A stretch of 64,000 nucleotides of DNA, taken from positions 1 through 64,000 of the forward strand of contig NZ_JAERQZ010000001.1 in assembly GCF_016735515.1 (NCBI RefSeq), in the 5' to 3' direction. Source of the stretch: Piscinibacter sp. HJYY11. Lineage in GTDB: Bacteria; Pseudomonadota; Gammaproteobacteria; Burkholderiales; Burkholderiaceae_C. A program made the position numbers and the translations under genes. Of the stretch, positions 1 through 64,000 are shown piece after piece (position 1 is the first letter of the stretch; every line of letters begins with the position of its first letter). Below the pieces are notes generated by a model. The model saw nothing but the letters and a program-made list of their open reading frames with translations. It was not told the origin of the DNA and ran no database searches.

Positions 1-87
1 CCCTTTATGAAGGGCAAGCCCTGGGTTCGCCATGATGAGCACTACCACGTTGACTTCAGTGTTCCTTGCAAGCCCAATGCGGCCTAA
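1..87 (+). pseudogene. 3' end of a MepA-like endopeptidase cassette gene (cut by window edge)
   Basis: The first 87 bases read in frame to a TAA inside the following attC and encode the last 28 residues of a murein-endopeptidase-like protein, including RHDEHYHVDF. The DNA is almost identical to the 3' end of the intact gene at 15986-16678, so the cassette exists in at least two copies. Only the tail is visible, so I cannot say whether this copy is intact to the left of the window. Confidence 0.75.
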
Positions 88-150
88 CCCTTCCATCGAG
101 AGGACCCGCCCCGGCAAGCCGGGTCGGGCCTCTCATGTCAAACGTTAGGC
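82..150 (+). repeat. attC site (69 bp)
   Basis: Full site with R'' GCCTAAC at 82-88 and R' GTTAGGC at 144-150. It has the array's standard imperfect palindrome (GACCCGCCCC / GGCAAGCC / GGGTCGGGC). The stop codon of the upstream gene lies inside R''. Confidence 0.93.
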
Positions 151-169
151 TTCAACGAGGAGTGCTCGC

Positions 170-601
170 GTGGCGCTTGAATGGAGATACACCGAAGACT
201 CGATTGACTGGGCCGAGCTATCGGCGCTCTACAAGGCTGCACCGCTAGGCGACAAGAAGCCCATGCATTTGCAGAAGGTCTTATCGAACAGCCTGTTCAA
301 GTGCTTCGTCTATGAAGACTCCAAGCTAGTTGGTGCCGGAAGAGCGCTCGCAGACGGAGCCGACTGCTCGTACATCTGCGATATCGCCGTCATGCCAAGT
401 CACCAAGGCAGTGGGCTTGGCAAGCAGATCGTGGCTCATCTTATCGAGGCCTCGCGTGGCCACAAGAAGATCATCTTGTACGCGGTTCCGGGCAAAGAGT
501 CCTTCTATCGGAAGTTCGGCTTCTTGCGCATGAAGACGGCCATGGCCATATTCGAGAATCAGCAGCTAGAGGTGGAGCGAGGCTATCTCAGTGAAGCCTA
601 A
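170..601 (+). CDS. GNAT family N-acetyltransferase (cassette gene)
   Basis: A 143-residue protein of typical GNAT length. The acetyl-CoA pyrophosphate-binding loop is visible as HQGSGLG (residues about 78-84) after the beta-strand DIAVMP, and FYRKFGF near residue 115 matches the usual GNAT C-terminal strand and helix. The substrate cannot be predicted. I chose GTG at 170 because ACGAGG precedes it at a suitable distance and the preceding attC ends at 150. The stop TAA falls in the next attC. It probably lacks its own promoter and depends on cassette or integron transcription. Confidence 0.88.
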   Translation: MALEWRYTEDSIDWAELSALYKAAPLGDKKPMHLQKVLSNSLFKCFVYEDSKLVGAGRALADGADCSYICDIAVMPSHQGSGLGKQIVAHLIEASRGHKKIILYAVPGKESFYRKFGFLRMKTAMAIFENQQLEVERGYLSEA

Positions 602-658
602 CCCTTCCATCGAGAGGATCCGCCCCGGCAAGCGATCCTGCCTCAGATGCCAATGGGC
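596..658 (+). repeat. degenerate attC site
   Basis: R'' GCCTAAC (596-602) and the left arm CCCTTCCATCGAGAGG are intact. The right half has decayed: GATCCTGCCTCAGATGCC replaces the usual arm, and R' is reduced to ATGGGC. AGGATC and GATCCT can still pair. Confidence 0.7.
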
Positions 659-819
659 ATGAGACTCAGTCCAGCCGAACTGGAGTTGTACCAACGAACA
701 GACGAAGTTCTGCACTACGTGTGGGATCCGGTCGGAGTGCCCAGTTTGCCGATGGCCAGGACGAATACCACGGCTTCCTGAAAATCGATTCAAGAGATGG
801 AGAGAAGTCATGGGAGTGA
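659..819 (+). pseudogene. frameshifted DUF1871-like cassette gene
   Basis: From ATG 659 the frame reads MRLSPAELELYQRTDEVL and then HYVWDPVGV, the start of a small family often seen in cassettes. The frame then ends at a TGA at 779-781. One base away, the other frame continues with QFADGQDEYHGFL, matching the expected DEYxxYL segment, to a TGA at 817-819. The copy is therefore broken by a frameshift around 740 and is shorter than the usual ~80-90 residues. The family name is from memory of the motif and is tentative. Confidence 0.6.
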
Positions 820-834
820 AGGATCGAGATGAAA

Positions 835-901
835 ACTAAACTCGGTCCTCTATGGCTCGTCGGTTGGTCAACAGCGACGTCTCCCATGTCAAACGTCAGA
901 A
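835..901 (+). repeat. degenerate attC site
   Basis: The right arm CTCCCATGTCAAACGTCAG is clearly attC-like and R' is GTCAGAA. The left side (ACTAAAC at 835-841) is much changed. It separates the broken cassette at 659 from the gene at 915. Confidence 0.55.
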
Positions 902-914
902 CTCACCAACGCCT

Positions 915-1400
915 ATGACTGACGATGAGTTTTCCAGCTTCCTGGACTCAGCAGTGGCTGAGCTACGAGTAAAGCAACAACAACTGACGGACGATCACGG
1001 CCTTGGAAAGTTCAGTCGGTGGTGGTTCGACCAAGAGACGGAGACCCTGGAGTTCTTCGACATCAAAGACGCGAAGGCTTTGGAAGCTTCGGTGATTGAC
1101 ATCGGTAGTTACGCGTCCGATTCCAATACGTGGAAATGGGCGTGGGCCAACGATTCCGTTCTTGAGCCTTTGCGGGAAAAAGCAAGCTCTCTGCGAGCCC
1201 TGGCAGATCTAACTGGAATGGAGATCTTTGCAAACGAGGATGCCTTTGAGATTGATGGCATGCCTATGGCCTGGGAGCTGGCAGCAATGAGCGTTCGTCA
1301 CCTTGGAGCGCTCGGCGTCTATCGCGCGCCATCGTCTCAGAGTCCGCTTGCTTCATTCCTGGCAATCATGTCCGTTCGCAAGGCACAAGGTGAGGTCTAA
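915..1400 (+). CDS. DUF6882-like cassette protein
   Basis: A 161-residue soluble protein that starts MTDDEFSSFLDSAVAEL. The pattern DIGSYASDSNTWKWAWAN followed by a MAWELAAMSVRHLGALGVY segment fits the DUF6882 family, whose function is unknown. I chose ATG 915 because the longer frame from 852 runs through the degenerate attC. The stop TAA overlaps the next attC R''. No signal peptide or membrane segment is seen. Confidence 0.75.
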   Translation: MTDDEFSSFLDSAVAELRVKQQQLTDDHGLGKFSRWWFDQETETLEFFDIKDAKALEASVIDIGSYASDSNTWKWAWANDSVLEPLREKASSLRALADLTGMEIFANEDAFEIDGMPMAWELAAMSVRHLGALGVYRAPSSQSPLASFLAIMSVRKAQGEV

Positions 1401-1463
1401 GCCTTCTATCGCGAGGACCCGCCCCGGCAAGCCGGGTCGGGCCGCTCGTGTCAAACGCTAGCT
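1395..1463 (+). repeat. attC site
   Basis: R'' GTCTAAG (1395-1401), conserved arms and GGCAAGCC spacer, R' GCTAGCT. It has minor changes from the array consensus. Confidence 0.88.
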
Positions 1464-1485
1464 GTCACGAGATCACCTTCGCTCC

Positions 1486-2532
1486 ATGCTCAAGCTTCTC
1501 AGATCGCTGCTTCCGGGAAACTCCCGCGACACCGAGGCAGCAACGTCCCCAGCGGAAGTCAAACCTCCTGCAGAGATCGAGGCGCCCGGAGCCAACTCGT
1601 TCGACTTGCTGTCACACCTCTCAAACGAGGGCGGCTTTCCCATCCTAGATTGGGAGGCTGCTCTTGCATGGGTCAACTCCATCCCTACTGCGAAGGAGCG
1701 GGGTCTCGCCTTGTCCGATCTGGAACGTGCGTGGCTCCGGCATATGCAGGCAGCGCTCGGTCCCTCATACGACCTTCGGGAGACAGAAGAAGCCTTCCTC
1801 CTCTCAACCTTGGAGCCGAACGTTGCCAACGCCACCTTGGCCTATGTATCAAAGACGCTGAAACGGGTGGTTCGCGTTCTAGACGGGATCGCGAAGGTGC
1901 CTGAGTGGGGAAAAGACATCCTCATCGTGTTCGAAGACGACGAACCCTACTATCAGTACGTGGCCCACTACTACGCCGCAGATGGAGAGTTCGCTGCCAG
2001 CAGCGGCATGTTCATCAGCGCAGGCTGCGGCCACTTCGTCACAATCAAATCTGATCTAAGAACGATCGAGCCGGTTGTTGCACACGAGCTCACGCACGGC
2101 TGCGTGAGTCACCTGCCAATTCCCGCCTGGCTCAACGAGGGCCTCGCTGTGAGTACGGAGCATCGTCTAAGCCCACAGGGACCGCCGCCCTTCACACCGC
2201 AACAGATGCACGCGAAACACCTCGCGTTCTGGGGTAAGACGGAAATCCAGGAATTCTGGTCAGGCAAGTCATTCCTTCGCCCCGACGACGGAAACATGCT
2301 CTCCTACGATCTCGCACGTATCCTCGTTTCCCAGCTCAGCAAAGACTGGCAGGCGTTTCGCGTGTTCGTCCTCAATGCAGACCTAGCGGATGCAGGATCG
2401 GCATCTGCAAAGGAGCATCTGAAGCTGGACCTTGGCGCTGCCGTCAGCGCGATCCTGGAACGCGAACCACCGGGTAGCTATGCGCCTGGCCCGGCCGAAT
2501 GGCATACAAGCCCAGAGCGGGGAGGGTTCTGA
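1486..2532 (+). CDS. gluzincin-like zinc metalloprotease (cassette gene)
   Basis: A 348-residue protein with HELTH at residues 200-204 and NEGLA at 217-221. This gives the HExxH plus downstream glutamate pattern of gluzincin (peptidase MA-like) enzymes. No clear signal peptide is seen, so it probably acts in the cytoplasm. The N-terminal ~100 residues contain a Pro/Glu-rich linker and a helical region. The substrate is unknown. It is unusually large for this array. ATG 1486 lies 22 bases after the attC. Confidence 0.75.
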   Translation: MLKLLRSLLPGNSRDTEAATSPAEVKPPAEIEAPGANSFDLLSHLSNEGGFPILDWEAALAWVNSIPTAKERGLALSDLERAWLRHMQAALGPSYDLRETEEAFLLSTLEPNVANATLAYVSKTLKRVVRVLDGIAKVPEWGKDILIVFEDDEPYYQYVAHYYAADGEFAASSGMFISAGCGHFVTIKSDLRTIEPVVAHELTHGCVSHLPIPAWLNEGLAVSTEHRLSPQGPPPFTPQQMHAKHLAFWGKTEIQEFWSGKSFLRPDDGNMLSYDLARILVSQLSKDWQAFRVFVLNADLADAGSASAKEHLKLDLGAAVSAILEREPPGSYAPGPAEWHTSPERGGF

Positions 2533-2550
2533 CGTGAAGCGCTGTGTGCC

Positions 2551-2619
2551 CGCTAGCCCTTCCATCGAGACGACGCCCCTCGGCCAGCCGGGGAACGCCT
2601 CTGATGGCAAACGTGAGGC
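2551..2619 (+). repeat. attC site (diverged)
   Basis: R'' region CGCTAGC, left arm CCTTCCATCGAGACGAC, right arm CTGATGGCAAACG, R' GTGAGGC. Confidence 0.85.
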
Positions 2620-2624
2620 GCCGC

Positions 2625-2900
2625 ATGTACGCATGCCCACATTGCGAAGCAGAGTCCTTCGGTTTTGCGGCCAAGTTGCTGTCTTCGCGTGTCTTCCCCG
2701 CAGCCGGCAAACAATGCGGGAGCTTGAGCTTCACGCCCGGCTCCGCCGGTAGTGCAACGCTGGTACTAAACACCCTGCTTCTCGCTGCCGCGGGTCTGGC
2801 TTCGGCCTATTGGCAGTCGCCTCTTCCGCTAGTCGCAGGCGCAGTATCGCAGTGGCCATATGGCTTGCCCGCGTGCATCTGCGGCGATCCTGGAGCCTGA
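2625..2900 (+). CDS. zinc-ribbon membrane protein, probably frameshifted at the C-terminus
   Basis: Reads MYACPHCEAESFGF from ATG 2625, then a second cysteine and a hydrophobic stretch LVLNTLLLAAAGLASAYW, which suggests a zinc ribbon on a small membrane protein. The frame stops at 2900 (91 residues). A neighbouring frame continues to TGA 2978-2980 with a helical tail ending GWFLAIIFSFAQ, which looks more native. A frameshift near 2860 is therefore likely. A DNA fragment similar to this tail recurs near 10225-10280. Function unknown. Confidence 0.55.
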   Translation: MYACPHCEAESFGFAAKLLSSRVFPAAGKQCGSLSFTPGSAGSATLVLNTLLLAAAGLASAYWQSPLPLVAGAVSQWPYGLPACICGDPGA

Positions 2901-3023
2901 CTTCTCACGAGGTAGCTCAGGCACGTGTGGCCGAAGGTCTGGGCTGGTTTCTTGCCATCATCTTCAGCTTCGCGCAATGATCCATTTTGTTGCGGCGCCA
3001 TACGAGGCTGTTCGAAAACCGGC

Positions 3024-3092
3024 GCCCAACCCTTCCGTCGAGAGGACGTCTCCCGGCAAGCCGGGCGCCGACTCTCATGTCAAACGTAAGGC
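3024..3092 (+). repeat. attC site
   Basis: R'' GCCCAAC (3024-3030), arm CCTTCCGTCGAGAGGACGTC, R' GTAAGGC (3086-3092). Confidence 0.88.
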
Positions 3093-3095
3093 GTC

Positions 3096-3132
3096 GCAAG
3101 CCGGGTGCCGCCTCTCCTGTCAAACGTGAGGT
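3096..3132 (+). repeat. extra attC right half in tandem
   Basis: Directly after the attC at 3024, its right half appears again (GCAAGCCGGGTGCCGCCTC, then TCCTGTCAAACG, R' GTGAGGT). There is no second R'' or left arm, so this is a partial duplication or the scar of a lost cassette. Confidence 0.8.
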
Positions 3133-3245
3133 GCACTGGCAAGGCGCCGTGCACTACCGCGTGACGGTGACCAGCATGGCAAGGGTGTTCTGGACGCAGA
3201 AAGCTCGGACTGGCAGAGTCGCACTTGTGCTCCAACGTCACGCCT

Positions 3246-3590
3246 ATGCTCGCCATCACGAACACAACCTCGGCCTGGCTGCTCATCGCCGCCTCTGGAC
3301 TTCTGGAGATCGCCTTCTCCGTCAGCATGAAGCTTTCTGACGGCTATACAAAGCTGGTTCCTTCCCTCATCTCTATCGGAACTGCCATCCTGAGCGTTTG
3401 GCTCATGAGCCTCACGCTCAAGGTCATTCCAGTTGGTACGGCGTATGCGGTCTGGGCCGGCATTGGCGCTGCGGGTACGGCAGTCGTAGGCATGGTGCTC
3501 TTCCAAGAGCCCGCAGTACTCGCCCGTATTTGTTGCATCGGTCTGGTCATCGCTGGCATTGTCGGGTTGCAGCTTTTGGCTCCTGCCTGA
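3246..3590 (+). CDS. SMR family small multidrug/guanidinium exporter (cassette gene)
   Basis: A 114-residue, four-helix hydrophobic protein of standard SMR length. The signature SGLLEIAFSVSMK places the essential membrane glutamate at residue 21 in helix 1, and GTAYAVWAGIGAAGT matches helix 3. SMR proteins act as dual-topology dimers that exchange protons for cationic drugs (EmrE/Qac type) or guanidinium (Gdx/SugE type). The sequence alone does not settle the subtype. I chose ATG 3246 because the upstream in-frame start at 3225 adds a non-hydrophobic tail. SMR genes are common integron cassettes. Confidence 0.88.
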   Translation: MLAITNTTSAWLLIAASGLLEIAFSVSMKLSDGYTKLVPSLISIGTAILSVWLMSLTLKVIPVGTAYAVWAGIGAAGTAVVGMVLFQEPAVLARICCIGLVIAGIVGLQLLAPA

Positions 3591-3598
3591 ATGGTGCG

Positions 3599-3667
3599 GC
3601 CCAACCCTTCCGTCAAGAGGACCCGCCCCGGCAGGCAGGGTCGGGCCTTTCATGTCAAACGTTAGGC
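3599..3667 (+). repeat. attC site
   Basis: R'' GCCCAAC, R' GTTAGGC (3661-3667). The spacer is GGCAGGCA instead of GGCAAGCC. Confidence 0.9.
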
Positions 3668-3685
3668 GTCACGAGGAGGCGCATC

Positions 3686-3984
3686 ATGAGTACGTTCAGC
3701 ACGAAGATCCGGCCGCATGTTGATGCCGAGATAGTTGCTTCGCTAAACGCAGAGCGAACGGGCCAAACCGACAAGGCGTTCTCTCATCTGGAGAGAGCTC
3801 ACGTCCTCGGCCAGGCATCGACGGCACACCACGTCAGAGTGCATTGGCACATGCTCATGTGGGCAGCCCGGCATCGGAAGCCAGGAGAGATTCTTGGACA
3901 GATTACGTCAGTCCATTCAAGCCGATGCCTGTCGAGCCCGAGCTCGCAGCAAGAATCGGAGAAGCTCGCTCATCGCAAAGATGA
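3686..3984 (+). pseudogene. DUF3703-like cassette gene with internal deletion and frameshift
   Basis: ATG 3686 reads MSTFSTKIRPHVDAEI, then FSHLERAHVLGQASTAHHVR and a GEILGQI segment, all typical of DUF3703. The frame is then lost. The expected C-terminus (VSPFKPMPVEPELAARIGEA) lies in another frame and ends at TGA 3982-3984. The middle glycine-rich segment expected between these parts is missing. I infer a deletion of roughly 20 codons that also shifted the frame near 3900. Family function is not known. Confidence 0.7.
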
Positions 3985-3985
3985 C

Positions 3986-4057
3986 GCCCAACCCTTCCAT
4001 CGAGAGGACGTCCAAGGGCTGTGCCCTTGCGCCGCCTCCCATGTCAAATTGTTTGGC
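3986..4057 (+). repeat. attC site with altered spacer
   Basis: R'' GCCCAAC, R' GTTTGGC (4051-4057). The centre is TCCAAGGGCTGTGCCCTTGCG instead of the GGCAAGCC type, so the terminal structure still folds through AAGGGC/GCCCTT. The same variant occurs at 13737. Confidence 0.85.
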
Positions 4058-4071
4058 CGCACAGGAGACTC

Positions 4072-4701
4072 ATGGATTCGTCCTTCCTTGCCTTCTTGGT
4101 CATCTCTGCTGTCGTGATAGCCACGCCTGGCCCTGACACAGCATTGACAATACGCAACGTTGTCGCGGGCGGTAGACCCGCAGGGTTGGCCACCGCGCTC
4201 GGTGTGTCGGTGGGCCAACTCATCTGGGCCATTGCAACCAGTCTTGGCTTGGTTGCCGTTCTTCTGGCATCCGAGCCAATCTTTCATGCTCTACGTTTGG
4301 CCGGCGCAGCGTACCTTGTCTACTTGGGGGTGCAATCGCTTCGATCGGCTCTTTCCAAGTCCGCGTTCCCCAGCCTCAAACAGCAGGCACCCAGCACACT
4401 GTCACCTCGAAAGGCCTTCTTTCAGGGAATCCTCAACGACTTGGCCAATCCAAAGATGGCAGTGTTTTTTGCGAGTGTCTTGCCACAGTTCGCCCCGCAA
4501 GGCCAGGGAATGCTTTCCCACCTCATCCTTTTGGGCCTCGTCTTCTCGTTGCTCACGTTTGCATGGCTTGCCATCTATGTGTCCCTTGTCGCATTTGCCG
4601 GCGCATGGCTAAGCCACTCGAAGGTGCGGCGAGCCGTCGACGGAGTAGCCGGCTTCACCCTGGTAGGCATGGGCGTTCGGGTGGCCACCAGCGAGCGCTG
4701 A
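4072..4701 (+). CDS. LysE/RhtB family amino-acid exporter (cassette gene)
   Basis: A 209-residue, strongly hydrophobic protein of standard LysE/RhtB length with about six membrane helices. The family hallmark ATPGPDTALTIRN occurs near residues 17-30, and FFQGILNDLANPKMAVFF near 117-134 matches the conserved NPK region. It is likely an inner-membrane exporter of an amino acid or related compound. ATG 4072 follows AGGAG at a good distance. The gene has no frame damage. Confidence 0.92.
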   Translation: MDSSFLAFLVISAVVIATPGPDTALTIRNVVAGGRPAGLATALGVSVGQLIWAIATSLGLVAVLLASEPIFHALRLAGAAYLVYLGVQSLRSALSKSAFPSLKQQAPSTLSPRKAFFQGILNDLANPKMAVFFASVLPQFAPQGQGMLSHLILLGLVFSLLTFAWLAIYVSLVAFAGAWLSHSKVRRAVDGVAGFTLVGMGVRVATSER

Positions 4702-4711
4702 CGCGGGTGCG

Positions 4712-4778
4712 GCCTAACCCTTCAATCGAGGACCCGCCCCGGCAAGCCGGGTGGGGCCTCTCATGTCAAAAGTTCGCG
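4712..4778 (+). repeat. attC site with damaged R'
   Basis: R'' GCCTAAC (4712-4718) and arms are intact apart from a short deletion in the left arm. The R' core is GTTCGCG, which may reduce recombination. Confidence 0.85.
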
Positions 4779-4813
4779 TGCTGGTTCGCCGCAGCCGCAA
4801 CTGCTCAAAACCT

Positions 4814-5026
4814 CTAGCCACGAGCCCGGGCCATGATCTTCAGCCGAAGCTCTGACTCCAGAACGACAGCCACTTTTCTTCTCACGATTTGTCTTTCCAG
4901 GTTGGCCAAGTCCGGCGCTGTCTCGCAGCGCTGAGAAGATTTCTGTGGCAGGTCGATCGGAGCACCTCGCTTTGACGACGAGACATGCTTCAGAATTTTC
5001 GGCCGGTTGCTCATGGCAGTACTCAA
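4814..5026 (-). CDS. small basic hypothetical protein, reverse orientation
   Basis: A 70-residue frame on the minus strand, rich in Lys and Arg (NRPKILKHVSSSKRG, RQIVRRKVAVVLESEL). A TTG start at 5026 has AAAGGA just upstream, and an ATG lies four codons inside. Reverse genes in cassettes are often toxin-antitoxin genes with their own promoter, but I do not recognise this sequence. It may be a chance ORF in a decayed cassette. The rest of the interval to 5155 shows nothing. Confidence 0.35.
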   Translation of the reverse strand: MSTAMSNRPKILKHVSSSKRGAPIDLPQKSSQRCETAPDLANLERQIVRRKVAVVLESELRLKIMARARG

Positions 5027-5155
5027 AGAGTTCCTTTGAGTCTTACTGCCGGCTGTTTCAACGGTGCTTCAGATGCCAATTTCCTCGTTTCATTCGTTTC
5101 CGTGTGCATTCCCGACTGCTGGCGCGCCTCAGTGCATTGCAGTGCTGCTGCAGCG

Positions 5156-5224
5156 CTCTGACCACTCCATCGAGAGGACGCGTCCCTGCACGCCGGATCG
5201 GGCGCCTCTTGTCCAACATTAGGC
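5156..5224 (+). repeat. degenerate attC site
   Basis: R'' CTCTGAC, left arm CACTCCATCGAGAGGACGCG, right arm CTCTTGTCCAACATTAGGC. R' is ATTAGGC (5218-5224). Confidence 0.7.
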
Positions 5225-5365
5225 GCCCTGAAGCTTGAAGCTGAGCCCGGGGGTTGCCGGAAGTACTGCAACCGGGGTGCTCGGCGAGTTCGTCGCTCAG
5301 CTTCTTCGAGGTCGGATTGAGGAAAGCCGCATGGGTTACTCTGCGCACTCACTACTGGAGAAGTG

Positions 5366-5524
5366 ATGATCATCAAAGCCCAGCGCAACCGCGCGCGACG
5401 TCATGTCCTGCGAGATAACGTTCACCGTGCGAAACGCGCGGTAAAGGCAGGACTGCCGGGAGCGAAGGAGCGTCTGAAGGCGCACCTCGCCGCACGATTG
5501 GCATACGCCGAAACAGGGAAGTAG
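5366..5524 (+). CDS. 52-residue basic cassette protein, coupled to a tiny upstream ORF
   Basis: ATG 5366 encodes MIIKAQRNRARRHV and ends with LAYAETGK at TAG 5524. It is rich in Arg, Lys and Ala and probably helical. A preceding mini-ORF of 11 codons (5331-5366, MGYSAHSLLEK) ends in the ATGA overlap, so the two could be translationally coupled. Alternatively both are pieces of a longer decayed gene. The interval 5225-5330 shows nothing else. No family recognised. Confidence 0.4.
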   Translation: MIIKAQRNRARRHVLRDNVHRAKRAVKAGLPGAKERLKAHLAARLAYAETGK

Positions 5525-5597
5525 GCGTGAGGCGGCTGCTGGTGATGGTGATGTCAGCACTCCTGGCAAAGCCGTCAGGCCGCCTCTCGGCCGGAGC

Positions 5598-5666
5598 GCC
5601 TAACCCTCCCATCGAGAGGACGTCGCCCGGCAAGCCGGGCGCGGCCTCTCATGTCAAACGGTAGGC
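5598..5666 (+). repeat. attC site
   Basis: R'' GCCTAAC (5598-5604), CGTCGCCCGGCAAGCCGGGC centre, R' GGTAGGC (5660-5666). Confidence 0.9.
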
Positions 5667-5679
5667 CGCATTTGGATCG

Positions 5680-5830
5680 ATGCTTCGATACGCATTCCTT
5701 CGCGTTGCCTCCCTCAGAGGGCTATCGGGACAAGCGGTAGGCGCGAGAGCCGGTGCTGCGGCTTGGTCAGCAACGGGCGGATCGAAAACAGCATCAAGCT
5801 GCCAGAAAGCGAAAAGAAATGCGTGAATTC
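5680..5830 (+). pseudogene. 5' fragment of the MepA-like endopeptidase gene (decayed copy)
   Basis: The DNA from ATG 5680 matches the 5' end of the intact gene at 15986 with many substitutions and small indels, for about 140 bases. Matching landmarks include ATGCTTCGATACGC, the GGGCTATCGG segment, AAGCGGTAGGCGCG and TCAGCAACGGGC. The remaining ~540 bases are missing, and a decayed attC follows. This is the third copy of the cassette in the window and clearly dead. Confidence 0.8.
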
Positions 5831-5844
5831 GCAGTCGCCGAGGT

Positions 5845-5910
5845 GGCTAACCCGTCCATCACGTTGACCAGCCGCGGCAGGCCAGGGCTGGGCTCATTGG
5901 TCACGTCGGA
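5845..5910 (+). repeat. degenerate attC site
   Basis: GGCTAAC at 5845-5851 followed by CCGTCCATCACG and a CCGCGGCAGG centre. The right end (TCACGTCGGA) has lost the R' core. Confidence 0.5.
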
Positions 5911-5925
5911 GAGAATTTGAGCGGC

Positions 5926-6429
5926 ATGCCAATCACACCATTTCACTTCGGGCCTGGAGCGCTTCTGCATGCGGTGGCTCCGAAGCATGTGAGCTTCCTG
6001 TCTTTCTGCGCAGCCAATGTGCTCATTGATCTGGAGTCGCTCTACAACCTCATCCACCAGCGGCATCCGGTACATGCGTTCTTCCACACGTATGTGGGTG
6101 CGACGCTGGTCGTCGTCGCAGCCGTCCTGCTGTTCTTGGGCCTGCGCGCGTTCGCATCGCGCTACTGGTTTCCCAATCTGTTTCGCTGGCGGGAACTCAG
6201 TTCAAAGCAAGTCGGTATTGGTGCTGCGCTGGGTGCGTACTCGCACGTGGTGCTAGACAGCGCCATGCACAGCGACATGCGGCCACTTTCGCCCTTTGCG
6301 CTCGGCAATTTGCTGCTTGGCGTCGTTCCCCTGAGCACGCTCCACCTGGCCTGTCTGGTCCTTGGCGCCGTTGGCGGTGTCGTGGTGGCAGTCAGATGGT
6401 TCGTCAACGGCGGTGAGAATGCGCTCTAG
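5926..6429 (+). CDS. membrane protein of the YdjM/metal-dependent hydrolase-like type (cassette gene)
   Basis: A 167-residue membrane protein starting MPITPFHFGPGALLHAV, a start typical of this cassette family. Conserved polar residues sit between helices (NVLIDLESL, HAFFHTYVGA, GAYSHVVLDSAMH), a His/Asp pattern like that of YdjM-type membrane-bound metal-dependent hydrolases. About four or five hydrophobic helices are visible. Activity and substrate are unknown. I chose ATG 5926 over an upstream TTG. The stop falls in the next attC. Confidence 0.75.
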   Translation: MPITPFHFGPGALLHAVAPKHVSFLSFCAANVLIDLESLYNLIHQRHPVHAFFHTYVGATLVVVAAVLLFLGLRAFASRYWFPNLFRWRELSSKQVGIGAALGAYSHVVLDSAMHSDMRPLSPFALGNLLLGVVPLSTLHLACLVLGAVGGVVVAVRWFVNGGENAL

Positions 6430-6490
6430 CCCTTCCATCGAGAGGACCCGTTGCGGCGAGCCGGGTCGCCTTTCATGTCAAACGTTGGCC
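6424..6490 (+). repeat. attC site
   Basis: R'' CTCTAGC, arm CCTTCCATCGAGAGGACCCG, right arm TTTCATGTCAAACG, R' GTTGGCC (6484-6490). Confidence 0.87.
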
Positions 6491-6512
6491 GCCACAAGCG
6501 AGTAGTCAGAAG

Positions 6513-6902
6513 ATGCAAATGCGGGACTACGTTCTCTTCTCGTTTTTCTTGCTGCCGACAGTCTGCCTGTCAGTTGAGCAACAGCCCAACGCAGACAGGC
6601 ATTTCACGGACCTGTGCACCAAGGCGGTCGATGAGCTGTACTCCGATCCGGAGATCGAACCACTTTTCCCGTCTGTTCCAGATGCCGTTTCGACGACGTG
6701 CAAGTGCGTCCACTCTCGGGTTTCAGCGGATGTTCAGTTGCTCTCCACATTCCAGCGTCTGAATGGGGGTGGCCTCACACAGGCGGAGTCAAAGAAGTTG
6801 AACGCCTATGTGTTTGGTCGATTTCTTGTCGGTGCCTTGTCCTGCATGGCCAATGACATTGACCGCGCCACCAAGGGAATTGGTCCCCGAGGTGTCGGCT
6901 AA
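6513..6902 (+). CDS. secreted hypothetical protein (cassette gene)
   Basis: A 129-residue protein with a likely Sec signal peptide (MQMRDYVLFSFFLLPTVCLS) and a mature part with paired cysteines (DLCTKAVDEL, TTCKCVH and SCMANDI). It is probably exported and disulphide-bonded. No family recognised. ATG 6513 is 23 bases after the attC. The stop TAA overlaps the next R''. Confidence 0.6.
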   Translation: MQMRDYVLFSFFLLPTVCLSVEQQPNADRHFTDLCTKAVDELYSDPEIEPLFPSVPDAVSTTCKCVHSRVSADVQLLSTFQRLNGGGLTQAESKKLNAYVFGRFLVGALSCMANDIDRATKGIGPRGVG

Positions 6903-6964
6903 TCCTTCCATCGCGAGGGGCTGCCCGGCAAGCCGGGTGAGGCTTCTCATGTCGCACGTTAGGC
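6897..6964 (+). repeat. attC site
   Basis: R'' GGCTAAT, shortened left arm (CATCGCGAGGGG), GGCAAGCC spacer, R' GTTAGGC (6958-6964). Confidence 0.87.
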
Positions 6965-6979
6965 GGTCGAGGAGAGCAG

Positions 6980-7456
6980 GTGGGCGTTGAAATCGAACGA
7001 AAATTCTTGGTTGTAGGCTCCGCACGGCGCCAAGGCGGCGGCATTCGCTTCAGTCAGGGCTACCTCAACCGGGCCAAAGACCGAACCGTGCGCGTTCGGA
7101 TTGCGGGAGAGCAGGCCTACCTGACGATCAAAGGTCGGAATGAAGGTGCTTCAAGGAGCGAGTTCGAGTACGAGATTCCCCTCGCCGATGGCCAAGAACT
7201 CCTGCTGCTCTGCGAGCGTCCTCTGATCGAGAAGATTCGCAGGGTCGTCCGGCACGAGCAAAGCACCTGGGAAGTCGATGAGTTCCTGGGGGAGAACGCT
7301 GGTCTCGTCGTTGCAGAGATTGAGTTGCAGTCGGAGGAGCAGTCGTTTTCGCGTCCGGAGTGGCTTGGAGAAGAGGTCACTCACGACGCGCGCTATTTCA
7401 ACTCCAGTCTGTCTAAGCACCCCTTTGGCCGTTGGCATGCGAAGCCGGCCGACTGA
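6980..7456 (+). CDS. CYTH domain protein (triphosphate tunnel enzyme)
   Basis: A 158-residue protein beginning GVEIERKFLV, the ExExK signature that binds the triphosphate through metal. Further tunnel residues are visible as RVRIAGEQAYLTIKG and EFEYEIP, and WEVDEFLGENAGLVVAEIEL near residues 96-116. Short CYTH proteins are usually inorganic triphosphatases or class IV adenylyl cyclase relatives. Triphosphatase is the more likely reading for this length. The GTG start at 6980 has GGAGAG upstream. Confidence 0.88.
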   Translation: MGVEIERKFLVVGSARRQGGGIRFSQGYLNRAKDRTVRVRIAGEQAYLTIKGRNEGASRSEFEYEIPLADGQELLLLCERPLIEKIRRVVRHEQSTWEVDEFLGENAGLVVAEIELQSEEQSFSRPEWLGEEVTHDARYFNSSLSKHPFGRWHAKPAD

Positions 7457-7518
7457 CCCAAGTGGCTTTGGCGCTGCTGATCGCGGCGATCTGTGGCCGC
7501 TGTTCGATCAGCGAATCA

Positions 7519-7570
7519 CGCTAGCCACGTCCCGGGAGCGCCGTCGTTGCTTGCGCTGGCCGGTGTTAGC
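7519..7570 (+). repeat. possible strongly decayed attC
   Basis: Between the CYTH gene and the next remnant there should be a recombination site. The best candidate has GCTAGCC near 7519 and GTGTTAGCTT near 7562-7571, but the usual arms are not recognisable. Confidence 0.25.
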
Positions 7571-7589
7571 TTGTCGTTTGGCGAGCGTC

Positions 7590-7745
7590 ATGCGCCTGCT
7601 TCTCGCGGTTGCGTTCTTCAGCTGGATCCTTCTGCAAGTGCGGCAGTCGAAACACGCTGGCGGGATGTTGTCCCAGACTACGCATCGGCATCGATCGAGC
7701 TCATGAATAGGCTCATGGAGTTCTTCTCTGAAGTAGAACTGCCTA
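7590..7745 (+). pseudogene. frameshifted small cassette gene with hydrophobic N-terminus
   Basis: ATG 7590 reads MRLLLAVAFFSWIL, a signal-like or membrane start. The likely rest of the protein (PSASAAVETRWRDVVPDYAS then IELMNRLMEFFSEVELPT) lies in a different frame and runs into the following attC. A frameshift near 7630 is the simplest reading. No family recognised. Confidence 0.4.
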
Positions 7746-7808
7746 CCCTTCCTCCGAGAGGTCCAGCCTTGGCAACCCGGATCGGGCCCCTGATGTCATA
7801 CATTGAAC
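7741..7808 (+). repeat. attC site (diverged)
   Basis: R'' GCCTACC, arm CTTCCTCCGAGAGG, right arm CTGATGTCATACATTGAAC (R' ATTGAAC at 7802-7808). Confidence 0.75.
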
Positions 7809-7817
7809 GCCGCTGAA

Positions 7818-8240
7818 ATGCATTGGCTCAGGTTGGCGAAGCATCTTTGGGCCCTTCCGTGCTCCCTGGTCGGGCTTCTATTGGCGGTCGTGCTGCTTGC
7901 CATGGGTGGCAAGGCAAAGTATTCGGCGGGCGCCCTGGAGGTCACCTATCGCCGGTGCCCAGCGGACTGCGGCAGGCTCGCAAGCAGCCTGTCGTTTCGT
8001 GGCATCGTCCTTGGCCATGTCATCCTCGCTGTCACGGAGGAAGAGCTTGTTCGCATCGGACCGCACGAGCGAGTGCACGTCGAGCAGTATGAGCGCTGGG
8101 GTCCCTTCTTCTTTCTCGCGTATGGAGCGTCAAGCCTCTGGCAGTTGCTCCAGGCTCGAGATCCCTACTGGGACAACCACTTTGAGGTCCAGGCTCGACA
8201 GCGAAGTGCGGAGGTTCATCGGCAGAGCGGCGGCGCCTGA
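7818..8240 (+). CDS. membrane protein with HERVHVEQYERWG motif (cassette gene)
   Basis: A 140-residue protein with an N-terminal membrane helix (SLVGLLLAVVLLAMG) and a central motif PHERVHVEQYERWGPFFFLAY that is strongly conserved in a cassette-associated family. The H-E-x-x-H arrangement resembles a zinc site, but peptidase activity is not established. The ending DPYWDNHFEVQAR is also typical of the family. ATG 7818 is chosen over an in-frame codon inside the attC. The stop overlaps the next R''. Confidence 0.7.
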   Translation: MHWLRLAKHLWALPCSLVGLLLAVVLLAMGGKAKYSAGALEVTYRRCPADCGRLASSLSFRGIVLGHVILAVTEEELVRIGPHERVHVEQYERWGPFFFLAYGASSLWQLLQARDPYWDNHFEVQARQRSAEVHRQSGGA

Positions 8241-8306
8241 TCCTTCGGTCGAGAGGTCGTCACCAGGGGCGCGCGCTGGCGCCGCCTCTCGTGTCAAACG
8301 GTAGGC
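8235..8306 (+). repeat. attC site
   Basis: R'' GCCTGAT, centre CACCAGGGGCGCGCGCTGGC, R' GGTAGGC (8300-8306). Confidence 0.85.
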
Positions 8307-8359
8307 ATCACTGGCAGCAGAATACGAGGCTGCATCTCATTCGAATGGCGAGGTAATTC

Positions 8360-8782
8360 ATGAAGACCTACTCCGGTGGCTGCCTCTGCGGGGAGATTCG
8401 CTATGAAGTCACGGCCGATCCCGGCCCTTCGCGAATCTGCTGGTGTCGAGACTGTCAACGCATCGCATCCAATGGGACCGCGAATGTCGTGTTTCCAAGT
8501 GCGGCACTCAAAGTGACTGGCACGACGGGTCAACATGAGAAGACTGCTGACAGCGGAAACACGGTGACCCGCCGCTTCTGTCCCAAGTGCGGCACCCAGC
8601 TGTTCTCTGATTCGACCGGTCGCCAGGGCTTGACCGTCGTTCGTTTGGGCACACTCGATGACCCGTCGTCCATCAAGCCGACAGCCACCATCTGGAGCGC
8701 CAGCGCGCCGAGCTGGGCCTGCATCGACGGGGCGCTGGAGGTCTTCAAAGGTCCACCGCCTTCCGTGCCCCACAAAAAGTGA
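8360..8782 (+). CDS. GFA family zinc protein (glutathione-dependent formaldehyde-activating fold)
   Basis: A 140-residue protein with the GFA zinc ligands: GGCLCGEIRYEV (residues 7-18), ICWCRDCQR (27-35) and RRFCPKCGTQLF. These form the structural and second zinc sites of the family. The family is named for Gfa, but most members have unknown substrates and many bind small thiols. ATG 8360 follows a GAGGTAATTC leader. A second, unrelated GFA cassette lies at 9259. Confidence 0.85.
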   Translation: MKTYSGGCLCGEIRYEVTADPGPSRICWCRDCQRIASNGTANVVFPSAALKVTGTTGQHEKTADSGNTVTRRFCPKCGTQLFSDSTGRQGLTVVRLGTLDDPSSIKPTATIWSASAPSWACIDGALEVFKGPPPSVPHKK

Positions 8783-8851
8783 TGCCAGTCCGAGCACCAA
8801 GAGGACCAGTCGCGGCGATCCGGGCACGGTCTCTCATGTCGAATGTCGGGC
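8779..8851 (+). repeat. degenerate attC site
   Basis: The right arm CTCTCATGTCGAATGTCGGGC and a CCAAGAGGACCAGTCGC left arm remain. R'' is not recognisable and R' is GTCGGGC. Confidence 0.6.
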
Positions 8852-9161
8852 CGCCTCAAAGAATCTCGGACCCTTCTGCCAGCTGCGACGAACGGCTTCA
8901 TTGCAGTCACACGGAAGTGCCTGAGGTTTCCGTGGACCAAGGGTGGTTTGTGCACCTTGGCTTGGCGGTGGCCGCAATCTCGCGGCGCGTCCGAGGCCTT
9001 GTGCCTTCAGCCGGACCCAAGCCCTGAGGGACTTCAGCCGCGCACCCATCAGTAGCTCACCGAACCTTGCTTTGGCATCCTGTGCGGGCCGCACGGGCAA
9101 GAGCCGCCACCTTTTGCTTGACGAGAATAGCGACCCCGTGAACACGTACGCTCAGGATGCG
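8852..9161. other. cassette body without an intact gene; possible Phd-like remnant on minus strand
   Basis: No convincing + strand gene lies between these two attC sites. On the minus strand around 9050-9090 a short stretch reads QDAKARFGELL, the hallmark start of Phd/YefM antitoxins, but the frame does not continue as a recognisable antitoxin. I read it as the relic of a reverse-oriented antitoxin cassette, with low certainty. Confidence 0.3.
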
Positions 9162-9231
9162 GCCTGGCTCTTCCATCGACGGGGAGGGCGCCCGCCAAGC
9201 CAGGGCGCGCCATTCATGTCATCTGTAGGAC
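9162..9231 (+). repeat. attC site (diverged)
   Basis: R'' GCCTGGC, arm TCTTCCATCGACGGGGAGG, GCCAAGCC spacer, R' GTAGGAC (9225-9231). Confidence 0.75.
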
Positions 9232-9258
9232 GCGCAGGCTCGTCACTGGAGGATCGCC

Positions 9259-9660
9259 ATGTTCAAGAGTGTTGGAGGAGTTCAGATCAAGGAGAAGCAC
9301 CGGGCCTCCTGTCATTGCGGTGCCGTCGTCCTGGAGCTCGATCTCCCTGACGGAATCGTCAATCCACTGCGATGCAACTGCTCGATGTGCCGTCGGAAAG
9401 GCGCCATCATGGGCTCAGTGGCGAGGTCTGGTCTCAGGGTCGTGCAAGGCGAGTCGTCGTTGAAGGAATACCAGTTCAACACGAAGGTCGCCCGTCACTA
9501 CTTCTGTTCCAACTGCGGCGTCTACACACACCACCAGCGCCGCTCGAACCCGGATGAATGCGGCTACAACGTTGGGTGTCTTGAAGGCGTGGATCCCTTT
9601 GACCTGGAGCCTGTCCGCGTCAGTGATGGCGCCAACCACCTTCTTGATCGAAAGTCATGA
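9259..9660 (+). CDS. GFA family zinc protein, second type
   Basis: A 133-residue protein with zinc ligands in ASCHCGAVVLEL, CNCSMCRRKG and YFCSNCGVYTHHQRRSNP. This is the GFA pattern, but it is clearly a different subfamily from the cassette at 8360. The cysteine spacing is intact, so zinc binding is likely. The substrate is unknown. ATG 9259 follows GGAGGATCGCC. Confidence 0.85.
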   Translation: MFKSVGGVQIKEKHRASCHCGAVVLELDLPDGIVNPLRCNCSMCRRKGAIMGSVARSGLRVVQGESSLKEYQFNTKVARHYFCSNCGVYTHHQRRSNPDECGYNVGCLEGVDPFDLEPVRVSDGANHLLDRKS

Positions 9661-9727
9661 GAGCAGGGCGGCTGTGGGTCATCATGCTGCCGCCGCAATT
9701 CGTCGAGAGCTCCCATGCCAGCATGAC

Positions 9728-9796
9728 GCACAACCCTTCAATGGAGGGAACGTTCCCCGGCAAGCCGGGCCACGCGTGTCATCTCAATCGCTAGCC
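9728..9796 (+). repeat. attC site
   Basis: R'' GCACAAC, arm CCTTCAATGGAGGGAACG, GGCAAGCCGGGC centre, R' GCTAGCC (9790-9796). The interval 9661-9727 before it is non-coding. Confidence 0.8.
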
Positions 9797-9805
9797 GGCG
9801 CAGCT

Positions 9806-10177
9806 GTGGACGGCGTTCTATTTCTTCTCTTCATCGTTCCCCTCGCATCGGTGTGGGTCAGCGTCGTCTACTTCTTTTCAGCTCCAAAGGATGCTGCGTC
9901 GGGTGACGTGCTGCTGGGCGCCCTGCCTGGGCTGGCCTTGGCATCCCTCACGACCCTGGGTCTGCTGACCACGGAAGGCAGGCCACTCCAACCGCAGGTT
10001 GGCGTTCCACTGTTCCTCGTCTCACTGGTCGTCCCGCCCATCCTGATGGCTCTCGCCATCAAGGTGTATCGCGGGAGCTGGCGAGTTCCTGTCCTTCAGA
10101 CCATCAATGCCGCTTGCTACCTGGAGCTTCTTTGGGTCGCGTTCTTCACATTTCTTGGTCTTCGAGTGGGCCACTAG
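9806..10177 (+). CDS. small membrane protein (cassette gene)
   Basis: A 123-residue protein with four hydrophobic segments (LFLLFIVPLASVWVSVVYFF, ALPGLALASLTTLGLL, PLFLVSLVVPPILMALAI, LELLWVAFFTFLGL). GTG 9806 is the first start after the attC in this frame, since the longer frame reads through the attC. No family recognised. Expected in the inner membrane. Confidence 0.6.
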   Translation: MDGVLFLLFIVPLASVWVSVVYFFSAPKDAASGDVLLGALPGLALASLTTLGLLTTEGRPLQPQVGVPLFLVSLVVPPILMALAIKVYRGSWRVPVLQTINAACYLELLWVAFFTFLGLRVGH

Positions 10178-10329
10178 CGGTCCATGCCGTTTCCACCGGG
10201 AACTGGAAACCGGCTGTGTGAGACTTGGACGACCTGCTTCTCTTGGCTGGTTTCTTGTCACTTCTTCAGCTTCGCGCAAAGAACACCTTGCAGCCTGACG
10301 ACTTCATTCGAGATAGCTCGGACAGCGGC
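10178..10329 (+). other. non-coding spacer with a relic of the zinc-ribbon cassette tail
   Basis: About 50 bases around 10230-10275 (GGCTGGTTTCTTG, then TCTTCAGCTTCGCGCAA) match the 3' tail of the cassette gene at 2625-2980. It is a fragment of a second copy with no open frame. Confidence 0.45.
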
Positions 10330-10398
10330 GCGTTACGCTTCCGATCCAGACCACCGGTCCCGGCGAACCGGGCCTGACCTCCTATGTCGAACTGAGGC
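10330..10398 (+). repeat. degenerate attC site
   Basis: Centre ACCGGTCCCGGCGAACCGGG and right arm CCTATGTCGAACTGAGGC are attC-like. R'' is GCGTTAC and R' CTGAGGC. Confidence 0.6.
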
Positions 10399-10443
10399 GC
10401 TGCGGGCGGGGCACTGCCTCACCACCACACGACCGCTGACAGA

Positions 10444-10788
10444 ATGGACCAGATGTCACCGAACAATTTCGACCTTGAGCTGCAAGGGCTTCACGCCCGC
10501 TCCGTGGGCAGACTTCTTGCGACCGAAGTGTTTGACAAGGATGCTTTCGACGCGCTCAGATCCCACCTGTGCGAGAAGGCGGAGCTTCTCAAGTCGGAGC
10601 ACGTCGTCTCGAAGCAAATCCTGGATTGCCTGCTTTCAGCGGTTCAGGTCATTCAAAGTCGCGCGGAATACCTGCCAGAGGCCAGGGATCATGTCGCCAT
10701 GGCCGACGAGTTCTTCATGCTCCTCGGGCAAATCGTCATCGGAGAAGGCTGCAACGATCGCAGGCCCGGCGTTCCTCGTGTTCGGTAA
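10444..10788 (+). CDS. hypothetical helical protein (cassette gene)
   Basis: A 114-residue soluble protein, probably mostly alpha-helical (LLATEVFDKDAFDALRSHLC, HVVSKQILDCLLSAVQVIQS). No known motif, signal peptide or membrane helix. ATG 10444 has a weak leader. It lies between two decayed attC sites, so it may now be immobile. Function unknown. Confidence 0.5.
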   Translation: MDQMSPNNFDLELQGLHARSVGRLLATEVFDKDAFDALRSHLCEKAELLKSEHVVSKQILDCLLSAVQVIQSRAEYLPEARDHVAMADEFFMLLGQIVIGEGCNDRRPGVPRVR

Positions 10789-10791
10789 AGC

Positions 10792-10861
10792 CGCACCAGG
10801 TGCTCCGAGGGGACGGGCCCCGGGGGAAGGTCCGGTCGGCTTGTCATGTCAAACCTGAAGC
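10792..10861 (+). repeat. degenerate attC site
   Basis: CGAGGGGACGGGCCCCGGGG followed by GGCTTGTCATGTCAAACCTGAAGC. The right arm is clear, but R'' and R' are lost. The interval 10862-11013 shows no gene. Confidence 0.55.
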
Positions 10862-11013
10862 GGCAGGAAGATCGCTGAGATCCTGAAGGTGGCTGTTGAA
10901 CTCGACGAACCCGACGTCTCTCCCAAGTGGGATGCCGACGTTGATGGAATGAGTTGTGCCACGTATCGTCTCCAGCATTGAGGCCGACCCTCCACGGCCA
11001 ACGGCTCGAGCAA

Positions 11014-11958
11014 ATGCAAAACTTCATTCTGAGACCGGGGCCGGCGCTGATGGCGCAGCGTTGGGTGAAAGATGGCGACGAGGACCTGAGCGAACGGGTC
11101 GATGTGTCGATGCGAGCGCATCAACACCTCTTCGAGACGGTCGAGCTGGACGCTTGCGTGACCTTGGCAGACGTTCTGGGTCTGCTGGCAAAGGACGCCA
11201 CGCTGCGCCAGGTGTTTCATCGCGACTGGTCGGAAGAGATCTGTGCGGAGGCGCAGCTGGGCGCGTTTCCGCTTTCCAGCCGCGAGCCGTCATTGAACGA
11301 GCGGATGGAGTACCTTGAGCTGTACCAGCAATGGGGCTACGACAGCAGCCGGCGAACCTATCTCCCAACGCAGCGATTGCAGCTTCACGGACTCGGCGCC
11401 GAACTGGAAGACGATGCTCCTGCGTACGGCCGGAAGAAGGGCGAGCGGATTGCGTGGTCGATCTCGCTCACACCGGTGCGCGAGCTGTTGACGCTGCCGA
11501 TTCGCGTCTGCCCGGGAGTGATTGTCGTTGAGGACGATGTGGACTCCCGGTCGTATGGACTGGAGATCGGTCGTGTGTTTCATCCCGACGTGACGTTGGG
11601 GCAGATCGTCGATGGGGTGCTGAATGAGCTCGGGTTTCATGGCGGGCCGGCCCAGCGAGACGCGCTCGCTGAAGAACTTGGGAGGAGGGCACAAGAAGCT
11701 ACCGACGGGCCCGCTGAGCTCGTCAGCATCGACGACCTCTTCAAGGAGTCGGTGCAACCCGCCTGCGACGCCATGTTTGATGACCTGGGAGGGCGAACGT
11801 CGCGGGAGATCCAGAAGGCCATGCGACTCATCGCGGACGACGAGAACGCGGCAAACTGGTTCCACCGAACGTTTGACGGCGCGGTCGTGGTGAAAGCCCA
11901 ATTCCGCAACCGAACTGGCAGGGAGTTCAGGAAGGCCTTCCGAGCAGCCAATCGATAG
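11014..11958 (+). CDS. hypothetical protein, 314 residues
   Basis: A long, clean frame starting MQNFILRPGPALMAQRW. The protein is acidic and soluble, with segments such as RAHQHLFETVELDACVTLAD and a central FHPDVTLGQIVDGVLNELGFHGG. No signal peptide, membrane helix or catalytic motif is seen. It is not followed by an attC, unlike the other array genes. ATG 11014 is preferred to the upstream start at 10954. No family recognised. Confidence 0.6.
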   Translation: MQNFILRPGPALMAQRWVKDGDEDLSERVDVSMRAHQHLFETVELDACVTLADVLGLLAKDATLRQVFHRDWSEEICAEAQLGAFPLSSREPSLNERMEYLELYQQWGYDSSRRTYLPTQRLQLHGLGAELEDDAPAYGRKKGERIAWSISLTPVRELLTLPIRVCPGVIVVEDDVDSRSYGLEIGRVFHPDVTLGQIVDGVLNELGFHGGPAQRDALAEELGRRAQEATDGPAELVSIDDLFKESVQPACDAMFDDLGGRTSREIQKAMRLIADDENAANWFHRTFDGAVVVKAQFRNRTGREFRKAFRAANR

Positions 11959-12062
11959 GACGCCTCGTCACCAGCATTCCCTCCATTGGGGGCTCACGCT
12001 CAGGAGGGTTGTCGACCCGGCATCATCTCCGCCATGATGCTCTCCACAACAGGGAGGGATCC

Positions 12063-12302
12063 ATGACAGGGGTTGACGTTCAGGAAATCTCGCTCGATGA
12101 CCAGTACCGACTGGCACTGGCGCACGATACGGTGAAGAAGCACTTTGCGGCGGCGATCGAGCACTTCGACGAAGAATTCGGGCCGGGTACCGTGCTGGAG
12201 AAACCGGAGTTGCTGGCGGTCTTCGTCCACGCAGCGGCCATGGAATCCTTGGCCTCTGCGATTGCGGGTGCGAACGCGAGGAAAGACACGTCGACACTCT
12301 AA
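12063..12302 (+). CDS. hypothetical protein, 79 residues
   Basis: MTGVDVQEISLDDQYRLAL starts 6 bases after a strong AGGGAGG ribosome-binding site, which supports translation. It is acidic and mostly helical (HDTVKKHFAAAIEHF). It lies directly upstream of the phosphatase fragment, with the stop TAA at 12302 and the fragment's first codon at 12304. Function unknown. Confidence 0.55.
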   Translation: MTGVDVQEISLDDQYRLALAHDTVKKHFAAAIEHFDEEFGPGTVLEKPELLAVFVHAAAMESLASAIAGANARKDTSTL

Positions 12303-12303
12303 G

Positions 12304-12543
12304 GTGCAGCAGAATGCGGACGCTCTGCGCGACCAGCTTCAGCACGGCCGGGCGGTGGCCATCCACTGTCGGGCCGGCATCGGACGCACGGGCGTGGTCG
12401 CCGGCAGTCTCCTCCATCTGCTTGGCATCCCCTGCAAGGACATCTTTCACCGGCTGAGTCGAAGCCGCGGCGTGTCGATGCCCGCGACAAGTTCCCAAGC
12501 CGACTGGGTCGAGCAGTTCTGGAAGGTGCGGCGTGGGTCCTGA
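12304..12543 (+). pseudogene. C-terminal fragment of a tyrosine/dual-specificity phosphatase
   Basis: The frame from GTG 12304 encodes about 79 residues and contains the phosphatase P-loop HCRAGIGRTG (Cys22, Arg28 of this fragment) and an ADWVEQFW C-terminus. The N-terminal half with the general-acid loop is missing, and the frame abuts the previous gene without its own ribosome-binding site. It is most likely a truncated remnant left by a deletion at the junction near 12303. Confidence 0.65.
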
Positions 12544-12583
12544 GGGTTTCAACACGTCGACGCAGGTCGGAGAGCTGTCGCCT

Positions 12584-13147
12584 GTGAAGCACATCCTCTT
12601 CGATGCCGATGGAGTTCTCCAGCACGCCACCCAGCACTGGCAACCTGCGTTGCAGTCGGTCCTCGGCCTCAGCGATGAGGCACAGGCGAAGGCCGTCCTC
12701 GACGACATCTTCCAGGCCGAAACCGAGGTGCTCGAAACCGAGGGTGGTTTCGCAGAACGGCTGGAGCGCGTCCTGGCCAAGTGGAATCGACCAGGCCTTC
12801 TGTCGCAGACGCTGGATGTGATCCACGCGATCGAGGTCTTCGACGACGTGATGAGCACCGTGCAGGCCCTCCGCAGGCGAGGCGTGCGCTGCCACGTCGC
12901 AAGCAATCAGCAATGCGCGCGAGCCGAGGTGGGATTGGCTCGACGCAAGCATGTGAACCTGTCGCGTCTTCAAGAGCATGCCCGCACCCACGGTGGCGAG
13001 TGCCTCACCGAGGCGTACATCACCAGCCGCACCTACTACCGGTTCCGGTGTGCCGAGGGCCATGAGTGGGAGGCGCGCGCCGGCAATGTTCTTCAGGGAG
13101 GGTGGTGCGCTACATGCCGAGCCGCAGAGCGGGTCGGCAAACGTTAG
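12584..13147 (+). CDS. chimeric protein: HAD hydrolase N-terminus joined to a zinc-ribbon domain
   Basis: From GTG 12584 (GGAGAG upstream) 187 residues are read. Residues 1-110 are a HAD-type phosphatase: KHILFDADGVLQ gives motif I (Asp7, Asp9) and CHVASNQQ gives motif II (Ser107). Motifs III and IV are absent. From about residue 120 the sequence switches to a different fold, LQEHARTHGGECLTEAYI then RFRCAEGHEWEA and WCATCRAAE, a treble-clef zinc-ribbon repeat found in nuclease-associated proteins. The stop TAG lies in an attC half-site. I infer fusion by deletion; catalytic activity is unlikely. Confidence 0.6.
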   Translation: MKHILFDADGVLQHATQHWQPALQSVLGLSDEAQAKAVLDDIFQAETEVLETEGGFAERLERVLAKWNRPGLLSQTLDVIHAIEVFDDVMSTVQALRRRGVRCHVASNQQCARAEVGLARRKHVNLSRLQEHARTHGGECLTEAYITSRTYYRFRCAEGHEWEARAGNVLQGGWCATCRAAERVGKR

Positions 13148-13149
13148 CG
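13126..13149 (+). repeat. attC right-half remnant
   Basis: CGGGTCGGCAAACGTTAGCG keeps only the R' end. The left half and R'' are missing, which fits a deletion that also created the chimeric gene just upstream. Confidence 0.5.
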
Positions 13150-13157
13150 CGCATCAA

Positions 13158-13742
13158 ATGACTATCGAGTCGCCCTATCACGTCAAGTACGGAAGCCTCG
13201 AGCTGTTCCTAGGCAGCATCACGCAGCGGGAAGCCGATCCCACGTACTCGTTGCTAAAGACGCATCTGGTCTTCGAAGAAGTGCTGCGGGACTACATACA
13301 AAGTCGTCTGCCGCATCCACAAGCACTTGATGGCGCTCGCCTCACGTTCGCGCAGCGCCTAGCAGTCGCTCGGGCGATTTCAACCCATGTATCTCCGGAC
13401 AATTGGCATTGGGTCGCAATCGCAGATCTGAACAAACTACGAAACCTGCTTGCACACAATCTTCAACCCGCCGAGCTGCGAGGCAAGATCGAAAGCTACA
13501 CAGAGTCAGTTATCGGCAAGCTCGGTGTGTCTTTGCCAGAACCTAAGCAGCGTGAAGAAGGGATCGAACTGCCAGAAGAAGAGATTCCACGCTACTCTGC
13601 GTTCGACATGGCAAACGCAGCACTCTTTACGTACTCATGTTCCTTGCTTGGCTTAGTCTCAGCAGACCTTATTGCAAGAGAACAGCGTCGAGAAGGTGAG
13701 CTACGGAGCAATGCAGTGGAGCCGCCGAAAGATGCGCGCTAA
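13158..13742 (+). CDS. HEPN-like protein (cassette gene)
   Basis: A 194-residue helical protein. NKLRNLLAHNL (residues 92-102) contains R95-x4-H100, the active-site pattern of HEPN-type RNases, and it is preceded by helices (HLVFEEVLRDYIQSRL) as expected for such folds. The C-terminal helix FDMANAALFTYSCSLLGLVS is hydrophobic. HEPN proteins often act as toxins or in defence, but the motif is short and I cannot confirm RNase activity. ATG 13158 is 9 bases after the attC remnant. Confidence 0.5.
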   Translation: MTIESPYHVKYGSLELFLGSITQREADPTYSLLKTHLVFEEVLRDYIQSRLPHPQALDGARLTFAQRLAVARAISTHVSPDNWHWVAIADLNKLRNLLAHNLQPAELRGKIESYTESVIGKLGVSLPEPKQREEGIELPEEEIPRYSAFDMANAALFTYSCSLLGLVSADLIAREQRREGELRSNAVEPPKDAR

Positions 13743-13808
13743 CCCTTCCATCGAGAGGACGTCACAAGGGCTACGCCCTTGCGCCGCCTCTCATGTCAAA
13801 CGTTAGGC
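13737..13808 (+). repeat. attC site with altered spacer
   Basis: R'' CGCTAAC, R' GTTAGGC (13802-13808). The centre is ACAAGGGCTACGCCCTTGCG, the same variant type as the site at 3986. Confidence 0.9.
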
Positions 13809-13817
13809 GTCCCAGAA

Positions 13818-14432
13818 ATGATTCATCGCCGCACCCTCCTGCTTTCGATTGGTCTGCTGCCTGGCTACCTCGTAGGGGCTCAGCCGTCTTCATTGCTCGC
13901 TCAGGGAAGTCAGATACTGCAGGACGTGACAGGTCAGCCCGTTCGCGAGTTCTCTACCCAAGACTTTGGGCGAGGGGTGTATTCGGACGGGCCATCCGTT
14001 CTAGTCCCTGAGAAGCAAGCGGAGCGCCTACTCAATCTAGTCAGAACCAAGCTTCCAGCAGGGCTAGTGGCCTTCGTCGGCGTAACCAACAGCCATGCAA
14101 CGCCAAAGCCGAACGGGGTCGAGCTTGTCGTGGCAGCCGGGAAAGACCAGTTCGACATCCTTCGCGTCGCAGCTACAGATGGGGTGAACCATGGGCTAAG
14201 TACCGAAGATTTCATCAAGGAGCTTGTGAGGTGGAACGATGAGTTCGGAATCGACATTTGGCAAGCTGAAACCGATGTTGTCCAACTGAGACCCAAGACA
14301 CTGCCAAAGAACCTTCGTGCGTTCGCCAACCGCGTGTACAAGTTCTGCCCAGACATCGTTGACCAAGGTACCGGTGACGTTAGGAAGCTAGAGAAGTTGA
14401 TTGCGCAAGAGAAGGCGGTGCTTCTGTGGTGA
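13818..14432 (+). CDS. DUF4253 protein with N-terminal signal (cassette gene)
   Basis: A 204-residue protein. The N-terminus MIHRRTLLLSIGLLPGYLVG looks like a signal or anchor. The C-terminal half carries DUF4253 features: the DGVNHGLSTEDFIKELVRWN segment, DVVQLRPKTLPKNLRAFA and KFCPDIVDQGTGDV. The usual WWD end is reduced to LLW. DUF4253 occurs in several immunity-like proteins, but no biochemical role is established. It lies between two good attC sites, so the cassette should be mobile. Confidence 0.75.
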   Translation: MIHRRTLLLSIGLLPGYLVGAQPSSLLAQGSQILQDVTGQPVREFSTQDFGRGVYSDGPSVLVPEKQAERLLNLVRTKLPAGLVAFVGVTNSHATPKPNGVELVVAAGKDQFDILRVAATDGVNHGLSTEDFIKELVRWNDEFGIDIWQAETDVVQLRPKTLPKNLRAFANRVYKFCPDIVDQGTGDVRKLEKLIAQEKAVLLW

Positions 14433-14445
14433 GATTGAGCGCGAC

Positions 14446-14514
14446 GCCTAACCCTTCCATCGAGAGGACGTCGCCCGGCAAGCCGGGCGCCGCCTCTCAT
14501 CTCAAACGTTAGGC
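14446..14514 (+). repeat. attC site
   Basis: R'' GCCTAAC, R' GTTAGGC (14508-14514). Consensus arms, with CATCTCAAACG in place of CATGTCAAACG. Confidence 0.93.
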
Positions 14515-14536
14515 GCCGTAAGGGAGAGAAAGCGCT

Positions 14537-15007
14537 ATGGCAAAGGCACCTGAAGACACAAAGCCAGAAAGCTGGCAACGGTTCTTCGCTGTAACGGCGA
14601 ATAACCAAGCATGGGACGTGGCAGAGCTGCCAAGCGCTCAAGTCGACAAGCTTGCGCTTCTTAACGCTGCGCACGCTTCAGCTTGGCACTGGCAAGCCGC
14701 CGGAAACGAACTGAACCACAAACGCGCACTCATGCTCCTGTCTCAGGCGCATGCTGTGGCTGGACTTGGACAATCTGCGTTGCTCTTCGCAGAGGAAATG
14801 CGAGCCTACTTTCTGGGTGAGCCCTCCACGCCCGATTGGGAGGTCGCCCTCACTCATGCGATCCATGCCAATGCTGCGCACGCCGCCGGCAAGCGTGAGC
14901 ATCACCAAAGCTCCTATGCCTTGGCTCAGAGCGCTATGGCTGCAATCGCCGATCCAGAAGACAAAGCCATTGTTGTTCGGCTCTTCGAGCAGGTTCCGCG
15001 GCCATGA
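14537..15007 (+). CDS. helical cassette protein of unknown function
   Basis: A 156-residue soluble protein (SWQRFFAVTANNQAWDVAE, LNAAHASAWHWQAAGNEL, then HAIHANAAHAAGKREHH). The repeated helix pairs suggest a TPR-like scaffold, and the sequence type recurs in integron arrays. No catalytic motif is visible. ATG 14537 follows GGGAGAGAAAGC. Function unknown. Confidence 0.6.
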   Translation: MAKAPEDTKPESWQRFFAVTANNQAWDVAELPSAQVDKLALLNAAHASAWHWQAAGNELNHKRALMLLSQAHAVAGLGQSALLFAEEMRAYFLGEPSTPDWEVALTHAIHANAAHAAGKREHHQSSYALAQSAMAAIADPEDKAIVVRLFEQVPRP

Positions 15008-15020
15008 GGCAGTTCGCGGC

Positions 15021-15089
15021 GCCTAACCCTTCCATCGAGAGGACCCGCCCCGGCAAGCCGGGTCGAGCCTCTCATATCAAACGTTAGGC
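15021..15089 (+). repeat. attC site
   Basis: R'' GCCTAAC, R' GTTAGGC (15083-15089), GGCAAGCC spacer. Confidence 0.93.
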
Positions 15090-15095
15090 CGCGGA

Positions 15096-15476
15096 ATGAA
15101 GCTGTCCTCATTGCAGATTGAGCCCGAGCCACTTACAGCGTTGACCGTCGAGGCTGGCAAGTTGCTCGCGGCCGGCAAGTTCTCAGACCTTGCTGAAAGA
15201 CTGGGGTATGCAGTTGCGCTGGGGCGAAATCCGGCCACGGCGATTCAAGAAGATCTCAGATCGAGCCTTGCTGAGCTAGGAGACACGCAACTCGACTACG
15301 GCGCAGAGCCAGCAACACGGGTCAAGTACTTCAAACCAAACGACAACAATCTCTACGCCGTAGTTGAGTGCGTGTTGGCCACCACAGGCGGACACGGTGT
15401 TCTCATCGAGTTGGTTGTCTTCGGAGGAGGAAATGAATTTCATGCAACTCTTGAGCAAGTCAGCGCTGCGGCCTAA
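15096..15476 (+). CDS. hypothetical cassette protein
   Basis: A 126-residue soluble alpha/beta protein (KFSDLAERLGYAVALGRNP, then AVVECVLATTGGHGVLIELV). It starts at ATG 15096, only 6 bases after the attC, so it has little room for its own ribosome-binding site. The stop lies in the next R''. It may be an immunity-like protein by shape, but no family is recognised. Confidence 0.5.
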   Translation: MKLSSLQIEPEPLTALTVEAGKLLAAGKFSDLAERLGYAVALGRNPATAIQEDLRSSLAELGDTQLDYGAEPATRVKYFKPNDNNLYAVVECVLATTGGHGVLIELVVFGGGNEFHATLEQVSAAA

Positions 15477-15539
15477 CCCTTCCATCGAGAGGACGTCGCC
15501 CGGCAAGCCGGGCGTCGCCTCTCATGTCAAACGTTAGGC
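15472..15539 (+). repeat. attC site
   Basis: R'' GCCTAAC, centre CGTCGCCCGGCAAGCCGGGC, R' GTTAGGC (15533-15539). Confidence 0.93.
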
Positions 15540-15549
15540 GTCACTAAGC

Positions 15550-15909
15550 ATGAGCATTGCGCTCCAGTTGATCGCCAGTCTCGGGCTGCTAGTCGGCGTG
15601 TCGGCAGCAATCCTTTGGCTTGTCGAGGCAGTTTCGAAACGCATAGGCGAACGGAACACCTGGCTCCTATTCCTGGTAGCAACCCCTTCTGCGATCAGCC
15701 TGACTGCCACGCTGCTTAACTGGGAGAAGCTAGTTTGGTGGGAACGGCTCGTTTACCCTCTATCGGGACCTCTCGCAGCAGCGGCGCTTCTCTTTGTCGG
15801 CTTCGCAGCATTGAACCCCATAGATGCTGTGCTCTTGCTATGCACGCTCATTCGTTCAGGTTGGCGTGTTCTCGTGCAGCGAATCACAGGGCGGCAAAGT
15901 GACGCCTAG
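15550..15909 (+). CDS. small membrane protein (cassette gene)
   Basis: A 119-residue protein with three hydrophobic helices (LQLIASLGLLVGVSAAILWL, TWLLFLVATPSAISLTATLL, PLAAAALLFVGFAALNPIDA) and a basic C-terminal tail. Inner-membrane location is expected. No family recognised. Confidence 0.55.
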   Translation: MSIALQLIASLGLLVGVSAAILWLVEAVSKRIGERNTWLLFLVATPSAISLTATLLNWEKLVWWERLVYPLSGPLAAAALLFVGFAALNPIDAVLLLCTLIRSGWRVLVQRITGRQSDA

Positions 15910-15972
15910 CCCTTCCATCGAGAGGACCCGCCCCGGCAAGCCGGGTCGGGCCTCTTATGTCTAACGTTAGGC
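15904..15972 (+). repeat. attC site
   Basis: R'' GCCTAGC, R' GTTAGGC (15966-15972). The right arm reads CTTATGTCTAACG. Confidence 0.92.
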
Positions 15973-15985
15973 CGCGTTTAGTTCG

Positions 15986-16678
15986 ATGCTTCGATACGCT
16001 TTCCTTCTCTTTGCCACGCTCAGCGGGCTATCGGTTCAAGCGGTAGGCGCGCAGAGCCAGTGCTACGGCACAGTCAGCAACGGGCGCATCGAAAACAGCG
16101 TCAAGTTGCCAGGGAGCGGAAAAAACTTCAGCGCCTACAGCTCTCTAGGTACAACCGCCGGTCGAACTCACGTTCACTCCAAGGTCGCGGAGATCATCGT
16201 TACCGCGTATGGAGAGTTGGCGAAGAACCAGCCTTCAACTGTCTATGTGTACGGAGAAACCGGTTGGCCTGCCGGTGGTCGCCTGCGACCGCACCGAACT
16301 CACCAGAACGGCCTCTCTGTAGATTTCTTCGTCCCAGTTCGCAACGCTAAGGGGAAGTCAGTCCCACTGCCGGCAGGCGTCACGAACAAGTTGGGCTATG
16401 ACATTGAGTTCGATCAAGCTGGCAAATACAACGAATACACGATCGACTTTCCTGCGCTAGCAGAGCACCTGTACCAACTACAACGGGTGGCCCAAGCGAG
16501 GGGCGTGGGCATCTCGCTGGTCATCCTTGATTCAGCTTACCTTCCGAAGCTGTTCGCTACGGCGCGCGGTCCGCATCTTCAGAAGACACTCCCCTTCATG
16601 AAGGGCAAGCCCTGGGTTCGCCATGATGAGCACTACCACGTTGACTTCAGTGTTCCGTGCAAGCCCAATGCGGCTTAA
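15986..16678 (+). CDS. MepA-like (M74) penicillin-insensitive murein endopeptidase
   Basis: A 230-residue exported protein with a signal peptide (MLRYAFLLFATLSGLSVQA, cleaved near VGA-QS). The zinc-site motifs of the MepA family are visible as RLRPHRTHQNGLSVDFF (residues about 99-115) and RHDEHYHVDF near the C-terminus. It would cut peptide cross-links in periplasmic peptidoglycan. This is the intact copy; a 3' copy lies at 1-87 and a 5' relic at 5680-5830. A peptidoglycan hydrolase is an unusual cassette cargo. Confidence 0.85.
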   Translation: MLRYAFLLFATLSGLSVQAVGAQSQCYGTVSNGRIENSVKLPGSGKNFSAYSSLGTTAGRTHVHSKVAEIIVTAYGELAKNQPSTVYVYGETGWPAGGRLRPHRTHQNGLSVDFFVPVRNAKGKSVPLPAGVTNKLGYDIEFDQAGKYNEYTIDFPALAEHLYQLQRVAQARGVGISLVILDSAYLPKLFATARGPHLQKTLPFMKGKPWVRHDEHYHVDFSVPCKPNAA

Positions 16679-16742
16679 CCCTTCCATCGAGAGGACGTCA
16701 CCTGGCAAGCCGGGCGCCGCCTCTCATGTCAAACCGTTAGGC
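16673..16742 (+). repeat. attC site
   Basis: R'' GCTTAAC, R' GTTAGGC (16736-16742). Centre GTCACCTGGCAAGCC. Confidence 0.92.
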
Positions 16743-16747
16743 GTCAC

Positions 16748-17173
16748 ATGAACGTCATTCACTTCGGCACCGACTCCGAATACATCAAGCTAACGCTTCC
16801 TGGCTCCTACTCAAGAGAAGGTTGGGCACAGGCAAGCGTCGAAATTGCAGTGCATTGCTTTCGTGGAGAGATCAGCCCTTGGGTCGAGACAGTTGATTTC
16901 GAACTCTTCACCAAGCAACTGCGAAGCCTATATGAGTCACTGCAAGGCGAAGCCGAGTTCACACCCATTGAGCAGCAATTCACCATGAAGCTCGTCGCCA
17001 ATACAGGCGGCCATATTCAAATCACCGGAGAAGCGTGGTCACTTGCGACCTACGAAAACAGGCTGTCTTTCGTGCTAGAGCTTGACCAGTCGTACCTCTT
17101 AGCTCCGCTGAGAGTCCTAGAAGGTTTGGTAGTACGGGGTGTGCCAGGTGCCGCCTCTCATGTCAAACGCTAG
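16748..17173 (+). CDS. WapI-family-like immunity protein, fused at its end to an attC half-site
   Basis: A 141-residue protein whose pattern (EIAVHCFRGEISPWVE, FTKQLRSLYESLQGEAEF, GGHIQITGEAW, LSFVLELDQSYLLAPLRVLE) matches WapI-type immunity proteins. In other bacteria these neutralise CDI/Rhs-type tRNase toxins. The last ~15 residues (GVPGAASHVKR) are encoded by an attC right half, so the native C-terminus and left attC half have been deleted. It probably still folds. No cognate toxin is visible here. Confidence 0.6.
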   Translation: MNVIHFGTDSEYIKLTLPGSYSREGWAQASVEIAVHCFRGEISPWVETVDFELFTKQLRSLYESLQGEAEFTPIEQQFTMKLVANTGGHIQITGEAWSLATYENRLSFVLELDQSYLLAPLRVLEGLVVRGVPGAASHVKR

Positions 17174-17175
17174 GC
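17138..17175 (+). repeat. attC right half only
   Basis: GGGGTGTGCCAGGTGCC then CCTCTCATGTCAAACGCTAGGC is a right arm with R' GCTAGGC (17169-17175). R'' and the left arm are missing. The coding frame upstream runs straight through it. Confidence 0.8.
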
Positions 17176-17189
17176 GCCAGAAGTCCAAA

Positions 17190-17750
17190 ATGCGCAAGCT
17201 CGCCACTACGATCGCACTTCTCCTATGCGGCCACCTCGCTCACGCAGTTGAACTCACAGTCGTCACAGCAGGTGGCTACGTCCGGTTCAACGTGCCAGAC
17301 GATTGGCAGGTGCTCAAAGCCCAAACGAAACCACCGGTCGCAGCCATCGTTTTCCAGATAGCCAATCCCGCTGATAGCGGAACGCCTCATTCCACGAACG
17401 TCATAGTCTCCCTGTTTGCCATGGATACCGAGCAAGGAAAAGCTGCCATGTCAGAGGTTGGCAAGCAATACGGCCCCGCCGTACCGACCGTTCGCACTCA
17501 AGACGGCTGGACGACCCATTCGCAGACCACAGAGCAGCAAGGCGCCAGGTACAACGTTGTTGATGCAGTTCGCAAAGCAGCCGACGTGACTGTGTCAATA
17601 CGCTTCGCTTGGCCAGCTCTTCCGAACAATCCCGCAAACTACGACAAGTCCATGATCGATGCAATGCAAGCCGTTCAAAGATCCGTCGTAGGAGGTTTTG
17701 GGGTGCCGCCTGCAAGGCTAGGCGAAGTAATTCGCCGCCCGACTCAATGA
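17190..17750 (+). CDS. secreted hypothetical protein (cassette gene)
   Basis: A 186-residue protein with a clear signal peptide (MRKLATTIALLLCGHLAHA). The mature part is mostly beta (VRFNVPDDWQVLKAQ, STNVIVSLFAMDTE, VSIRFAWPALPNN), in a PsbP/lipoprotein-like style. No catalytic residues stand out. The frame upstream of ATG 17190 is attC DNA and should not be included. Probably periplasmic; function unknown. Confidence 0.65.
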   Translation: MRKLATTIALLLCGHLAHAVELTVVTAGGYVRFNVPDDWQVLKAQTKPPVAAIVFQIANPADSGTPHSTNVIVSLFAMDTEQGKAAMSEVGKQYGPAVPTVRTQDGWTTHSQTTEQQGARYNVVDAVRKAADVTVSIRFAWPALPNNPANYDKSMIDAMQAVQRSVVGGFGVPPARLGEVIRRPTQ

Positions 17751-17751
17751 C

Positions 17752-17820
17752 GCGTAACCATTCCATCGAGAGGACATGCCCCGGCAAGCCGGGGCATGCC
17801 TCTCATGTCAAACGTTAGAC
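17752..17820 (+). repeat. attC site
   Basis: R'' GCGTAAC, perfect inner palindrome (CATGCCCCGGCAAGCCGGGG), R' GTTAGAC (17814-17820). The reverse vapC gene ends inside R'. Confidence 0.92.
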
Positions 17821-18216
17821 GGCGGAACCCACGCAGCGCAGCCCAAGGTGCTGCTCAAAGGCATCGAAGTCACGATCGCTGTGAAGCAGTTGATGACCAC
17901 TGACGATGCACCTAGTGGCGAGCACCACATCAATGGTGCCTCGCACGGTCAAACCGAGATGGCGCAGCTTTCTGTAGTTCTTCGCTGCCTCCACGATCAC
18001 ATCTTCGCCACCAAGAACCACGAGATCCAAGCGGCCCAAAAGACGCCGAACTTCGTTGAACTCCTTGTCGAACTTGCACCCCTGGAGAACCTCCATGAAT
18101 ATGAGGTCACCAATTGCGAGCTCTTGGGAGTCAAGAAGTCCTTCAAGCAGGTCAGTCTGCGCCGTTGGTCGCCCTCTGAAGTAGTCGATCCAAACGCTCG
18201 AATCCACAAGAATCAC
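17815..18216 (-). CDS. vapC: VapC-type PIN-domain toxin (reverse cassette)
   Basis: A 133-residue PIN-domain protein with the acidic catalytic set visible: Asp5 (MILVDSSVWIDYF), Glu42 (IFMEVLQG), Asp96 (VRGTIDVVLAT) and Asp114 (LHSDRDFDAF). These residues coordinate Mg/Mn for RNA cleavage. It overlaps its antitoxin gene by 4 bases, as in a typical vapBC operon. It is transcribed against the array, so it must have its own promoter. The stop lies in the attC at 17752. Such pairs are thought to stabilise cassette arrays. Confidence 0.92.
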   Translation of the reverse strand: MILVDSSVWIDYFRGRPTAQTDLLEGLLDSQELAIGDLIFMEVLQGCKFDKEFNEVRRLLGRLDLVVLGGEDVIVEAAKNYRKLRHLGLTVRGTIDVVLATRCIVSGHQLLHSDRDFDAFEQHLGLRCVGSAV

Positions 18217-18416
18217 TTGTCACGCCTCATGGCATCGAGATCACCTTCCCAGGTAATCTTGCCGCGCAGCTTCCTAATTTCAGCTTGCTGCTTAAGCCGA
18301 AGCAAAGTCTTCAATCCAAGCTCCACGGCTTCGCGCTTGGTGCGCAAGCCAGTGGCACGCAGGGTGTCAGCCATGAGCTTGTCGTCAATCACGATGTTGG
18401 TTCGCATGATGTGCAT
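18213..18416 (-). CDS. vapB: VapB-type antitoxin
   Basis: A 67-residue protein (MRTNIVIDDKLMADTL after an MHI extension), the DUF2191/VapB start with a short beta strand and helix for DNA binding. The C-terminus (ITWEGDLDAMRRDK) is the part expected to block the PIN toxin. An internal ATG three codons later may be the true start. It lies upstream of vapC in the same operon and should autorepress it. Confidence 0.88.
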   Translation of the reverse strand: MHIMRTNIVIDDKLMADTLRATGLRTKREAVELGLKTLLRLKQQAEIRKLRGKITWEGDLDAMRRDK

Positions 18417-18450
18417 ACTTTCATTTCGGCATACACACTATACTTTGGCC
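18417..18450 (-). promoter_or_regulatory. vapBC promoter/operator region
   Basis: Directly upstream of vapB, TGCATAC and GGCATAC occur as spaced direct copies next to an AT-rich stretch (CACTATAC) that can serve as a promoter core on the minus strand. A self-contained promoter is required because the gene pair faces against the array. Confidence 0.4.
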
Positions 18451-18476
18451 GCGCGGTTAGGGCAAGGCACACCGCC

Positions 18477-18545
18477 GTCTAACCCTTCCATCGAGAGGAC
18501 GTCGCCCGGCAAGCCGGTGGCCGCCGCTCATATAAAACGTTAGCC
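18477..18545 (+). repeat. attC site
   Basis: R'' GTCTAAC, R' GTTAGCC (18539-18545). The right arm is changed to CGCTCATATAAAACG. Confidence 0.9.
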
Positions 18546-18573
18546 CACTGAAATTACGAACGGAGAACGCGTC

Positions 18574-18999
18574 GTGGCGCCTACAAAACCAAAACCTCCC
18601 GCGCATGCGACTGCCGCTGACACCACGGAAGCCGTGGACAAGTTCATGGAGACTCTCGAGCACGCCCACAAGGATGAAGTTCAGGCGATCCGAGAGCTGA
18701 TCTTGTCGGCAAGCCCCAGCGTCGCTGAAGGCATTAAATGGAACGCTCCAAGCTTCCGGACCACAGAGTACTTCGCGACGACGAACCTGCGAGAGAAGAA
18801 TGGGATCGGAATCATTCTTCACCTCGGAGCGAAAGTCAGAGAAGTAGCGCCCGGAGGCATGCCGATCGGCGATGCCAAAGGTCTGTTGCGGTGGTTAGCA
18901 AAGGACAGGGCGACGATCGTGTTCAAAGACATGCACGATCTCGATGCCAAGAAGTTGGCCTTCGTGGATGTCGTCCGTAGCTGGATCGCATACGTCTGA
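18574..18999 (+). CDS. DUF1801 (YdhG-like) protein (cassette gene)
   Basis: A 141-residue protein with DUF1801 features: VDKFMETLEHAHKDEVQAIR, EGIKWNAPSFRTTEYFA and GIGIILHLGAKVRE, ending in FVDVVRSWIAYV. DUF1801 proteins are small alpha/beta proteins of unknown biochemical role, sometimes linked to iron or metal homeostasis. The GTG start at 18574 has GGAG upstream. Confidence 0.85.
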   Translation: MAPTKPKPPAHATAADTTEAVDKFMETLEHAHKDEVQAIRELILSASPSVAEGIKWNAPSFRTTEYFATTNLREKNGIGIILHLGAKVREVAPGGMPIGDAKGLLRWLAKDRATIVFKDMHDLDAKKLAFVDVVRSWIAYV

Positions 19000-19034
19000 A
19001 GGCAAGGAGGTATTTCTATCGTGAGCACGCAGCG

Positions 19035-19103
19035 GCCTAACCCTTCCACCGAGAGGACCCGCCCCGTCAAGCCGGGGCGGGCCTCTCATGTCAAACGTTA
19101 GGC
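19035..19103 (+). repeat. attC site
   Basis: R'' GCCTAAC, R' GTTAGGC (19097-19103). Centre CCGCCCCGTCAAGCCGGGG. Confidence 0.93.
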
Positions 19104-19110
19104 CTGACCA

Positions 19111-19566
19111 ATGCTGCCCGCCGATCGAAGGTACTACGCAAAGCTCCTGAAGAAGACTCGCGAGTTCACCGTACGAATGGATCAAAAGGGGTGGTGCGAT
19201 CTCCACCACGAGCACTTCGACTGGGACGGTCGAGGTAACGCAAGCAGAGCCCATCGAATCAAGCATCTGAATGCGCTTCTTAGAGCCCTCAGAAGAGCGC
19301 GGGCCGAACTCGCAGCCTATGGTCAACCTCATCAAGTCTTCGCATACATAGATCTGGAGAACTCGGCAGACGATGCGCTGTACGTCCATACGCCGAATCC
19401 GAATGGAACAGAGTTCCCAAATCCAATCGAATCAGTATCCGTTCCAGTTCCAGCGCCGCCTCTTCTCGCCGCCAGAGTTGACACAAAGCAGTACGAAGTC
19501 CGCCGCTATAGCGGTCAAGGTGACGCCATCTACTATGTGGTTCCCCGGGTGGGCAGTGAGGCCTAA
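19111..19566 (+). CDS. hypothetical cassette protein
   Basis: A 151-residue protein with a basic helical N-terminal half (YYAKLLKKTREFTVRM, HRIKHLNALLRALRRARAEL) containing DLHHEHFDWDGRG, and a proline-rich C-terminal half ending in YYVVPRVGSEA. No motif I can name. It is the last cassette of the array. The stop overlaps the final R''. Confidence 0.55.
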   Translation: MLPADRRYYAKLLKKTREFTVRMDQKGWCDLHHEHFDWDGRGNASRAHRIKHLNALLRALRRARAELAAYGQPHQVFAYIDLENSADDALYVHTPNPNGTEFPNPIESVSVPVPAPPLLAARVDTKQYEVRRYSGQGDAIYYVVPRVGSEA

Positions 19567-19629
19567 CCCTTCCATCGAGAGAACTCGCCCCGGCAAGCCG
19601 GGTCGAGCCTCTCATGTCAAACGTTAGTT
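19561..19629 (+). repeat. terminal attC site of the array
   Basis: R'' GCCTAAC (19561-19567), consensus arms, R' GTTAGTT (19623-19629). No further attC is found to its right, so the array ends here. Confidence 0.93.
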
Positions 19630-19666
19630 CTCTTCCTTCTCCGGCTCTTCTAGTTGCCTTGAGGTG

Positions 19667-19686
19667 ATGACCGCGAAAGCGGTCAT
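19667..19686 (+). terminator. hairpin just after the array
   Basis: ATGACCGC-GAAA-GCGGTCAT is a perfect 8-bp stem with a GAAA loop, followed by TTAAG rather than a T-run. It could end array transcription or be a regulatory hairpin. The rest of 19630-19960 shows no gene. Confidence 0.4.
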
Positions 19687-19960
19687 TTAAGAGTCAGGTC
19701 TCGCTGCGTTCCGGACGGTCATTCGCTGGACGTCAGCTTGCGACGGACCAGCTCATCTCGGTGCTGGCTAGTTCAACATGGACAAGGTAGGGGTGTGGCT
19801 TTGCGGCTCCTCCATCGTCTCACGGCGTTCTCTCCGTCAAGGTCTGCGCGCGCCGCTTCGCTGTGCGCTTGCGGCCTTCGGCCGTCTGGCGAACCTGGAC
19901 GGATGCGCTGCGCCGTGAGGCGTCCGTCACGGGCAATTCCGCCCGCTTCAGGAGCTGACC

Positions 19961-20488
19961 ATGGCGACCGATCGCAATGTTCCTCGCGGTTCTTCCGTCG
20001 AATCGACCTTCCTCCTCGTACGTGACACCGCCACGGACCAATGTCGACCTGCGCAGGCTGACGAGGTGCTGCTGGCGGCGGAGCGCTTGCTGCGGCTGGC
20101 GATCCACGATCGCAGCGTGATGGATGCGCCGCGCACGGTGCGCGACTTCCTGCGCGTGCGTCTCGGCACACTCGAGCATGAGGTGTTCTCTGTCATGCTG
20201 CTCGATGCGCAGAACCGGCTGATCGAGTACGTCGAACTGTTCCGGGGCACGGTGACGCAGACATCGGTCTATCCGAGGGAGGTGGTCCGCGAGGCGCTGG
20301 TGAAGAACGCGGCCGGCGTGATCCTGGTGCACAACCACCCATCGGGCCTGTCGCAACCGTCGCGCGCGGACGAGTGCCTGACCCAGACCCTGGTCAAGGC
20401 GCTGATGCTGATCGACGTGCGTGTGCTGGATCACCTGGTGGTGACGCCTGGGCAGGTGACGTCGTTCGCAGAGAGCGGCTTGCTCTAG
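19961..20488 (+). CDS. radC: RadC/JAB-domain protein of a mobile element
   Basis: A 175-residue protein with the complete JAMM metal motif, HNHPSGLSQPSRAD (His124, His126, Asp137), preceded by a conserved glutamate region (LEHEVFSVMLLD). Short RadC homologues of this kind are standard early genes of integrative elements. The DNA-repair role once assigned to RadC is not supported, and the true function is unclear. ATG 19961 follows AGGAGCTGACC. A strong terminator follows. It marks the left part of the conjugative element. Confidence 0.9.
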   Translation: MATDRNVPRGSSVESTFLLVRDTATDQCRPAQADEVLLAAERLLRLAIHDRSVMDAPRTVRDFLRVRLGTLEHEVFSVMLLDAQNRLIEYVELFRGTVTQTSVYPREVVREALVKNAAGVILVHNHPSGLSQPSRADECLTQTLVKALMLIDVRVLDHLVVTPGQVTSFAESGLL

Positions 20489-20490
20489 GC

Positions 20491-20516
20491 AAAGGGGGCT
20501 TCGGCCTCCTTTCTTT
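20491..20516 (+). terminator. Rho-independent terminator after radC
   Basis: AAAGGGGGC-TTCG-GCCTCCTTT forms a 9-bp stem (one G-T pair) with a stable TTCG loop, followed by CTTTGC. It begins 3 bases after the radC stop. Confidence 0.75.
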
Positions 20517-21213
20517 GCATCTGAAGTGAGCCCCTGTCGGGCGTGGATCGTTGCAGCGCGTTGTGCGTGGCAGCGTGCGCCGGGGTGGACCTCGCAGTTT
20601 GTCAGCCGGTCGAGTCGAGGTGGGGAGCCGCCCTCATCGAGCCGGGCCGGGACACATGCCTGCGCTCCGTGCGGCGACGGTTTCCACCGTTGCTGTTGAC
20701 AAGCTTGTGGAGCGCGGCGCGCTGATCGCGGGGAAACGAGCAAACGGGTGGGGCGAGTCAGATCGCCCGAGAAATGATCATCGTCGTGCGGGCCGCGCGC
20801 GGCGGCCTGAAGTGATCGGGCGGGCTCGACCCCCGCGCCAGGCGAGCTGGCACGGCGTTCGCGGGGCCGCCGGCCCTCAGGACACGGGGCGGTCCCTTCG
20901 CTGCATCCGATGCGCCAGCCAGGCTGTCACACCGTCTGCGGTCGTGGGGACCTCTGAAACGCCGAGGCAGCGAACGCCGGATCAGCCCACCGCGACCCCC
21001 CTTTCGCCCCCGTCTTGGGTGAGGGGACTGCAGGGGGGATCTTCATACGGTGGGCCGGGTGACCGGCTCACCGTCATCGCTGCTGAAGGAACCGAAAGGC
21101 CACCCCACCCCCCGCCCGCCCCAGGGCGGGTGCGAGGAAGTCCAACCGAAAGGATCAGTTTGAAGGGCCCGGGTCCTGGGTCCGGCTGGTGTCTTTCGTT
21201 CAAGGAGATTTCC
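20517..21213. other. 697-bp non-coding region with hairpins upstream of ssb
   Basis: The open frame across this stretch has no good start or family resemblance. The sequence has short inverted repeats, GGTGA-CCGGC-TCACC (21058-21072) and CCCGCCC/GGGCGGG (21115-21130), and GC-rich low-complexity tracts. It may hold the promoter and leader of the ssb operon or an origin-like region. Confidence 0.4.
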
Positions 21214-21747
21214 ATGGCCAATGTTCAAGTCATCCAACGCAATGCCCGCTTCGCCGGTCCCGTGCGCCTCGAATACGTCAGCGGGCGTGATGGGCAGGTC
21301 GCCAAGGGGGTCGTGACCGCCATCAGCAATGTGCGGTGGGGCAGTGGCGAGGCGCGCGAGGAGGAGACCACGGCGATTCAATGGACGCTGTGGGGCAGGC
21401 AGGCGGAGTCCGCTGCCGGGTACCTGGGCAAGGGCAGCCGCGTCAACATCGTCGGCCGCGTGCGCAACAACAACTACGAAAAAGACGGCCAGATGGTCTA
21501 CGGCATGACCTTCACCGTCGAGGACCTCGACTACCTGGACACGAAGGCCGAAGGCGAGGCGCGACGCGGCCGCGAGCAGTCGGGAAAATCGACGAACGGC
21601 CCGATGCACAGCGCGGGTGATGTGTCGGGGTCACGTCCGGTCGCCCCGAACCGCAAGGCCGCACGTCCTTCGTCCCGCTCGGTTGCACGTCCGCCGTCCG
21701 TCACGAACGTCGCCAAGCCGGACGCCCACACGGACGTTCCGTTCTGA
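21214..21747 (+). CDS. ssb: single-stranded DNA-binding protein (element-borne)
   Basis: A 177-residue protein with an OB-fold SSB core (FAGPVRLEYVSGRDGQVAKG, TTAIQWTLWGRQAES, LGKGSRVNIVGRVRNNNYEK, GMTFTVEDLDYLDTK) and a disordered, Arg/Pro/Ser-rich linker. It ends in DVPF, close to the acidic DDDIPF-type tip used for partner recruitment. Conjugative elements often carry their own SSB to protect transferred single strands. ATG 21214 follows AAGGAGATTTCC. Confidence 0.88.
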   Translation: MANVQVIQRNARFAGPVRLEYVSGRDGQVAKGVVTAISNVRWGSGEAREEETTAIQWTLWGRQAESAAGYLGKGSRVNIVGRVRNNNYEKDGQMVYGMTFTVEDLDYLDTKAEGEARRGREQSGKSTNGPMHSAGDVSGSRPVAPNRKAARPSSRSVARPPSVTNVAKPDAHTDVPF

Positions 21748-21843
21748 GCCCGCGCTTCCCGATCACAACACGTTCCCATCCAGCGCAGCGGCGGCGTGCC
21801 GGTGACGGTGCCAGTCGCTTCGCCCAACCTCAGGAGGTTCCGC

Positions 21844-22704
21844 ATGAACACCCACACCCGACTGGCGACCCGCTTCGCCGGCACCACGCGCAGCCTGCGC
21901 AGCGAGACAGTTCTGGACGAGCAGCAGATGCGCGCCGTGGCGCCGTCGATCTTCGCCGAGTGCAAGCACGTGAGCCGCTCCGAGCGATACACCTACATTC
22001 CGACCATCGACGTCCTGCGAGGGCTTCGCTGCGAAGGCTTCGAGCCTTTCATGGTGGCCCAGGGCAGGTGCCGCGCGCCAGGCAAGGAGGATTTCACCAA
22101 GCACCTGATCCGCCTGCGCCACGCGCGGGACGGAGATGGCGCGGCCCGCGCGCGCCCCGAGGCCCACGAGATCATCCTGATCAACAGCCATGACGGCGCG
22201 AGCTCTTACCAGATGCTCGCCGGTGTGCTGCGCTTCGTGTGCCTCAACAGCCTGGTGGTGGGCGACATCGCGCACGACATCCGGATCCCCCACAAGGGCA
22301 ACATCCAGGGCGAGGTGATCGAAGGGGCGTTCCGTGTGCTGGAGGACTTCGAGACCATCGACGCGTCCACCGAAGGCATGAAGTCGGTCACGCTTCAATC
22401 CGCAGAGGAGCAGGCCTTCGCGCGTGCGGCGCTCGCGCTGCGCTATGCGCAGCATCCGGCGGGCGTGCCGGTGCCCATCACGGCCGAACAGCTTGTCGAG
22501 CCGCGTCGCATGGAAGACCGCGGGGCGAGCCTCTGGGACAGCTTCCAGCGCGTGCAGGAGAACTTGCTGCGCGGCGGTCTGCGCGGGCGCACCGTGCAGG
22601 GCCGGCGCATGCGCACCCGCGAGGTCGGGAGCATCGATCGTGGCGTGAGCCTGAACCGCGCGCTGTGGACGCTGGCCGAGGAGATGCGCAAGCTCAAGGC
22701 GTGA
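21844..22704 (+). CDS. DUF932 protein
   Basis: A 286-residue protein with DUF932 features: a Tyr-rich KHVSRSERYTYIPTIDVL segment, MVAQGRCRAPGKEDFTKHLI, LINSHDGASSYQMLAGVLRF and CLNSLVVGD. DUF932 genes are very common on plasmids and ICEs, in clusters with ssb and radC, and their function is unknown. I chose ATG 21844 for its CAGGAGGTTCCGC leader. It is 97 bases after ssb and probably co-transcribed. A perfect hairpin follows. Confidence 0.85.
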   Translation: MNTHTRLATRFAGTTRSLRSETVLDEQQMRAVAPSIFAECKHVSRSERYTYIPTIDVLRGLRCEGFEPFMVAQGRCRAPGKEDFTKHLIRLRHARDGDGAARARPEAHEIILINSHDGASSYQMLAGVLRFVCLNSLVVGDIAHDIRIPHKGNIQGEVIEGAFRVLEDFETIDASTEGMKSVTLQSAEEQAFARAALALRYAQHPAGVPVPITAEQLVEPRRMEDRGASLWDSFQRVQENLLRGGLRGRTVQGRRMRTREVGSIDRGVSLNRALWTLAEEMRKLKA

Positions 22705-22711
22705 CCTGCTC

Positions 22712-22741
22712 TCCGCTGAATCCTGGGAAGGATTCAGCGGA
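22712..22741 (+). terminator. terminator after the DUF932 gene
   Basis: A perfect 13-bp inverted repeat (TCCGCTGAATCCT, loop GGGA, AGGATTCAGCGGA) begins 8 bases after the stop codon. There is no T-run after it, so it may be bidirectional or Rho-assisted. Confidence 0.6.
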
Positions 22742-22938
22742 CGGCGCGGCGCAGGGCAGGGGACGATCTACTTGGTCGCGCGGTGTGGTCGACTTGAACG
22801 GCGTCGGCCGGCCATCGAGGACCGGCCGATGCCTTCATCGCCTCGCCGTGCCGATTCGCCAACCTGGAGGACCGAAGGCATGTCCGAACCGCTATTCGTC
22901 CCGTTTCCCATCGTCGCGGAAAACGATCGTCCCGGTGC

Positions 22939-22952
22939 ATCGCAATTGCGAT
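22939..22952 (+). promoter_or_regulatory. 14-bp palindromic operator before the toxin-antitoxin pair
   Basis: ATCGCAATTGCGAT is a perfect palindrome 12 bases upstream of the antitoxin ATG and overlaps a possible -10 box (GATACGAT). It is a likely site for autorepression by the antitoxin. Confidence 0.55.
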
Positions 22953-22963
22953 ACGATGGGGCC

Positions 22964-23245
22964 ATGAAGACCGCCACCATTCCGTCCATCCGCGTCGAGC
23001 CCGAGTTCCGGGACGAGGTGGAAGCCGTCCTGGCGGAGGGCGAGACGCTCTCCCAGTTTGTGGAAGCTGCCGTTCGTGCCAGCGTCGCGCGGCGGCAGAC
23101 CCAGGCCGAGTTCATCGCACGCGGGCTGCGCTCGCGCGACGAAGCGCGGCGCACCGGTGACTATGTCTCGGCCGATGCGGTGGTCGTCGGCTTGCAGCGC
23201 AAGCTGGACGCGGCGCGCAAGCGGCTGGCCAAGCCCCGGAAGTGA
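22964..23245 (+). CDS. YlcI/YnfO-type antitoxin
   Basis: A 93-residue protein starting MKTATIPSIRVEPEFRDEVE, a ribbon-helix-helix-like start, then AVLAEGETLSQFVEAAVRAS and a long basic helix. This matches YlcI/YnfO-family antitoxins. ATG 22964 is chosen over the upstream 22880 start because the palindromic operator lies between them. It overlaps the toxin gene by 4 bases. Confidence 0.75.
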   Translation: MKTATIPSIRVEPEFRDEVEAVLAEGETLSQFVEAAVRASVARRQTQAEFIARGLRSRDEARRTGDYVSADAVVVGLQRKLDAARKRLAKPRK

Positions 23246-23559
23246 GCTTCAGGGTCCGCTTCACGCGTGCGGCCCAGTGGGACCTCGATCGCCTCTTCGA
23301 TTTCATCCTGGAGCGTGAACTGCGCAGCGAGACAGGCGACCTGTCCCTGCCCGAGCAGGCGCTCGCCGCAGTGCAGGCCGGGATCGCCACGCTGCGCAGT
23401 TCTCCGTTTACCTGCCGCAAGGCCGGCGACTCCGCCTTCCTGCGGGAGCTCGTGATTTCGTTCGGGCGTTCCGGCTACGTGGCGCTCTTCGAGATCGTCG
23501 GCGCGGACGAGATCGTCGTCCTGGCGGTGCGCCACCAGCTGGAAGACGACTACCACTGA
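23242..23559 (+). CDS. RelE/ParE-family toxin
   Basis: A 105-residue protein with the ParE/RelE pattern: FRVRFTRAAQWDLDRLFDFI, a helical AVQAGIATLRSSPFTCRK, and a C-terminal FGRSGYVALFEI then VVLAVRHQLEDDYH. The start is GTG 23242 in the GTGA overlap. ParE toxins poison gyrase and RelE toxins cleave mRNA; the subgroup is not clear. The pair probably acts as an addiction module for the element. It is convergent with the stb-like operon. Confidence 0.82.
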   Translation: MSFRVRFTRAAQWDLDRLFDFILERELRSETGDLSLPEQALAAVQAGIATLRSSPFTCRKAGDSAFLRELVISFGRSGYVALFEIVGADEIVVLAVRHQLEDDYH

Positions 23560-23565
23560 GGCGGA

Positions 23566-24021
23566 TCAGCGGAGGGGAAAGCCCCAGGTCATCAGCGACC
23601 AGGTGAGGGCGCTGGAGGCCAGCGACGCCACGCCGGCTGCCATCGTGCACATGAACCATTGGCGCCAGGGGCGTTCCAGCCGGTGGCGAAGCTGCTCGAG
23701 AGGTTGAAGCAGCTGACGACGGGCCGCGGCCATCTCCGTCCCGAAGGCCGCGCGCGCCGACTCGCTCATCGCCTGCGTCTGGAGACGCAGCACGTTCGCG
23801 GTGCTCTCGCGCGTGCGGCGGGCGATGTACTCGGCCGTTGACAGCTTGGCCTTTTCGGTCAGCAGGACCATCTGTCCTTCGAAGTGGGCGAGCTGGTCGG
23901 CCAGGTCGACGCGTGCACGCTCGAGCGCCGGGACCAGGACCTCGACCCTGTCGAGCACCCGCGCCATGTCGCCCAGCATCTCCGCAATCAGGGCCTCGCG
24001 GGCGGTGGGTGGGTGCGACAT
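23566..24021 (-). CDS. StbC/TraM-like conjugation accessory protein
   Basis: A 151-residue protein with a helical, coiled-coil-like middle (MLGDMARVLDRVEVLVPALE, ESTANVLRLQTQAMSESARA) and a C-terminal membrane helix (FMCTMAAGVASLASSALTW). It is the third gene of a leftward operon after an StbB-like ATPase, and its start overlaps the ATPase stop (TGATG). Position and topology match the third gene of stbABC or traKLM operons. The exact role is unknown. Confidence 0.65.
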   Translation of the reverse strand: MSHPPTAREALIAEMLGDMARVLDRVEVLVPALERARVDLADQLAHFEGQMVLLTEKAKLSTAEYIARRTRESTANVLRLQTQAMSESARAAFGTEMAAARRQLLQPLEQLRHRLERPWRQWFMCTMAAGVASLASSALTWSLMTWGFPLR

Positions 24022-24725
24022 CACGCCAGCGCCAGCCGAAGGGCCGTGAAGCAGGCGTCCAGTTGCGGGACGACACCCCGTGCGAGGCGATGGAGCGCCA
24101 GGCGCTGCGCCAGAGCCAGCACCTCCGAGCGGGAGGCGGCACGGGCAATCTCTGCCTTGTAGTCCGTCGCGTCGCCGGCCAGCTCGACGAGCGATCGTGT
24201 GCTGCTGCGGACAAGCGAATACACCTCGTTGTACGGCAGCACGATGGCCGGGTCGGGCTGCACGACACGCGACGCCGCGCAGTACGCCAGCAGCGTCTCG
24301 AAGGACCGCTCCAGCGGGTCGTCGTCGTCGACCTGGTTGAACAGCAGCCGCAGCCTGGCCGGTGGAACGCCGATGCGCGCGAGCTCCTCCAGGGTGGCGG
24401 CCGTGTCCTGCTGCTGCTTGCGCGCCGGCACCGTCGGCACGACGAAGACATCGAAGTCTTCCTGGCTGTCGCGGTAGCGCAGCATCAGCCTGAGCAGCTC
24501 CTCGACGTTGCTCGCGCCGATGTCGATCACGGCGTTGTCGGGGCCCTGGAGGAACTCCTGCAGCTGCGCAAATTGCCGGCCGCGGATGGTCACCGACGGG
24601 CCCTCGTCGGCGTTGATGCTCTCCACCGCCACGAGCTGGCAGTCGGGGATGCGCGGGGCCAGCAGGTGGCGGGCCACGGTGGTCTTGCCGACGTTCCCGG
24701 AGAAGTTGATGACGGCGATCTTCAT
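24021..24725 (-). CDS. StbB/TraL-like P-loop ATPase
   Basis: A 234-residue protein starting MKIAVINFSGNVGKTTVARH, with a deviant Walker A of the ParA/MinD type at residues 9-16. Further ATPase landmarks are AVIDIGASNVEELL and VFVVPTVPARKQ. In R388 and RP4-like plasmids the corresponding StbB/TraL sits next to oriT and influences plasmid positioning and transfer. The operon is StbA-like (ATGA overlap), this gene, then StbC-like. Confidence 0.82.
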   Translation of the reverse strand: MKIAVINFSGNVGKTTVARHLLAPRIPDCQLVAVESINADEGPSVTIRGRQFAQLQEFLQGPDNAVIDIGASNVEELLRLMLRYRDSQEDFDVFVVPTVPARKQQQDTAATLEELARIGVPPARLRLLFNQVDDDDPLERSFETLLAYCAASRVVQPDPAIVLPYNEVYSLVRSSTRSLVELAGDATDYKAEIARAASRSEVLALAQRLALHRLARGVVPQLDACFTALRLALA

Positions 24726-25123
24726 GAAGCCTCCTCGGATCGGAACAGGGGGTTGCTGGGGTGGGCCGCGAAGAAAGCCTCGGCGACGCGGCGACCGCGG
24801 GGACCTGCCGCAATCGCCGGCCCGGGACCACGTACACCGGCGTCCGGTCTCTCCGTCGGGCGTGGCACGACATCCGGCCCGTTTTGATGGAAGGCCTCCT
24901 CGAGGCTCGGGCGCTTCTGCGGACGTCGCACCTCGCGCCGAAGCGAAGCTTCCGTCGTCGTGATGCCCACGTCCTGCAGCGCCTCGAGGATCGCTGCATA
25001 GGTGTAGCCTTCCGCGCGCATGCGCAGGATCTCGGCGGCGTACGCGCCGGCCTTGCGGTCGACACGTCCGGGAGGACGTTTGGGCTGGAGTTGCACGACG
25101 GTCTCGCGGTGGAATGCCGCCAA
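24722..25123 (-). CDS. StbA/TraK-like DNA-binding protein
   Basis: A 133-residue basic protein. The middle KAGAYAAEILRMRAEGYTYA and ILEALQDVGITTTEASLRRE form a helix-turn-helix-like unit of the type used by TraK/StbA oriT-flanking binders. The C-terminal part is Pro/Arg-rich. The start is TTG 25123, since no ATG is available in frame near it. It is the first gene of the leftward operon, next to the oriT candidate, so it may bind there and repress its own promoter. Confidence 0.6.
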   Translation of the reverse strand: MAAFHRETVVQLQPKRPPGRVDRKAGAYAAEILRMRAEGYTYAAILEALQDVGITTTEASLRREVRRPQKRPSLEEAFHQNGPDVVPRPTERPDAGVRGPGPAIAAGPRGRRVAEAFFAAHPSNPLFRSEEAS

Positions 25124-25379
25124 TCTAGGTGCCGTGTGCAGCGCCTCGCTCGATGATTTGCGGGAGGGAATCAGCGGCTGCCCGTCGGAAGTTCGCCTGC
25201 TGCCCAGCGCCGTCCGGCGCGTCGTGGACCCATCTTCGGCGGCTTCGCGGCGGGGCTGCCGGGTACCGGTCGCTTGTCCGTCGGCTCAGCGTCGCGTTGC
25301 CGTCGCGTCTGCGCCGGCGGCTTGTCGCGTCACGGCGCGCCGTGCGCTGATTTTCTGCCTGGAATCGTCGCTCGTGGGA

Positions 25380-25440
25380 CCTCCTCACGACTCGATACTG
25401 AATCCATGGTGATTGCAGGATAGGCGGCACGCCGCCGAGT
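25380..25440 (-). other. oriT with IncP-type nic site (origin of transfer)
   Basis: On the minus strand the sequence TATCCTGC (25422-25415) matches the nic consensus of MOBP/IncP elements (cleavage TATCCTG|C). It is flanked by a perfect inverted repeat GGCGGC-AC-GCCGCC (25423-25436), as at RP4-type oriT. The site lies in the 353-bp gap between the divergent stb-like operon and the relaxosome operon, where oriT is expected. Nicking here would lead with the stb/radC side and bring the secretion genes in last. Confidence 0.72.
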
Positions 25441-25476
25441 TCACACACGCTACTCCGCTTCTCGATTCGCAGGCTC

Positions 25477-26043
25477 ATGCACACCCCTCCGCGCGACTTC
25501 GTCTCCGTCGACATGCGTGGCCTGAAGGCCGCGCTGCAGACGCGGTCGCGCGAGAGCGGCCGCAGCGTGTCGGACCTGGTGCGGACCGCCGTGGCCGGAT
25601 GGCTCGGCGCGGCGCATCTCGCCCCATCCGACACGATCCCCGATGCCAGCGACGGACATGCGACCCTGAAGGTGTCGATCCGCCTACATCGCACCGACGT
25701 CGAGCTGCTCGCCGCCCGTGCAAAGGACGCCGGCGTGTCACGAGGCGCCTTGATCCGTGGACTGCTCACCGAGGTCCCCGCGATGACGCAGTCCATGGCC
25801 AGGCCTGCGGACGTTCTCTCAGCGCTCGTGTGTTCCAACGCGCAGGTCGCGGCTCTCGGCAAACACGTCTCCCGGCTCTGCCTTCTTCTTGAACACGGCG
25901 ATGGATTGGCGGCGAGGCAGTACCGCATGCAACTGACAGGACTCGTGGATGAACTGCGTCAGCACCTCAGGCTCACGACGGAGGCGCTCGAGCTCCTGCG
26001 CGGCCGACGCGGCGGCGCGCCCACCCGGACGCGAAGCCCATGA
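25477..26043 (+). CDS. MobC/TraJ-like relaxosome accessory protein
   Basis: A 188-residue protein with an N-terminal DNA-binding-like part (FVSVDMRGLKAALQTRSRES, GRSVSDLVRTAVAGWL) and a C-terminal helical part (NAQVAALGKHVSRLCLLLEH, LTGLVDELRQHLRLTTEALE), the architecture of MobC-type nicking accessory proteins. It overlaps the relaxase by 4 bases. The second half repeats a ribbon-helix-helix-like unit (VSIRLHRTDVELLAARAKDA). Starts at ATG 25477, 37 bp from the oriT repeat. Confidence 0.75.
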   Translation: MHTPPRDFVSVDMRGLKAALQTRSRESGRSVSDLVRTAVAGWLGAAHLAPSDTIPDASDGHATLKVSIRLHRTDVELLAARAKDAGVSRGALIRGLLTEVPAMTQSMARPADVLSALVCSNAQVAALGKHVSRLCLLLEHGDGLAARQYRMQLTGLVDELRQHLRLTTEALELLRGRRGGAPTRTRSP

Positions 26044-26957
26044 GAGGAGACCCCCGCATCGATGGTCTGCTCGTCCAGTGGGGCGACCGGCTGTTCTATC
26101 CCGGCAATCGCAGCCGCGAAAGCTCAGCGCCTCGTCTGACCGGTCAGGCACTCCGCTCGCGTGCGAACCACTTTCGTGAGCGCATCGCCGCGACCGTCGT
26201 GCGCCGAGCGCCCCAGGTCATGGTCAAGGTGACCGGAGGAGGGCGGGGCATGCGGGCCATCGCGGCGCACTTCCGCTACATCAGCAAGAACGGTCGGTTG
26301 GAAGTAGAGGACGAGCAGGGCCACAAGCTTCGCGGGAAGGAGGCCGTGAAACTCATGGTGGAGGACTGGCAGTGGGGTGGCAGCCACATCCAGGAGGCGG
26401 GGAGCCGACGCGAGGCCTTCAACATCATCCTGTCGATGCCGAACGGAACGGACCCGTCGATCGTTCAGCGAGCCGCGCGTGAGTTCGCACAGGGCGAGTT
26501 CGAGGATCACAAGTACGTGATGGTGCTGCATGACCACCAGGCCAATCCCCACGTGCACCTGAGCGTCCGTGCGGAGTCGGTCCACGGCAGGCGCTTGAAT
26601 CCGCGCAAGGCCGATCTGGCGCGATGGCGGGAAACCTTCGCGGAGAAGCTGCGGGGATGGGGGATCGAGGCCGAGGCGTCGCGGCGGGGCGTGCGAGGGC
26701 CGACGACATCGCCGGCTCCGCTTTGGCGCCTCAAGGCGGCGGCAGAAGGGAGGCTGCGCCGCCTCTCGAGCGACAGGCCGACTCAGGCGCCCATGCCGGC
26801 TCACGTGCTCGAGGCGTGGCACGAACTGGCTCGGGCGCTGTCGGGGTCATCGTCTGAAGCCGATCGCCGCCTCGGAGCCCGTCTTCAGCAAGCGCGTGAC
26901 AAGGCGCGTGGGCCTGAGACGCGCGAGGTCGGCCCCAGACCGGTGGGTGGCCGGTGA
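26040..26957 (+). CDS. MOBP-type relaxase
   Basis: A 305-residue relaxase-domain protein. The metal-binding histidines of motif III are visible as VLHDHQANPHVHLSVRA (His164, His166, His171, His173). The segment MVKVTGGGRGMRAIAAHFRY (about residues 61-80) carries candidate catalytic tyrosine and DNA-contact residues. It should nick oriT at 25415 and stay covalently bound to the 5' end. The protein is shorter than TraI of RP4 and lacks a C-terminal primase or helicase. Clear partner of the MobC-like gene. Confidence 0.88.
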   Translation: MRGDPRIDGLLVQWGDRLFYPGNRSRESSAPRLTGQALRSRANHFRERIAATVVRRAPQVMVKVTGGGRGMRAIAAHFRYISKNGRLEVEDEQGHKLRGKEAVKLMVEDWQWGGSHIQEAGSRREAFNIILSMPNGTDPSIVQRAAREFAQGEFEDHKYVMVLHDHQANPHVHLSVRAESVHGRRLNPRKADLARWRETFAEKLRGWGIEAEASRRGVRGPTTSPAPLWRLKAAAEGRLRRLSSDRPTQAPMPAHVLEAWHELARALSGSSSEADRRLGARLQQARDKARGPETREVGPRPVGGR

Positions 26958-27068
26958 GCGGAGAGGGCCCGGTGGTCGGCGCGACGCGCGGCGGAGATGC
27001 GATGCGCGCTCAACGCGGCCGCGCTGGAACGTGATGAAGAGGGCGGCGCGAGGCCCGCCGGAGCAGGC

Positions 27069-28016
27069 CTAAGGAGCGAGGCTGGAGGATGGCAGGGAGG
27101 TTTCTTCAGACGGTTCGCGCGTTGATGCGCCGGCCCTGGCCCGCTCCAGGACGAAATCGATGAAGGCGCGCATCGCGCGTGTCTGGTGGCGGTGCGGCGT
27201 GTACAGCAGGTACAGCTGGCTGCCGAAGATGCTCAGCCGGTAGTCGTCGAGCGCGGTGAGCACCTCGCCGCGTTCCACGGCGTCCTGCACCACGTACTGC
27301 GGCACGAAGCCGACGCCGAGGCCTGCGAGGATGGCCTGTCGCATGAACGGATAGTTCTCGGAGATCAGCGTCGGTTCCAGCACGATCTCGTGCCGCTCGC
27401 CGCCGCGATACGCGGACATGCGCGTCTCGCGTCCGTAGACGATGGGCGTTATCAGCGGTGCCGATCGCAATTCCTGCAGCGTCTTCGGCAGGCCATGACG
27501 CGATGCGTAGTCCTGCGAGGCGCACGCGATGTATCGCACTGCACCCATCTCGCGGGCGACCAGCGCCTGAGGCGGCTCGTTCAGCACGCGGATCGCGACG
27601 TCGACCTCGTCGCTCAACAGGTCGTCCAGCCTGTGCTGGAAGTGAACGTGAAGGACGATGCCGGGGTAGAGCCGCTTGAATTCGATCAGCCAGTCGGCCA
27701 TCACCATCTGGCCGTAGCCGCTGGGCACGGCCACACGCACTCGGCCATGCAGGCTGCGCCCGAGATTGGCCACCATCTCGCGGGCCGCGAGCAGTTCGTT
27801 CTGGATCGACAGGCCGTGCTGGTAGAGACGCAGCCCGACCTCGGTCGGTTCGACGCGACGCGTGGTCCGTCGCAGCAGCTGCACCCCCGCCGCCTTCTCC
27901 AGCTGGTTCAGGTGGTAGCTGACGTTTGCGCGCGTCATGTTCAGCTTGCGGGCGGCCTGGCTCAGGTTGCCCGCTTCGATGATTTCGACCAGCAAGGTCA
28001 GTGCGCTGAGGTCCAT
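27069..28016 (-). CDS. LysR-family transcriptional regulator
   Basis: A 315-residue LTTR with the standard N-terminal winged helix (LTLLVEIIEAGNLSQAARKL, NMTRANVSYHLNQLEKAAGV) and a periplasmic-binding-protein-like effector domain (GRVRVAVPSGYGQMVMADWL, AILAGLGVGFVPQYVV). It diverges from the hydrolase gene at 28176 across a palindromic intergenic region, the usual LTTR layout, so it probably controls the degradation genes in response to a pathway intermediate. Confidence 0.92.
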   Translation of the reverse strand: MDLSALTLLVEIIEAGNLSQAARKLNMTRANVSYHLNQLEKAAGVQLLRRTTRRVEPTEVGLRLYQHGLSIQNELLAAREMVANLGRSLHGRVRVAVPSGYGQMVMADWLIEFKRLYPGIVLHVHFQHRLDDLLSDEVDVAIRVLNEPPQALVAREMGAVRYIACASQDYASRHGLPKTLQELRSAPLITPIVYGRETRMSAYRGGERHEIVLEPTLISENYPFMRQAILAGLGVGFVPQYVVQDAVERGEVLTALDDYRLSIFGSQLYLLYTPHRHQTRAMRAFIDFVLERARAGASTREPSEETSLPSSSLAP

Positions 28017-28021
28017 GCAAG

Positions 28022-28090
28022 TGTCAAAGAGTGTTTGACAGTCTGTTCAATGGCTCTGGAATTGTCAAGAAGAGTGGGCTGTTTGAACAA
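28022..28090 (+). promoter_or_regulatory. LysR operator region
   Basis: TGTCAAA-GAGTG-TTTGACA (28022-28040) is a perfect 7-bp dyad. TGTTCAA (28044-28050) and TTTGAACA (about 28081-28088) form a second, wider dyad. Both lie between the divergent regulator and hydrolase genes and are likely LTTR recognition and activation sites. Confidence 0.6.
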
Positions 28091-28175
28091 TCTGTCCGTG
28101 CTCTGCATGTCGCCCATGTGACGGCGCAGCAGAGGACGGAATCACGACGACATAAACCCATAAATGGAGACAGCC

Positions 28176-29684
28176 ATGAACCTTTCCGCCTTCTTGCGCC
28201 TTGGCGTGCTGCCGGCTGCCGTGCTTCTCACCGCGTGCGGTGGGGACGACGGCAGCGCCGCCGAAACCGATCCGGTCGTGTCCGGCGAGACGCGGCCGCA
28301 CGACACGCGCACCTTCACGATCGCCGCGCTGGATTCGACCGCCGTCTATCCGGACTACGCTGCCGGCCCCGGGGGGCAACACAGCTTCACCGCGGTGACT
28401 GGGTTCGAGGGAAGCAGCCGCTGGGCCGGGGAACTGAACGGTTCCGCCTACCGCATCGAAGTGCCGGCGAACTGGAACGGCGAGCTGGTGATGTACACGC
28501 ACGGCTACCGGGGCACGGGCTCCGCTGTGAGAGTCGACAACCCCTCCATCCGCCGTCACCTGCTGCAACAGGGCTATGCCTGGGCCGCGTCCAGCTACAG
28601 CAAGAACTACTACGACGTGCGCGCCGGCATCGAGGACACCAATGCCCTGGCCCTGGCGTTCAACAGCATCGCCACCGCGAAAGGGCGCACGCTGGCCACG
28701 CCGACGAAGATCTTCATCATCGGCCATTCGATGGGCGGGCACATCGCGGCCGCGGCCGTCGAAGCCGAGACCGTGGCGCAGGCCAGGAACCGGGTCGCCT
28801 ACGCCGGCGCCGTGCCGATGTGCGGCGTGACCGGCGACCTGGCGTTGTTCGACACGTTCGCGGCCATGCAGATCACGGCTCAGGCGGTCGCCGGCTTCGC
28901 CAGCAGCCCGTTGGCGAATCCCGGCTGGTCGTCTGTCGCTCCCCAGGTCAACGCCGCCCTCTGGTCGAGCATGCCGTCGCCTGCCAGCCCCACCGCCCCC
29001 TTCACACCCACGGCACTGGGTGAGAACTATGTGTCCATCCTCAAGCACCTGACCGGCGGTGAGCGTCCCCTGTTCCGCCTGGGCCTGACGATGCCTGGTA
29101 GTTCCTTCGGCTCCTCCTACGGTGTCTTTGGTGGCAATGGCACGGTCACCGGCATCCTCAACAAGTGGGCGACCGACACGACGCGCTTCACTTACACCAT
29201 CGATGGCAATGCGACGGCCAGCGCCGCGATCAATGCGTCGGCACAGCGGGTGAGGGCGGAACCCCTGTCCAACGCGCGCCGCCCCGACGGACTGCGGTGG
29301 GTTCCCAAGGTCAATGGCGAGGTGCGTGTGCCGGTGGTGGCCATCCACACGCTCGGCGACCTGTTCGTGCCCTTCAGCATGATGCAGGTCTACCGTCAGC
29401 GCGCCGAAGCCAAGGGCCGCGGCCACCTTCTCGTGACCCGTGCCATCCGGGGCATCAGCCATTGCGATTTCACCGAGGCAGAACAAAGCGAAGCGTTTGA
29501 CGCGATGGTGCAGTGGGAGAGGACGGGGGTGAGGCCCGCGGGCGACGACATCGTCACACCTTCGGTGGTCGCCGCCCCGAACTTCGGCTGCACCTTCACG
29601 CGCGCGCCCGTTCCCGGCACGGACTCGGCCTTCGTCGTCGGACTGCGCGGTCAGATCACCGGCGCCGGCGCCACCTGTCCGTGA
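28176..29684 (+). CDS. lipoprotein alpha/beta hydrolase, copy 1
   Basis: A 502-residue lipoprotein: signal LGVLPAAVLLTACGG with the lipobox cysteine, then a Thr/Ser-rich linker. The hydrolase domain has THGYRGTG as an oxyanion-region candidate, the nucleophile elbow IIGHSMGGH near residue 190, an acid candidate in HTLGDLFVPFS and the histidine in GISHCDF. It probably sits on the outer membrane or cell surface and attacks an ester. The next gene is a close paralogue. I prefer ATG 28176, which has GGAG upstream, over the in-frame ATG at 28164. Confidence 0.8.
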   Translation: MNLSAFLRLGVLPAAVLLTACGGDDGSAAETDPVVSGETRPHDTRTFTIAALDSTAVYPDYAAGPGGQHSFTAVTGFEGSSRWAGELNGSAYRIEVPANWNGELVMYTHGYRGTGSAVRVDNPSIRRHLLQQGYAWAASSYSKNYYDVRAGIEDTNALALAFNSIATAKGRTLATPTKIFIIGHSMGGHIAAAAVEAETVAQARNRVAYAGAVPMCGVTGDLALFDTFAAMQITAQAVAGFASSPLANPGWSSVAPQVNAALWSSMPSPASPTAPFTPTALGENYVSILKHLTGGERPLFRLGLTMPGSSFGSSYGVFGGNGTVTGILNKWATDTTRFTYTIDGNATASAAINASAQRVRAEPLSNARRPDGLRWVPKVNGEVRVPVVAIHTLGDLFVPFSMMQVYRQRAEAKGRGHLLVTRAIRGISHCDFTEAEQSEAFDAMVQWERTGVRPAGDDIVTPSVVAAPNFGCTFTRAPVPGTDSAFVVGLRGQITGAGATCP

Positions 29685-29697
29685 GCGAGGGCCCAGC

Positions 29698-31212
29698 ATG
29701 AGAGTGCCTTTCGTTCTTTCACTCCGCGTGCTGGTGCCCGCGCTGCTTCTCACCGCGTGCGGTGGGGGCGGTGCGAGCTCCAGCGCCGGGGAATCGGAAC
29801 CTGTCGTCTCCGGCGAAACGCGGCCGCAGGACGCGCGCAGCTTCACCGTCGCGGCACTGGATTCGACGGCTGTCTATCCGGACTACCAGCCCGGCTCGGG
29901 CGGGGTGCCCAGCTTCACGGCCGTGCCTGGCTTCGAGGGCAGCAGTCGCTGGGGCGGAGAACTGAACGGTGCTGCCTATCGCATCGAAGTGCCGTCGAAC
30001 TGGAACGGCGAACTGGTGATGTACACGCACGGCTACCACGGCACGGGGGCGGTGTTGACGGTCGAGACCCCCTCGATCCGGCATCACCTGCTGCAACTGG
30101 GCTATGCCTGGGCCGCGTCCAGCTACAGCAGGAACTACTACGACGTGCGGGCCGGCATCGAGGACACCAATGCCCTGGCCCTGGCGTTCAACAGCATCGC
30201 CGCCGCGAAGGGGCGCGCGCTGGCCACGCCGTCGAAGATCTTCATCATCGGCCATTCGATGGGCGGACACATCGCGGCCGCCGCCGTCGAAGCGGAGACG
30301 GTGGCGCAGGCCAGGCATCGGGTCGTGTACGCCGGCGCCGTGCCGATGTGCGGAGTGACCGGGGACATGGCGCTGTGGGACACCTTTGCGGCAATGCAGA
30401 TCGGTGCTCAGGCGGTTGCCGGGTTCGCGAGCCGCCCCCTGCCAAACCCGAACTGGTCGTCGATCTCGCCCCAGGTCAATGCAGCCCTCTGGTCGAGCTT
30501 TCCGTCGCCGGCCACGCCGACCGCGTCCGCCACACCGACGGTGCTGGGTGAGCACTATGTGTCCATCCTCAAGCACCTGACGGGTGGCGAGCGCCCGTTG
30601 TTTCGCCTGGGACTGGCCGCTCCGGGCAGCTCGCTGGCTCTGGCATTCGGCGTCTTCGGCGACGACGGCACGATCGGCGGCATCCTCAACAAGTGGGGAA
30701 CCGACACGACGCGCTTCTCGTACACCGTCGAGGGCAACCCGGCAGTGAGCGCCGCCATCAGCGGGCGGGTGCAGCGGGTCAGCGCCGAGCCGCAGGCGAA
30801 TGCGCGCCGCAGCGACGGATTGCGCTGGATGCCCAGGGTGAACGGCGAGGTGCAAGCGCCGGTCGTGGCCATCCACACGCTGGGCGACCTGACGGTGCCG
30901 TTCAGCATGATGCAGATCTACCGCCAGCGCGCCGACGCGAAAGGGAACGGCGATCGCCTCGTCACCCGCGCCATTCGCGGCATCCACCATTGCGATTTCA
31001 CGGTGGCCGAACAGAACGAAGCGTTCGACGCCATGGTCCAGTGGGTGAGGACCGGCGTGAAACCATCGGGCGACGACGTCGTCACGCCTTCGGTGGTGGC
31101 AGCGCCGCACTTCGGTTGCACGTTCTCGCGTGCGCCCGTGGCTGGCGTCGATGCAGATTCAACCATCGCCTTGAGAGGCCTGGTGACCGCATCGGGCGCC
31201 ACGTGCCCTTGA
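29698..31212 (+). CDS. lipoprotein alpha/beta hydrolase, copy 2
   Basis: A 504-residue paralogue of the preceding protein, alike along its whole length (FTVAALDSTAVYPDY, THGYHGTGAV, FIIGHSMGGHIAAAAVEAE, HTLGDLTVPFSMM, GIHHCDF). The lipobox LLTACGG shows it is also a lipoprotein. It follows copy 1 by 13 bases and is in the same operon. The main differences lie in the N-terminal linker and near residues 300-330, which could reflect different substrates. A tandem duplication is the simplest origin. Confidence 0.8.
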   Translation: MRVPFVLSLRVLVPALLLTACGGGGASSSAGESEPVVSGETRPQDARSFTVAALDSTAVYPDYQPGSGGVPSFTAVPGFEGSSRWGGELNGAAYRIEVPSNWNGELVMYTHGYHGTGAVLTVETPSIRHHLLQLGYAWAASSYSRNYYDVRAGIEDTNALALAFNSIAAAKGRALATPSKIFIIGHSMGGHIAAAAVEAETVAQARHRVVYAGAVPMCGVTGDMALWDTFAAMQIGAQAVAGFASRPLPNPNWSSISPQVNAALWSSFPSPATPTASATPTVLGEHYVSILKHLTGGERPLFRLGLAAPGSSLALAFGVFGDDGTIGGILNKWGTDTTRFSYTVEGNPAVSAAISGRVQRVSAEPQANARRSDGLRWMPRVNGEVQAPVVAIHTLGDLTVPFSMMQIYRQRADAKGNGDRLVTRAIRGIHHCDFTVAEQNEAFDAMVQWVRTGVKPSGDDVVTPSVVAAPHFGCTFSRAPVAGVDADSTIALRGLVTASGATCP

Positions 31213-31263
31213 TGGCCGCCCATCCCCACAGATTCCCGACCCAGCAGTTTAAGGAGACCCGCG

Positions 31264-32262
31264 ATGCAATTTCGCCCCCACCCACGACGCCATCTGATGC
31301 ACGCCGTCGCGTGCATGGTCTTGGCCCTCGGCCTGCCCGTGCAGGCCCAAACGACCGCGTTCCCGACCAAGCCGGTGCGCATCGTCGTGCCGTTCCCGCC
31401 AGGTGGCGCGACCGACATCCTGGCACGTCTCCTGGCCGACAAGCTGGCGCCTGCGCTCGGTAAGCCGGTGATCGTCGACAACAAGGCGGGCTCTTCAGGG
31501 GTGCTCGGGACCGACATCGTGGCCAAGTCGCCCGCCGATGGCCACACCCTGGTGCTGAGCCTCAGCAACTCGCTCCTGACCAATCAGTTCCTCTACGCGA
31601 GGATGCCCTATGAGATCTCACGCGACCTGACTCTCGTCTATCAGATCGCGACCGGGCCGGTGGTGCTCCTCGTGCATCCGAGCATTCCCGCCAACACGGC
31701 GCAGGAACTCCTGAAACACGTCAGCGCGAAGAAGGGGAAGCTCTCCTACGGCTCATGGGGCATCGGCTCGTATGCGCATCTCGCCGGCTCCCACATGAGC
31801 GCCACGCAGAAGGCCGAGATGTCGCACATCCCCTACAAGGGCGAGGCGGCGATGATCCAGGATCTCCTTGGCGGACAGCTCGACATGGCGTACGCCAGCG
31901 CGCTGCAGGCCAAACCCCATATTGAAGCCGGGAAGCTCAAGGCGATCGGGGTCACCGGCGAAAGCCGCATGGCAACGCTGCCCAACGTGCCCACGCTTCG
32001 GGAGCAAGGTTTGACGGACGAGGCGTATCGCGTCACCGGGTGGCTGGGCATTGCCGTTCCATCGGGGACGCCTCCCGCGGTGGTTCGTCGCATCGCTGCT
32101 GAAGTGCGCGCGGCCGTGCAGCTGCCCGATGTGCGGGACCGGATCGCCGCCATGGGATTCGAGGTGCGGGACAGTTCACCCGAAGCCTTTGCAGCGGTCT
32201 ACAAGAAGGAGCTTCCGATCTGGGAGCGCCTGATCAAGCAGTCCGGGGCCACGCTCGAATGA
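31264..32262 (+). CDS. Bug/TctC-family periplasmic solute-binding protein
   Basis: A 332-residue protein with signal peptide (MHAVACMVLALGLPVQAQ) and the Bug hallmarks PVRIVVPFPPGGATDILAR, VDNKAGSSGVLGTD, SHIPYKGEAAMIQDLLGGQL and LPNVPTLREQGL. Such proteins bind carboxylates and aromatic acids, for uptake by TctAB or for sensing. No tctAB permease genes lie nearby, as is common for Bug proteins in Burkholderiales. TAAGGAG precedes ATG 31264. A strong hairpin follows. Confidence 0.92.
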   Translation: MQFRPHPRRHLMHAVACMVLALGLPVQAQTTAFPTKPVRIVVPFPPGGATDILARLLADKLAPALGKPVIVDNKAGSSGVLGTDIVAKSPADGHTLVLSLSNSLLTNQFLYARMPYEISRDLTLVYQIATGPVVLLVHPSIPANTAQELLKHVSAKKGKLSYGSWGIGSYAHLAGSHMSATQKAEMSHIPYKGEAAMIQDLLGGQLDMAYASALQAKPHIEAGKLKAIGVTGESRMATLPNVPTLREQGLTDEAYRVTGWLGIAVPSGTPPAVVRRIAAEVRAAVQLPDVRDRIAAMGFEVRDSSPEAFAAVYKKELPIWERLIKQSGATLE

Positions 32263-32274
32263 CCCCATGAGTCC

Positions 32275-32306
32275 GCGAGCCGCGGCAGCTCGTTGCCGCG
32301 GCTCGC
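32275..32306 (+). terminator. terminator after the Bug gene
   Basis: A perfect 13-bp inverted repeat GCGAGCCGCGGCA / TGCCGCGGCTCGC with loop GCTCGT, then TTCGTCCC. It ends the transcript of the two hydrolases and the Bug protein. Confidence 0.7.
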
Positions 32307-32450
32307 TTCGTCCCAACCGCAGTCATCGCGGCATCCCTCACTGTTCCTGACAAACGTCGCCATCGCACGCCGTCCGCGTGCGTGAGGGACGCGCACGTCT
32401 GTCGTCGATGCCGACTGCGCGTAGCCGCATGACGCCAAGGAGTATTGCCA

Positions 32451-33605
32451 ATGAAAAGTCGCCGAAGCTTCCTCAGAAGTGCCGTCGGACTCACTGCTGG
32501 TGCGTCGCTTCATGCCGTCGCGTCCGCACAGCTTGTCGGCATGAGTCGCACCCCGGTGCTCCTTGGTTCGTCCCTGGCGTTGACCGGCGTGGTGGCCAGC
32601 GGCGGCATCGAACACACCAAAGGCATTCGGGCAGCGGTCAATGACGTGAACCGCGCAGGTGGCCTCAACGGCAGAGAGCTGAAGGCGGTCTTCGTCGACG
32701 ACGGGTTCGTGCCTGCGCGTTCTGCCGAGAACATCAAGAAGCTGCTCGAGGACGGTGCACTTGCGTTTGCGAGTCTGATGGGCACCGCCAACACCTCCGC
32801 ATGCATCACCACGCTCGAAGCTGCGGGCGCCTCGCTGGTGGGTCCCGTCACCGGCGCGAGTTCGGTGCGCCGAGCGGAGGTGAAGTCGTTGTTCCACATT
32901 CGTCCGTCCTATGCCGACGAGATCAGGCGCCTGGTCGAGCAGATGCAGACCCTGGGCATGCGGGACATCGCGGTCGTCTACCAGGACAACGCGTTGGGGA
33001 AGGAGTCGTTCGCCGATGCGGAACGAGCGTTTGCCGCGGCCGGAATCCGCTGGCCCATTGCGGTTTCGCTGTCGCTTGATGGCGCCAACGCAGACAGCAC
33101 TGCGCGGGCCGTCCTGGGCGCCAAGGCGGGCGCGGTGTTGTTGCTCACCACCGGCACTGCTTCGACCGACTTCGTCCTGGCCTTGAGGAAGGCGGCACCG
33201 TCGATGTCGATCGTTGGGTTGTCCATCACCTTCACGGACATTCCGCGGCTGGGTGCCCACATCCAAGGTCTGGCGTGTTCATCGATCTTTCCGACGCCAC
33301 GGTCGACCAAGCACGTGCTGATTCGCGAGTACCAGGCGTCGATGCGGGCCGCAGGATTGACGGCTGGCGTCGGCACCAGCTCCGTCGAAGGCTACATCAA
33401 CGCACGAGTGGCCATTGAGGGCATTCGGCGCGGCATGTCGATGGGCAAGTCCTTCTCGCGCGAGTCCGTGCGAAGCGGGCTCATCAGCCTCCGGAATTTC
33501 CGGGTCGGGGACTTGTCCGTCGACTTCCGGTCGGGTCCGCCATGGGTGTCGCCCACGCCTGTGTCGCTCGCCGTCTACGGTCACGACGGTGTGTTGCGAG
33601 CCTGA
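32451..33605 (+). CDS. ABC transporter substrate-binding protein (branched-chain amino acid/aromatic type)
   Basis: A 384-residue protein with a Tat-like signal (KSRRSFLRSAVGLTAGASLH) and a type I periplasmic-binding fold: VLLGSSLALTGVVASGGIEH, VNDVNRAGGLNGRELKAVF, DDGFVPARSAENIKKLLED and FASLMGTANTSACITTLEAA. This is the Leu/Ile/Val-binding type that often serves aromatic acids or amides in catabolic loci. No permease or ATPase genes are adjacent. CAAGGAG precedes ATG 32451. Ligand unknown. Confidence 0.88.
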   Translation: MKSRRSFLRSAVGLTAGASLHAVASAQLVGMSRTPVLLGSSLALTGVVASGGIEHTKGIRAAVNDVNRAGGLNGRELKAVFVDDGFVPARSAENIKKLLEDGALAFASLMGTANTSACITTLEAAGASLVGPVTGASSVRRAEVKSLFHIRPSYADEIRRLVEQMQTLGMRDIAVVYQDNALGKESFADAERAFAAAGIRWPIAVSLSLDGANADSTARAVLGAKAGAVLLLTTGTASTDFVLALRKAAPSMSIVGLSITFTDIPRLGAHIQGLACSSIFPTPRSTKHVLIREYQASMRAAGLTAGVGTSSVEGYINARVAIEGIRRGMSMGKSFSRESVRSGLISLRNFRVGDLSVDFRSGPPWVSPTPVSLAVYGHDGVLRA

Positions 33606-33701
33606 GGCGGACGCATGGTGCTGTGTCGCCCAGATTCCGATGGAGGCGTGTGACGCGATGCGCCCTCCGTACCCATCTCACCTCAACTGGAGAAGCTTTT
33701 C

Positions 33702-34874
33702 ATGAATGACGCTGGTGCACTCGCGGGCGTGCGGGTCTTGGACCTTTCACGCGTGCTGGCCGGGCCGCTGTCGGCGCAGACCCTGGGGGACCTCGGGGCC
33801 GACGTCATCAAGGTCGAACGGCCGGGCGTGGGGGACGACTCCCGCCACTGGGGACCCTGGTACTGGCGAAGTGATGGCAGCACGGAGTCGGCCTGGTTCC
33901 ACTGTGCCAACCGCAACAAGCACTCCGTCACCGCCGACCTGGCCACTGCAGAGGGGCAGGACCTGGTGCGACGGCTGGCCGCCGAGGCGGACGTTCTGGT
34001 CGAGAACTACAAGGTGGGCGATCTGGCGCGCCACGGTCTTGCGTACGAGGACCTGCGACAGGTCAACCCGCGGCTCATCTACTGCTCGATCACGGGCTAC
34101 GGACAGGACGGCCCGTCGGCACACAAGCCGGGGTACGACTTCGTGTTCCAGGGCGAGAGCGGCCTGATGAGCGTCACGGGCGAACCCGACAACCAGCTGG
34201 GTGGCGGTCCACAAAAGGTGGGTGCTCCGGTGGTGGACTTCGTCACCGGCCTGTATGCCACGGTCGCGATTCTCGCGGCTCTGCAGGCGCGGCATCGAAC
34301 GAACCGCGGCCAGTTCGTCGACATCGCGTTGCTGGACTGCGCGGTCGCCATGGGCATCAACCAGTCCGCGTCCTACCTGATGACGGGCATGGTGCCGCGT
34401 CGGCGTGGCAACCGACACCCCGACGTGGTGCCCTATCAGACCTTCGAGGTTGCAGACGGTCACATCACCCTGTGCGTCGGCAACGATGGGCAGTGGCGCA
34501 GGCTCTGCAGCGCGGTAGGTCGTGGCGATCTTGGCGAAATGCCTCAGTACGCGACGGGCGGTGACCGCGCCTTGCACGGCGACGCCATCTCGGACGCCCT
34601 CGGCGCTGCACTGCGCCTGCAGACCGTTGCCTACTGGCTGGACACGTTGGGTGCCCAGGGCATTCCATGCGGGCCGATCAACGACTACGCGCAGGCATTC
34701 GCGTCGCCTCAGGCCCGGCACCGCGGCCTGCGCCAGTTGATCAGCACCGCTTCGGGCGAAGACGTGCCGACGGTAGCCAGTCCGATCCGGCTGTCGGATA
34801 CGCCGGTGCAGTACCGCCACGTGGCCCCCGGTCTTGGCGAGCACAACGGATCGGGCTGGAAAACGCGCGGCTGA
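33702..34874 (+). CDS. CaiB/BaiF family (class III) CoA transferase
   Basis: A 390-residue protein with class III CoA-transferase features: GVRVLDLSRVLAGPLSAQTL, DVIKVERPGVGDDSR, RNKHSVTADLATAEGQ, the GYDFVFQGESGLMS segment carrying the catalytic aspartate, and GAPVVDFVTGLYATVAILA. It would transfer CoA onto a carboxylic acid released by upstream hydrolysis, preparing it for beta-oxidation-like degradation. Donor and acceptor are unknown. It follows the binding-protein gene by 96 bases. Confidence 0.9.
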   Translation: MNDAGALAGVRVLDLSRVLAGPLSAQTLGDLGADVIKVERPGVGDDSRHWGPWYWRSDGSTESAWFHCANRNKHSVTADLATAEGQDLVRRLAAEADVLVENYKVGDLARHGLAYEDLRQVNPRLIYCSITGYGQDGPSAHKPGYDFVFQGESGLMSVTGEPDNQLGGGPQKVGAPVVDFVTGLYATVAILAALQARHRTNRGQFVDIALLDCAVAMGINQSASYLMTGMVPRRRGNRHPDVVPYQTFEVADGHITLCVGNDGQWRRLCSAVGRGDLGEMPQYATGGDRALHGDAISDALGAALRLQTVAYWLDTLGAQGIPCGPINDYAQAFASPQARHRGLRQLISTASGEDVPTVASPIRLSDTPVQYRHVAPGLGEHNGSGWKTRG

Positions 34875-35032
34875 CCCGCTTGGGCACCGTCAACGTCTGG
34901 ACCGACGCGTGCCCGATCCGCCGACGGTCGCCTTGCGCTGAATCGCACAGGACAAGCACTCCCCAACAGACAACCGTTCCGACTTGTTGAAGCCGCGGTA
35001 CAGCGGCATTTGTTCATCAATCAGGAGACATC

Positions 35033-35929
35033 ATGTTCAACATCACAGACAGCTTGCGTCACATTGCCAAGGCAGCCGTTCTCGCGGCCACCTTGACCGC
35101 TTCTGCGCTCGCGGGCGCGCAAACCAACCCCTACGCCAAAGGGCCTGACCCGACGGTCGCGAACCTGGAGGCCGCGACCGGCACGTTCGCCGTGCGCTCC
35201 ACCACCATCTCGCGTTACAGCGTGTCCGGCTTCGGCGGGGGCACGGTGTACTACCCCACCACGACTGGCTCCTATGGGGCGATCGCCGTCACGCCCGGCT
35301 TCAGCGCCTACCAGTCAGCGATTAGCTGGCTGGGGCCACGTCTCGCTTCACGCGGGTTCGTGGTGATCACCATCGACACCCTCACCACGTCCGATCAACC
35401 CGACAGCCGTGCACGCCAGCTCAAGGCTGCGCTTGATCGACTGGTCACGATGAGCCGCACCCCCGGCAACGTGCTCTACAACAAGGTTGACGCCACGCGG
35501 TTGGCTGTGGCCGGTCACTCGATGGGCGGCGGCGGCACGCTGGTCGCGGCGCGCGACAACCCGCAGTTGAAGGCGGCCATCGCCCTGGCCCCGTGGAGCT
35601 CGACCAACAATTTCTCGACGATTCGCGTGCCCACGCTGATCATCGGCGGCCAGAACGACACCACCGCGAGCGTATCGCGCTACTCGATTCCGTTCTACGA
35701 CAGCATCTCGACGGGTGTCCCGAAGGCCTACCTCGAACTGCGCGGCGCTGACCACCTCTTCCCGCAAAATTCGTCGTGGTATCCGTTCGTGGGCCGCTAC
35801 ATGATCACGTGGTTCAAGCGCTTCGTCGACAACGACACCCGCTACAGCCCGTTCCTGTGCGGCGCTCAGCGAGACATCGACATCCGCAGCACCCGGGTGT
35901 CGGGCTACCGCGGCAACTGTCCGTACTGA
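35033..35929 (+). CDS. PETase/cutinase-like polyester hydrolase
   Basis: A 298-residue secreted alpha/beta hydrolase that aligns from memory over its whole length with Ideonella sakaiensis PETase: mature start QTNPYAKGPDP, TVYYPTTTGSYGAIAVTPGF, the elbow GHSMGGGG and the end RFVDNDTRYSPF. The triad is Ser163, Asp209, His241, with aromatic clamp residues Phe90 and Trp188. Differences from IsPETase: His replaces the Trp before the nucleophile, and the extra disulphide near the active site is absent (GGQND, HLFPQ), so it is closer to type I cutinases. The C-terminal disulphide (Cys276-Cys296) is kept. AGGAGACATC precedes ATG 35033. Confidence 0.88.
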   Translation: MFNITDSLRHIAKAAVLAATLTASALAGAQTNPYAKGPDPTVANLEAATGTFAVRSTTISRYSVSGFGGGTVYYPTTTGSYGAIAVTPGFSAYQSAISWLGPRLASRGFVVITIDTLTTSDQPDSRARQLKAALDRLVTMSRTPGNVLYNKVDATRLAVAGHSMGGGGTLVAARDNPQLKAAIALAPWSSTNNFSTIRVPTLIIGGQNDTTASVSRYSIPFYDSISTGVPKAYLELRGADHLFPQNSSWYPFVGRYMITWFKRFVDNDTRYSPFLCGAQRDIDIRSTRVSGYRGNCPY

Positions 35930-35945
35930 TCTGCAAATAGCGAGT

Positions 35946-35965
35946 TGCGCGTCGAGAGACGCGCA
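35946..35965 (+). terminator. hairpin after the polyester hydrolase gene
   Basis: TGCGCGTC-GAGA-GACGCGCA forms a perfect 8-bp stem 16 bases after the stop codon. No T-run follows. It separates this gene from the convergent operon at 36079-41942. Confidence 0.5.
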
Positions 35966-36078
35966 GCAAGTCTCCCATCTTCCAGAGCTACTCGCGCCCT
36001 GCAGGCGTAGAACGCGGCCTGAGTCGCCCGTTTCGTGAGACGCCGCTTGAACACTGCGGCCTATATGCCCCGGGGCTT

Positions 36079-37332
36079 TCAAGATCCATGCTGCACAGGC
36101 GCGAGCCTGAGTCCTGCCGCATAGCGCTCGAGGTTGCGGGCGGCGTTTGCCATTTGTGATGGCGCGTGCTCTTCGGCAGCGAGGGCGCGAGCGGCCTGGG
36201 TCAACTCTTCGAGCCGTTCGCGGACAAGTTGCATCGCCACGTCAGCGTCCGTCGGCAAAGCGACATGCCGCGTCAGCCCGAACTCCGGCCCCGCGCGCAA
36301 CCGGCTGCCCGCGCGAAGGGGGAGCAGCATGAGCGCTTCTCCTATCGGTTTGAGCACCGTGGCCATAACTACGATGGCCACGGAAGCAAAGGACTTGGCG
36401 ACGTCGCCGACCTCCGTGCTACTAAAGGTGAACTGCAACATGCGCATCGCCAATCCGTACACCTCATTGAAGTGCGCGGCTACGCGGTGGGTATACGGAT
36501 CCTCGATCAAGGACACGCCGTACTCAGCCTCGAAACCCTCGACCCGGGTCGTTGGATTCTCTGCGACGATGCGCACAGGTGCGAACGCGTCGTCGGAGGC
36601 TGCAACCTCGGCCTCGAACTCCGCCAGCACCCGCAGGAACAAGCCGTAGTGACAGTTCATATCTTCGCGGCTTGTTCCTTCACCTTGCCCAACGATCATT
36701 TGGATCGCTGCCGCAGCAGTTTTCCTGTCAGCGACCTTGATCAGGTCGGGGAAGTCAACGACGTCTTGGCCGATCTGTCGGTCATCATTACCCACAAACA
36801 ACTGGGCTTCGGGAATGGTCTGAAAGCCGCTCAGGATTTGCCCATAAAGTTCCCCAACCGTGACGTCCTGGCTTGTAGGTGACTGATCCTTTGGAAGCCC
36901 TAAGGTTTGCGCCACGTCCTCTGGGGACACGTGGGCCGGCAGTTCGTACATGATGAAGCGCTTCAGGCAGTCGGCACCGAATGGCGCGAGCTTTAAGGGC
37001 AAGTTCATGGCGTAGTAGGTTGCTGGCTGGGGGAAGCGTGGGCGCTGGTAGTACGGCATGCCGCCAATGGCTGCAAGCAGATTCCACACCTGCGCCAGAT
37101 GCAACATCTCCTCTGCCGCGATCGCGTACAGCTGGCTGGCCCATGACCGCACCTTCTGTTGCTGCTGCCAGGTCATGCCACCCTCGGACAAGTCCTGTTT
37201 GAGGCTGAAAGCAGCAAACAGATACGTGCAGAGCAGGCCGTGCTCCAATTCGCAGGCATCGCTTAACAGCGACAACAACTGCGACCGCGAGGCAACTGGT
37301 TCCGCAGTGGCGCGGAAGAGCACCTCGCTCAT
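36079..37332 (-). CDS. VioB/PF12902-type ferritin-like protein
   Basis: A 417-residue protein whose first ~230 residues form the ferritin-like domain seen in VioB-type iminophenylpyruvate dimer synthases: LLSDACELEHGLLCTYLFAA, then YAIAAEEMLHLAQVWNLLAA and PYYQRPRFPQPATYYAMNLP. Candidate metal ligands are Glu30, His31, Glu75 and His78. The remaining ~190 residues are helical and unfamiliar. No signal peptide. It is the last gene of a five-gene operon and overlaps the GMC gene by 4 bases. It may perform oxidative chemistry on a product of its neighbours; the substrate is unknown. Confidence 0.75.
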   Translation of the reverse strand: MSEVLFRATAEPVASRSQLLSLLSDACELEHGLLCTYLFAAFSLKQDLSEGGMTWQQQQKVRSWASQLYAIAAEEMLHLAQVWNLLAAIGGMPYYQRPRFPQPATYYAMNLPLKLAPFGADCLKRFIMYELPAHVSPEDVAQTLGLPKDQSPTSQDVTVGELYGQILSGFQTIPEAQLFVGNDDRQIGQDVVDFPDLIKVADRKTAAAAIQMIVGQGEGTSREDMNCHYGLFLRVLAEFEAEVAASDDAFAPVRIVAENPTTRVEGFEAEYGVSLIEDPYTHRVAAHFNEVYGLAMRMLQFTFSSTEVGDVAKSFASVAIVVMATVLKPIGEALMLLPLRAGSRLRAGPEFGLTRHVALPTDADVAMQLVRERLEELTQAARALAAEEHAPSQMANAARNLERYAAGLRLAPVQHGS

Positions 37333-38972
37333 ACCTCCAGCTCCCGAGCGATGGCTGGGACCGCCCGCAGCGCCAGGGCGGCCACGGTAAGGGTGGGATT
37401 GGCAGTTCCACATGTGGGAAACGCACTGCCGCCGACGATGAACAAATTGCGGTGATCGTGCGCACGGCTGTCCACATCTACGACCGAGGAAGTGGGGTCG
37501 GTGCCCATGCGGCAAGTTCCCATGATGTGGTTGGCGGCTGAATAGCGATCGTCTGCCGGAATCGTGATGTCAGTCGCCCCCAGTTTCTCGAACAACGTCC
37601 GGATAACACTTCGCCCCATCGCGAAGCCACGCCGGTTGTAGTCACTGAGTTGAAAACGAAGTTCTGGCCGTGGAACGCCAAGGCGGTCCAACTCAGACGA
37701 CAGCACCACGCGATTGTCGGCGTCGGGTAGTGTCTCGGTGGAGTAGCTTAGTCTGAATTGCCGGGTCAATACGTCCCGCGTACGTTCGCGCAATGCGTCA
37801 CCGAATAGCCTCTCGTGCTTGATCAGGTTCAACGCTGTGGCGTAGGGGCCCTGGAGCAGTCCCCATCCGTCATTGCCGACAGACATTCGAAACGCCGCGC
37901 CGTGTGCCCGAAAGTGACCGTCGCGGAAAGCGTCGATGCCCGAGGTCGTAGGCGGGCCGCGGAACGGATACACAGGAAACGGAAGCAGCGCCGCGCCTTG
38001 CCCTTGCAGGTGATCCATCAAGTTTCGGCCCACCTGATCGCTTGAGTTGGCCACGCCATTCGGAAATACGTCCGTGCGGGACATCAGTAGCAGCTTCGCC
38101 GACTCGATGGCGTGCGCTGCCACTACCACGACTCGGGCGAACACTTCATGATCTGCGCCGTCCCAGGTGCGGTAGGTCACGCCCGTGGCACAGCCATCGG
38201 CGCCGATGTGCACGCGTGTGACGACCGACTGTGAGCGAATCTGGACACCGGCTTTGCGAGCCTTATCGAGGTGCACGGTGGCATCATATTTTGCGCCGAT
38301 CGGACAGATGGGGTCACACGTGGAGTTTCCGGCGCAAGGGGGCCGTCCATCGTAGGGCTGGGAGTTGCGCGCCTGCGGCGTCGACATGATGCGAACCTCG
38401 CGCTCATGAATGACGATACCGTCTAGCAGCGGCTTAAGGATCGTGTCGCCGTAGCACGGCCAGATCTGGCTCATTGGGTATGGTGCGGAGCGCCAGCCAC
38501 CCAGGTAGTTGGCCCATTCGTCATGGTTTCCCGAGACACCCAGCTCGGCTTCGGCCTGAACATACCAAGGCTCCAAATCGTCATAACTCAGCGGCCAATC
38601 GATGCCCACACCAAAATTCGACTTCATGCGAAAGTCGCTCGGAATGAGGCGCGGCACGTTTCCGCGCCAGTGCCACGTGGCACCACCGTAACGCCGCTGG
38701 TAGGTCGCCTTAAACTTGTCTTGGCCGGGTTGCACGTAGTAGTCCGTCGCGTCGTCCGGACTTGGTGCGAAGTGGTCACCGTCGCGGCCGCGATAGGGCG
38801 AGCCCATGCTTTTCTTCGGGGCGGACACGTAGGCCTTCACCAGATCTAGTCTCGAAGGCCCCTCCTCGCCGGCTTCCAGGATTAAGATCCGAGCGCGCTC
38901 ATTGAGCTTGCTCGCGAGGATGCCTCCGACAACTCCCGCACCGACGATCACAATGTCGAAAACCTCGCTCAT
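37329..38972 (-). CDS. GMC family FAD-dependent oxidoreductase
   Basis: A 547-residue protein with the N-terminal FAD motif (FDIVIVGAGVVGGILASKL, residues 5-23), the GMC segment YQRRYGGATWHWRGNVPRLI, a CAGNSTCDPICPIGAKYD cysteine cluster seen in gluconate/sorbitol dehydrogenase-type enzymes, and the C-terminal HIMGTCRMGTDPTSS and GTANPTLTVAAL motifs. It would oxidise an alcohol and pass electrons on. The gene directly upstream is a PF12318-like small subunit, so the two likely form a dehydrogenase complex. No signal peptide is seen. Confidence 0.9.
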   Translation of the reverse strand: MSEVFDIVIVGAGVVGGILASKLNERARILILEAGEEGPSRLDLVKAYVSAPKKSMGSPYRGRDGDHFAPSPDDATDYYVQPGQDKFKATYQRRYGGATWHWRGNVPRLIPSDFRMKSNFGVGIDWPLSYDDLEPWYVQAEAELGVSGNHDEWANYLGGWRSAPYPMSQIWPCYGDTILKPLLDGIVIHEREVRIMSTPQARNSQPYDGRPPCAGNSTCDPICPIGAKYDATVHLDKARKAGVQIRSQSVVTRVHIGADGCATGVTYRTWDGADHEVFARVVVVAAHAIESAKLLLMSRTDVFPNGVANSSDQVGRNLMDHLQGQGAALLPFPVYPFRGPPTTSGIDAFRDGHFRAHGAAFRMSVGNDGWGLLQGPYATALNLIKHERLFGDALRERTRDVLTRQFRLSYSTETLPDADNRVVLSSELDRLGVPRPELRFQLSDYNRRGFAMGRSVIRTLFEKLGATDITIPADDRYSAANHIMGTCRMGTDPTSSVVDVDSRAHDHRNLFIVGGSAFPTCGTANPTLTVAALALRAVPAIARELEV

Positions 38973-38975
38973 TGT

Positions 38976-39404
38976 TCAGTTTTCCGGTGGGTACTTCCAG
39001 TAGCCGAAGTAGCCGCCGGACAGCGCTGGCGGATGCGCCCCGATGACTGACCAGATGTGCGACCGGAAGTACTGCTCCGGTGGCCCGAACTTCCAGTTGT
39101 CGCCGTCAGCAAACGCCGACGTGTACCAAAGCAGGATGATCTGCTGGGCTAGCGCACCGAAGTCTGACGACTCCACAATCTGCTGGCGGATGTCCATTTC
39201 GAGATCGGTAGAGGTGCTCCGAAGTCGCGCGAACAATTCGAGCAGCTCATCTATGCGCGCCCCGAAGAGTTCGGCGCGCAACCGCTGCAGGTAGGGCGCC
39301 GCAAGGTCAGCCTGGGCATCCACTCCTGCCAGATGTCTGGACAGGTCGCGAAAGCAGGCTGCTGCGGTCGCAGCGTCCATCGTCGATCTGCGTGCGGGGC
39401 TCAT
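38976..39404 (-). CDS. PF12318-type small subunit (sorbitol/gluconate dehydrogenase-like)
   Basis: A 142-residue protein whose C-terminal half (LAQQIILLWYTSAFADGDNW, then FRSHIWSVIGAHPPALSGGY) matches the membrane-bound FAD-containing D-sorbitol dehydrogenase small-subunit family. It lacks the Tat signal common in periplasmic relatives, so the complex here is probably cytoplasmic. It lies 3 bases upstream of the GMC gene and overlaps the previous gene by 4 bases. Confidence 0.8.
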   Translation of the reverse strand: MSPARRSTMDAATAAACFRDLSRHLAGVDAQADLAAPYLQRLRAELFGARIDELLELFARLRSTSTDLEMDIRQQIVESSDFGALAQQIILLWYTSAFADGDNWKFGPPEQYFRSHIWSVIGAHPPALSGGYFGYWKYPPEN

Positions 39405-40273
39405 AAAGGCCGCAAGAGGTCGCGCTCCTCCAGCCCCAATGCCGTCATGGTGTCGTTGAGCAGGTCGTAGGTGTTTGCCTCAATCGCCTTCAGGCCCTGG
39501 ACCATGCCCCAGAAGATCTCCAGCGCCGCCTTGCCTTCCGCAGACTTTCCGGCCGCGACCAGTGCGTCTTGCAACGCAGCACGCTCGCCGTGGTCAGCCA
39601 CTCGCGCGACTACCGGATCGCTGGGAATGGGGTCGGACCGCACGAGCTGCACAAGCTTCTGGTTGGCGTCACGGTAGCCATCTTGATTGGCTAGATCGAT
39701 GATGACCCCATCATGTCCCGCGCCGATGTCGACTTGCCCCTCGTACACCGCCTTCGCGACAAGGTCGTGGCCGCCAAGGAACTCGACACGGGCGAAGTGC
39801 GTGAACGGGTGCACGCCGAGTTTCTGCTTAAGCGAGAACGCGTTCACCAGGAAATTGGACGTCGAGTACGGCACGCCGTAGCCGATGCTGCGCCCCTTGA
39901 GCTTGTCTGGCAGCTGGGGGGCGTCCTTGCGTAGAGCGGTATCTGCCCGCGTGTATATCTGGGCGAAGTAATTGTCGCCGACGACGCCGTCAATGGTCCG
40001 GAGCGCGATGGCGATGGACGCGATGTCGCTGCCATTGGGTCGACGGCGTGCAAAGACATAGCCCAGCGGATTCATGAGCGCGAGCTCGCTGTCGCCGGCA
40101 AGCAACTGGTCGATTTGCTTATTGACCTCCACGCCGGGCAGCACCTTGATCGTCGTATTGGAGCCCATCTCTTTTGCGACCACCGACGCGAAGACCTCTA
40201 CGTTGCGGTGCACTTCCGCCGCAGATCGATGCTGCGTGATCCAGGGGTAGTACGACATGCGATATGTAGGCAC
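39401..40273 (-). CDS. PhnD-like solute-binding domain protein without signal peptide
   Basis: A 290-residue protein with the PhnD/ABC phosphonate-binding fold (YYPWITQHRSAAEVHRNVEV, LPGVEVNKQIDQLLAGDSEL, GYGVPYSTSNFLVNAF, VAKAVYEGQVDIGAGHDGVI). Unlike transport proteins it starts MPTYRMSYYPW with no signal, so it is expected in the cytoplasm, and no transporter genes are present. It may act as a ligand-binding sensor or chaperone for the operon. The ligand could be a phosphonate or other small anion. Confidence 0.75.
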   Translation of the reverse strand: MPTYRMSYYPWITQHRSAAEVHRNVEVFASVVAKEMGSNTTIKVLPGVEVNKQIDQLLAGDSELALMNPLGYVFARRRPNGSDIASIAIALRTIDGVVGDNYFAQIYTRADTALRKDAPQLPDKLKGRSIGYGVPYSTSNFLVNAFSLKQKLGVHPFTHFARVEFLGGHDLVAKAVYEGQVDIGAGHDGVIIDLANQDGYRDANQKLVQLVRSDPIPSDPVVARVADHGERAALQDALVAAGKSAEGKAALEIFWGMVQGLKAIEANTYDLLNDTMTALGLEERDLLRPL

Positions 40274-40322
40274 GGCGGATCCTCCTCAATGCGTGGCCAG
40301 AATGGGTTGGTGCTTCTTCTTC

Positions 40323-41942
40323 CTAGAACAAGTCAAGTTGGGACAGCCGGACCTTGATCATTCCAGCCGGCACGCTCGTCTCCCAAGGCTGGACGAGGCG
40401 GGGAGCCGGCGCGTATTCATCAAGTTCGGCTTGTCGGGCCCGACTCCAGTCATACAGAAATACGCGTTGCAGGTATTCCGCGACTTCTTCGTCGTGAAAG
40501 ATGATGCTTGCGTCGCGGTTCCAACTGGCACCGGCGTTGCTCCAGTTGTGACTACCGAGCAAGGCAACGCGACCGTCCACGATGATCCCTTTGGTATGAC
40601 AAAGGTTATCGATCCTGATGTTGTTGATATCAAAGCCGAAGTCCTGCGCGGCCTCCAGGTCGTCACGCTCACCATAGCGGAAGAGAATCTTGACGTCGCG
40701 ACCAACCCGCTGGTGGGTGAGCAAAGCCTCCAGCAGTCTGGTGTAGCCGGCTGTTCGCGGCTCGGCGGTCTTGAACGTTTGATTCTGAAAGTAGATCGTT
40801 GAGTCGCGCGATGTCGCAGATTCAATAAGTTCGAGCGCACGCTCAAGGTAGTTGTCAGGGGACAATACCGGTCGAATATCTAGAGCCCGATTGATCTGCA
40901 GTGGCTCAAAGTAGCGTACTGGGACCCTTGGCCGCCGACGCTCCATGAACAGGCTTGTGTTTGCAATCCACATTTCCGGATCCGCAAGATCAACAAGCGC
41001 ATCCGGCCCCGCGGCCGCCTCTGCGTCACGGCGATCCTGAAGCAAGTGCTCTTCGAAGATGTTGGCGAGACGCTCGTTTTTAATGATGACGTGCCACTCG
41101 CGGTTGTACTCGCTCAGCAACGGCGGCGTTTGGTCTCCGTTGTTCAGGGGATCGAACGGCGGCTGGTTCGATGACTGCCAACTTCCCGACGACAGCCAGG
41201 TTTCGATGCGGTCTCTAACGGCCACCTTTATGTGATACGAGCTGTCGAAGATGCCCCTGGGATTGACGCATCGCCCAAACGCCGACCTCAGCACGGCCCA
41301 CGCATGCTCCAGTCGATCGCCAAAAGCCTCCTGAAGCATGCGCACGGATTCGGCGTCCTTGATGTCGCCGGCTTTCGTGCCTTGGCCAATGTTCGAGCCT
41401 TTCTGAACTACTAGCGACATGGCTTCCAGGCGGCGCGCGAGTTCCAGCGAAGCTTCGATGATGTGTGGGGCGCTGTACTCGTACATACCGACCGTCAGAC
41501 GCTTCTCGGTTCTCGCCAAGAACTGCTTTAGATTGGGCCATCCTGCATCGGGGCTAAGGTGCACGATAGCCTGCATCGGCTCGCTGAATCGATCCAATCT
41601 GAACTTCTTGGCGGTTCTCTCGGTGTAGTTGTGCCCACGTTCGCAGGTGTCGGGCGGCGAGGCAGCGGCCAGCACGTCCTTGAAACTGGCGTTGGCGACA
41701 TCGAGGGTGAATCCCTCGATGTGCATCGGTAAAGGCGATGTTCCGTGTTGGTGGAGCGTGGCAAGCGGTAGCTTTTGCCGCACCACCACGACAACGGCAG
41801 GTTCCTTGGTCAACATTCCGTCTTTGACCCGATAGCCCGCGCGCACGCGCAGAACATCGGGTCGCTGCCCAAGCGATTCCGCCGCAAGGTCGACGGCCGC
41901 CGGCAGCCCTTGCGTGCACTCCGCGAGAACCTTGGTCACCAT
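40323..41942 (-). CDS. phospholipase D family protein with two HKD motifs
   Basis: A 539-residue protein with both catalytic motifs complete: HIKVAVRD (His237, Lys239, Asp244) and HTKGIIVD (His449, Lys451, Asp456), each followed by the expected GSxxW/GSHNW serine segment. The first ~110 residues are a separate domain (VRAGYRVKDGMLTKEPAVVV) seen at the N-terminus of other hydrolases in such gene neighbourhoods. No signal peptide. It could cleave phospholipids or nucleic acids, since both occur in this superfamily. It is the first gene of the five-gene operon, and 206 non-coding bases lie upstream. Confidence 0.88.
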   Translation of the reverse strand: MVTKVLAECTQGLPAAVDLAAESLGQRPDVLRVRAGYRVKDGMLTKEPAVVVVVRQKLPLATLHQHGTSPLPMHIEGFTLDVANASFKDVLAAASPPDTCERGHNYTERTAKKFRLDRFSEPMQAIVHLSPDAGWPNLKQFLARTEKRLTVGMYEYSAPHIIEASLELARRLEAMSLVVQKGSNIGQGTKAGDIKDAESVRMLQEAFGDRLEHAWAVLRSAFGRCVNPRGIFDSSYHIKVAVRDRIETWLSSGSWQSSNQPPFDPLNNGDQTPPLLSEYNREWHVIIKNERLANIFEEHLLQDRRDAEAAAGPDALVDLADPEMWIANTSLFMERRRPRVPVRYFEPLQINRALDIRPVLSPDNYLERALELIESATSRDSTIYFQNQTFKTAEPRTAGYTRLLEALLTHQRVGRDVKILFRYGERDDLEAAQDFGFDINNIRIDNLCHTKGIIVDGRVALLGSHNWSNAGASWNRDASIIFHDEEVAEYLQRVFLYDWSRARQAELDEYAPAPRLVQPWETSVPAGMIKVRLSQLDLF

Positions 41943-42148
41943 GATTAGTGCTCCCTGTGGCCGAACGTTGAGCTAGCGGAGCGAATTATGCCTAGTCTGC
42001 ATATTGAGCGGATAACGCTCCAGGCAGCCGGCGACCCTCGTTCTTCCGCCCCGGATCAGGATACTCTGAATCGCCTCGGATGGCGGCCTCAATCGTTGAC
42101 GACTTCGACTGAGCATCGCAGGTCCTCTCGCGATCGCGTCGCAACAGG

Positions 42149-43177
42149 TCATGAGTGATCCGCGCATCGGCCTTGGGTGAACGTTCGGTTCTTGGGAAGA
42201 CGAGGAGTGCTTGTCGAGTCAGGAGTGAATTCTTGAGTTGAGAGCACGTGGGGACGCGGCAGCCAATTGACGTCACAGCAGATCGCTGCGGCGCGGTGGA
42301 TCTGGGGCACGGCAGAACGGCAGTCGGAAGCGATGGCGAGGACCACCCGGTGCGCGCGGGGGGCTGTTGCTTCTACTTCTTCCGTCGGCCCCCGCCACAC
42401 GCCATCTGACCTGGGATCTGCGCGCAGGCGCATTTCGGGCATGTGGCGCATGGTGAGCCAGCAGGCGTGAGCCTCGATCGTTGCTGTCTTGAGTTCGGCC
42501 AGCAGGAGGTGCCGCGCGCCCGATGATGCCTGCAGTCCTTGCAGCCAGCTGTCGCGGCGCTTTCGGATTTGCTCCCATGAATTCCGCTTGAACGTTTCCG
42601 GCACGAGCAGCCGAGCGCTGAGCGGGAGGTCTCCCAGCCACAGGGTGCGTGCGACACCCAGCAGCCGGGCGCGCACCACCGCCCAGTTGCGTCGCCCCGC
42701 GAAGGAGGGATGCCAATGCGTCAGCTCCGCTCGTTCCCACAGGAACACGAGGAGTTCGTGCAAGGACATGCGGGCCCGATGTCCGGCCTCAGCCGTATTG
42801 GCTGCAGCGTGATCACGAGTGCTTCGTGACCGATTCGAGGGCGCGTGCAGGGCGAAAGCCAGGTGCAGTTGAGTCCGGCTTGTTGCCGGGTCGATGCTCA
42901 CGCCATGCGCTTTCTCGCTTTCGGCATCGTTCCGTGCCTCGCGCGATGATCGGCACCAGGAAGCGTGTTGCGAGCCGGTGCCGGGCATGCGCTTGAGGAC
43001 GAAGGTGTCACCCAGGTGCGCGACGTACATCGCGGGCGCCGCAGGTGTACACAGGCAGCGCGGGCGCGCGTCTGCCAGGTAGCTATTCCTCAGTGCATCC
43101 TGGAAGGTACTGCTCGACGGGGAGACATGCTGCCCGTCCACGAGCAGGCACCGGTCGGGTGAAGCGGCGACTGGCAT
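42149..43177 (-). CDS. DUF1173 family protein
   Basis: A 342-residue protein with DUF1173 features: CLLVDGQHVSPSSSTFQDAL, AMYVAHLGDTFVLKRMPGTG, ELLVFLWERAELTHWHPSFA, RARLLVPETFKRNSWEQIRK. DUF1173 proteins occur on conjugative elements near type IV secretion genes, function unknown. I chose ATG 43177 because the frame upstream is Arg/Pro-rich and overlaps the next gene. The C-terminal ~40 residues look less conserved and may be altered by the adjacent cargo insertion. Confidence 0.7.
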   Translation of the reverse strand: MPVAASPDRCLLVDGQHVSPSSSTFQDALRNSYLADARPRCLCTPAAPAMYVAHLGDTFVLKRMPGTGSQHASWCRSSREARNDAESEKAHGVSIDPATSRTQLHLAFALHAPSNRSRSTRDHAAANTAEAGHRARMSLHELLVFLWERAELTHWHPSFAGRRNWAVVRARLLGVARTLWLGDLPLSARLLVPETFKRNSWEQIRKRRDSWLQGLQASSGARHLLLAELKTATIEAHACWLTMRHMPEMRLRADPRSDGVWRGPTEEVEATAPRAHRVVLAIASDCRSAVPQIHRAAAICCDVNWLPRPHVLSTQEFTPDSTSTPRLPKNRTFTQGRCADHS

Positions 43178-43184
43178 GTCCGGG

Positions 43185-44249
43185 CTACCGGGTCGGTGAT
43201 GGCCTGTCCTGTGTTCGTGTGTGCGTGGTCGTGCGCGTGACAGCGAGGTGGCTCGGTGCGGCGGCGTCATGGACCTTGACCCGGACGGACTGGCCCCGGC
43301 TCCGTCGAGCATCCAGTTCCTTCTCCGTCGCTTGCATGACTGCTTCCCGGCGCGCAGCGGGCACGCCTTTCGCGACCAGGATCGCTTCGATGGCAACCAG
43401 CACGGCCTTGCGTCCGCCGCCTCGCCCCTCCGCCTTGGCCGGGGTTCCTTGGGAAGGCTCGGCTTGCGCCGGTTCTACTCGATTGATGTTGCGGCCCTCC
43501 GAGGTCTTCCGGAGGAGGGCCCAGTCGGAAGGCATCGGCTCGTAGCCCATGGTCTGCAGGCCGCGGGACGCGGCTTCCAGCCACACCATTCGCCGGAAGT
43601 CCTCCGTGCCCGACGCGCGCAAGGCCCGCCAACCACGTGCTTCGGCGACGTCCACCATGGACCGCGCGACAGAGGGACTGTTGGTGTCGGTTGCCAGTCG
43701 CAGCCCCGTTTCGGTGAAGGCGATGCGCGACGGGTCTCCCTTGAAGCGGTATTCAATAGCTCCAAAGTGGAGTTCACCCACCGAGATGGCGGGCCGCTTG
43801 ATGACATAGCGCTCAGCGAGAGTGGACTCCACCCGTGCGATCAGGGCGAGCTGTGCTTCGGCGGCATCGATGACCGTGGAAGGCGAGGGCTTCTTCGCCG
43901 AAGTTTCCGTGGCCGACGACTGCGGGCGTGGTGCCGCGTCCCGCTGTTCCAGATCCGGGATGCGCTCCCAGCGCTCCCCGTTTCTCGACACCGTGTGGCG
44001 GGCGCCATCCGCTCCGACGGCCGTGAAGCGCGTGCTCCAGAGCTGCTCTGCCTTTGCCACGATGTCGGCCAGGCGGGCGGTCCGGTACGTCACTTCGGCG
44101 AAGGGGTCGCGCAGTTCGTACCGCGTACCGTTCGGTTCAGTCCGCTCAGCATTCCGCGCGGCCTTGACACGGTCCAGAGGTTCGATGCTTCCACCGGTCT
44201 TCGGTGGTGAGGGGTTCGGACCTGGTGAGGGTGCAAGGTTGCCGTCCAT
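43185..44249 (-). CDS. LPD7-domain conjugation-associated protein
   Basis: A 354-residue protein with a disordered N-terminus (GNLAPSPGPNPSPPKTGGSI), a middle beta-rich part, and an LPD7-like domain (VESTLAERYVIKRPAISVGE, GWRALRASGTEDFRRMVWLE, LQTMGYEPMPSDW). LPD7 is usually found in relaxase or large polyvalent proteins of mobile elements. A stand-alone form like this probably supports DNA transfer. ATG 44249 follows CAGGAGCAAGCC. The C-terminus is rich in Arg and Ala. Confidence 0.75.
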   Translation of the reverse strand: MDGNLAPSPGPNPSPPKTGGSIEPLDRVKAARNAERTEPNGTRYELRDPFAEVTYRTARLADIVAKAEQLWSTRFTAVGADGARHTVSRNGERWERIPDLEQRDAAPRPQSSATETSAKKPSPSTVIDAAEAQLALIARVESTLAERYVIKRPAISVGELHFGAIEYRFKGDPSRIAFTETGLRLATDTNSPSVARSMVDVAEARGWRALRASGTEDFRRMVWLEAASRGLQTMGYEPMPSDWALLRKTSEGRNINRVEPAQAEPSQGTPAKAEGRGGGRKAVLVAIEAILVAKGVPAARREAVMQATEKELDARRSRGQSVRVKVHDAAAPSHLAVTRTTTHTRTQDRPSPTR

Positions 44250-44280
44250 GGCTTGCTCCTGACGTGGGGTGTTTGTCGGC

Positions 44281-44916
44281 TCAACCGGCCGCATTGAGGG
44301 ACGTCGCCGGTGTTGGCGGCCTGTCATGGATCTCGACCTCCACCCTGCGGTTGAGGCTGCGGGCGGCCGCGTCGGTGTTCGGTGCCACCGCATCGCCGGT
44401 GGGCTGGTAGGTGGTTCGCACCCGGCGGGAATCGATGCCATTCGCCGTCAGGAGGTCGCGCACACGCTCGGCGCGTGCTTTTGCCAGTCGCCCATCGGCC
44501 AGGTTGTCCACCACCCCGTCGGTCCTTCCGTGCAGAACGATCCACGGAGCGTCCTTCGCCGCTTTCAGCAGCGTCTGTTCCGCGTCCGGCCTGAGCCGCA
44601 CCTCGCTGCTGGCGAAACCGAAATGAATGGTGAACATCTGGTGGCCTCGGGTGGGCACCGTCTCGTCCATGCTTGTCCTGCTGGTTCGGGCGCGCTGGCA
44701 GGCCTGGACCCGTGCCGCAATCGACGCAAGGGCCGCCCTGGACTCCTCGGCCCGCAGTCCCTCGTTGTGGAGTTCATGCTGGCAACGTTGCAGCGCGATC
44801 GCCTGGGTGTTGTTGACGGGGCGCTTGTCCTGTCCGTCGACCGTTGGAGGCTCCGCGGTGGTGGAGCATGAACCGAGCAGCGAAGCGCACAACAGGATGG
44901 AAAGGGTCCGACACAT
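44281..44916 (-). CDS. OmpA-C domain lipoprotein
   Basis: A 211-residue lipoprotein (LLCASLLGSCSTTAEPP, Cys lipobox) with a C-terminal OmpA-like peptidoglycan-binding domain: HFGFASSEVRLRPDAEQTLL, IVLHGRTDGVVDNLADGRLA, ERVRDLLTANGIDSRRVRTT and SLNRRVEVEI. It probably anchors the conjugation apparatus or envelope to the cell wall. It is encoded directly downstream of virD4 in the same operon. Confidence 0.85.
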   Translation of the reverse strand: MCRTLSILLCASLLGSCSTTAEPPTVDGQDKRPVNNTQAIALQRCQHELHNEGLRAEESRAALASIAARVQACQRARTSRTSMDETVPTRGHQMFTIHFGFASSEVRLRPDAEQTLLKAAKDAPWIVLHGRTDGVVDNLADGRLAKARAERVRDLLTANGIDSRRVRTTYQPTGDAVAPNTDAAARSLNRRVEVEIHDRPPTPATSLNAAG

Positions 44917-44927
44917 GGCAGTCCTTT

Positions 44928-46919
44928 TCAGAGAGAGAGCGGCCGGGCTTCGACGCCTGGGATGACGGGTTCGATCGTTCCAGCCACTTCTCGCTGGGCG
45001 TGGCCGTCCGGCTCGGTGAACATGTCCAGCAGGGCGCTGGCCACCAGGTCCGCCGGTCCGTCGAGTCGCTCAGTCGCGACGTCCAGGTCGAAGGCGAGCG
45101 AGTCCGCGTTGAAGTCGTCGGGCAGCAGGTCCTCCCCATCGATGTACCGCCATCGTTGCTGCACGCGGGCCATGTGGCAGGCCATGTCAATGGGACGGAC
45201 CTGCGGTGACTGGCGCAGACGTTGGCGGAACCGCTTCAGCCGGTGATAGCGGATCTTGTCGGCGAGGATGGGCTTGCAGTTCTCGTGAAGGATCACGAGG
45301 CGGTCGGCGCCGAGCTCCTTGATCTCCTGAGGGAGCAGCAGCGCGCGGCGCTGCTCGCTTTCATTGCGGCTGACCGAGCGGTGGCCATGCTGGCTGAACG
45401 AGCGGCTGGTGCCCCTCGACGTCGCCGACTCGGTGAAGTGGCCCAGCATGGCGCTGTACTCGTCGGCGTCCCGCTGCTCGCGAGGCGCATAGAGGATCTG
45501 CAGCCCGTGGTTGGTGGCGAAGGTCCGGGCCTCCTTGTCGCCGTACACGGCGTCCAGCTGGGACATCGCCTGCACGATAGTCAGCAGCCGCAGGTTGTAG
45601 CCGGCGAGGAAGGCGGCCGCCGAGACGATGATGCCCACGCGTCCCATGGCGGTGAACTCGTCGTTGATCAGCAGGCACTGGTGGCGCAGCGTGCGGTCCT
45701 GTTCGGGCAAGGTCTGGGTGTTGCAATTGACGAGCTGCGAGAAGAAGAGATTGAGCAGGGGACGGGCGCTGGCCAGGCGGTGCGGCGGGACGCACACGTA
45801 GACGGACATCTGCCGGCGCCGGACGTCGTCCAGCCGGAAATCATCGGCGCTCGTGGCGGCGTCGACGATCGGATCGGCGAACAGGGTGAGCGGTGCGTTG
45901 AAGGTGGCGACGATGCTCGAAAGCGTGTTCTCCGAGTTCGAGAGCAGGCGCTGCAGCGCATCGACGCATTCCGTGGAAAGCCGCGGGCCTTCGGGTGGCC
46001 TGCGATCGACGAGCCGCTGCAGGTGGTCCTTCAGGGACACCCCCTTGCCGGAGGACTGGCGCAGCATCTCTCCGATGGTGCGCGGCAGGGCAGTGGTCTC
46101 CAGCAGGACCAGGCCGAGCCCGAGGAAGAGGTTGCGCGCCTGGTCGTTGAAGAACGCTTCCGAGGAGGTGCCCGTGCCGTCGTTGGGGAAGAACACCTGC
46201 GCGATGGCGAGCAGGTCGCCCACGCGGTGCAGCGGATGGGTTCTCACCGCGCCGAGCGGGTTCCAGCGGTGGCTCCTGGCCTCTTCGTCGAAGGGGCGGA
46301 AGGCGTAGACTGCCTGACCGCATTCCGCACGGTAGCCGGCAGTCAGCTCGTAGTTCTCGCCCTTGATGTCGAGCACGACCACCGAGTCGGGCCAGTTCAG
46401 CAGATTGGGAATCACCACGCCGACCCCCTTGCCGCTGCGGGTCGGAGCGGAGAGGAGGACGGACAGCTGGCCGGGCAGGGAGAGGAACTGGCCGCGGTAG
46501 GCACCGACGAGGATCGCCGGACTGCGGGGACGGTGCCAAGTAAGGACGTTCGGCAAGAGGCCGGCCCGGGCGATCTCGGCACGGGTCGCGAAGCGTGCGT
46601 CGCCGTGCAGCTTGCGCCGCGGTCTGGCGGTGTGCATCAGCAGCAGCGGCACCACGCCCAGCATCAGCACATGGGCGCCCACCGTGGCGGTGGTCAGGCT
46701 CGGCCTGAAGTGACGCTCCGGACCGTAGTGCTGCCAGTAGACGATGAGGTCCAAAGGGCGGACGGCCGTGGGGCTCGATTTGTGCATCAGCAGGAAGAAG
46801 ACGACGGAGAGGTGTGCAGCCGTCGCCCAGAGCAGGACGAACAGGATCGAGATCGCCGTCGCCGCAACGAGCTTGCGGGCACGACTCCACTGTTGCGAGG
46901 GGAGAGGGGGTGCGTTCAT
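44928..46919 (-). CDS. virD4: VirD4/TraG coupling protein
   Basis: A 663-residue type IV coupling ATPase. Two N-terminal membrane helices (LVAATAISILFVLLWATAAH and VGAHVLMLGVVPLLL), Walker A APTRSGKG (158-165), Walker B LLINDEFTAMG and the conserved NFFSQLVN/HGLQILYAPREQ regions. It links the relaxosome to the secretion channel and powers substrate entry. It overlaps virB11 by 4 bases. I placed the start at ATG 46919. Confidence 0.95.
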   Translation of the reverse strand: MNAPPLPSQQWSRARKLVAATAISILFVLLWATAAHLSVVFFLLMHKSSPTAVRPLDLIVYWQHYGPERHFRPSLTTATVGAHVLMLGVVPLLLMHTARPRRKLHGDARFATRAEIARAGLLPNVLTWHRPRSPAILVGAYRGQFLSLPGQLSVLLSAPTRSGKGVGVVIPNLLNWPDSVVVLDIKGENYELTAGYRAECGQAVYAFRPFDEEARSHRWNPLGAVRTHPLHRVGDLLAIAQVFFPNDGTGTSSEAFFNDQARNLFLGLGLVLLETTALPRTIGEMLRQSSGKGVSLKDHLQRLVDRRPPEGPRLSTECVDALQRLLSNSENTLSSIVATFNAPLTLFADPIVDAATSADDFRLDDVRRRQMSVYVCVPPHRLASARPLLNLFFSQLVNCNTQTLPEQDRTLRHQCLLINDEFTAMGRVGIIVSAAAFLAGYNLRLLTIVQAMSQLDAVYGDKEARTFATNHGLQILYAPREQRDADEYSAMLGHFTESATSRGTSRSFSQHGHRSVSRNESEQRRALLLPQEIKELGADRLVILHENCKPILADKIRYHRLKRFRQRLRQSPQVRPIDMACHMARVQQRWRYIDGEDLLPDDFNADSLAFDLDVATERLDGPADLVASALLDMFTEPDGHAQREVAGTIEPVIPGVEARPLSL

Positions 46920-48052
46920 GTGACCTCGCTCGCACCGGCCCGTCGCTGAAGGCGATACGACCGCGGCTCGTAATGCAGCTCGGAGATGAAGCGCCCGCGT
47001 TCGTCCCGGTCGAACTGCACGATGACGTCGACCACCATGCCCAGCAGCGACTTGATCTCGTCCATGCGCAGGCCGCCTCCGGCCCCGGTCTCGCGGATCA
47101 TGAGGGACATCTGCTCCAGCGCGAGCGCACAACTGCCGGCGTGCAGGCTGGTGATGCTTCCCGGGTGGCCGGAGGCGGCCAGGCGCACGAAGTAGAAGCA
47201 CTCGTCGCCGCGCACCTCGGCGAGGAAGATGCGATCGGGCTTCATGCGCAGGCATGCTTCCAGCAGCGACTTGGCCGTCACCCGGGCAGTGCCCTGCGCG
47301 TCCTTGCTGTAGAAGAGGTGCACGACGTTGGGATGGTTCGGCAGGGTGAGTTCGGCCGTGTCCTCGATGGTGATGAGACGCTCCGTGTGAGGCACCTCCT
47401 CGACCAGGCCTTTCATGAAGGTCGTCTTGCCCGAGCCGGTCTTGCCGCTGACCACGATGGTCTGCTGCTTGCGCACGGCCAGTCGCAGGAACTCGGCATA
47501 GCGACGCGCGTCCTTAAGGGCCACCAGCTCCTGCTCAAACGGCTGCAGGCGCTGGTCGGACGTGTCCCTCACGGCGATGGTCCGCTGGAACAGGCCCTCG
47601 CGCTCGAAGTCGTCGAGCGTCCGGGTGAGCTGAGACGGCTTGCGCACCGTGATCGACACCGTCCCGCGGGTGACCGCGGGTGGTATGACGAACTGGATGC
47701 GCTCGCCGGTGGGGAGGGTGGCCGAGAGCAGCGGGCGCTCCTGGCTGATCTGCTGATCGCAGAAGGTGGCGACGGCGGTGGCCAGCGAGTGGCAACGCTC
47801 ATAGCTCATGAGGGGGGCGTCCAGCGCCTGCCAGCCTCCAGGCGTCTCGATCATCAACTGCCCCGGCCGGTTGACGCACACCTCCAGCACGCCCGGCATG
47901 TCGAGGGCTTCGCGCAGCGGGCGCAGGAACTCGATCACCGAGGTCGCCGCACCTTGCCAGCCTGTTGTGGTGGCGTGGACGGGCGTGTCCACCGCGCTGG
48001 TCGCTGCGCTAGCGTGCACTGCCGAGCCGATGCCGTCGTCATCCCGCTTCAT
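46916..48052 (-). CDS. virB11: VirB11 secretion ATPase
   Basis: A 378-residue hexameric ATPase with Walker A GKTGSGKT (203-210), the Asp box ITIEDTAELTLPNH, Walker B CLRMKPDRIFLAEVRGDE and the His box SGHPGSITSLHAG. It works at the inner-membrane base with VirB4 and VirD4 to drive pilus assembly and substrate transfer. ATG 48052 is used. The upstream part of the open frame belongs to virB10 in another frame. Confidence 0.96.
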   Translation of the reverse strand: MKRDDDGIGSAVHASAATSAVDTPVHATTTGWQGAATSVIEFLRPLREALDMPGVLEVCVNRPGQLMIETPGGWQALDAPLMSYERCHSLATAVATFCDQQISQERPLLSATLPTGERIQFVIPPAVTRGTVSITVRKPSQLTRTLDDFEREGLFQRTIAVRDTSDQRLQPFEQELVALKDARRYAEFLRLAVRKQQTIVVSGKTGSGKTTFMKGLVEEVPHTERLITIEDTAELTLPNHPNVVHLFYSKDAQGTARVTAKSLLEACLRMKPDRIFLAEVRGDECFYFVRLAASGHPGSITSLHAGSCALALEQMSLMIRETGAGGGLRMDEIKSLLGMVVDVIVQFDRDERGRFISELHYEPRSYRLQRRAGASEVT

Positions 48053-49413
48053 GGCGCTTTGCCTTGCTGGAGCCGCTCGGTCGGCATCAGCTCGTACACG
48101 GAGGAAAAGTCCACGTCGCGCGCGACATGAACCCCGACGATGGCGCCCTGGTGCTGGGTGATCACCGGCGGGATGCCGATCGTGCTTTCCAGCACCTTGC
48201 CGGCCAGGTCGCTGCCGGTGTCGGTGGTCGAGGACAGCACCACGCCATCGGTCTGCTGGCCGGTCTGGTGGGCGACGGTGATGCGCACGGTGTCGTCGAT
48301 GAGCGACAGCAGCAGGGCGGCGCCGATGCGTTCCTCCCAACGGTTGTCGACGTGGCCATCGACGCCGGATTCGCCCAGGGGACCGGTGCCGGGTGAATCC
48401 AGGTCGACGCTGATGCCTTGCGGCGTGCGCAGCCGAGTCCACAGCAGCGGGATGCGCACGGTGCCGGGCTTGACGGACGTGACGCGGTACTCGCCGTCAA
48501 GGTGACTGCCCCGTTCCACCAGCAGGACCCGGCCGTCCTCGCTGTAGACGTTGCGCTGCACCTGGCACCCAGCCAGTCCGGCCGTAGCGCTGACGATCCG
48601 GGTCTTGAGCGCGCAGGTGAAGCTGCTGCCCTTCGGGAGGACCAAACTGCGCGGCACGAGTCTGGTCGCGTCGGTACGCGGAGTCGAGGACTTCGGCATC
48701 TGCCCGCCGAGGAGTGCTCCTGTGCCTGCCTGAGCGGCCGGAGCACCGGCACGTCCTGCCAGCCCTTCTTGCCCTTCGCCGGACGCGGACGCCGCGCCAG
48801 CACTGGCGTTAGGAGCTCCGGAGCGCCGCATGAGGGTGTCCAGCAGCTGGTGCGTCTGGCGTTGGGCGTCCTGCAGGGAGCGGGATGTGTCGCGCGACCC
48901 GGCGGTTCCTCCTTCGCGATGGCCGGTCTCGTCGCGACTGGAGGCCTTCGAGGACAAAAGCATGATCGGTGCGTCCTCGGGCGAAGTGCGTGTGGCGTCT
49001 CGGCTGCCCCCTTGCAGGCCGATCGGAGCAGCCCGCTCTTCGGCGGTGGGTACCAGCGCGGGAATACGCTCTCCTGCGGGCACCGGCGGCGGCGCGATGC
49101 TGAGGTCGAGGCGCTTCGCCTCGGCAGCCGCGGCGGAGGGGCGCTGTGCGGGTCGCTTGTTCGAGGCGGGGTCGGCAGGTACGGACGCCGTGAAGCGGTG
49201 GATCGACATGCCCAGCACGGACACGATAGAGGCGATCAGCACGACGCCGGCGATCAGCGCCTTGCGGGAGAGGGTGGGTCCGCTGCGCTGCGCGATGTCC
49301 GGTATGCCGGGTTCGCCGGCCAGTGGCTCGAGCGTGTCCGTCATCGGGGGTGGGGCGACATCGGCGATCTTGTCCGACTGTCGTGGGCTGAGCGGTTCGT
49401 GGTCGGTGCTCAT
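48049..49413 (-). CDS. virB10: VirB10 channel protein
   Basis: A 454-residue protein with a cytoplasmic N-terminus, one membrane helix (LIAGVVLIASIVSVLGM), a long Pro/Ala/Ser-rich periplasmic linker and the TrbI/VirB10 C-terminal domain (GSSFTCALKTRIVSATAGLA, VERGSHLDGEYR, PLGESGVDGHVDNRWEERIG). It spans the envelope and senses ATP energy from VirB11/VirD4. Overlaps virB9 by 4 bases. Confidence 0.95.
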   Translation of the reverse strand: MSTDHEPLSPRQSDKIADVAPPPMTDTLEPLAGEPGIPDIAQRSGPTLSRKALIAGVVLIASIVSVLGMSIHRFTASVPADPASNKRPAQRPSAAAAEAKRLDLSIAPPPVPAGERIPALVPTAEERAAPIGLQGGSRDATRTSPEDAPIMLLSSKASSRDETGHREGGTAGSRDTSRSLQDAQRQTHQLLDTLMRRSGAPNASAGAASASGEGQEGLAGRAGAPAAQAGTGALLGGQMPKSSTPRTDATRLVPRSLVLPKGSSFTCALKTRIVSATAGLAGCQVQRNVYSEDGRVLLVERGSHLDGEYRVTSVKPGTVRIPLLWTRLRTPQGISVDLDSPGTGPLGESGVDGHVDNRWEERIGAALLLSLIDDTVRITVAHQTGQQTDGVVLSSTTDTGSDLAGKVLESTIGIPPVITQHQGAIVGVHVARDVDFSSVYELMPTERLQQGKAP

Positions 49414-50339
49414 GGACGCTCTCCCGATGTGGGCCCGCGCGTCGGCGACGCGGAGGTTGAGCGCGTGACGCCAGGGACGGTGGTGCCGCCTTGGGGCGCC
49501 GCACCCTCTGGATCGAAGGACTCGTTCCAGATCCCGACCACGGAGTTGCTACTGCGGAGCATCAACCGGTGGCTCACACGGTCGACGACCAGCAGGTCGT
49601 CTTCCATCCGGCTGTTGACCAGCGTTTCAGTGCCGTCGGCGAGCACGTGGAACACTGCCGGAAGTTCCAGGTTGCCGGGGAAGCGGAAGTAGGTGAACCG
49701 ACCATCGTCGAACACAAGGGTCGGCACGATGGCTGTCGAGTGACGCCCTTCGGCAAGCGTGTAGTCGCTGTTCACGACAAGCGGCTTGAACCGCAGTCGC
49801 GCGGCGACCAACGCGTCCCGGGTCGGCTGCTCCGGTCGACTGTTGTTTTCTGAGGCGGATTCAGTCTCAGGTCCCATCACCGGGGACGGGGCCTGCGCCA
49901 ACTGAGGACTCCCAAGCGACGCCGTGACCTGTGGTGCCTTGACTCGGAGGCGGTACACCGCGGGCCGCCCGCCACCGTCGGTCACGAGGTCCAACCTGAA
50001 GGCGTGCTGCCGCTGGTTGGTGACCACCGCCAGAGTGTTGGAGGTGGTCGCCTGGCCTTTGGGCTTGACGAAAAGAGTTCGCCCGCCCGGTTGTGCGGCG
50101 ATGCACCACACGGCGTCAGGCTTGCTGCACTCCGCGCCGAGGCCTGTGGCCATCTCCTGGATGGCTTCATCGGCATCCAGAACGATGAGGGTGACCACGC
50201 CACGCTGCACCGGCACCGACACGACGGCGTGTGGGTCGTAGGCAATTTCGCGCAGCCGTGGGTCGGGCGGCGCTGCGCTGCAAATGGAGGAGCCTCCGGC
50301 TACCAGCACCGCCACGCCGATGCAAAACTGGTGCTTCAT
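49410..50339 (-). CDS. virB9: VirB9 outer-membrane complex protein
   Basis: A 309-residue exported protein (signal MKHQFCIGVAVLVAGGSSIC) with CagX/VirB9 features: DPRLREIAYDPHAVVSVPVQ, LVVNSDYTLAEGR, VFDDGRFTYFRFPGNLELPA and RMEDDLLVVDRVSHRLMLR. It forms the outer-membrane core ring with VirB10 and the VirB7 equivalent. ATG 50339 is chosen. Confidence 0.95.
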   Translation of the reverse strand: MKHQFCIGVAVLVAGGSSICSAAPPDPRLREIAYDPHAVVSVPVQRGVVTLIVLDADEAIQEMATGLGAECSKPDAVWCIAAQPGGRTLFVKPKGQATTSNTLAVVTNQRQHAFRLDLVTDGGGRPAVYRLRVKAPQVTASLGSPQLAQAPSPVMGPETESASENNSRPEQPTRDALVAARLRFKPLVVNSDYTLAEGRHSTAIVPTLVFDDGRFTYFRFPGNLELPAVFHVLADGTETLVNSRMEDDLLVVDRVSHRLMLRSSNSVVGIWNESFDPEGAAPQGGTTVPGVTRSTSASPTRGPTSGERP

Positions 50340-51112
50340 GGCTTCACGCCCGGCACCGGCTGCGCCTGGGTGTTGATCTCGGGGTCGGACCGGTACGCTG
50401 TCACGACGAAGCCGAACGGGTTCTCCAGTCGGTCGGCTTCTCTGGTCAGGACCTTGGGCTGGTATTCGAAGACGATGCTGGCCACGTGCCGTGTGCTGGC
50501 CTCCGGCAGGTTGCGCTCGGTGAGCCGGACCACCTTGTCGTAGGTCACGGTGGCTTCCCCCCGGTTGCCGCTGCGGCCCGCTGCTGAAAGACGAACATTG
50601 ACGATCTGGATGCGGCGTTCCTCGGTGGCCCCCAGCTTCTTCTGCAGAGCGTTGTCGCCCTCGAACTGCCGGCTGTAGTCGGCGAAGACGGCGGGCACCG
50701 CCATGCGCGCGACCTGGTCGAAGTCGCGTTGCAGGAACATCCAGACGTATGCCTCTCGTGCGCGCACGAAGCTGGCGAGGTTGTGCTTGTCCAGGGCTTC
50801 CAGCGAAGGGATGGTCTCCTCCGACAGGCGCTGCTGGATCGTCGTTTCGCCGGTGAGCCGGTCCACGACGATCGGGATCTCGACGACGCGGCGCAACGGT
50901 CCCTGGATGAACACGCCGCCGATGCCGATCAGCCCGATCGAGAGGCCCGCAATGGCGACGTGCCAGGCTCGGCGTTCTGAGCGCTCCAGCATCAGCGCTC
51001 GGTCCACCTCCCAGGCAAGATTCACCAGGTGCGGGTCGTCCTGCGTCGAGGTCGTGGCGGCGGCTGGCTGCGGCCATGCGGCGGCGCCACCGTCGTTCAA
51101 CACGGTGCTCAT
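50336..51112 (-). CDS. virB8: VirB8 inner-membrane assembly protein
   Basis: A 258-residue protein with a short cytoplasmic N-terminus, one membrane helix (HVAIAGLSIGLIGIGGVF) and the periplasmic VirB8 domain (FVRAREAYVWMFLQRDFDQV, YSRQFEGDNALQKKLG, RHVASIVFEYQPKVLTREAD, NPFGFVVTAYRSDPE). It acts as an assembly nucleus linking inner and outer complexes. Confidence 0.94.
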   Translation of the reverse strand: MSTVLNDGGAAAWPQPAAATTSTQDDPHLVNLAWEVDRALMLERSERRAWHVAIAGLSIGLIGIGGVFIQGPLRRVVEIPIVVDRLTGETTIQQRLSEETIPSLEALDKHNLASFVRAREAYVWMFLQRDFDQVARMAVPAVFADYSRQFEGDNALQKKLGATEERRIQIVNVRLSAAGRSGNRGEATVTYDKVVRLTERNLPEASTRHVASIVFEYQPKVLTREADRLENPFGFVVTAYRSDPEINTQAQPVPGVKP

Positions 51113-51126
51113 CGTGGCTCCGGAAG

Positions 51127-51822
51127 TCAGCGCAGGAAGTCGGCGATCCGACCGGTACGGCTTAGGTTCTGGTACTGACGCTCGCGGTCACGGGAGCGTG
51201 CGATGCGCTCCTCGCTGTCGGCCATGCCCTGAAGCATCTGGATCTGCGACAGCTCGTGGGCGAGCAACGCGCTCTCGGCGCCGATCCGTGCCTGGATCTC
51301 CTGCGCCGCCTTCTGGTCGTCGGTCGCATTGATCTGGTCCATGAGGCCGTTGATCTGGCGCAGGCGGCCACCCGCGGCCACCATGGCGTCCTGTAGCAAT
51401 GCCTTCTGCTGGTACGGCTGAGCCAGCCCGGCTTGGCAGGTGGTGCGGTCCGTGCCCTGGCGGTCCAGGCAGTTGTAGACCATGGCGGCGTCGCGCAACT
51501 GACGCGCAGTGCCGGTTAGCCCGCCGTATCCGGCGGTCGTCACGGTGTTCAGCACCGCGTGCGCCTCGGGCGGGATGTAGTTGCGCAACGCCGGGTTGTT
51601 GAGGATCTGTCCGAGGTTGCGCGAGCCGGTGATGCTGCGCACCTGGGTTTCGAGCTGGGTCAGCTGCTCGATCTGGTTGGCCGTGTCCGTGTAGTCGTTC
51701 AGCACCTGCATGATGGTCTGGACGAGGTTGGCGATGTCGATGACGGGAATGCCCTGGGCTCGGGCCTGTGTGCCGCCCAGCGCGATGGCTGCGGCAGCGA
51801 TGAACTTGACGGAAGTTTTCAT
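51127..51822 (-). CDS. virB5: VirB5 pilus-tip protein
   Basis: A 231-residue exported protein (signal MKTSVKFIAAAAIALGGTQA) with the helical VirB5/TrbJ pattern: DIANLVQTIMQVLNDYTDTA, QIEQLTQLETQVRSITGSR and a long C-terminal helix region ending IARSRDRERQYQNLS. It sits at the pilus tip and aids contact with recipient cells. The start is ATG 51822. Here it follows virB6, the reverse of the common order. Confidence 0.9.
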   Translation of the reverse strand: MKTSVKFIAAAAIALGGTQARAQGIPVIDIANLVQTIMQVLNDYTDTANQIEQLTQLETQVRSITGSRNLGQILNNPALRNYIPPEAHAVLNTVTTAGYGGLTGTARQLRDAAMVYNCLDRQGTDRTTCQAGLAQPYQQKALLQDAMVAAGGRLRQINGLMDQINATDDQKAAQEIQARIGAESALLAHELSQIQMLQGMADSEERIARSRDRERQYQNLSRTGRIADFLR

Positions 51823-51873
51823 GGGTAGGCTCCTTGGTGAGGCTGGAGGAGAAAGGGGCACGGCCATGTACGT

Positions 51874-52935
51874 TCAGACGCGGCCCCGCTGTGCGGCAAG
51901 TCGATAGGCGGCCGTGCGGACCGCGCCGGCGGCGTGGCGAACCGAAGCGCTGGCGGAGACGGCTGCTTGGCGCAGAGCGCCTGAGGGTCGGATGGCACCG
52001 CCCTGGGTCGGACCAGTAAACGGCGCGTGCGTCGTTGACGTCGCCCGTGATGCGGAGACCGAGCGCAGCCCGGAAATCATCATGGCGTTCTGGACCATCT
52101 GCAGGCCCTGCTGCACGGCAGGACCGCCGGTCAGGGCCGACGCGAGGCTCGGGGCTTGGAAGCAAATGACGCCCATCAGGATCATCAGGATGCAATACCG
52201 AGTCGCTTCGCCCAAGGTGTTGAGGGCGTCGCCCGCAAGTCCGCCGGCACTGTTGATGGCGTCGAACATTTGCGACCCAACATAGGTGCTCAGTCCGAGC
52301 GCGAAGAAGGCGAACCAAGTCAAAGCCACCGTGTTGAGCAGCATGGACAGCCAGCTGTCGAAGAAGCGCTGGGTGGGTCGCCAAGCGAGGCACAGGATGA
52401 AGAGGGGGCCGATCGCAATGACGAACGTCATCAGCACCTTTGACAGCGTGACGACGAAGAGCGCGATGCACAGGAAGGCGACCGAGCCGATGGAGAAGAC
52501 CGTGGCGGCGAGGACGAGGTCGAGCCGGAACATGCTGGCCTCTCGCATCATCTCTGCGACCTGAGCTCCGGCTTGGTCGTTGAAGCGATCCAACAATTGG
52601 AACGGGGATGTCAACGTCGCGGGATCTGCGTTCCTTGGCAGGAAGGTCGTCGCTACGCCCAGTGCAAGTGAGTTGGCAGCTTCCGAGACGTTGGTGATGT
52701 AGAAGCCCGACTGCAGCGCGAATGCCAAGACCAAGCCGATCTTGAACGCCTTCCACGTGAACGTCGGAATCGATTCGGGCACGTCCTGGCGCATCACCGC
52801 CCAGCCGTACAGGCCCACCCAAAGTGTGAGAGCCGAAAGCGCCAGAGGGGTGATGGCGGAGATGAGGTTCGACACTACGGACAAGACGTAGTTGTCCAGC
52901 ACTCGATCGAATAGGCCCCCAACCCACTGGAACAT
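51874..52935 (-). CDS. virB6: VirB6 polytopic membrane protein
   Basis: A 353-residue protein with at least six hydrophobic segments (VVSNLISAITPLALSALTLW, FKIGLVLAFALQSGFYI, LVLAATVFSIGSVAFLCIAL, KVLMTFVIAIGPLFILCLAW, LLNTVALTWFAFFALGL), including the conserved VirB6 core around GPLFILCLAWRPTQRFFDSW. It forms part of the inner-membrane channel. The C-terminal tail is Ala/Arg-rich. Confidence 0.93.
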   Translation of the reverse strand: MFQWVGGLFDRVLDNYVLSVVSNLISAITPLALSALTLWVGLYGWAVMRQDVPESIPTFTWKAFKIGLVLAFALQSGFYITNVSEAANSLALGVATTFLPRNADPATLTSPFQLLDRFNDQAGAQVAEMMREASMFRLDLVLAATVFSIGSVAFLCIALFVVTLSKVLMTFVIAIGPLFILCLAWRPTQRFFDSWLSMLLNTVALTWFAFFALGLSTYVGSQMFDAINSAGGLAGDALNTLGEATRYCILMILMGVICFQAPSLASALTGGPAVQQGLQMVQNAMMISGLRSVSASRATSTTHAPFTGPTQGGAIRPSGALRQAAVSASASVRHAAGAVRTAAYRLAAQRGRV

Positions 52936-52944
52936 GATCCACCT

Positions 52945-53352
52945 CTACTGAAGCGCGGGGAACGCGAGGTTCTCAGGCGGCCGCGCGGACATGTCCACGC
53001 ATCGGCTGTTCAACCTCGGGTACTCACATAGCAACCAGATGCCCTTGGACTTCACCACCCATAGCCGGTAGCGCTTGGTCGACCCGTACGACGATGGCCG
53101 GCACGAGTCCGGCCGCGCGAAGGGCTCTGTGCATTCCTGCAGGCCGTCATTTGTCTCGACCATGTACCACGCACCCGCATGACAGGCTTTGTCAGGGGCA
53201 CACGGCTTCTGAGGGTTCTTGCGGGGAGGCGGCAGCTCCGCCTGACCGGCATTGGAGGCGGAGACAGCCTCGTTGCCCTTGACGAACTGGGCCGATACGT
53301 CGATGCCAAGGAATGCGACGACGATGCCGAGGAGGAGACGCGACGTATTCAT
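52945..53352 (-). CDS. Cys-rich secreted protein in the virB7 position
   Basis: A 135-residue exported protein (signal MNTSRLLLGIVVAFLGIDVSA) with eight cysteines in the mature part (KPCAPDKACHAGAW, LQECTEPFARPDSCRP, WLLCEYPRLNSRCVD). It has no lipobox cysteine at the cleavage site, so it is not a classic VirB7 lipoprotein, although it is encoded between virB4 and virB6. It may be a disulphide-bonded periplasmic pilus or channel factor. Confidence 0.6.
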   Translation of the reverse strand: MNTSRLLLGIVVAFLGIDVSAQFVKGNEAVSASNAGQAELPPPRKNPQKPCAPDKACHAGAWYMVETNDGLQECTEPFARPDSCRPSSYGSTKRYRLWVVKSKGIWLLCEYPRLNSRCVDMSARPPENLAFPALQ

Positions 53353-55820
53353 GCGTCTTTCCTCGCATTTCGGGCCTTGCGGTCCTGCACCGCTTGAAGC
53401 AGGACCGGCAGCCAATTGAATGGATCGTCGCCATGCCGTTCGCGGATCTGATCCAGCAGGGCGATGTTGTCCGTCGTGGCGGACAGCACGGTGATGAAGT
53501 GCTCGAGACCACTCAGGTCGAGCTCGCAGATCGCGCTGGCGTGGCCCTGCTTGACCAGGAATCGGCGGCCACCCTGGGCGCCCAGACTGCGCACGATGTC
53601 GAACTCTGCCTCGCTGAGCCCGAAGCCTTCGACATACTCGTGCCTGACCGCTTCTGCGTTCGCCAGAAAGATCTTGGTGACGCTCTGCTCGATCATCGTG
53701 CGGCCGATGGGATGTCGCAGCACGTCGGACGGGCTCTGCGTGTCGAAGATGCCCAGGCCGTTCTGCTTGCGGATGGTCTTCTGCTTCTGCTTGGCGAAGT
53801 CGCTGAAGATCTCGTGGTCGAGTGCCTTCCAGAACTCCGAGATGACGTAGATCAGACGCTCGCCGTTGACGAGTTCGTCCATGACCTGCAGCAGGTAGAG
53901 CATCACCGGCGTGCGCACTTCGGGCAGGTCGAGAAACTCGGTGGTGTCGAAGCCGATCACCGGTGCTTGGTGCAGGTCCATCAGCCGGTCGTCGGCCTGG
54001 TCGAACACCCAACCGAGCGCGCCGCCCTCGCACCAGCGGCCCAGCCGCTCGTAGAGGCTGTTCTCGCCGGTCTTCGGCAGGTTCTGGCGGACGGTGGAGA
54101 AGCGGCGCAGGTTCGCCGGCATCATCGCCACCGCCCTGACCGCGTCTGCGATGGCCCGCTCGTCCGACGGCAGCAGTGGCAGGGCCGGCGTGGACAGGCA
54201 CGTGCGCAGCAGCTGCTCCCAGAACTGGATGCGTGCAGGCGTCGGATCGCGCTGGAGCGGGTTGCAGCCGGTCGGCTGGCCCGCCTCCAGCGTGAAGTAC
54301 TTGCCGCCAAGCGCGCGGATCGCGATCTCGCAGCCCCGGTCCAGGTCGAACAGCACCAGGCGCGGCGCAGGGCGCCACTTGCGGGTGAGCGTCAGCAAGA
54401 ACATCTCGAGCGTGGTCTTGCCGACCCCTGTCGAGCCGATGATGAGCGTGTTGCCCGGCAGCTTCTTGTCCGACGAGTCTTCCTTCGCCGGACTGGTGTG
54501 CAGGTTCAGGTAGAACGGCTGGCCGGATGGTGTGCGCAGCAGGGCGAGGGCTTCGCCCCAGGGGTTGCCGTCCCGCTTTCCGCGCGCGAAGTTGTGGCCG
54601 CTGGCCAGAGCGGCAAAGGCGCGCGAGGACAGCTTGGCATCACGGGGCCGCCATTGCCAGTTTCCCGGCCATTGCGCGAACCAGGCCGCGTCGGCTACCA
54701 AGTCGACCGGAGCCATCTGCAGGCTGCTGGCCTCGCCGACGGCGCCGATCGCCTGCGCGGCGCGGCGCCCTGCATCGGTCACGTCATCGCCGAACACCAC
54801 CAGGCTGTAGTGGTACTCGCCCATGCAGAACTGGCCGTCACCGAGCTCGTTGAGAGCAACGTCCATGGCGGCGACCTGGGTCTCGACCACGTCGTCGCTG
54901 GCAATCAGCTGGTCGCGCTGCAACTCCAGCGCGCGCATGGCTTCGCGTCGCGGAAGAATCGAGAAGCTCTGCGTCTCGATGAACTCGCTTCCTTCGTAGA
55001 GGAGGGCGTTCAGGATGCCTGGTTCGACGGCGTCGGCGTATTCCTTGATGTCGGCCAGCGCCGCGTAGCGCGGGGTGCGGTGGCTGCGCAGCTCCAGCTT
55101 GTCTCCGCCAAAGGACAGACGGGTGACGGGCAGTGTTCGGTAAAGGGCGCCAGCTTGTTGCGGTACAGGCCGCCAGATGCCGTTGACGAGGTAGCCCAGG
55201 AACTCAGCCACTTCCGAGTACGCGCGCGCCCCATCCCACCGTGTGCCGAGCAGTTCGGGCCCGAAGCCCCTCAGGACGCGGTCGACGAGCGCGCTGCGTT
55301 CTTCCATGATCCGCAGGGCGTCGGCATGGGCCGCCGCGATGAGGTCCTTCGATCGGGCTTGCGATTGCAGCGTGCGCGCCATGCGCGATGCGTTGGGCCG
55401 ATAGACGAGTGTGAGATAGAGCTCGTTGCTCATCATCGGTCGCTGGCCCAGCTGGTGCTGGTAGGCCTGCGACAGGTCTCGGGCGAAGCCGGCTTCTTCG
55501 GGATCCGCGAGGGCGTCGCGCACCGCCCGGTGGAGGCGATGGGTCCAGATCGCCCACTGGCCACCCGCAAGGTTGCGCAGCAGGCTGCTGAAGGCCTCGT
55601 GCCGTTCCGAGATCACCTGCTCGTCCGCACATTCGAACGGCACGCCGGCCAGGCGCCACGTGCGCATGAAGTCACCGCCGCGGGTGATCACATCGTGCTG
55701 CGTCAGCAGCGACGAGAAGGGGATGAAACGCGCCAAGGGGTTCTCGGCGGCTGCCCGGGCCCAGTGGCGCGGCTGGACGGGTTGGGCGCCCGGGCGGCTG
55801 GCGACGTGGGGCCTAAGCAT
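53349..55820 (-). CDS. virB4: VirB4 secretion ATPase
   Basis: An 823-residue ATPase with the CagE/VirB4 N-terminal domain, Walker A GSTGVGKTT (462-470) and Walker B-region residues in LIYVISEFWKALDHEIF, plus the late VirB4 segment KTIRKQNGLGIFDTQSPSDV. It powers pilus biogenesis and is the largest gene of the operon. It overlaps virB3 by 8 bases. Confidence 0.95.
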   Translation of the reverse strand: MLRPHVASRPGAQPVQPRHWARAAAENPLARFIPFSSLLTQHDVITRGGDFMRTWRLAGVPFECADEQVISERHEAFSSLLRNLAGGQWAIWTHRLHRAVRDALADPEEAGFARDLSQAYQHQLGQRPMMSNELYLTLVYRPNASRMARTLQSQARSKDLIAAAHADALRIMEERSALVDRVLRGFGPELLGTRWDGARAYSEVAEFLGYLVNGIWRPVPQQAGALYRTLPVTRLSFGGDKLELRSHRTPRYAALADIKEYADAVEPGILNALLYEGSEFIETQSFSILPRREAMRALELQRDQLIASDDVVETQVAAMDVALNELGDGQFCMGEYHYSLVVFGDDVTDAGRRAAQAIGAVGEASSLQMAPVDLVADAAWFAQWPGNWQWRPRDAKLSSRAFAALASGHNFARGKRDGNPWGEALALLRTPSGQPFYLNLHTSPAKEDSSDKKLPGNTLIIGSTGVGKTTLEMFLLTLTRKWRPAPRLVLFDLDRGCEIAIRALGGKYFTLEAGQPTGCNPLQRDPTPARIQFWEQLLRTCLSTPALPLLPSDERAIADAVRAVAMMPANLRRFSTVRQNLPKTGENSLYERLGRWCEGGALGWVFDQADDRLMDLHQAPVIGFDTTEFLDLPEVRTPVMLYLLQVMDELVNGERLIYVISEFWKALDHEIFSDFAKQKQKTIRKQNGLGIFDTQSPSDVLRHPIGRTMIEQSVTKIFLANAEAVRHEYVEGFGLSEAEFDIVRSLGAQGGRRFLVKQGHASAICELDLSGLEHFITVLSATTDNIALLDQIRERHGDDPFNWLPVLLQAVQDRKARNARKDA

Positions 55821-56145
55821 GCCAGTCCTCCCGAGCGCCGCGCAGCACGTGTGCGCTATAGCTTCGTGCCTTCCAGAACCGCGCGTTGCGATCCTGGTGG
55901 CGGAGCTTCATCGCGATGAACATCTGCCGGAAGCGCTGGTCGTCCTGGTGGGTCACCCAGCGCATCCAGGCGAAGGCCGGGACGCTGGCCAGCATCACGC
56001 CCAGTGAGAGCCACCAGCTGACCAGGGTGCCGCCCCAGACCACGAGCAGCAGTCCACTGCCCACCAACACGACCAGTGGCACCAGGGGCACGCCCAGCTT
56101 CATGGCTGGTCGGGTGGCGCCTTTGTAGATGATCTCGGCTTGCAT
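55813..56145 (-). CDS. virB3: VirB3 inner-membrane protein
   Basis: A 110-residue protein with two membrane helices (LGVPLVPLVVLVGSGLLLVV, SWWLSLGVMLASVPAFAW) and the start IYKGATRPAMKLGVPL typical of VirB3. The conserved region DDQRFRQMFIAMKLRHQDRN follows. It works with VirB4, whose gene it overlaps. Confidence 0.93.
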   Translation of the reverse strand: MQAEIIYKGATRPAMKLGVPLVPLVVLVGSGLLLVVWGGTLVSWWLSLGVMLASVPAFAWMRWVTHQDDQRFRQMFIAMKLRHQDRNARFWKARSYSAHVLRGAREDWHA

Positions 56146-56161
56146 GTCGATATCCGCTCTT

Positions 56162-56458
56162 TTAACCAGCTATGTACGTCGCCATTGCTGCGGCTCCACC
56201 GATCAGCGAACCGCCGATGAGGATGTTGGCGACGTCGACCAGGCGTGCGCCCTGGAAGATCATCTTGAACCCGGCCCAGATGATGGCGATCGTGACCACG
56301 GCAATTGAGACGGTCACGAGGATCGCGTTGACGTTGACGACCGTGGTGTTGATGCGCTCGAAGCCCTGAGCGAAGGACGCCTGCGGTGCTAGGAGCAGCG
56401 CGATGAGAGCGACCGCCGGGGCGCTGGTGTTGAAAATGTGACGCGAAGCAATGCCCAT
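56162..56458 (-). CDS. virB2: VirB2 major pilin
   Basis: A 98-residue pilin precursor: signal region APAVALIALLLAPQASFAQG, then two hydrophobic helices (ILVTVSIAVVTIAIIWAGF, ILIGGSLIGGAAAMATYIAG) joined by KMIFQGARLVDVAN, the standard VirB2/TrbC hairpin. The start is ATG 56458, which has a GAGGAA ribosome-binding site; the upstream MIEES extension is probably not translated. Confidence 0.93.
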   Translation of the reverse strand: MGIASRHIFNTSAPAVALIALLLAPQASFAQGFERINTTVVNVNAILVTVSIAVVTIAIIWAGFKMIFQGARLVDVANILIGGSLIGGAAAMATYIAG

Positions 56459-56518
56459 GATCGATTCCTCAATCACATGAAAAAGGGAGGCGAGGGGAGG
56501 CGCTTTGGAAGCGTCAGA

Positions 56519-56992
56519 TCACGGAGGTGCCCGCTCCAGTCTTCGTGCGTGCTGCGTCACGCGGGCCACATAGCCATGCCGGAAGCCGGTGGTGAAGTTC
56601 CCGCTGTAGTAGCAGGAGAGCGCCTCGCGCAGCGCGCGTTGTGAATCGGGTCGACCGGGAGCGCGTGCGTAGCACTCGGAGAGCACGGCCTGCATACCAC
56701 CGAGGTTCTTGCAGGGGTCGAAGGCGTCGGCGACCGACAGATTGAGACGCGAAAGGTTCCGCGCGTTGATCTGGCCGAGGCCGAGGCTGAAGTCGCGCCT
56801 TTGGACCCGAAGCACGGCCACGGTCGTGAGCGCCTCAGGTAGGTTGTTTGGCTGGCGCTTGAGGCTATCGGCGGCCACGCCGATAGCCAAAGGGTTGAGC
56901 GAGCTCTCAGTGATCGCGATCGCCTGCGCGGTGGTGGCATGCACCAGCGGGGCGCATGTTGCGGCAAGTGCCAGGAACGTGGTGGCGTCCAT
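56519..56992 (-). CDS. virB1: VirB1 lytic transglycosylase
   Basis: A 157-residue SLT-like protein with the catalytic glutamate in AITESSLNPLAIGV and the partner motif FSLGLGQINARNLSRLNL, plus LSCYYSGNFTTGF. It would open peptidoglycan for the secretion channel. A signal peptide is weak (MDATTFLALAATCAPLVHAT). It is the first gene of the secretion operon, so the promoter should lie just upstream (57000-57280). Confidence 0.9.
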   Translation of the reverse strand: MDATTFLALAATCAPLVHATTAQAIAITESSLNPLAIGVAADSLKRQPNNLPEALTTVAVLRVQRRDFSLGLGQINARNLSRLNLSVADAFDPCKNLGGMQAVLSECYARAPGRPDSQRALREALSCYYSGNFTTGFRHGYVARVTQHARRLERAPP

Positions 56993-57282
56993 GTTGCTCA
57001 GGCAGGTTGTGCGGTTGATTCCATGGATAGGAATCTAGGCCTGGGCGTGCCTCCGTAGGCGCTGAAGTTCAGGGCGTTTTCAGCGGCTCGCCGCAACGCG
57101 TGTCGAGCGATCTGAACGGAATTCGGGGCCCTTCCATCGCCAAAACGCCTCGAACCCGGATCAGAACAATGTCAGGGGTTCGCTTCAAACGGGGATCGCC
57201 AAGGTCGGCATTGCAGCGGGTACGGTCAGTAGGTGGCGAAGGTCGAACTGACGCTGACCGGCGCAGAGCAGTCGCACAGTGT
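56993..57282. other. non-coding interval upstream of virB1
   Basis: About 290 bases between virB1 (leftward) and the 3' end of the nuclease gene (also leftward). I see no convincing gene. It should contain the promoter of the 14-kb secretion operon, but no clear -35/-10 pair can be picked by eye. It is also where the conjugative element and the restriction-like cluster meet. Confidence 0.4.
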
Positions 57283-58503
57283 TCAATTCCGCGTGGGGGC
57301 TCTCTCTAACTTGGCCGTCCGCGGTTCGTACTCATACTGGGTGATCGACCCGTCCCGAATACGCTCCACAGCCTCGTCAATCACCTGCAGCGGCACAAAA
57401 AACCATTCCTGGGGCTTCACCGGCTTGCCGAAACGGTCCTCGATCGTCAGGTCCAGCTGTACGGCACCAAACAGCCGGTGGAAGATGTTCTCCATCCTGG
57501 TTCGGTTTAGGTTGTGAAGTGTGTACTCGGCCACGATGTCGACTGGGGCCAGCAGGTAGGTCGCCTGGTTCTCGGCATCGGCGATGCGGGTCGCCACCTT
57601 GCCGCCCGTGACACCGATCTTGTGGATCAGCATGCGGTGCTCTGAAACGAACGGGTGCGTGGACAGGCTGCGCAGCACGTAAATCGTGCCCGTCTCGATG
57701 TCATCCGCCTCGGCGGTATCGCCAAACTGTGGCCCAGCCGGTGTGCTGAACAGCGGGCCCGCATCCGGCTCGCTCAGCCTGCGCCCATTGCCGTCCTGGG
57801 TGAGCGCCTTTTGCAGCGACCGCATCAGCAGATTGCTCTCGGTGCCATTGCCGTAGATGAGCCGCAGCCGCGCATCGGGTTGTCGGCTGCTGGTCTCGAA
57901 CTCTTCGCCCTTCTCCGCGACGTAGGCGAACTGCCCACCAACGATGAAGAAGTTGCCCTGCTCAACGCTGGCTTCTCCCTTGAACGGGATGGCCTTGCGC
58001 ATGCCCTCCTTAAGTTCGCGCTCCACGCGCTCGAACAGCGGTTGAAACTTCTCGAAGTCCTCGCAGGGGGTTCGCTCGGCGATCTCTTCTGCGGCCTGTC
58101 GCTCGGCAAGCGGGCGCACATGCCGCAGCACCGTGATGTCCGCCGGGTCGGCCGGATCACTACTGACACCCAGCGCGGCCAACAAGGCATCTTCGTCCAG
58201 TGCATCTGGATCGGCCGGTGTCGATGACGGCTCGGCCAGCAAGCCAGGCCTGTCCATCTCGGCGAGCAAGGCGCGTGCCTCTGGCAGCTTTCGAAGCTGA
58301 TCCAGCCGCACGGCATACAGCCGCTCGAAGATGTCACGCCCCTCGCCGTGCTTCGGCGCACGTTGGTGCGCGTCGAAAAATCGCAGGATGTCCTCGAAGC
58401 CCGCGATGATGCGTTCTTCTCGCGGCGTGCGCCCCCCGGCTTTGATGGGCGCGACCTCAACGCCCAAGGCCTCCAGCAGCTCGTCGTCGTCGAGGTCAGC
58501 CAT
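57283..58503 (-). CDS. GIY-YIG nuclease domain protein (T5orf172-like)
   Basis: A 406-residue protein. The C-terminal ~130 residues form a GIY-YIG-type nuclease of the T5orf172 group: TGTIYVLRSLSTHPF (272-286), HKIGVTGGKVATRI (294-307, with the conserved Arg) and RMENIFHRLFGAVQL (336-350, with the metal-binding Glu). The N-terminal ~270 residues are acidic and unassigned. It is the last gene of a leftward operon and overlaps the helicase gene by 8 bases, so it is likely the cutting component of that system. Confidence 0.85.
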   Translation of the reverse strand: MADLDDDELLEALGVEVAPIKAGGRTPREERIIAGFEDILRFFDAHQRAPKHGEGRDIFERLYAVRLDQLRKLPEARALLAEMDRPGLLAEPSSTPADPDALDEDALLAALGVSSDPADPADITVLRHVRPLAERQAAEEIAERTPCEDFEKFQPLFERVERELKEGMRKAIPFKGEASVEQGNFFIVGGQFAYVAEKGEEFETSSRQPDARLRLIYGNGTESNLLMRSLQKALTQDGNGRRLSEPDAGPLFSTPAGPQFGDTAEADDIETGTIYVLRSLSTHPFVSEHRMLIHKIGVTGGKVATRIADAENQATYLLAPVDIVAEYTLHNLNRTRMENIFHRLFGAVQLDLTIEDRFGKPVKPQEWFFVPLQVIDEAVERIRDGSITQYEYEPRTAKLERAPTRN

Positions 58504-60637
58504 TGGCCGCACTCCCCTGCGCCTGTGCCGCCTTGGCTTGGGCTCGATATCGCGCGAAAGCGACCACGCCCTCGGCCATCCGCTTCTCCCAGGCGTCGGC
58601 CGAGTTGATGTCAGGCACGCGCCCGCGCTCGTTCTTGAACTGCAAAGCGCGCTTGGCCAGCTCCCGCGCCTCGTCCTCGGTGATCTTGATGTTCTTGCCG
58701 GCAATGCTCGTCTGAATCTGACGCAAAGACTTCTCGTCCATGGTCTTGGCCAACACCGCATACGCCGCCTCGAACGGGTTGATGCGGTCGATGAGGTCAA
58801 TGTCCAGATCGCGCACGTTGATGAACTTGCGCACGCCGTCGATCAAGTCGGTGTTGCCCTTCGGGCGCGCGCCGTCTTCAGCGCCACCTTCGCTGCCGGT
58901 TGGCGCTTGCGCCTGCTCGGGCGTGTCCAGCGCCAGCTTCGCCTGCTGGGTGATGTTGATGACGGCGATGGCGTGCTGGCGCACCGCTTCATGATCGGCT
59001 TCGCTCAGCTCGGGGTAGCGTTCACGCACGATCTTGCCCAGGCGCTCGAGGGTCAGCTCCTCGGGGATCGTGTTTTCCTTGTCCAGCGTGCCGCGCTCCA
59101 GCGCCGTCTTGTCCTGAATGAAGGCGGCGATGACTTCGTTCAAGTCTTCCTTGCAGATGCGCTTGCCTTCTTTGCTCTTGGGCTTGGCCAGGCCGTTGAT
59201 CTCGATGTGGATCTCGCCGGTTTCCTTGTTCACGCCCAGGTTCTTGCCACCTTCCACGTAGCCGTCGGGGCCGTAGTCGAAGCCTTCTTGCGCCCCGGCG
59301 TTGCGCGGCGTGAATTCGTAGCGCGGGGCCAGCACCTGTTCCATCAACAAGCTGGCCGAGATGGCCTTGAGCATGTCGTTCACGGCTTCAGCCACCGCCG
59401 ACTGCTCGGCCGTGGGCTCGGCAATCAGGTTGGTGAATCGCGCGCGCTCCTTGCCCTGGGCGTCGCGCGTGGCACGGCCGATGATCTGCACCACCTCGGT
59501 CAGGCTGCTGCGGTAGCCAATGGTCAGGGCATGCTCGCACCAGATCCAGTCGAAGCCCTCCTTGGCCATGCCTAAAGCGATGATGATGTCCACGTGGCCG
59601 CGGTCATCCTTGTGGGCCGGGTCTTTCAGGGCGCTCAGCACGCGCGAGCGCTTAGCCGCATCGCTGTCGTCCACCAGGTCGGCCACCTTCAGGGTGCGGC
59701 CATCTTTGCCCAGGATCAGGTGGAAGCCGGTCGCCTCGTCGATGCCCTTCCAGTCGCCCAGCGCGTGCATGATCTCGTTGACCTCACGCTCCTTGTCTTT
59801 CAGGCTCTCGCGCGAGTTGACGCTCGGGATGTGGACGATGGTCTTCAGCGCCGGGTCCAGCACCTTGGCCACGGCATCGACGTAACGGCCGGTGTAGAAG
59901 AAGTAGCCAATGTCGAGCGACTTCAGCCACCGGTAGCCGTTGAGCTGCTCGTAGTAGGTGTAGGTGACCGTCTCAAACTTGCCCTCGTCGCTGGGCGACA
60001 GCACTGCTTCGCTGTCGCCGCGAAAGTAAGAGCCCGTCATCGCCACCACATGCACCTTGTCGCGGGCGATGAAGGCGCCCAGCTGGCTTCCCAGCTTGTT
60101 GTCCGGGTTGGCCGACACGTGGTGAAACTCGTCGATGGCGATCAGGCGGTTGTCAAAGGCCTCGATGCCCAGTTCCTCCACCGCGAACCGAAAAGTCGCG
60201 TGGGTGCAGACCAGCACCTTGTCGGTGCTCGCCAAAAACTTCTTCACGGCCTCGACCTTGCCCTTGGCCACGCGCGGCTCATCGACACCCGGCGCGTTGC
60301 ACAGGTTCCATTGCGGCTCGACCTGCCAGTCCCAGTAGAAGCCGTGCTGGGTCAGGGCCTCGTCGGCGAAGCTGCCGCCAATCGAGCGCTCGGGCACCAC
60401 CACCAGGGCTTGTTGCAGCCCCTGGTTGTGCAGCTTGTCCAGCGCGACGAACATCAGCGCCCGGCTCTTGCCCGAGGCCGGTGGCGACTTGATCAGCAGG
60501 TACTGCTCGCCACGCTTTGCGTAAGCCCGCTCCTGCATCGTGCGCATGCCGAGCTCGTTGGCCTTCGCAGCCGCGCCCGTGCGCGCCGTGGTGATGGACA
60601 CCGAAGGCACGGTGTCGAAGTTGGTTGGGTTGTTCAT
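58496..60637 (-). CDS. DEAD/DEAH-box helicase (type III restriction-like)
   Basis: A 713-residue SF2 helicase with motif I KSPPASGKSRAL (50-61), motif II IDEFHH (168-173), motif III VVAMTGSYFRGDSEAVL and motif VI VVQIIGRATRDAQGKERARF, the layout of ResIII-type translocases. It has no nuclease motif of its own that I can see. It lies between the deleted DUF1016 gene and the GIY-YIG gene, and probably moves along DNA to license cleavage. Confidence 0.9.
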   Translation of the reverse strand: MNNPTNFDTVPSVSITTARTGAAAKANELGMRTMQERAYAKRGEQYLLIKSPPASGKSRALMFVALDKLHNQGLQQALVVVPERSIGGSFADEALTQHGFYWDWQVEPQWNLCNAPGVDEPRVAKGKVEAVKKFLASTDKVLVCTHATFRFAVEELGIEAFDNRLIAIDEFHHVSANPDNKLGSQLGAFIARDKVHVVAMTGSYFRGDSEAVLSPSDEGKFETVTYTYYEQLNGYRWLKSLDIGYFFYTGRYVDAVAKVLDPALKTIVHIPSVNSRESLKDKEREVNEIMHALGDWKGIDEATGFHLILGKDGRTLKVADLVDDSDAAKRSRVLSALKDPAHKDDRGHVDIIIALGMAKEGFDWIWCEHALTIGYRSSLTEVVQIIGRATRDAQGKERARFTNLIAEPTAEQSAVAEAVNDMLKAISASLLMEQVLAPRYEFTPRNAGAQEGFDYGPDGYVEGGKNLGVNKETGEIHIEINGLAKPKSKEGKRICKEDLNEVIAAFIQDKTALERGTLDKENTIPEELTLERLGKIVRERYPELSEADHEAVRQHAIAVINITQQAKLALDTPEQAQAPTGSEGGAEDGARPKGNTDLIDGVRKFINVRDLDIDLIDRINPFEAAYAVLAKTMDEKSLRQIQTSIAGKNIKITEDEARELAKRALQFKNERGRVPDINSADAWEKRMAEGVVAFARYRAQAKAAQAQGSAANG

Positions 60638-60684
60638 GGTTTGTCGCCCATGGGATGGTCGTCGGGGCTGTCGTTGCCCGTCAT

Positions 60685-61014
60685 TTAGCTTTCAATCTGC
60701 TCGATGCTCGGCCGGCTGGTCTGCAATTCCGGCGGCAAAGAATCCACCATTTGATTGGTTCGCAGGTCGTGCGCTAGGTGGTCGATCGACTTCGTGCCCC
60801 AGCCCTGCCTGGCCTGGCGCACCAAGACGTCGCGCCCAATCTGCCAATACAGCAGCACCAGCTCGCGGTTGACCGCCAGCGCCGCGCGCTGCTGTGCTGT
60901 GTAGATGCGGCCCTTCAGCTCCAGCAGCCAGCCGGCGTAGCCCTCGGGTTGCAGGCTCAGGCCGGGCGGCAGGTCGAGCCCGGGGGCGGGCTTCGTGGGC
61001 TTCTTCCGGCTCAT
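60685..61014 (-). CDS. internally deleted DUF1016 (YhcG-like) protein
   Basis: A 109-residue protein that joins the N-terminal DUF1016 helix-turn segment (LVLLYWQIGRDVLVRQARQG then WGTKSIDHLAHDL) directly to the family's usual C-terminal tail (LPPELQTSRPSIEQIE). Full YhcG proteins are about 350 residues, so the central nuclease-like domain is missing by an in-frame deletion around residue 84. The frame is intact and overlaps the methyltransferase gene by 4 bases, so it may be kept as a small DNA-binding subunit. Confidence 0.7.
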   Translation of the reverse strand: MSRKKPTKPAPGLDLPPGLSLQPEGYAGWLLELKGRIYTAQQRAALAVNRELVLLYWQIGRDVLVRQARQGWGTKSIDHLAHDLRTNQMVDSLPPELQTSRPSIEQIES

Positions 61015-63785
61015 GCCTTGGCCCTCCTGGCCGTCTTCCTCGCGGGCGCGGCCTTGGCTGCCACTGCGGTCATCTTCGTGTACAGGTCAAACAGCTTCTC
61101 CAGCCGCTCGGTGTCGTTTTTGAAGCGGCGGCCGATGTAGATGCGCTCCAGCACCTCGTCGTTGTGCTCGTGAGCCTGGCGCAGGTTCTCCGGCATCTTT
61201 TCCGGGTCATAGAGCTCGTCGATGGTGGCAGGGAAATGTGCCTCGCGCGCGAGCAGGATGTTCTCGGCACAGCGGGTCAGGTCGGCCTTGTTTTGGTCGG
61301 TGAGGCGCGGAACGGGGAAGGTGTTCCATCCGAGGGTGTTTGAGTAACGGAACCGAATCTCGATCTTCCCGCATACCGTAGCAATCCATACAAGGTGCAG
61401 TCGAGAGGCGTAGAGGGCAATTTCCCACATCCTGTAGTTAGGGAGGGAAATCGCACTGTCACCAATCACTGTGCTCCCGTCCAGCCAGTCGAATGGCAGG
61501 TACGGCCTGTCCTCCGCGCTGTGCCGTGGGATCACGAGAGCAGGTTCCCCGGTATGCCGAATCTCACCGAAAAGGTGCGGCGTCGCTGCTAATTCGTTGG
61601 TTGTCTCCCGATCACTCTGCAGCCGATGCTTCCGAACGACTTCTACACGCCGACGAATGGGTTCGATTGAGACCGCATCAGCGAGCGACTCATTTGGTAT
61701 CCAAAGGCAAAATCGATGCTCCCCGTGGATCGCCTCATTCGAACCCAATAGCTTCTTCACGAAGGGGAATGCCTCTGGATTAGTGCTCAGTAAATCGCGA
61801 GCCTCGTCTGGGCTAAAGATGAGTCCGCCCCCATCGTTAGGCATCGAGCCATTGGTCATCGGCGAGAGCACTGACAGGGGACGGCTGGAGGGTGCAACGA
61901 TCACATCCTGGTCGGGAACGAGGTACGGCCCGATGTAGGTGGCCTCCTTTACCGTTTCTCCTGTAAAGACCAGCTTGGTCCGGCTAGATTTCCTAGCCAG
62001 TCCAACAATCGATACCGTGACAACGGCTTTCTTGGAAGCAAGGTTGCTCCACGGGAACGACGGCCTGGCGAACGTGATCTCGATGTCGCTCGAAAGAATC
62101 GCTGGCCAGAGGAGCGAAACCTGCCGCCCCTGATTGATACTATTTGTCGTCACAAACGCTGAGGCGGCATCAGACTTCGCGATGTAGTCACGCGCAAGAA
62201 TGAACCATCCCGCGACGTAGTCCGCCGATTTGGTGGACTTGATTCTTCCTCCGAACGCTGCCGCCAAGTCGGCTTTCTGGCTCGGGGTCTGATCCTGACT
62301 TCCCTTATAGGGCGGGTTACCACAGAGGTAGGTTTCCCCGCCCTCGTTCTCAAAGTCGATCTCCGCCTGCTCCAACGGCGACCCAAACAGGTCGTCAGCA
62401 ATGATCTTCACGCCTGTTCCCGTCGGCTGGCAAATGCTCAACCAATCCAGCCGCAACGCATTGCCACACACGATCCAGTTCTTTGCATCCAACGGCAAGA
62501 ACTCCGCCAGCGCCTCCTTCTGCCCCCGATACAGCACATCGCACTGGAACTCGGCAATGATCAAGGCGAGCCTCGCAATCTCGGCCGGAAAGTGCCGCAG
62601 CTCGATGCCACGAAAGTTGGTCAGCGGGATCTCGCTGCGCAAATGCTCCTCACCCCGGCGGCGGTTGATCTCGGCCTCGATCTCGCGCATCTGCTTGTAG
62701 GCAATGACGAGGAAGTTGCCCGAGCCGCAGGCCGGGTCGAACACGCGAATGCGCGCCATGCGGCGACGCAGGTTCAAGAGCTTGGCCTTGTTGTCGCCAG
62801 CCGCCGCGAGCTGGGCGCGCAGGTCGTCAAGAAACAGCGGGTTCAACACCTTCAAGATGTTGGGCACGCTGGTGTAGTGCATGCCCAGGGCCCCGCGCTC
62901 TTCATCGTCGGCCACGGCCTGGATCATGCTGCCGAAGATGTCGGGGTTGATCTGCTGCCAGTTCAGCGTGCCGGCGTGCAGCAGGTAGGTGCGCGCCATG
63001 CGGGTGAAGCGCGGGGCGCTCGTGCTGCCTGAAAACAGGCCGCCGTTGACGTAGGGGAACTGGTCGGCCCAGGGCCGCAGGCCAGCTTGTGCCCGCTCGG
63101 CGGGCCGCAGGTTCATGGCGCGAAAGATGGCTTCGAGCACCTCGTGCAGGTTGCTGCCGTCGCGCTCGCTGAACTGTTCGAGCGTGCGGGTGAACAGGCC
63201 CTCGCCGTTGAAGATGTCGGTGTCTTCGGCAAAGAAGCAGAAGATGAGCCGCGCCATGAAGTGGTTCATGTCGGGCCGGCGCTCGTCGGTGGCCCAGTCG
63301 GGGTTCTCGCGCAGCAGCTCCACGTACAGCTTGTTCAGGCGGCCGGTGGCGCGCACGTCGACCGGGTTGTCTTTGATCTCCTGGATGGTGGTGATGCCGG
63401 CCAGGGGCAAGAAGAAGCCGAAGTGATCGCTGAAGGCGGGGTAGTCGCAGGCGATGGTGTCGCCGCCGACCAAATCTTCGGCTTCGAGCGTCTGGCCATC
63501 GGTGGCCAGAATGAACTTAGCTTTGCCCTTGGCGGTGGCCGGGCTGCTGCGCAGTGCCTGCAACCCGGCGCCCGTGCCGCCGGGCGGGCAGACGGCGATG
63601 TGGATGTGGTTTCGCAGCAGCACGCCGCCGGGCACGTCCGACGCATTGTTGTTGCCCGCGCGCAGGCGCTTGAGCGTGACCTCCTTGTTGCCAAAGGCGG
63701 CCAGGAAGGCGAAGGGGAACTCGGCAGCGTCAAACGGCTGGAGTGCCAAGTCAGAGATGGCTTGTTCGATTTCTACGGCATTCAT
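61011..63785 (-). CDS. MmeI-type class I DNA adenine methyltransferase
   Basis: A 924-residue protein of MmeI (type IIL) length and layout: an N-terminal domain with CDYPAFSDHFGFFLPLAGIT and RLNKLYVELLRENPDW, a helical linker, methyltransferase motif I FDPACGSGNF (349-358), motif IV NPPY (490-493, N6-adenine type), a target-recognition region and a C-terminal helix bundle. I cannot find a clear D-ExK nuclease motif in the N-terminal domain, so it may only methylate, leaving cleavage to the downstream GIY-YIG protein. Start ATG 63785. Confidence 0.88.
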   Translation of the reverse strand: MNAVEIEQAISDLALQPFDAAEFPFAFLAAFGNKEVTLKRLRAGNNNASDVPGGVLLRNHIHIAVCPPGGTGAGLQALRSSPATAKGKAKFILATDGQTLEAEDLVGGDTIACDYPAFSDHFGFFLPLAGITTIQEIKDNPVDVRATGRLNKLYVELLRENPDWATDERRPDMNHFMARLIFCFFAEDTDIFNGEGLFTRTLEQFSERDGSNLHEVLEAIFRAMNLRPAERAQAGLRPWADQFPYVNGGLFSGSTSAPRFTRMARTYLLHAGTLNWQQINPDIFGSMIQAVADDEERGALGMHYTSVPNILKVLNPLFLDDLRAQLAAAGDNKAKLLNLRRRMARIRVFDPACGSGNFLVIAYKQMREIEAEINRRRGEEHLRSEIPLTNFRGIELRHFPAEIARLALIIAEFQCDVLYRGQKEALAEFLPLDAKNWIVCGNALRLDWLSICQPTGTGVKIIADDLFGSPLEQAEIDFENEGGETYLCGNPPYKGSQDQTPSQKADLAAAFGGRIKSTKSADYVAGWFILARDYIAKSDAASAFVTTNSINQGRQVSLLWPAILSSDIEITFARPSFPWSNLASKKAVVTVSIVGLARKSSRTKLVFTGETVKEATYIGPYLVPDQDVIVAPSSRPLSVLSPMTNGSMPNDGGGLIFSPDEARDLLSTNPEAFPFVKKLLGSNEAIHGEHRFCLWIPNESLADAVSIEPIRRRVEVVRKHRLQSDRETTNELAATPHLFGEIRHTGEPALVIPRHSAEDRPYLPFDWLDGSTVIGDSAISLPNYRMWEIALYASRLHLVWIATVCGKIEIRFRYSNTLGWNTFPVPRLTDQNKADLTRCAENILLAREAHFPATIDELYDPEKMPENLRQAHEHNDEVLERIYIGRRFKNDTERLEKLFDLYTKMTAVAAKAAPARKTARRAKA

Positions 63786-64000
63786 CGGTGTGCGGGCGCT
63801 CCTCGGGCGCCGCAGCATCGTAACAACCGCGCAGCAGGCCTTGAGAAAGCGCGCCCGGACCTGCGCTGATCACGCGAAATCATCCCAAAGCGGCCCGGCG
63901 CCCGCTCTGCGTACAGCGGCTGTCAGGACGAGAGATCGTCGAATGACCTGTTTCAGACACTGCCGTCATTCAGCCTCCAACGCCGACCGACAGCAGTCAG

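What the first reader, a model, noticed from the sequence alone, without database searches (positions are those of the whole stretch)
35033..35929. PETase-like polyester hydrolase carried between the transfer genes of a conjugative element
The secreted protein has Ser163-Asp209-His241, the GHSMGGGG elbow, an aromatic clamp (Phe90, Trp188) and a mature N-terminus closely like I. sakaiensis PETase, but with His before the nucleophile and no second disulphide. Type I/II intermediates are informative for how PET activity evolved. It lies with two secreted esterases, binding proteins and a CoA transferase between relaxase and T4SS genes, so the trait could move between bacteria.
Basis: partly seen in the sequence, partly recalled or inferred. 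Interest (0 to 1): 0.82.

Follow-up and report, generated by a model that had tools for sequence, protein, structure and literature searches.

The report
Polyester-cutting enzyme gene among conjugation genes
A bacterium related to the plastic-eating Ideonella carries, besides four other relatives elsewhere in its chromosome, an extra secreted enzyme of the PETase family inside a set of DNA-transfer genes; the enzyme belongs to a side branch that fits neither standard PETase type and has an unusually altered active site, so it is a good test case for how these enzymes evolved, although neither its activity nor its mobility has been shown.

The parts
35033..35929 (+). PETase/cutinase-family secreted serine hydrolase (P0001), class X; Ser163-Asp209-His241, Phe90/Trp188 clamp, Tyr217, Leu242, Thr211, Cys276 and Cys296
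35033..35122 (+). probable signal peptide (residues 1-30, ...ALAGAQ), read by eye; AF2 puts a helix at 4-28
   Evidence: no signal-peptide predictor was available
35519..35521 (+). codon of the nucleophile Ser163 within GHSMGGGG
   Evidence: counted from the ATG
33702..34874 (+). family III CoA-transferase (PF02515, 433 bits; nearest NCBIfam model succinate--glutarate CoA-transferase, 420 bits, below its cut-off of 750)
32451..33605 (+). periplasmic binding protein (PF13458)
31264..32262 (+). Bug/TctC-type receptor (PF03401); nearest solved relatives Bug27 (205 bits) and a periplasmic terephthalate-binding protein (198 bits)
29698..31212 (+). secreted or lipoprotein-type alpha/beta-hydrolase; Ser187, Asp397 and His431 invariant in an alignment of 47
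28176..29684 (+). tandem paralogue of the previous (76% identical)
27069..28016 (-). divergent LysR-type regulator
26040..26957 (+). VirD2/MobA-type relaxase (PF03432, 46 bits); listed plasmid relatives 52% over 70% or 43% over 90%
24021..24725 (-). ParA-like ATPase by eye; no Pfam hit
21214..22704 (+). SSB (21214-21747) and DUF932 (21844-22704) genes of the transfer backbone
44928..46919 (-). VirD4-type coupling protein (PF02534)
46916..56992 (-). type IV secretion genes: VirB11, VirB10, VirB9, VirB8, VirB5, VirB6, VirB4, VirB3, a VirB2-like small gene, VirB1-like SLT gene
   Evidence: VirB2-like 56162-56458 by position and by match to relatives
36079..41942 (-). second cargo block of different composition (GC 0.58-0.62): ferritin-like, GMC oxidoreductase, phosphonate-type binding protein, PLD-like protein

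Best explanation
A secreted cutinase-like polyester hydrolase of the PETase family. Shown by sequence and model: the fold, the Ser-His-Asp triad, the aromatic clamp and one cysteine pair. Inferred: after export it binds polyester chains in a surface cleft and cuts ester bonds by the usual acyl-enzyme route. With His before the nucleophile, Tyr in place of the gate His214, Thr at 208 and Leu at 238, the clamp tryptophan is probably less mobile while the pocket behind it is wider; I therefore expect good activity on flexible aliphatic or mixed polyesters (PCL, PBS, PBAT, cutin-like) and little on PET. Inferred for the cassette: a LysR protein controls genes whose products cut the polymer and its oligomers, bind the released acids in the periplasm and load a dicarboxylate with CoA. 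The cassette is cargo in a conjugation gene set resembling those of conjugative plasmids; the gene belongs to a lineage typical of this genus and was probably gained from a near relative, not from afar.
Against: No activity data. The cassette as a unit was found nowhere else: esterase relatives in 7 of the 8 other genomes that have one lacked it, save a weak LysR match in one and TctC matches in another, so co-function rests on position. A weak terminator-like site (34992-35007) lies between CoA-transferase and PETase genes, but such sites are as frequent in shuffles (4 found, mean 5.3). The Leu and Tyr changes point in opposite directions for PET. The cleft list was drawn up after I had seen the departures, so its p of 0.006 is not a clean test.
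Confidence: 0.62

Rival explanations
1. A true PET hydrolase: the gene adds PET depolymerisation to a host that already has IsPETase-like enzymes, and the cassette esterases act as an MHETase stand-in with a terephthalate receptor.
For: Same genome carries two type IIb genes (one 81% over 89% to a P. sakaiensis PETase record). The TctC protein's second-best solved relative is a terephthalate-binding protein (198 bits). Foldseek ranks MHETase first for the esterase model by E-value (3.6e-11) and a family member is named o-phthalyl amidase (P0205, 54%).
Against: TM-scores to MHETase are only 0.33-0.38. The esterases have no PF07519 match. Bug27 scores higher than the terephthalate receptor. None of the cassette genes is a ring-cleavage gene. 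Tyr at 214.
Confidence: 0.12
2. A lipase/esterase-like generalist whose natural role is plant cutin or suberin, or storage-polyester fragments, with synthetic polyesters only accidental.
For: PETase-family enzymes are cutinases by origin (established knowledge, not tested here); CoA-transferase nearest to a dicarboxylate type and a Bug-type receptor would suit diacids from cutin or suberin.
Against: Nothing here distinguishes it from the best explanation except substrate; overlaps with it.
Confidence: 0.2
3. Decaying passenger: a redundant duplicate in a stranded conjugation relic, drifting without function.
For: Four other family genes in the genome; changes at seven otherwise invariant columns; no tyrosine or serine recombinase near.
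Against: ORF intact, triad and cysteine pair kept, GC3 0.853 within the genome's range; the same changes are in P0002, 92% identical, from another source, so the lineage persisted after acquiring them.
Confidence: 0.06

Closest known systems
IsPETase and other type IIb PETases (Joo et al. 2018 scheme)
   Same: fold, triad, clamp Trp, mature N-terminus, 18-residue 133-150 segment, C-terminal cysteine pair
   Different: His162 for Trp159, Leu242 for Ser238, no C203-C239 pair, loop one residue shorter, Tyr217 for Ser214; 51-54% identical (53.7% to the P. gummiphilus plasmid copy; IsPETase structures)
Type I cutinases/PET hydrolases (Thermobifida cutinases, PHL7, PET40)
   Same: His before nucleophile, one cysteine pair; 51-58% identical in structure alignments
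   Different: class X has 18 instead of 13-15 residues at 133-150 and mostly 13 instead of 11-12 in the loop; P0001 has Leu at 238 and Tyr at 214
BbPETase/BurPL (7cwq) and CtPL variants (8ian, 8ibi, 8ibj)
   Different: BbPETase has Trp159, the second cysteine pair and His214; CtPL has His at that site by the name of its variant
Reconstructed PETases (8etx-8eu1; 8eu0 is titled Ancestral PETase)
   Same: best sequence matches in the PDB, 342-344 bits; 8eu0 62% in structure alignment
   Different: shorter 133-150 segment and loop in the synthetic row P0062, which I take to be of this series
Class X tandem pair of the same genome (C1:888473-890498)
   Same: 71 and 65% identical, same segment lengths, His159, no second cysteine pair
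   Different: His214 and Phe238 kept; not in a transfer gene set
Conjugative plasmids with VirB/VirD4 and VirD2-like relaxase
   Same: gene content and nearly the order of the transfer block; a 105-kb contig of G114 differs by exchanging LPD7/OmpA and VirB5/VirB6
   Different: VirB4 at most 44% in 19 other genomes, VirD4 and relaxase below 60% in plasmids; here inside a 5.06 Mb contig

Membership tests
PETase/cutinase family (PF12740) | profile match over gathering score | tested here: met
   364.2 bits against 28, residues 29-297
PETase/cutinase family (PF12740) | Ser-Asp-His triad, GxSMGGGG elbow, clamp Trp | tested here: met
PETase/cutinase family (PF12740) | C-terminal disulphide | tested here: met
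   Cys276 and Cys296 aligned with the family pair; the bond itself not observed
PETase/cutinase family (PF12740) | polyester hydrolysis | not testable with these tools
   needs assay
Type I PETase | His at 159 and no second disulphide | tested here: met
   His162; Gly206 and Phe243
Type I PETase | no extended beta8-alpha6 loop | tested here: not met
   13 residues against 11 (64 of 65 type I rows) and 14 in the IsPETase-like reference
Type I PETase | Phe/Tyr at 238 | tested here: not met
   Leu242; Phe in 49 of 51 core class X rows and 58 of 65 type I rows, Leu in 4
Type II PETase | second disulphide C203-C239 | tested here: not met
Type II PETase | three-residue extended loop | tested here: inconclusive
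   two extra residues, not three; 35 type II rows themselves have 11
Type III PETase | GHSQG box, no pi-stacking clamp | tested here: not met
   GHSMG and Phe90/Trp188 present; definition from PMC12442448 passages
BdeA (NCBIfam NF051441 equivalog) | score over curated cut-off | tested here: not met
   364.1 against 520
   28.7 bits, far below PF12740, though over its own cut-off of 21
Conjugative element | relaxase, coupling protein, type IV secretion set | tested here: met
Integrative conjugative element | site-specific recombinase in or beside the element | tested here: not met
   no PF00589 match on C1 nearer than 227812 and no PF00239 match in the genome; DDE enzymes not searched
Integrative conjugative element | attachment-site repeats at its ends | not tested
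   ends not defined; no tRNA in the window
MHETase/tannase family (for the two esterases) | PF07519 profile match | tested here: not met
   not among hits at E <= 0.001
MHETase/tannase family (for the two esterases) | same fold with lid | tested here: inconclusive
   first by Foldseek E-value, low TM; many folds tie in VIA

The most novel reading that the evidence does not exclude
Class X is a surviving pre-disulphide branch of the line that led to IsPETase: the segment 133-150 and the loop lengthened first, the second disulphide and Trp159/Ser238 came later, and the element copy is an independent experiment at the tryptophan gate (Tyr214) travelling with its own ester-catabolic cassette. Early, late and remodelled forms then sit side by side in one genome. 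(A genus-mate's pair with His159, the class X loop length and the second cysteine pair, could be either a further step or a sign that the pair was lost in class X.)
Probability: 0.22. Interest if true: 0.78.

Novelty: new variant of a known kind. Interest (0 to 1): 0.52.

Why it matters
The type I/II scheme ties loop, disulphide and cleft residues together. A clade that separates them, in a genus that includes Piscinibacter gummiphilus and in a genome that also holds type IIb genes, lets the order and effect of each change be tested in closely related natural proteins. P0001 adds a natural third state (Tyr) at a gate position described as strictly His outside IsPETase. If the cassette does move, polyester use could spread with it.

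Full report

Five family genes in one genome. A search of the window's own assembly (C1 5,061,406 and C2 556,868 bases) gives five places: P0001; a tandem pair at C1:888473-890498 (71 and 65%); and a pair at C1:2190171-2194209 (51% each). The last two have Trp before the nucleophile and the second cysteine pair; the first of them matches IsPETase structures with 520 bits and a P. sakaiensis PETase record at 81% over 89%. Among 11 genomes of the genus, 7 have family members at E <= 1e-50; class X genes are in 6 (G000, G212, G638, G641, G642, G643), the G643 pair looking broken. The seventh, G637, has six places, of which the four fetched are type IIa (three) and IIb (one). Among 250 genomes of the family 6 match at E <= 1e-60: G000 and G212 have class X, G053 type IIb, G218 and G241 type I, and G062 a divergent type I-like protein with Tyr before the nucleophile. 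In 399 genomes sampled from the order only the window's own matches at E <= 1e-70 (the genus-mates with matches are not in its result, so they were not in that sample). The place of the plasmid hit H3 fits G638:C2, so I infer that the genus is that of Piscinibacter gummiphilus.

Neither type I nor type II. In 249 distinct domains taken from the best 120 hits of each of two searches and 22 loci, with the genome's own genes, I scored residue 159, the cysteines 203/239, the length of segment 133-150 and of the loop 237-250 (IsPETase numbers). The 65 type I rows have His, no second cysteine pair, 13-15 and 11 (one 12). The 129 type II rows have the pair and 18, the loop being 14 in 82, 11 in 35 and 13, 15 or 16 in 12. 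P0001 is one of 51 rows with His, no pair, 18 and 13; four more rows without the pair and with 18 differ in residue 159 or loop. Type definitions are from Joo et al. 2018 (PMC5785972, passages). With 55 rows classed X the full-column FastTree made X one clade (0.986), type II one clade (0.97) and the two sisters (0.927). The sampling follows two queries, so types I and IIa are thin.

How firm is the branching. With trait columns removed, 45 representatives gave a core X clade of 17 of 21 X rows (96*), and core X plus type II at 85, with one X-like row on the type II side. A careful tree of 39 rows, without four stray X-like rows and the synthetic sequence, kept X as one clade (7 rows, 99/90*) within a proteobacterial group (100/99*) but left its place open; AU tests reject neither X with type II (p 0.556) nor X with proteobacterial type I (p 0.558). 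With five rows added, X (9 rows) is a clade at 99/95* and stands beside 23 of 25 type II rows at 88/77; the AU values are 0.513 and 0.471. The two type II rows left out are a G637 pair with His159, a 13-residue loop and the second cysteine pair, whose own place is open; joining it to X is not rejected either (p 0.47). So: class X is a real clade; 'intermediate' is a hypothesis favoured by the shared segment lengths, and loss of the disulphide in class X remains possible.

A remodelled cleft. P0001 and its 92% relative P0002 share seven changes at 112 columns invariant in the other 49 core class X rows: positions 84, 88, 93, 181, 214, 238 and 256. Four (88, 93, 214, 238) are in my cleft list of 20 positions, 15 of which are among the 112; Fisher p 0.006, but the list was drawn up after I had seen the changes. 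Thr at 208, where other core rows have Ile or Val, is also shared. The same count for single rows P0003, P0004, P0012, P0025 and the genome's first tandem gene gave 2, 0, 0, 0 and 0 departures. His214 is described as strictly conserved outside IsPETase (PMC10080609, passages); Tyr occurs in 3 of 249 rows (P0001, P0002, P0053). The F-to-L change at 238 is one that raised PET activity by over 60% at 60 C in an engineered CtPL already carrying three changes (PMC10991172, passages); Leu there is not unique, being in 11 of 249 rows.

The transfer genes. RadC, SSB, DUF932, a ParA-like ATPase (by eye), a relaxase and a VirB/VirD4 series are present. VirB4 matches 20 of 300 genomes of the order, own included, at no more than 44% outside it, and a 105-kb contig of one of them keeps nearly the same order of transfer genes, with two neighbour swaps. 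VirD4 and relaxase have plasmid relatives, all below 60%. Neither a tyrosine recombinase near nor any serine recombinase was found. I therefore call it a conjugation gene set of unproven mobility, perhaps an integrated plasmid or a relic.

Verdict. A real, well-read gene in a known family; a new variant because it breaks the features that define the standard types and carries a rare gate residue; interest moderate, as activity, mobility and branching order are open.

Noticed in passing
window 1-19650: Array of small ORFs, nearly all on the plus strand (two on the minus), separated by attC-like repeats (17 copies of an 87-nt unit, up to 25 of a 41-nt core), i.e. an integron cassette array ending just before the conjugation genes; GC jumps from 0.57 to 0.67 at 20 kb. 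No tyrosine integrase near. attC identity judged by eye.
   Followed up: partly
L011 19848-20000 against window 1-153: The far end of contig C1 carries the same kind of array in opposite orientation, and its last 153 bases are the reverse complement (98%) of the first 153 of the window: an inverted repeat at the contig ends, or an assembly fault; the integron integrase may lie in the gap.
   Followed up: partly
L022 (NZ_CP136337.1, 147492-178271): A Piscinibacter gummiphilus SBD 7-3 plasmid (typed non-mobilizable by MOB-suite) carries an IsPETase-type gene with the Ser214/Ile218 pair, 96-97% identical over 261 residues to copies in genomes G212 and G053, with two IS1071 genes on one side and IS91 and Tn3 transposase genes on the other: perhaps a better case of a moving PETase than this window.
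   Followed up: partly
G637:C1:5526255-5528147 (L151, L155): Pair with His159, second cysteine pair and a 13-residue loop (HFCPQ...) like class X; branches apart in the trait-free tree. A mixed form that bears on the order of changes.
   Followed up: partly
L009 10145-14228: Two type IIb genes of the window's genome with a dihydroorotase-like gene and one further gene between them (by eye); the P. gummiphilus plasmid also has pyrC next to its PETase gene.
   Followed up: partly
G000:C1:3453565-3454974 (L023): One of five tannase-family genes of the genome; nearest solved structure is MHETase (230 bits), so an MHETase-like step in this host is possible.
   Followed up: partly
window 36079-41942: Second cargo block of lower GC: ferritin-like, GMC oxidoreductase, phosphonate-type binding protein and a PLD-domain protein in one line; function not pursued.
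   Followed up: no
window 57283-63785: MmeI-type restriction-modification protein near a helicase and a T5orf172/MUG113 protein: probable defence cargo.
   Followed up: no
G643:C1:570658-572503 (L150, L156): The class X tandem pair of this genus-mate looks truncated or out of frame in its 3' part.
   Followed up: no
G000:C1:3277006-3278448 (L118/L119): Third copy of the cassette esterase elsewhere in the genome (61%), without matches to the other cassette genes around it.
   Followed up: partly
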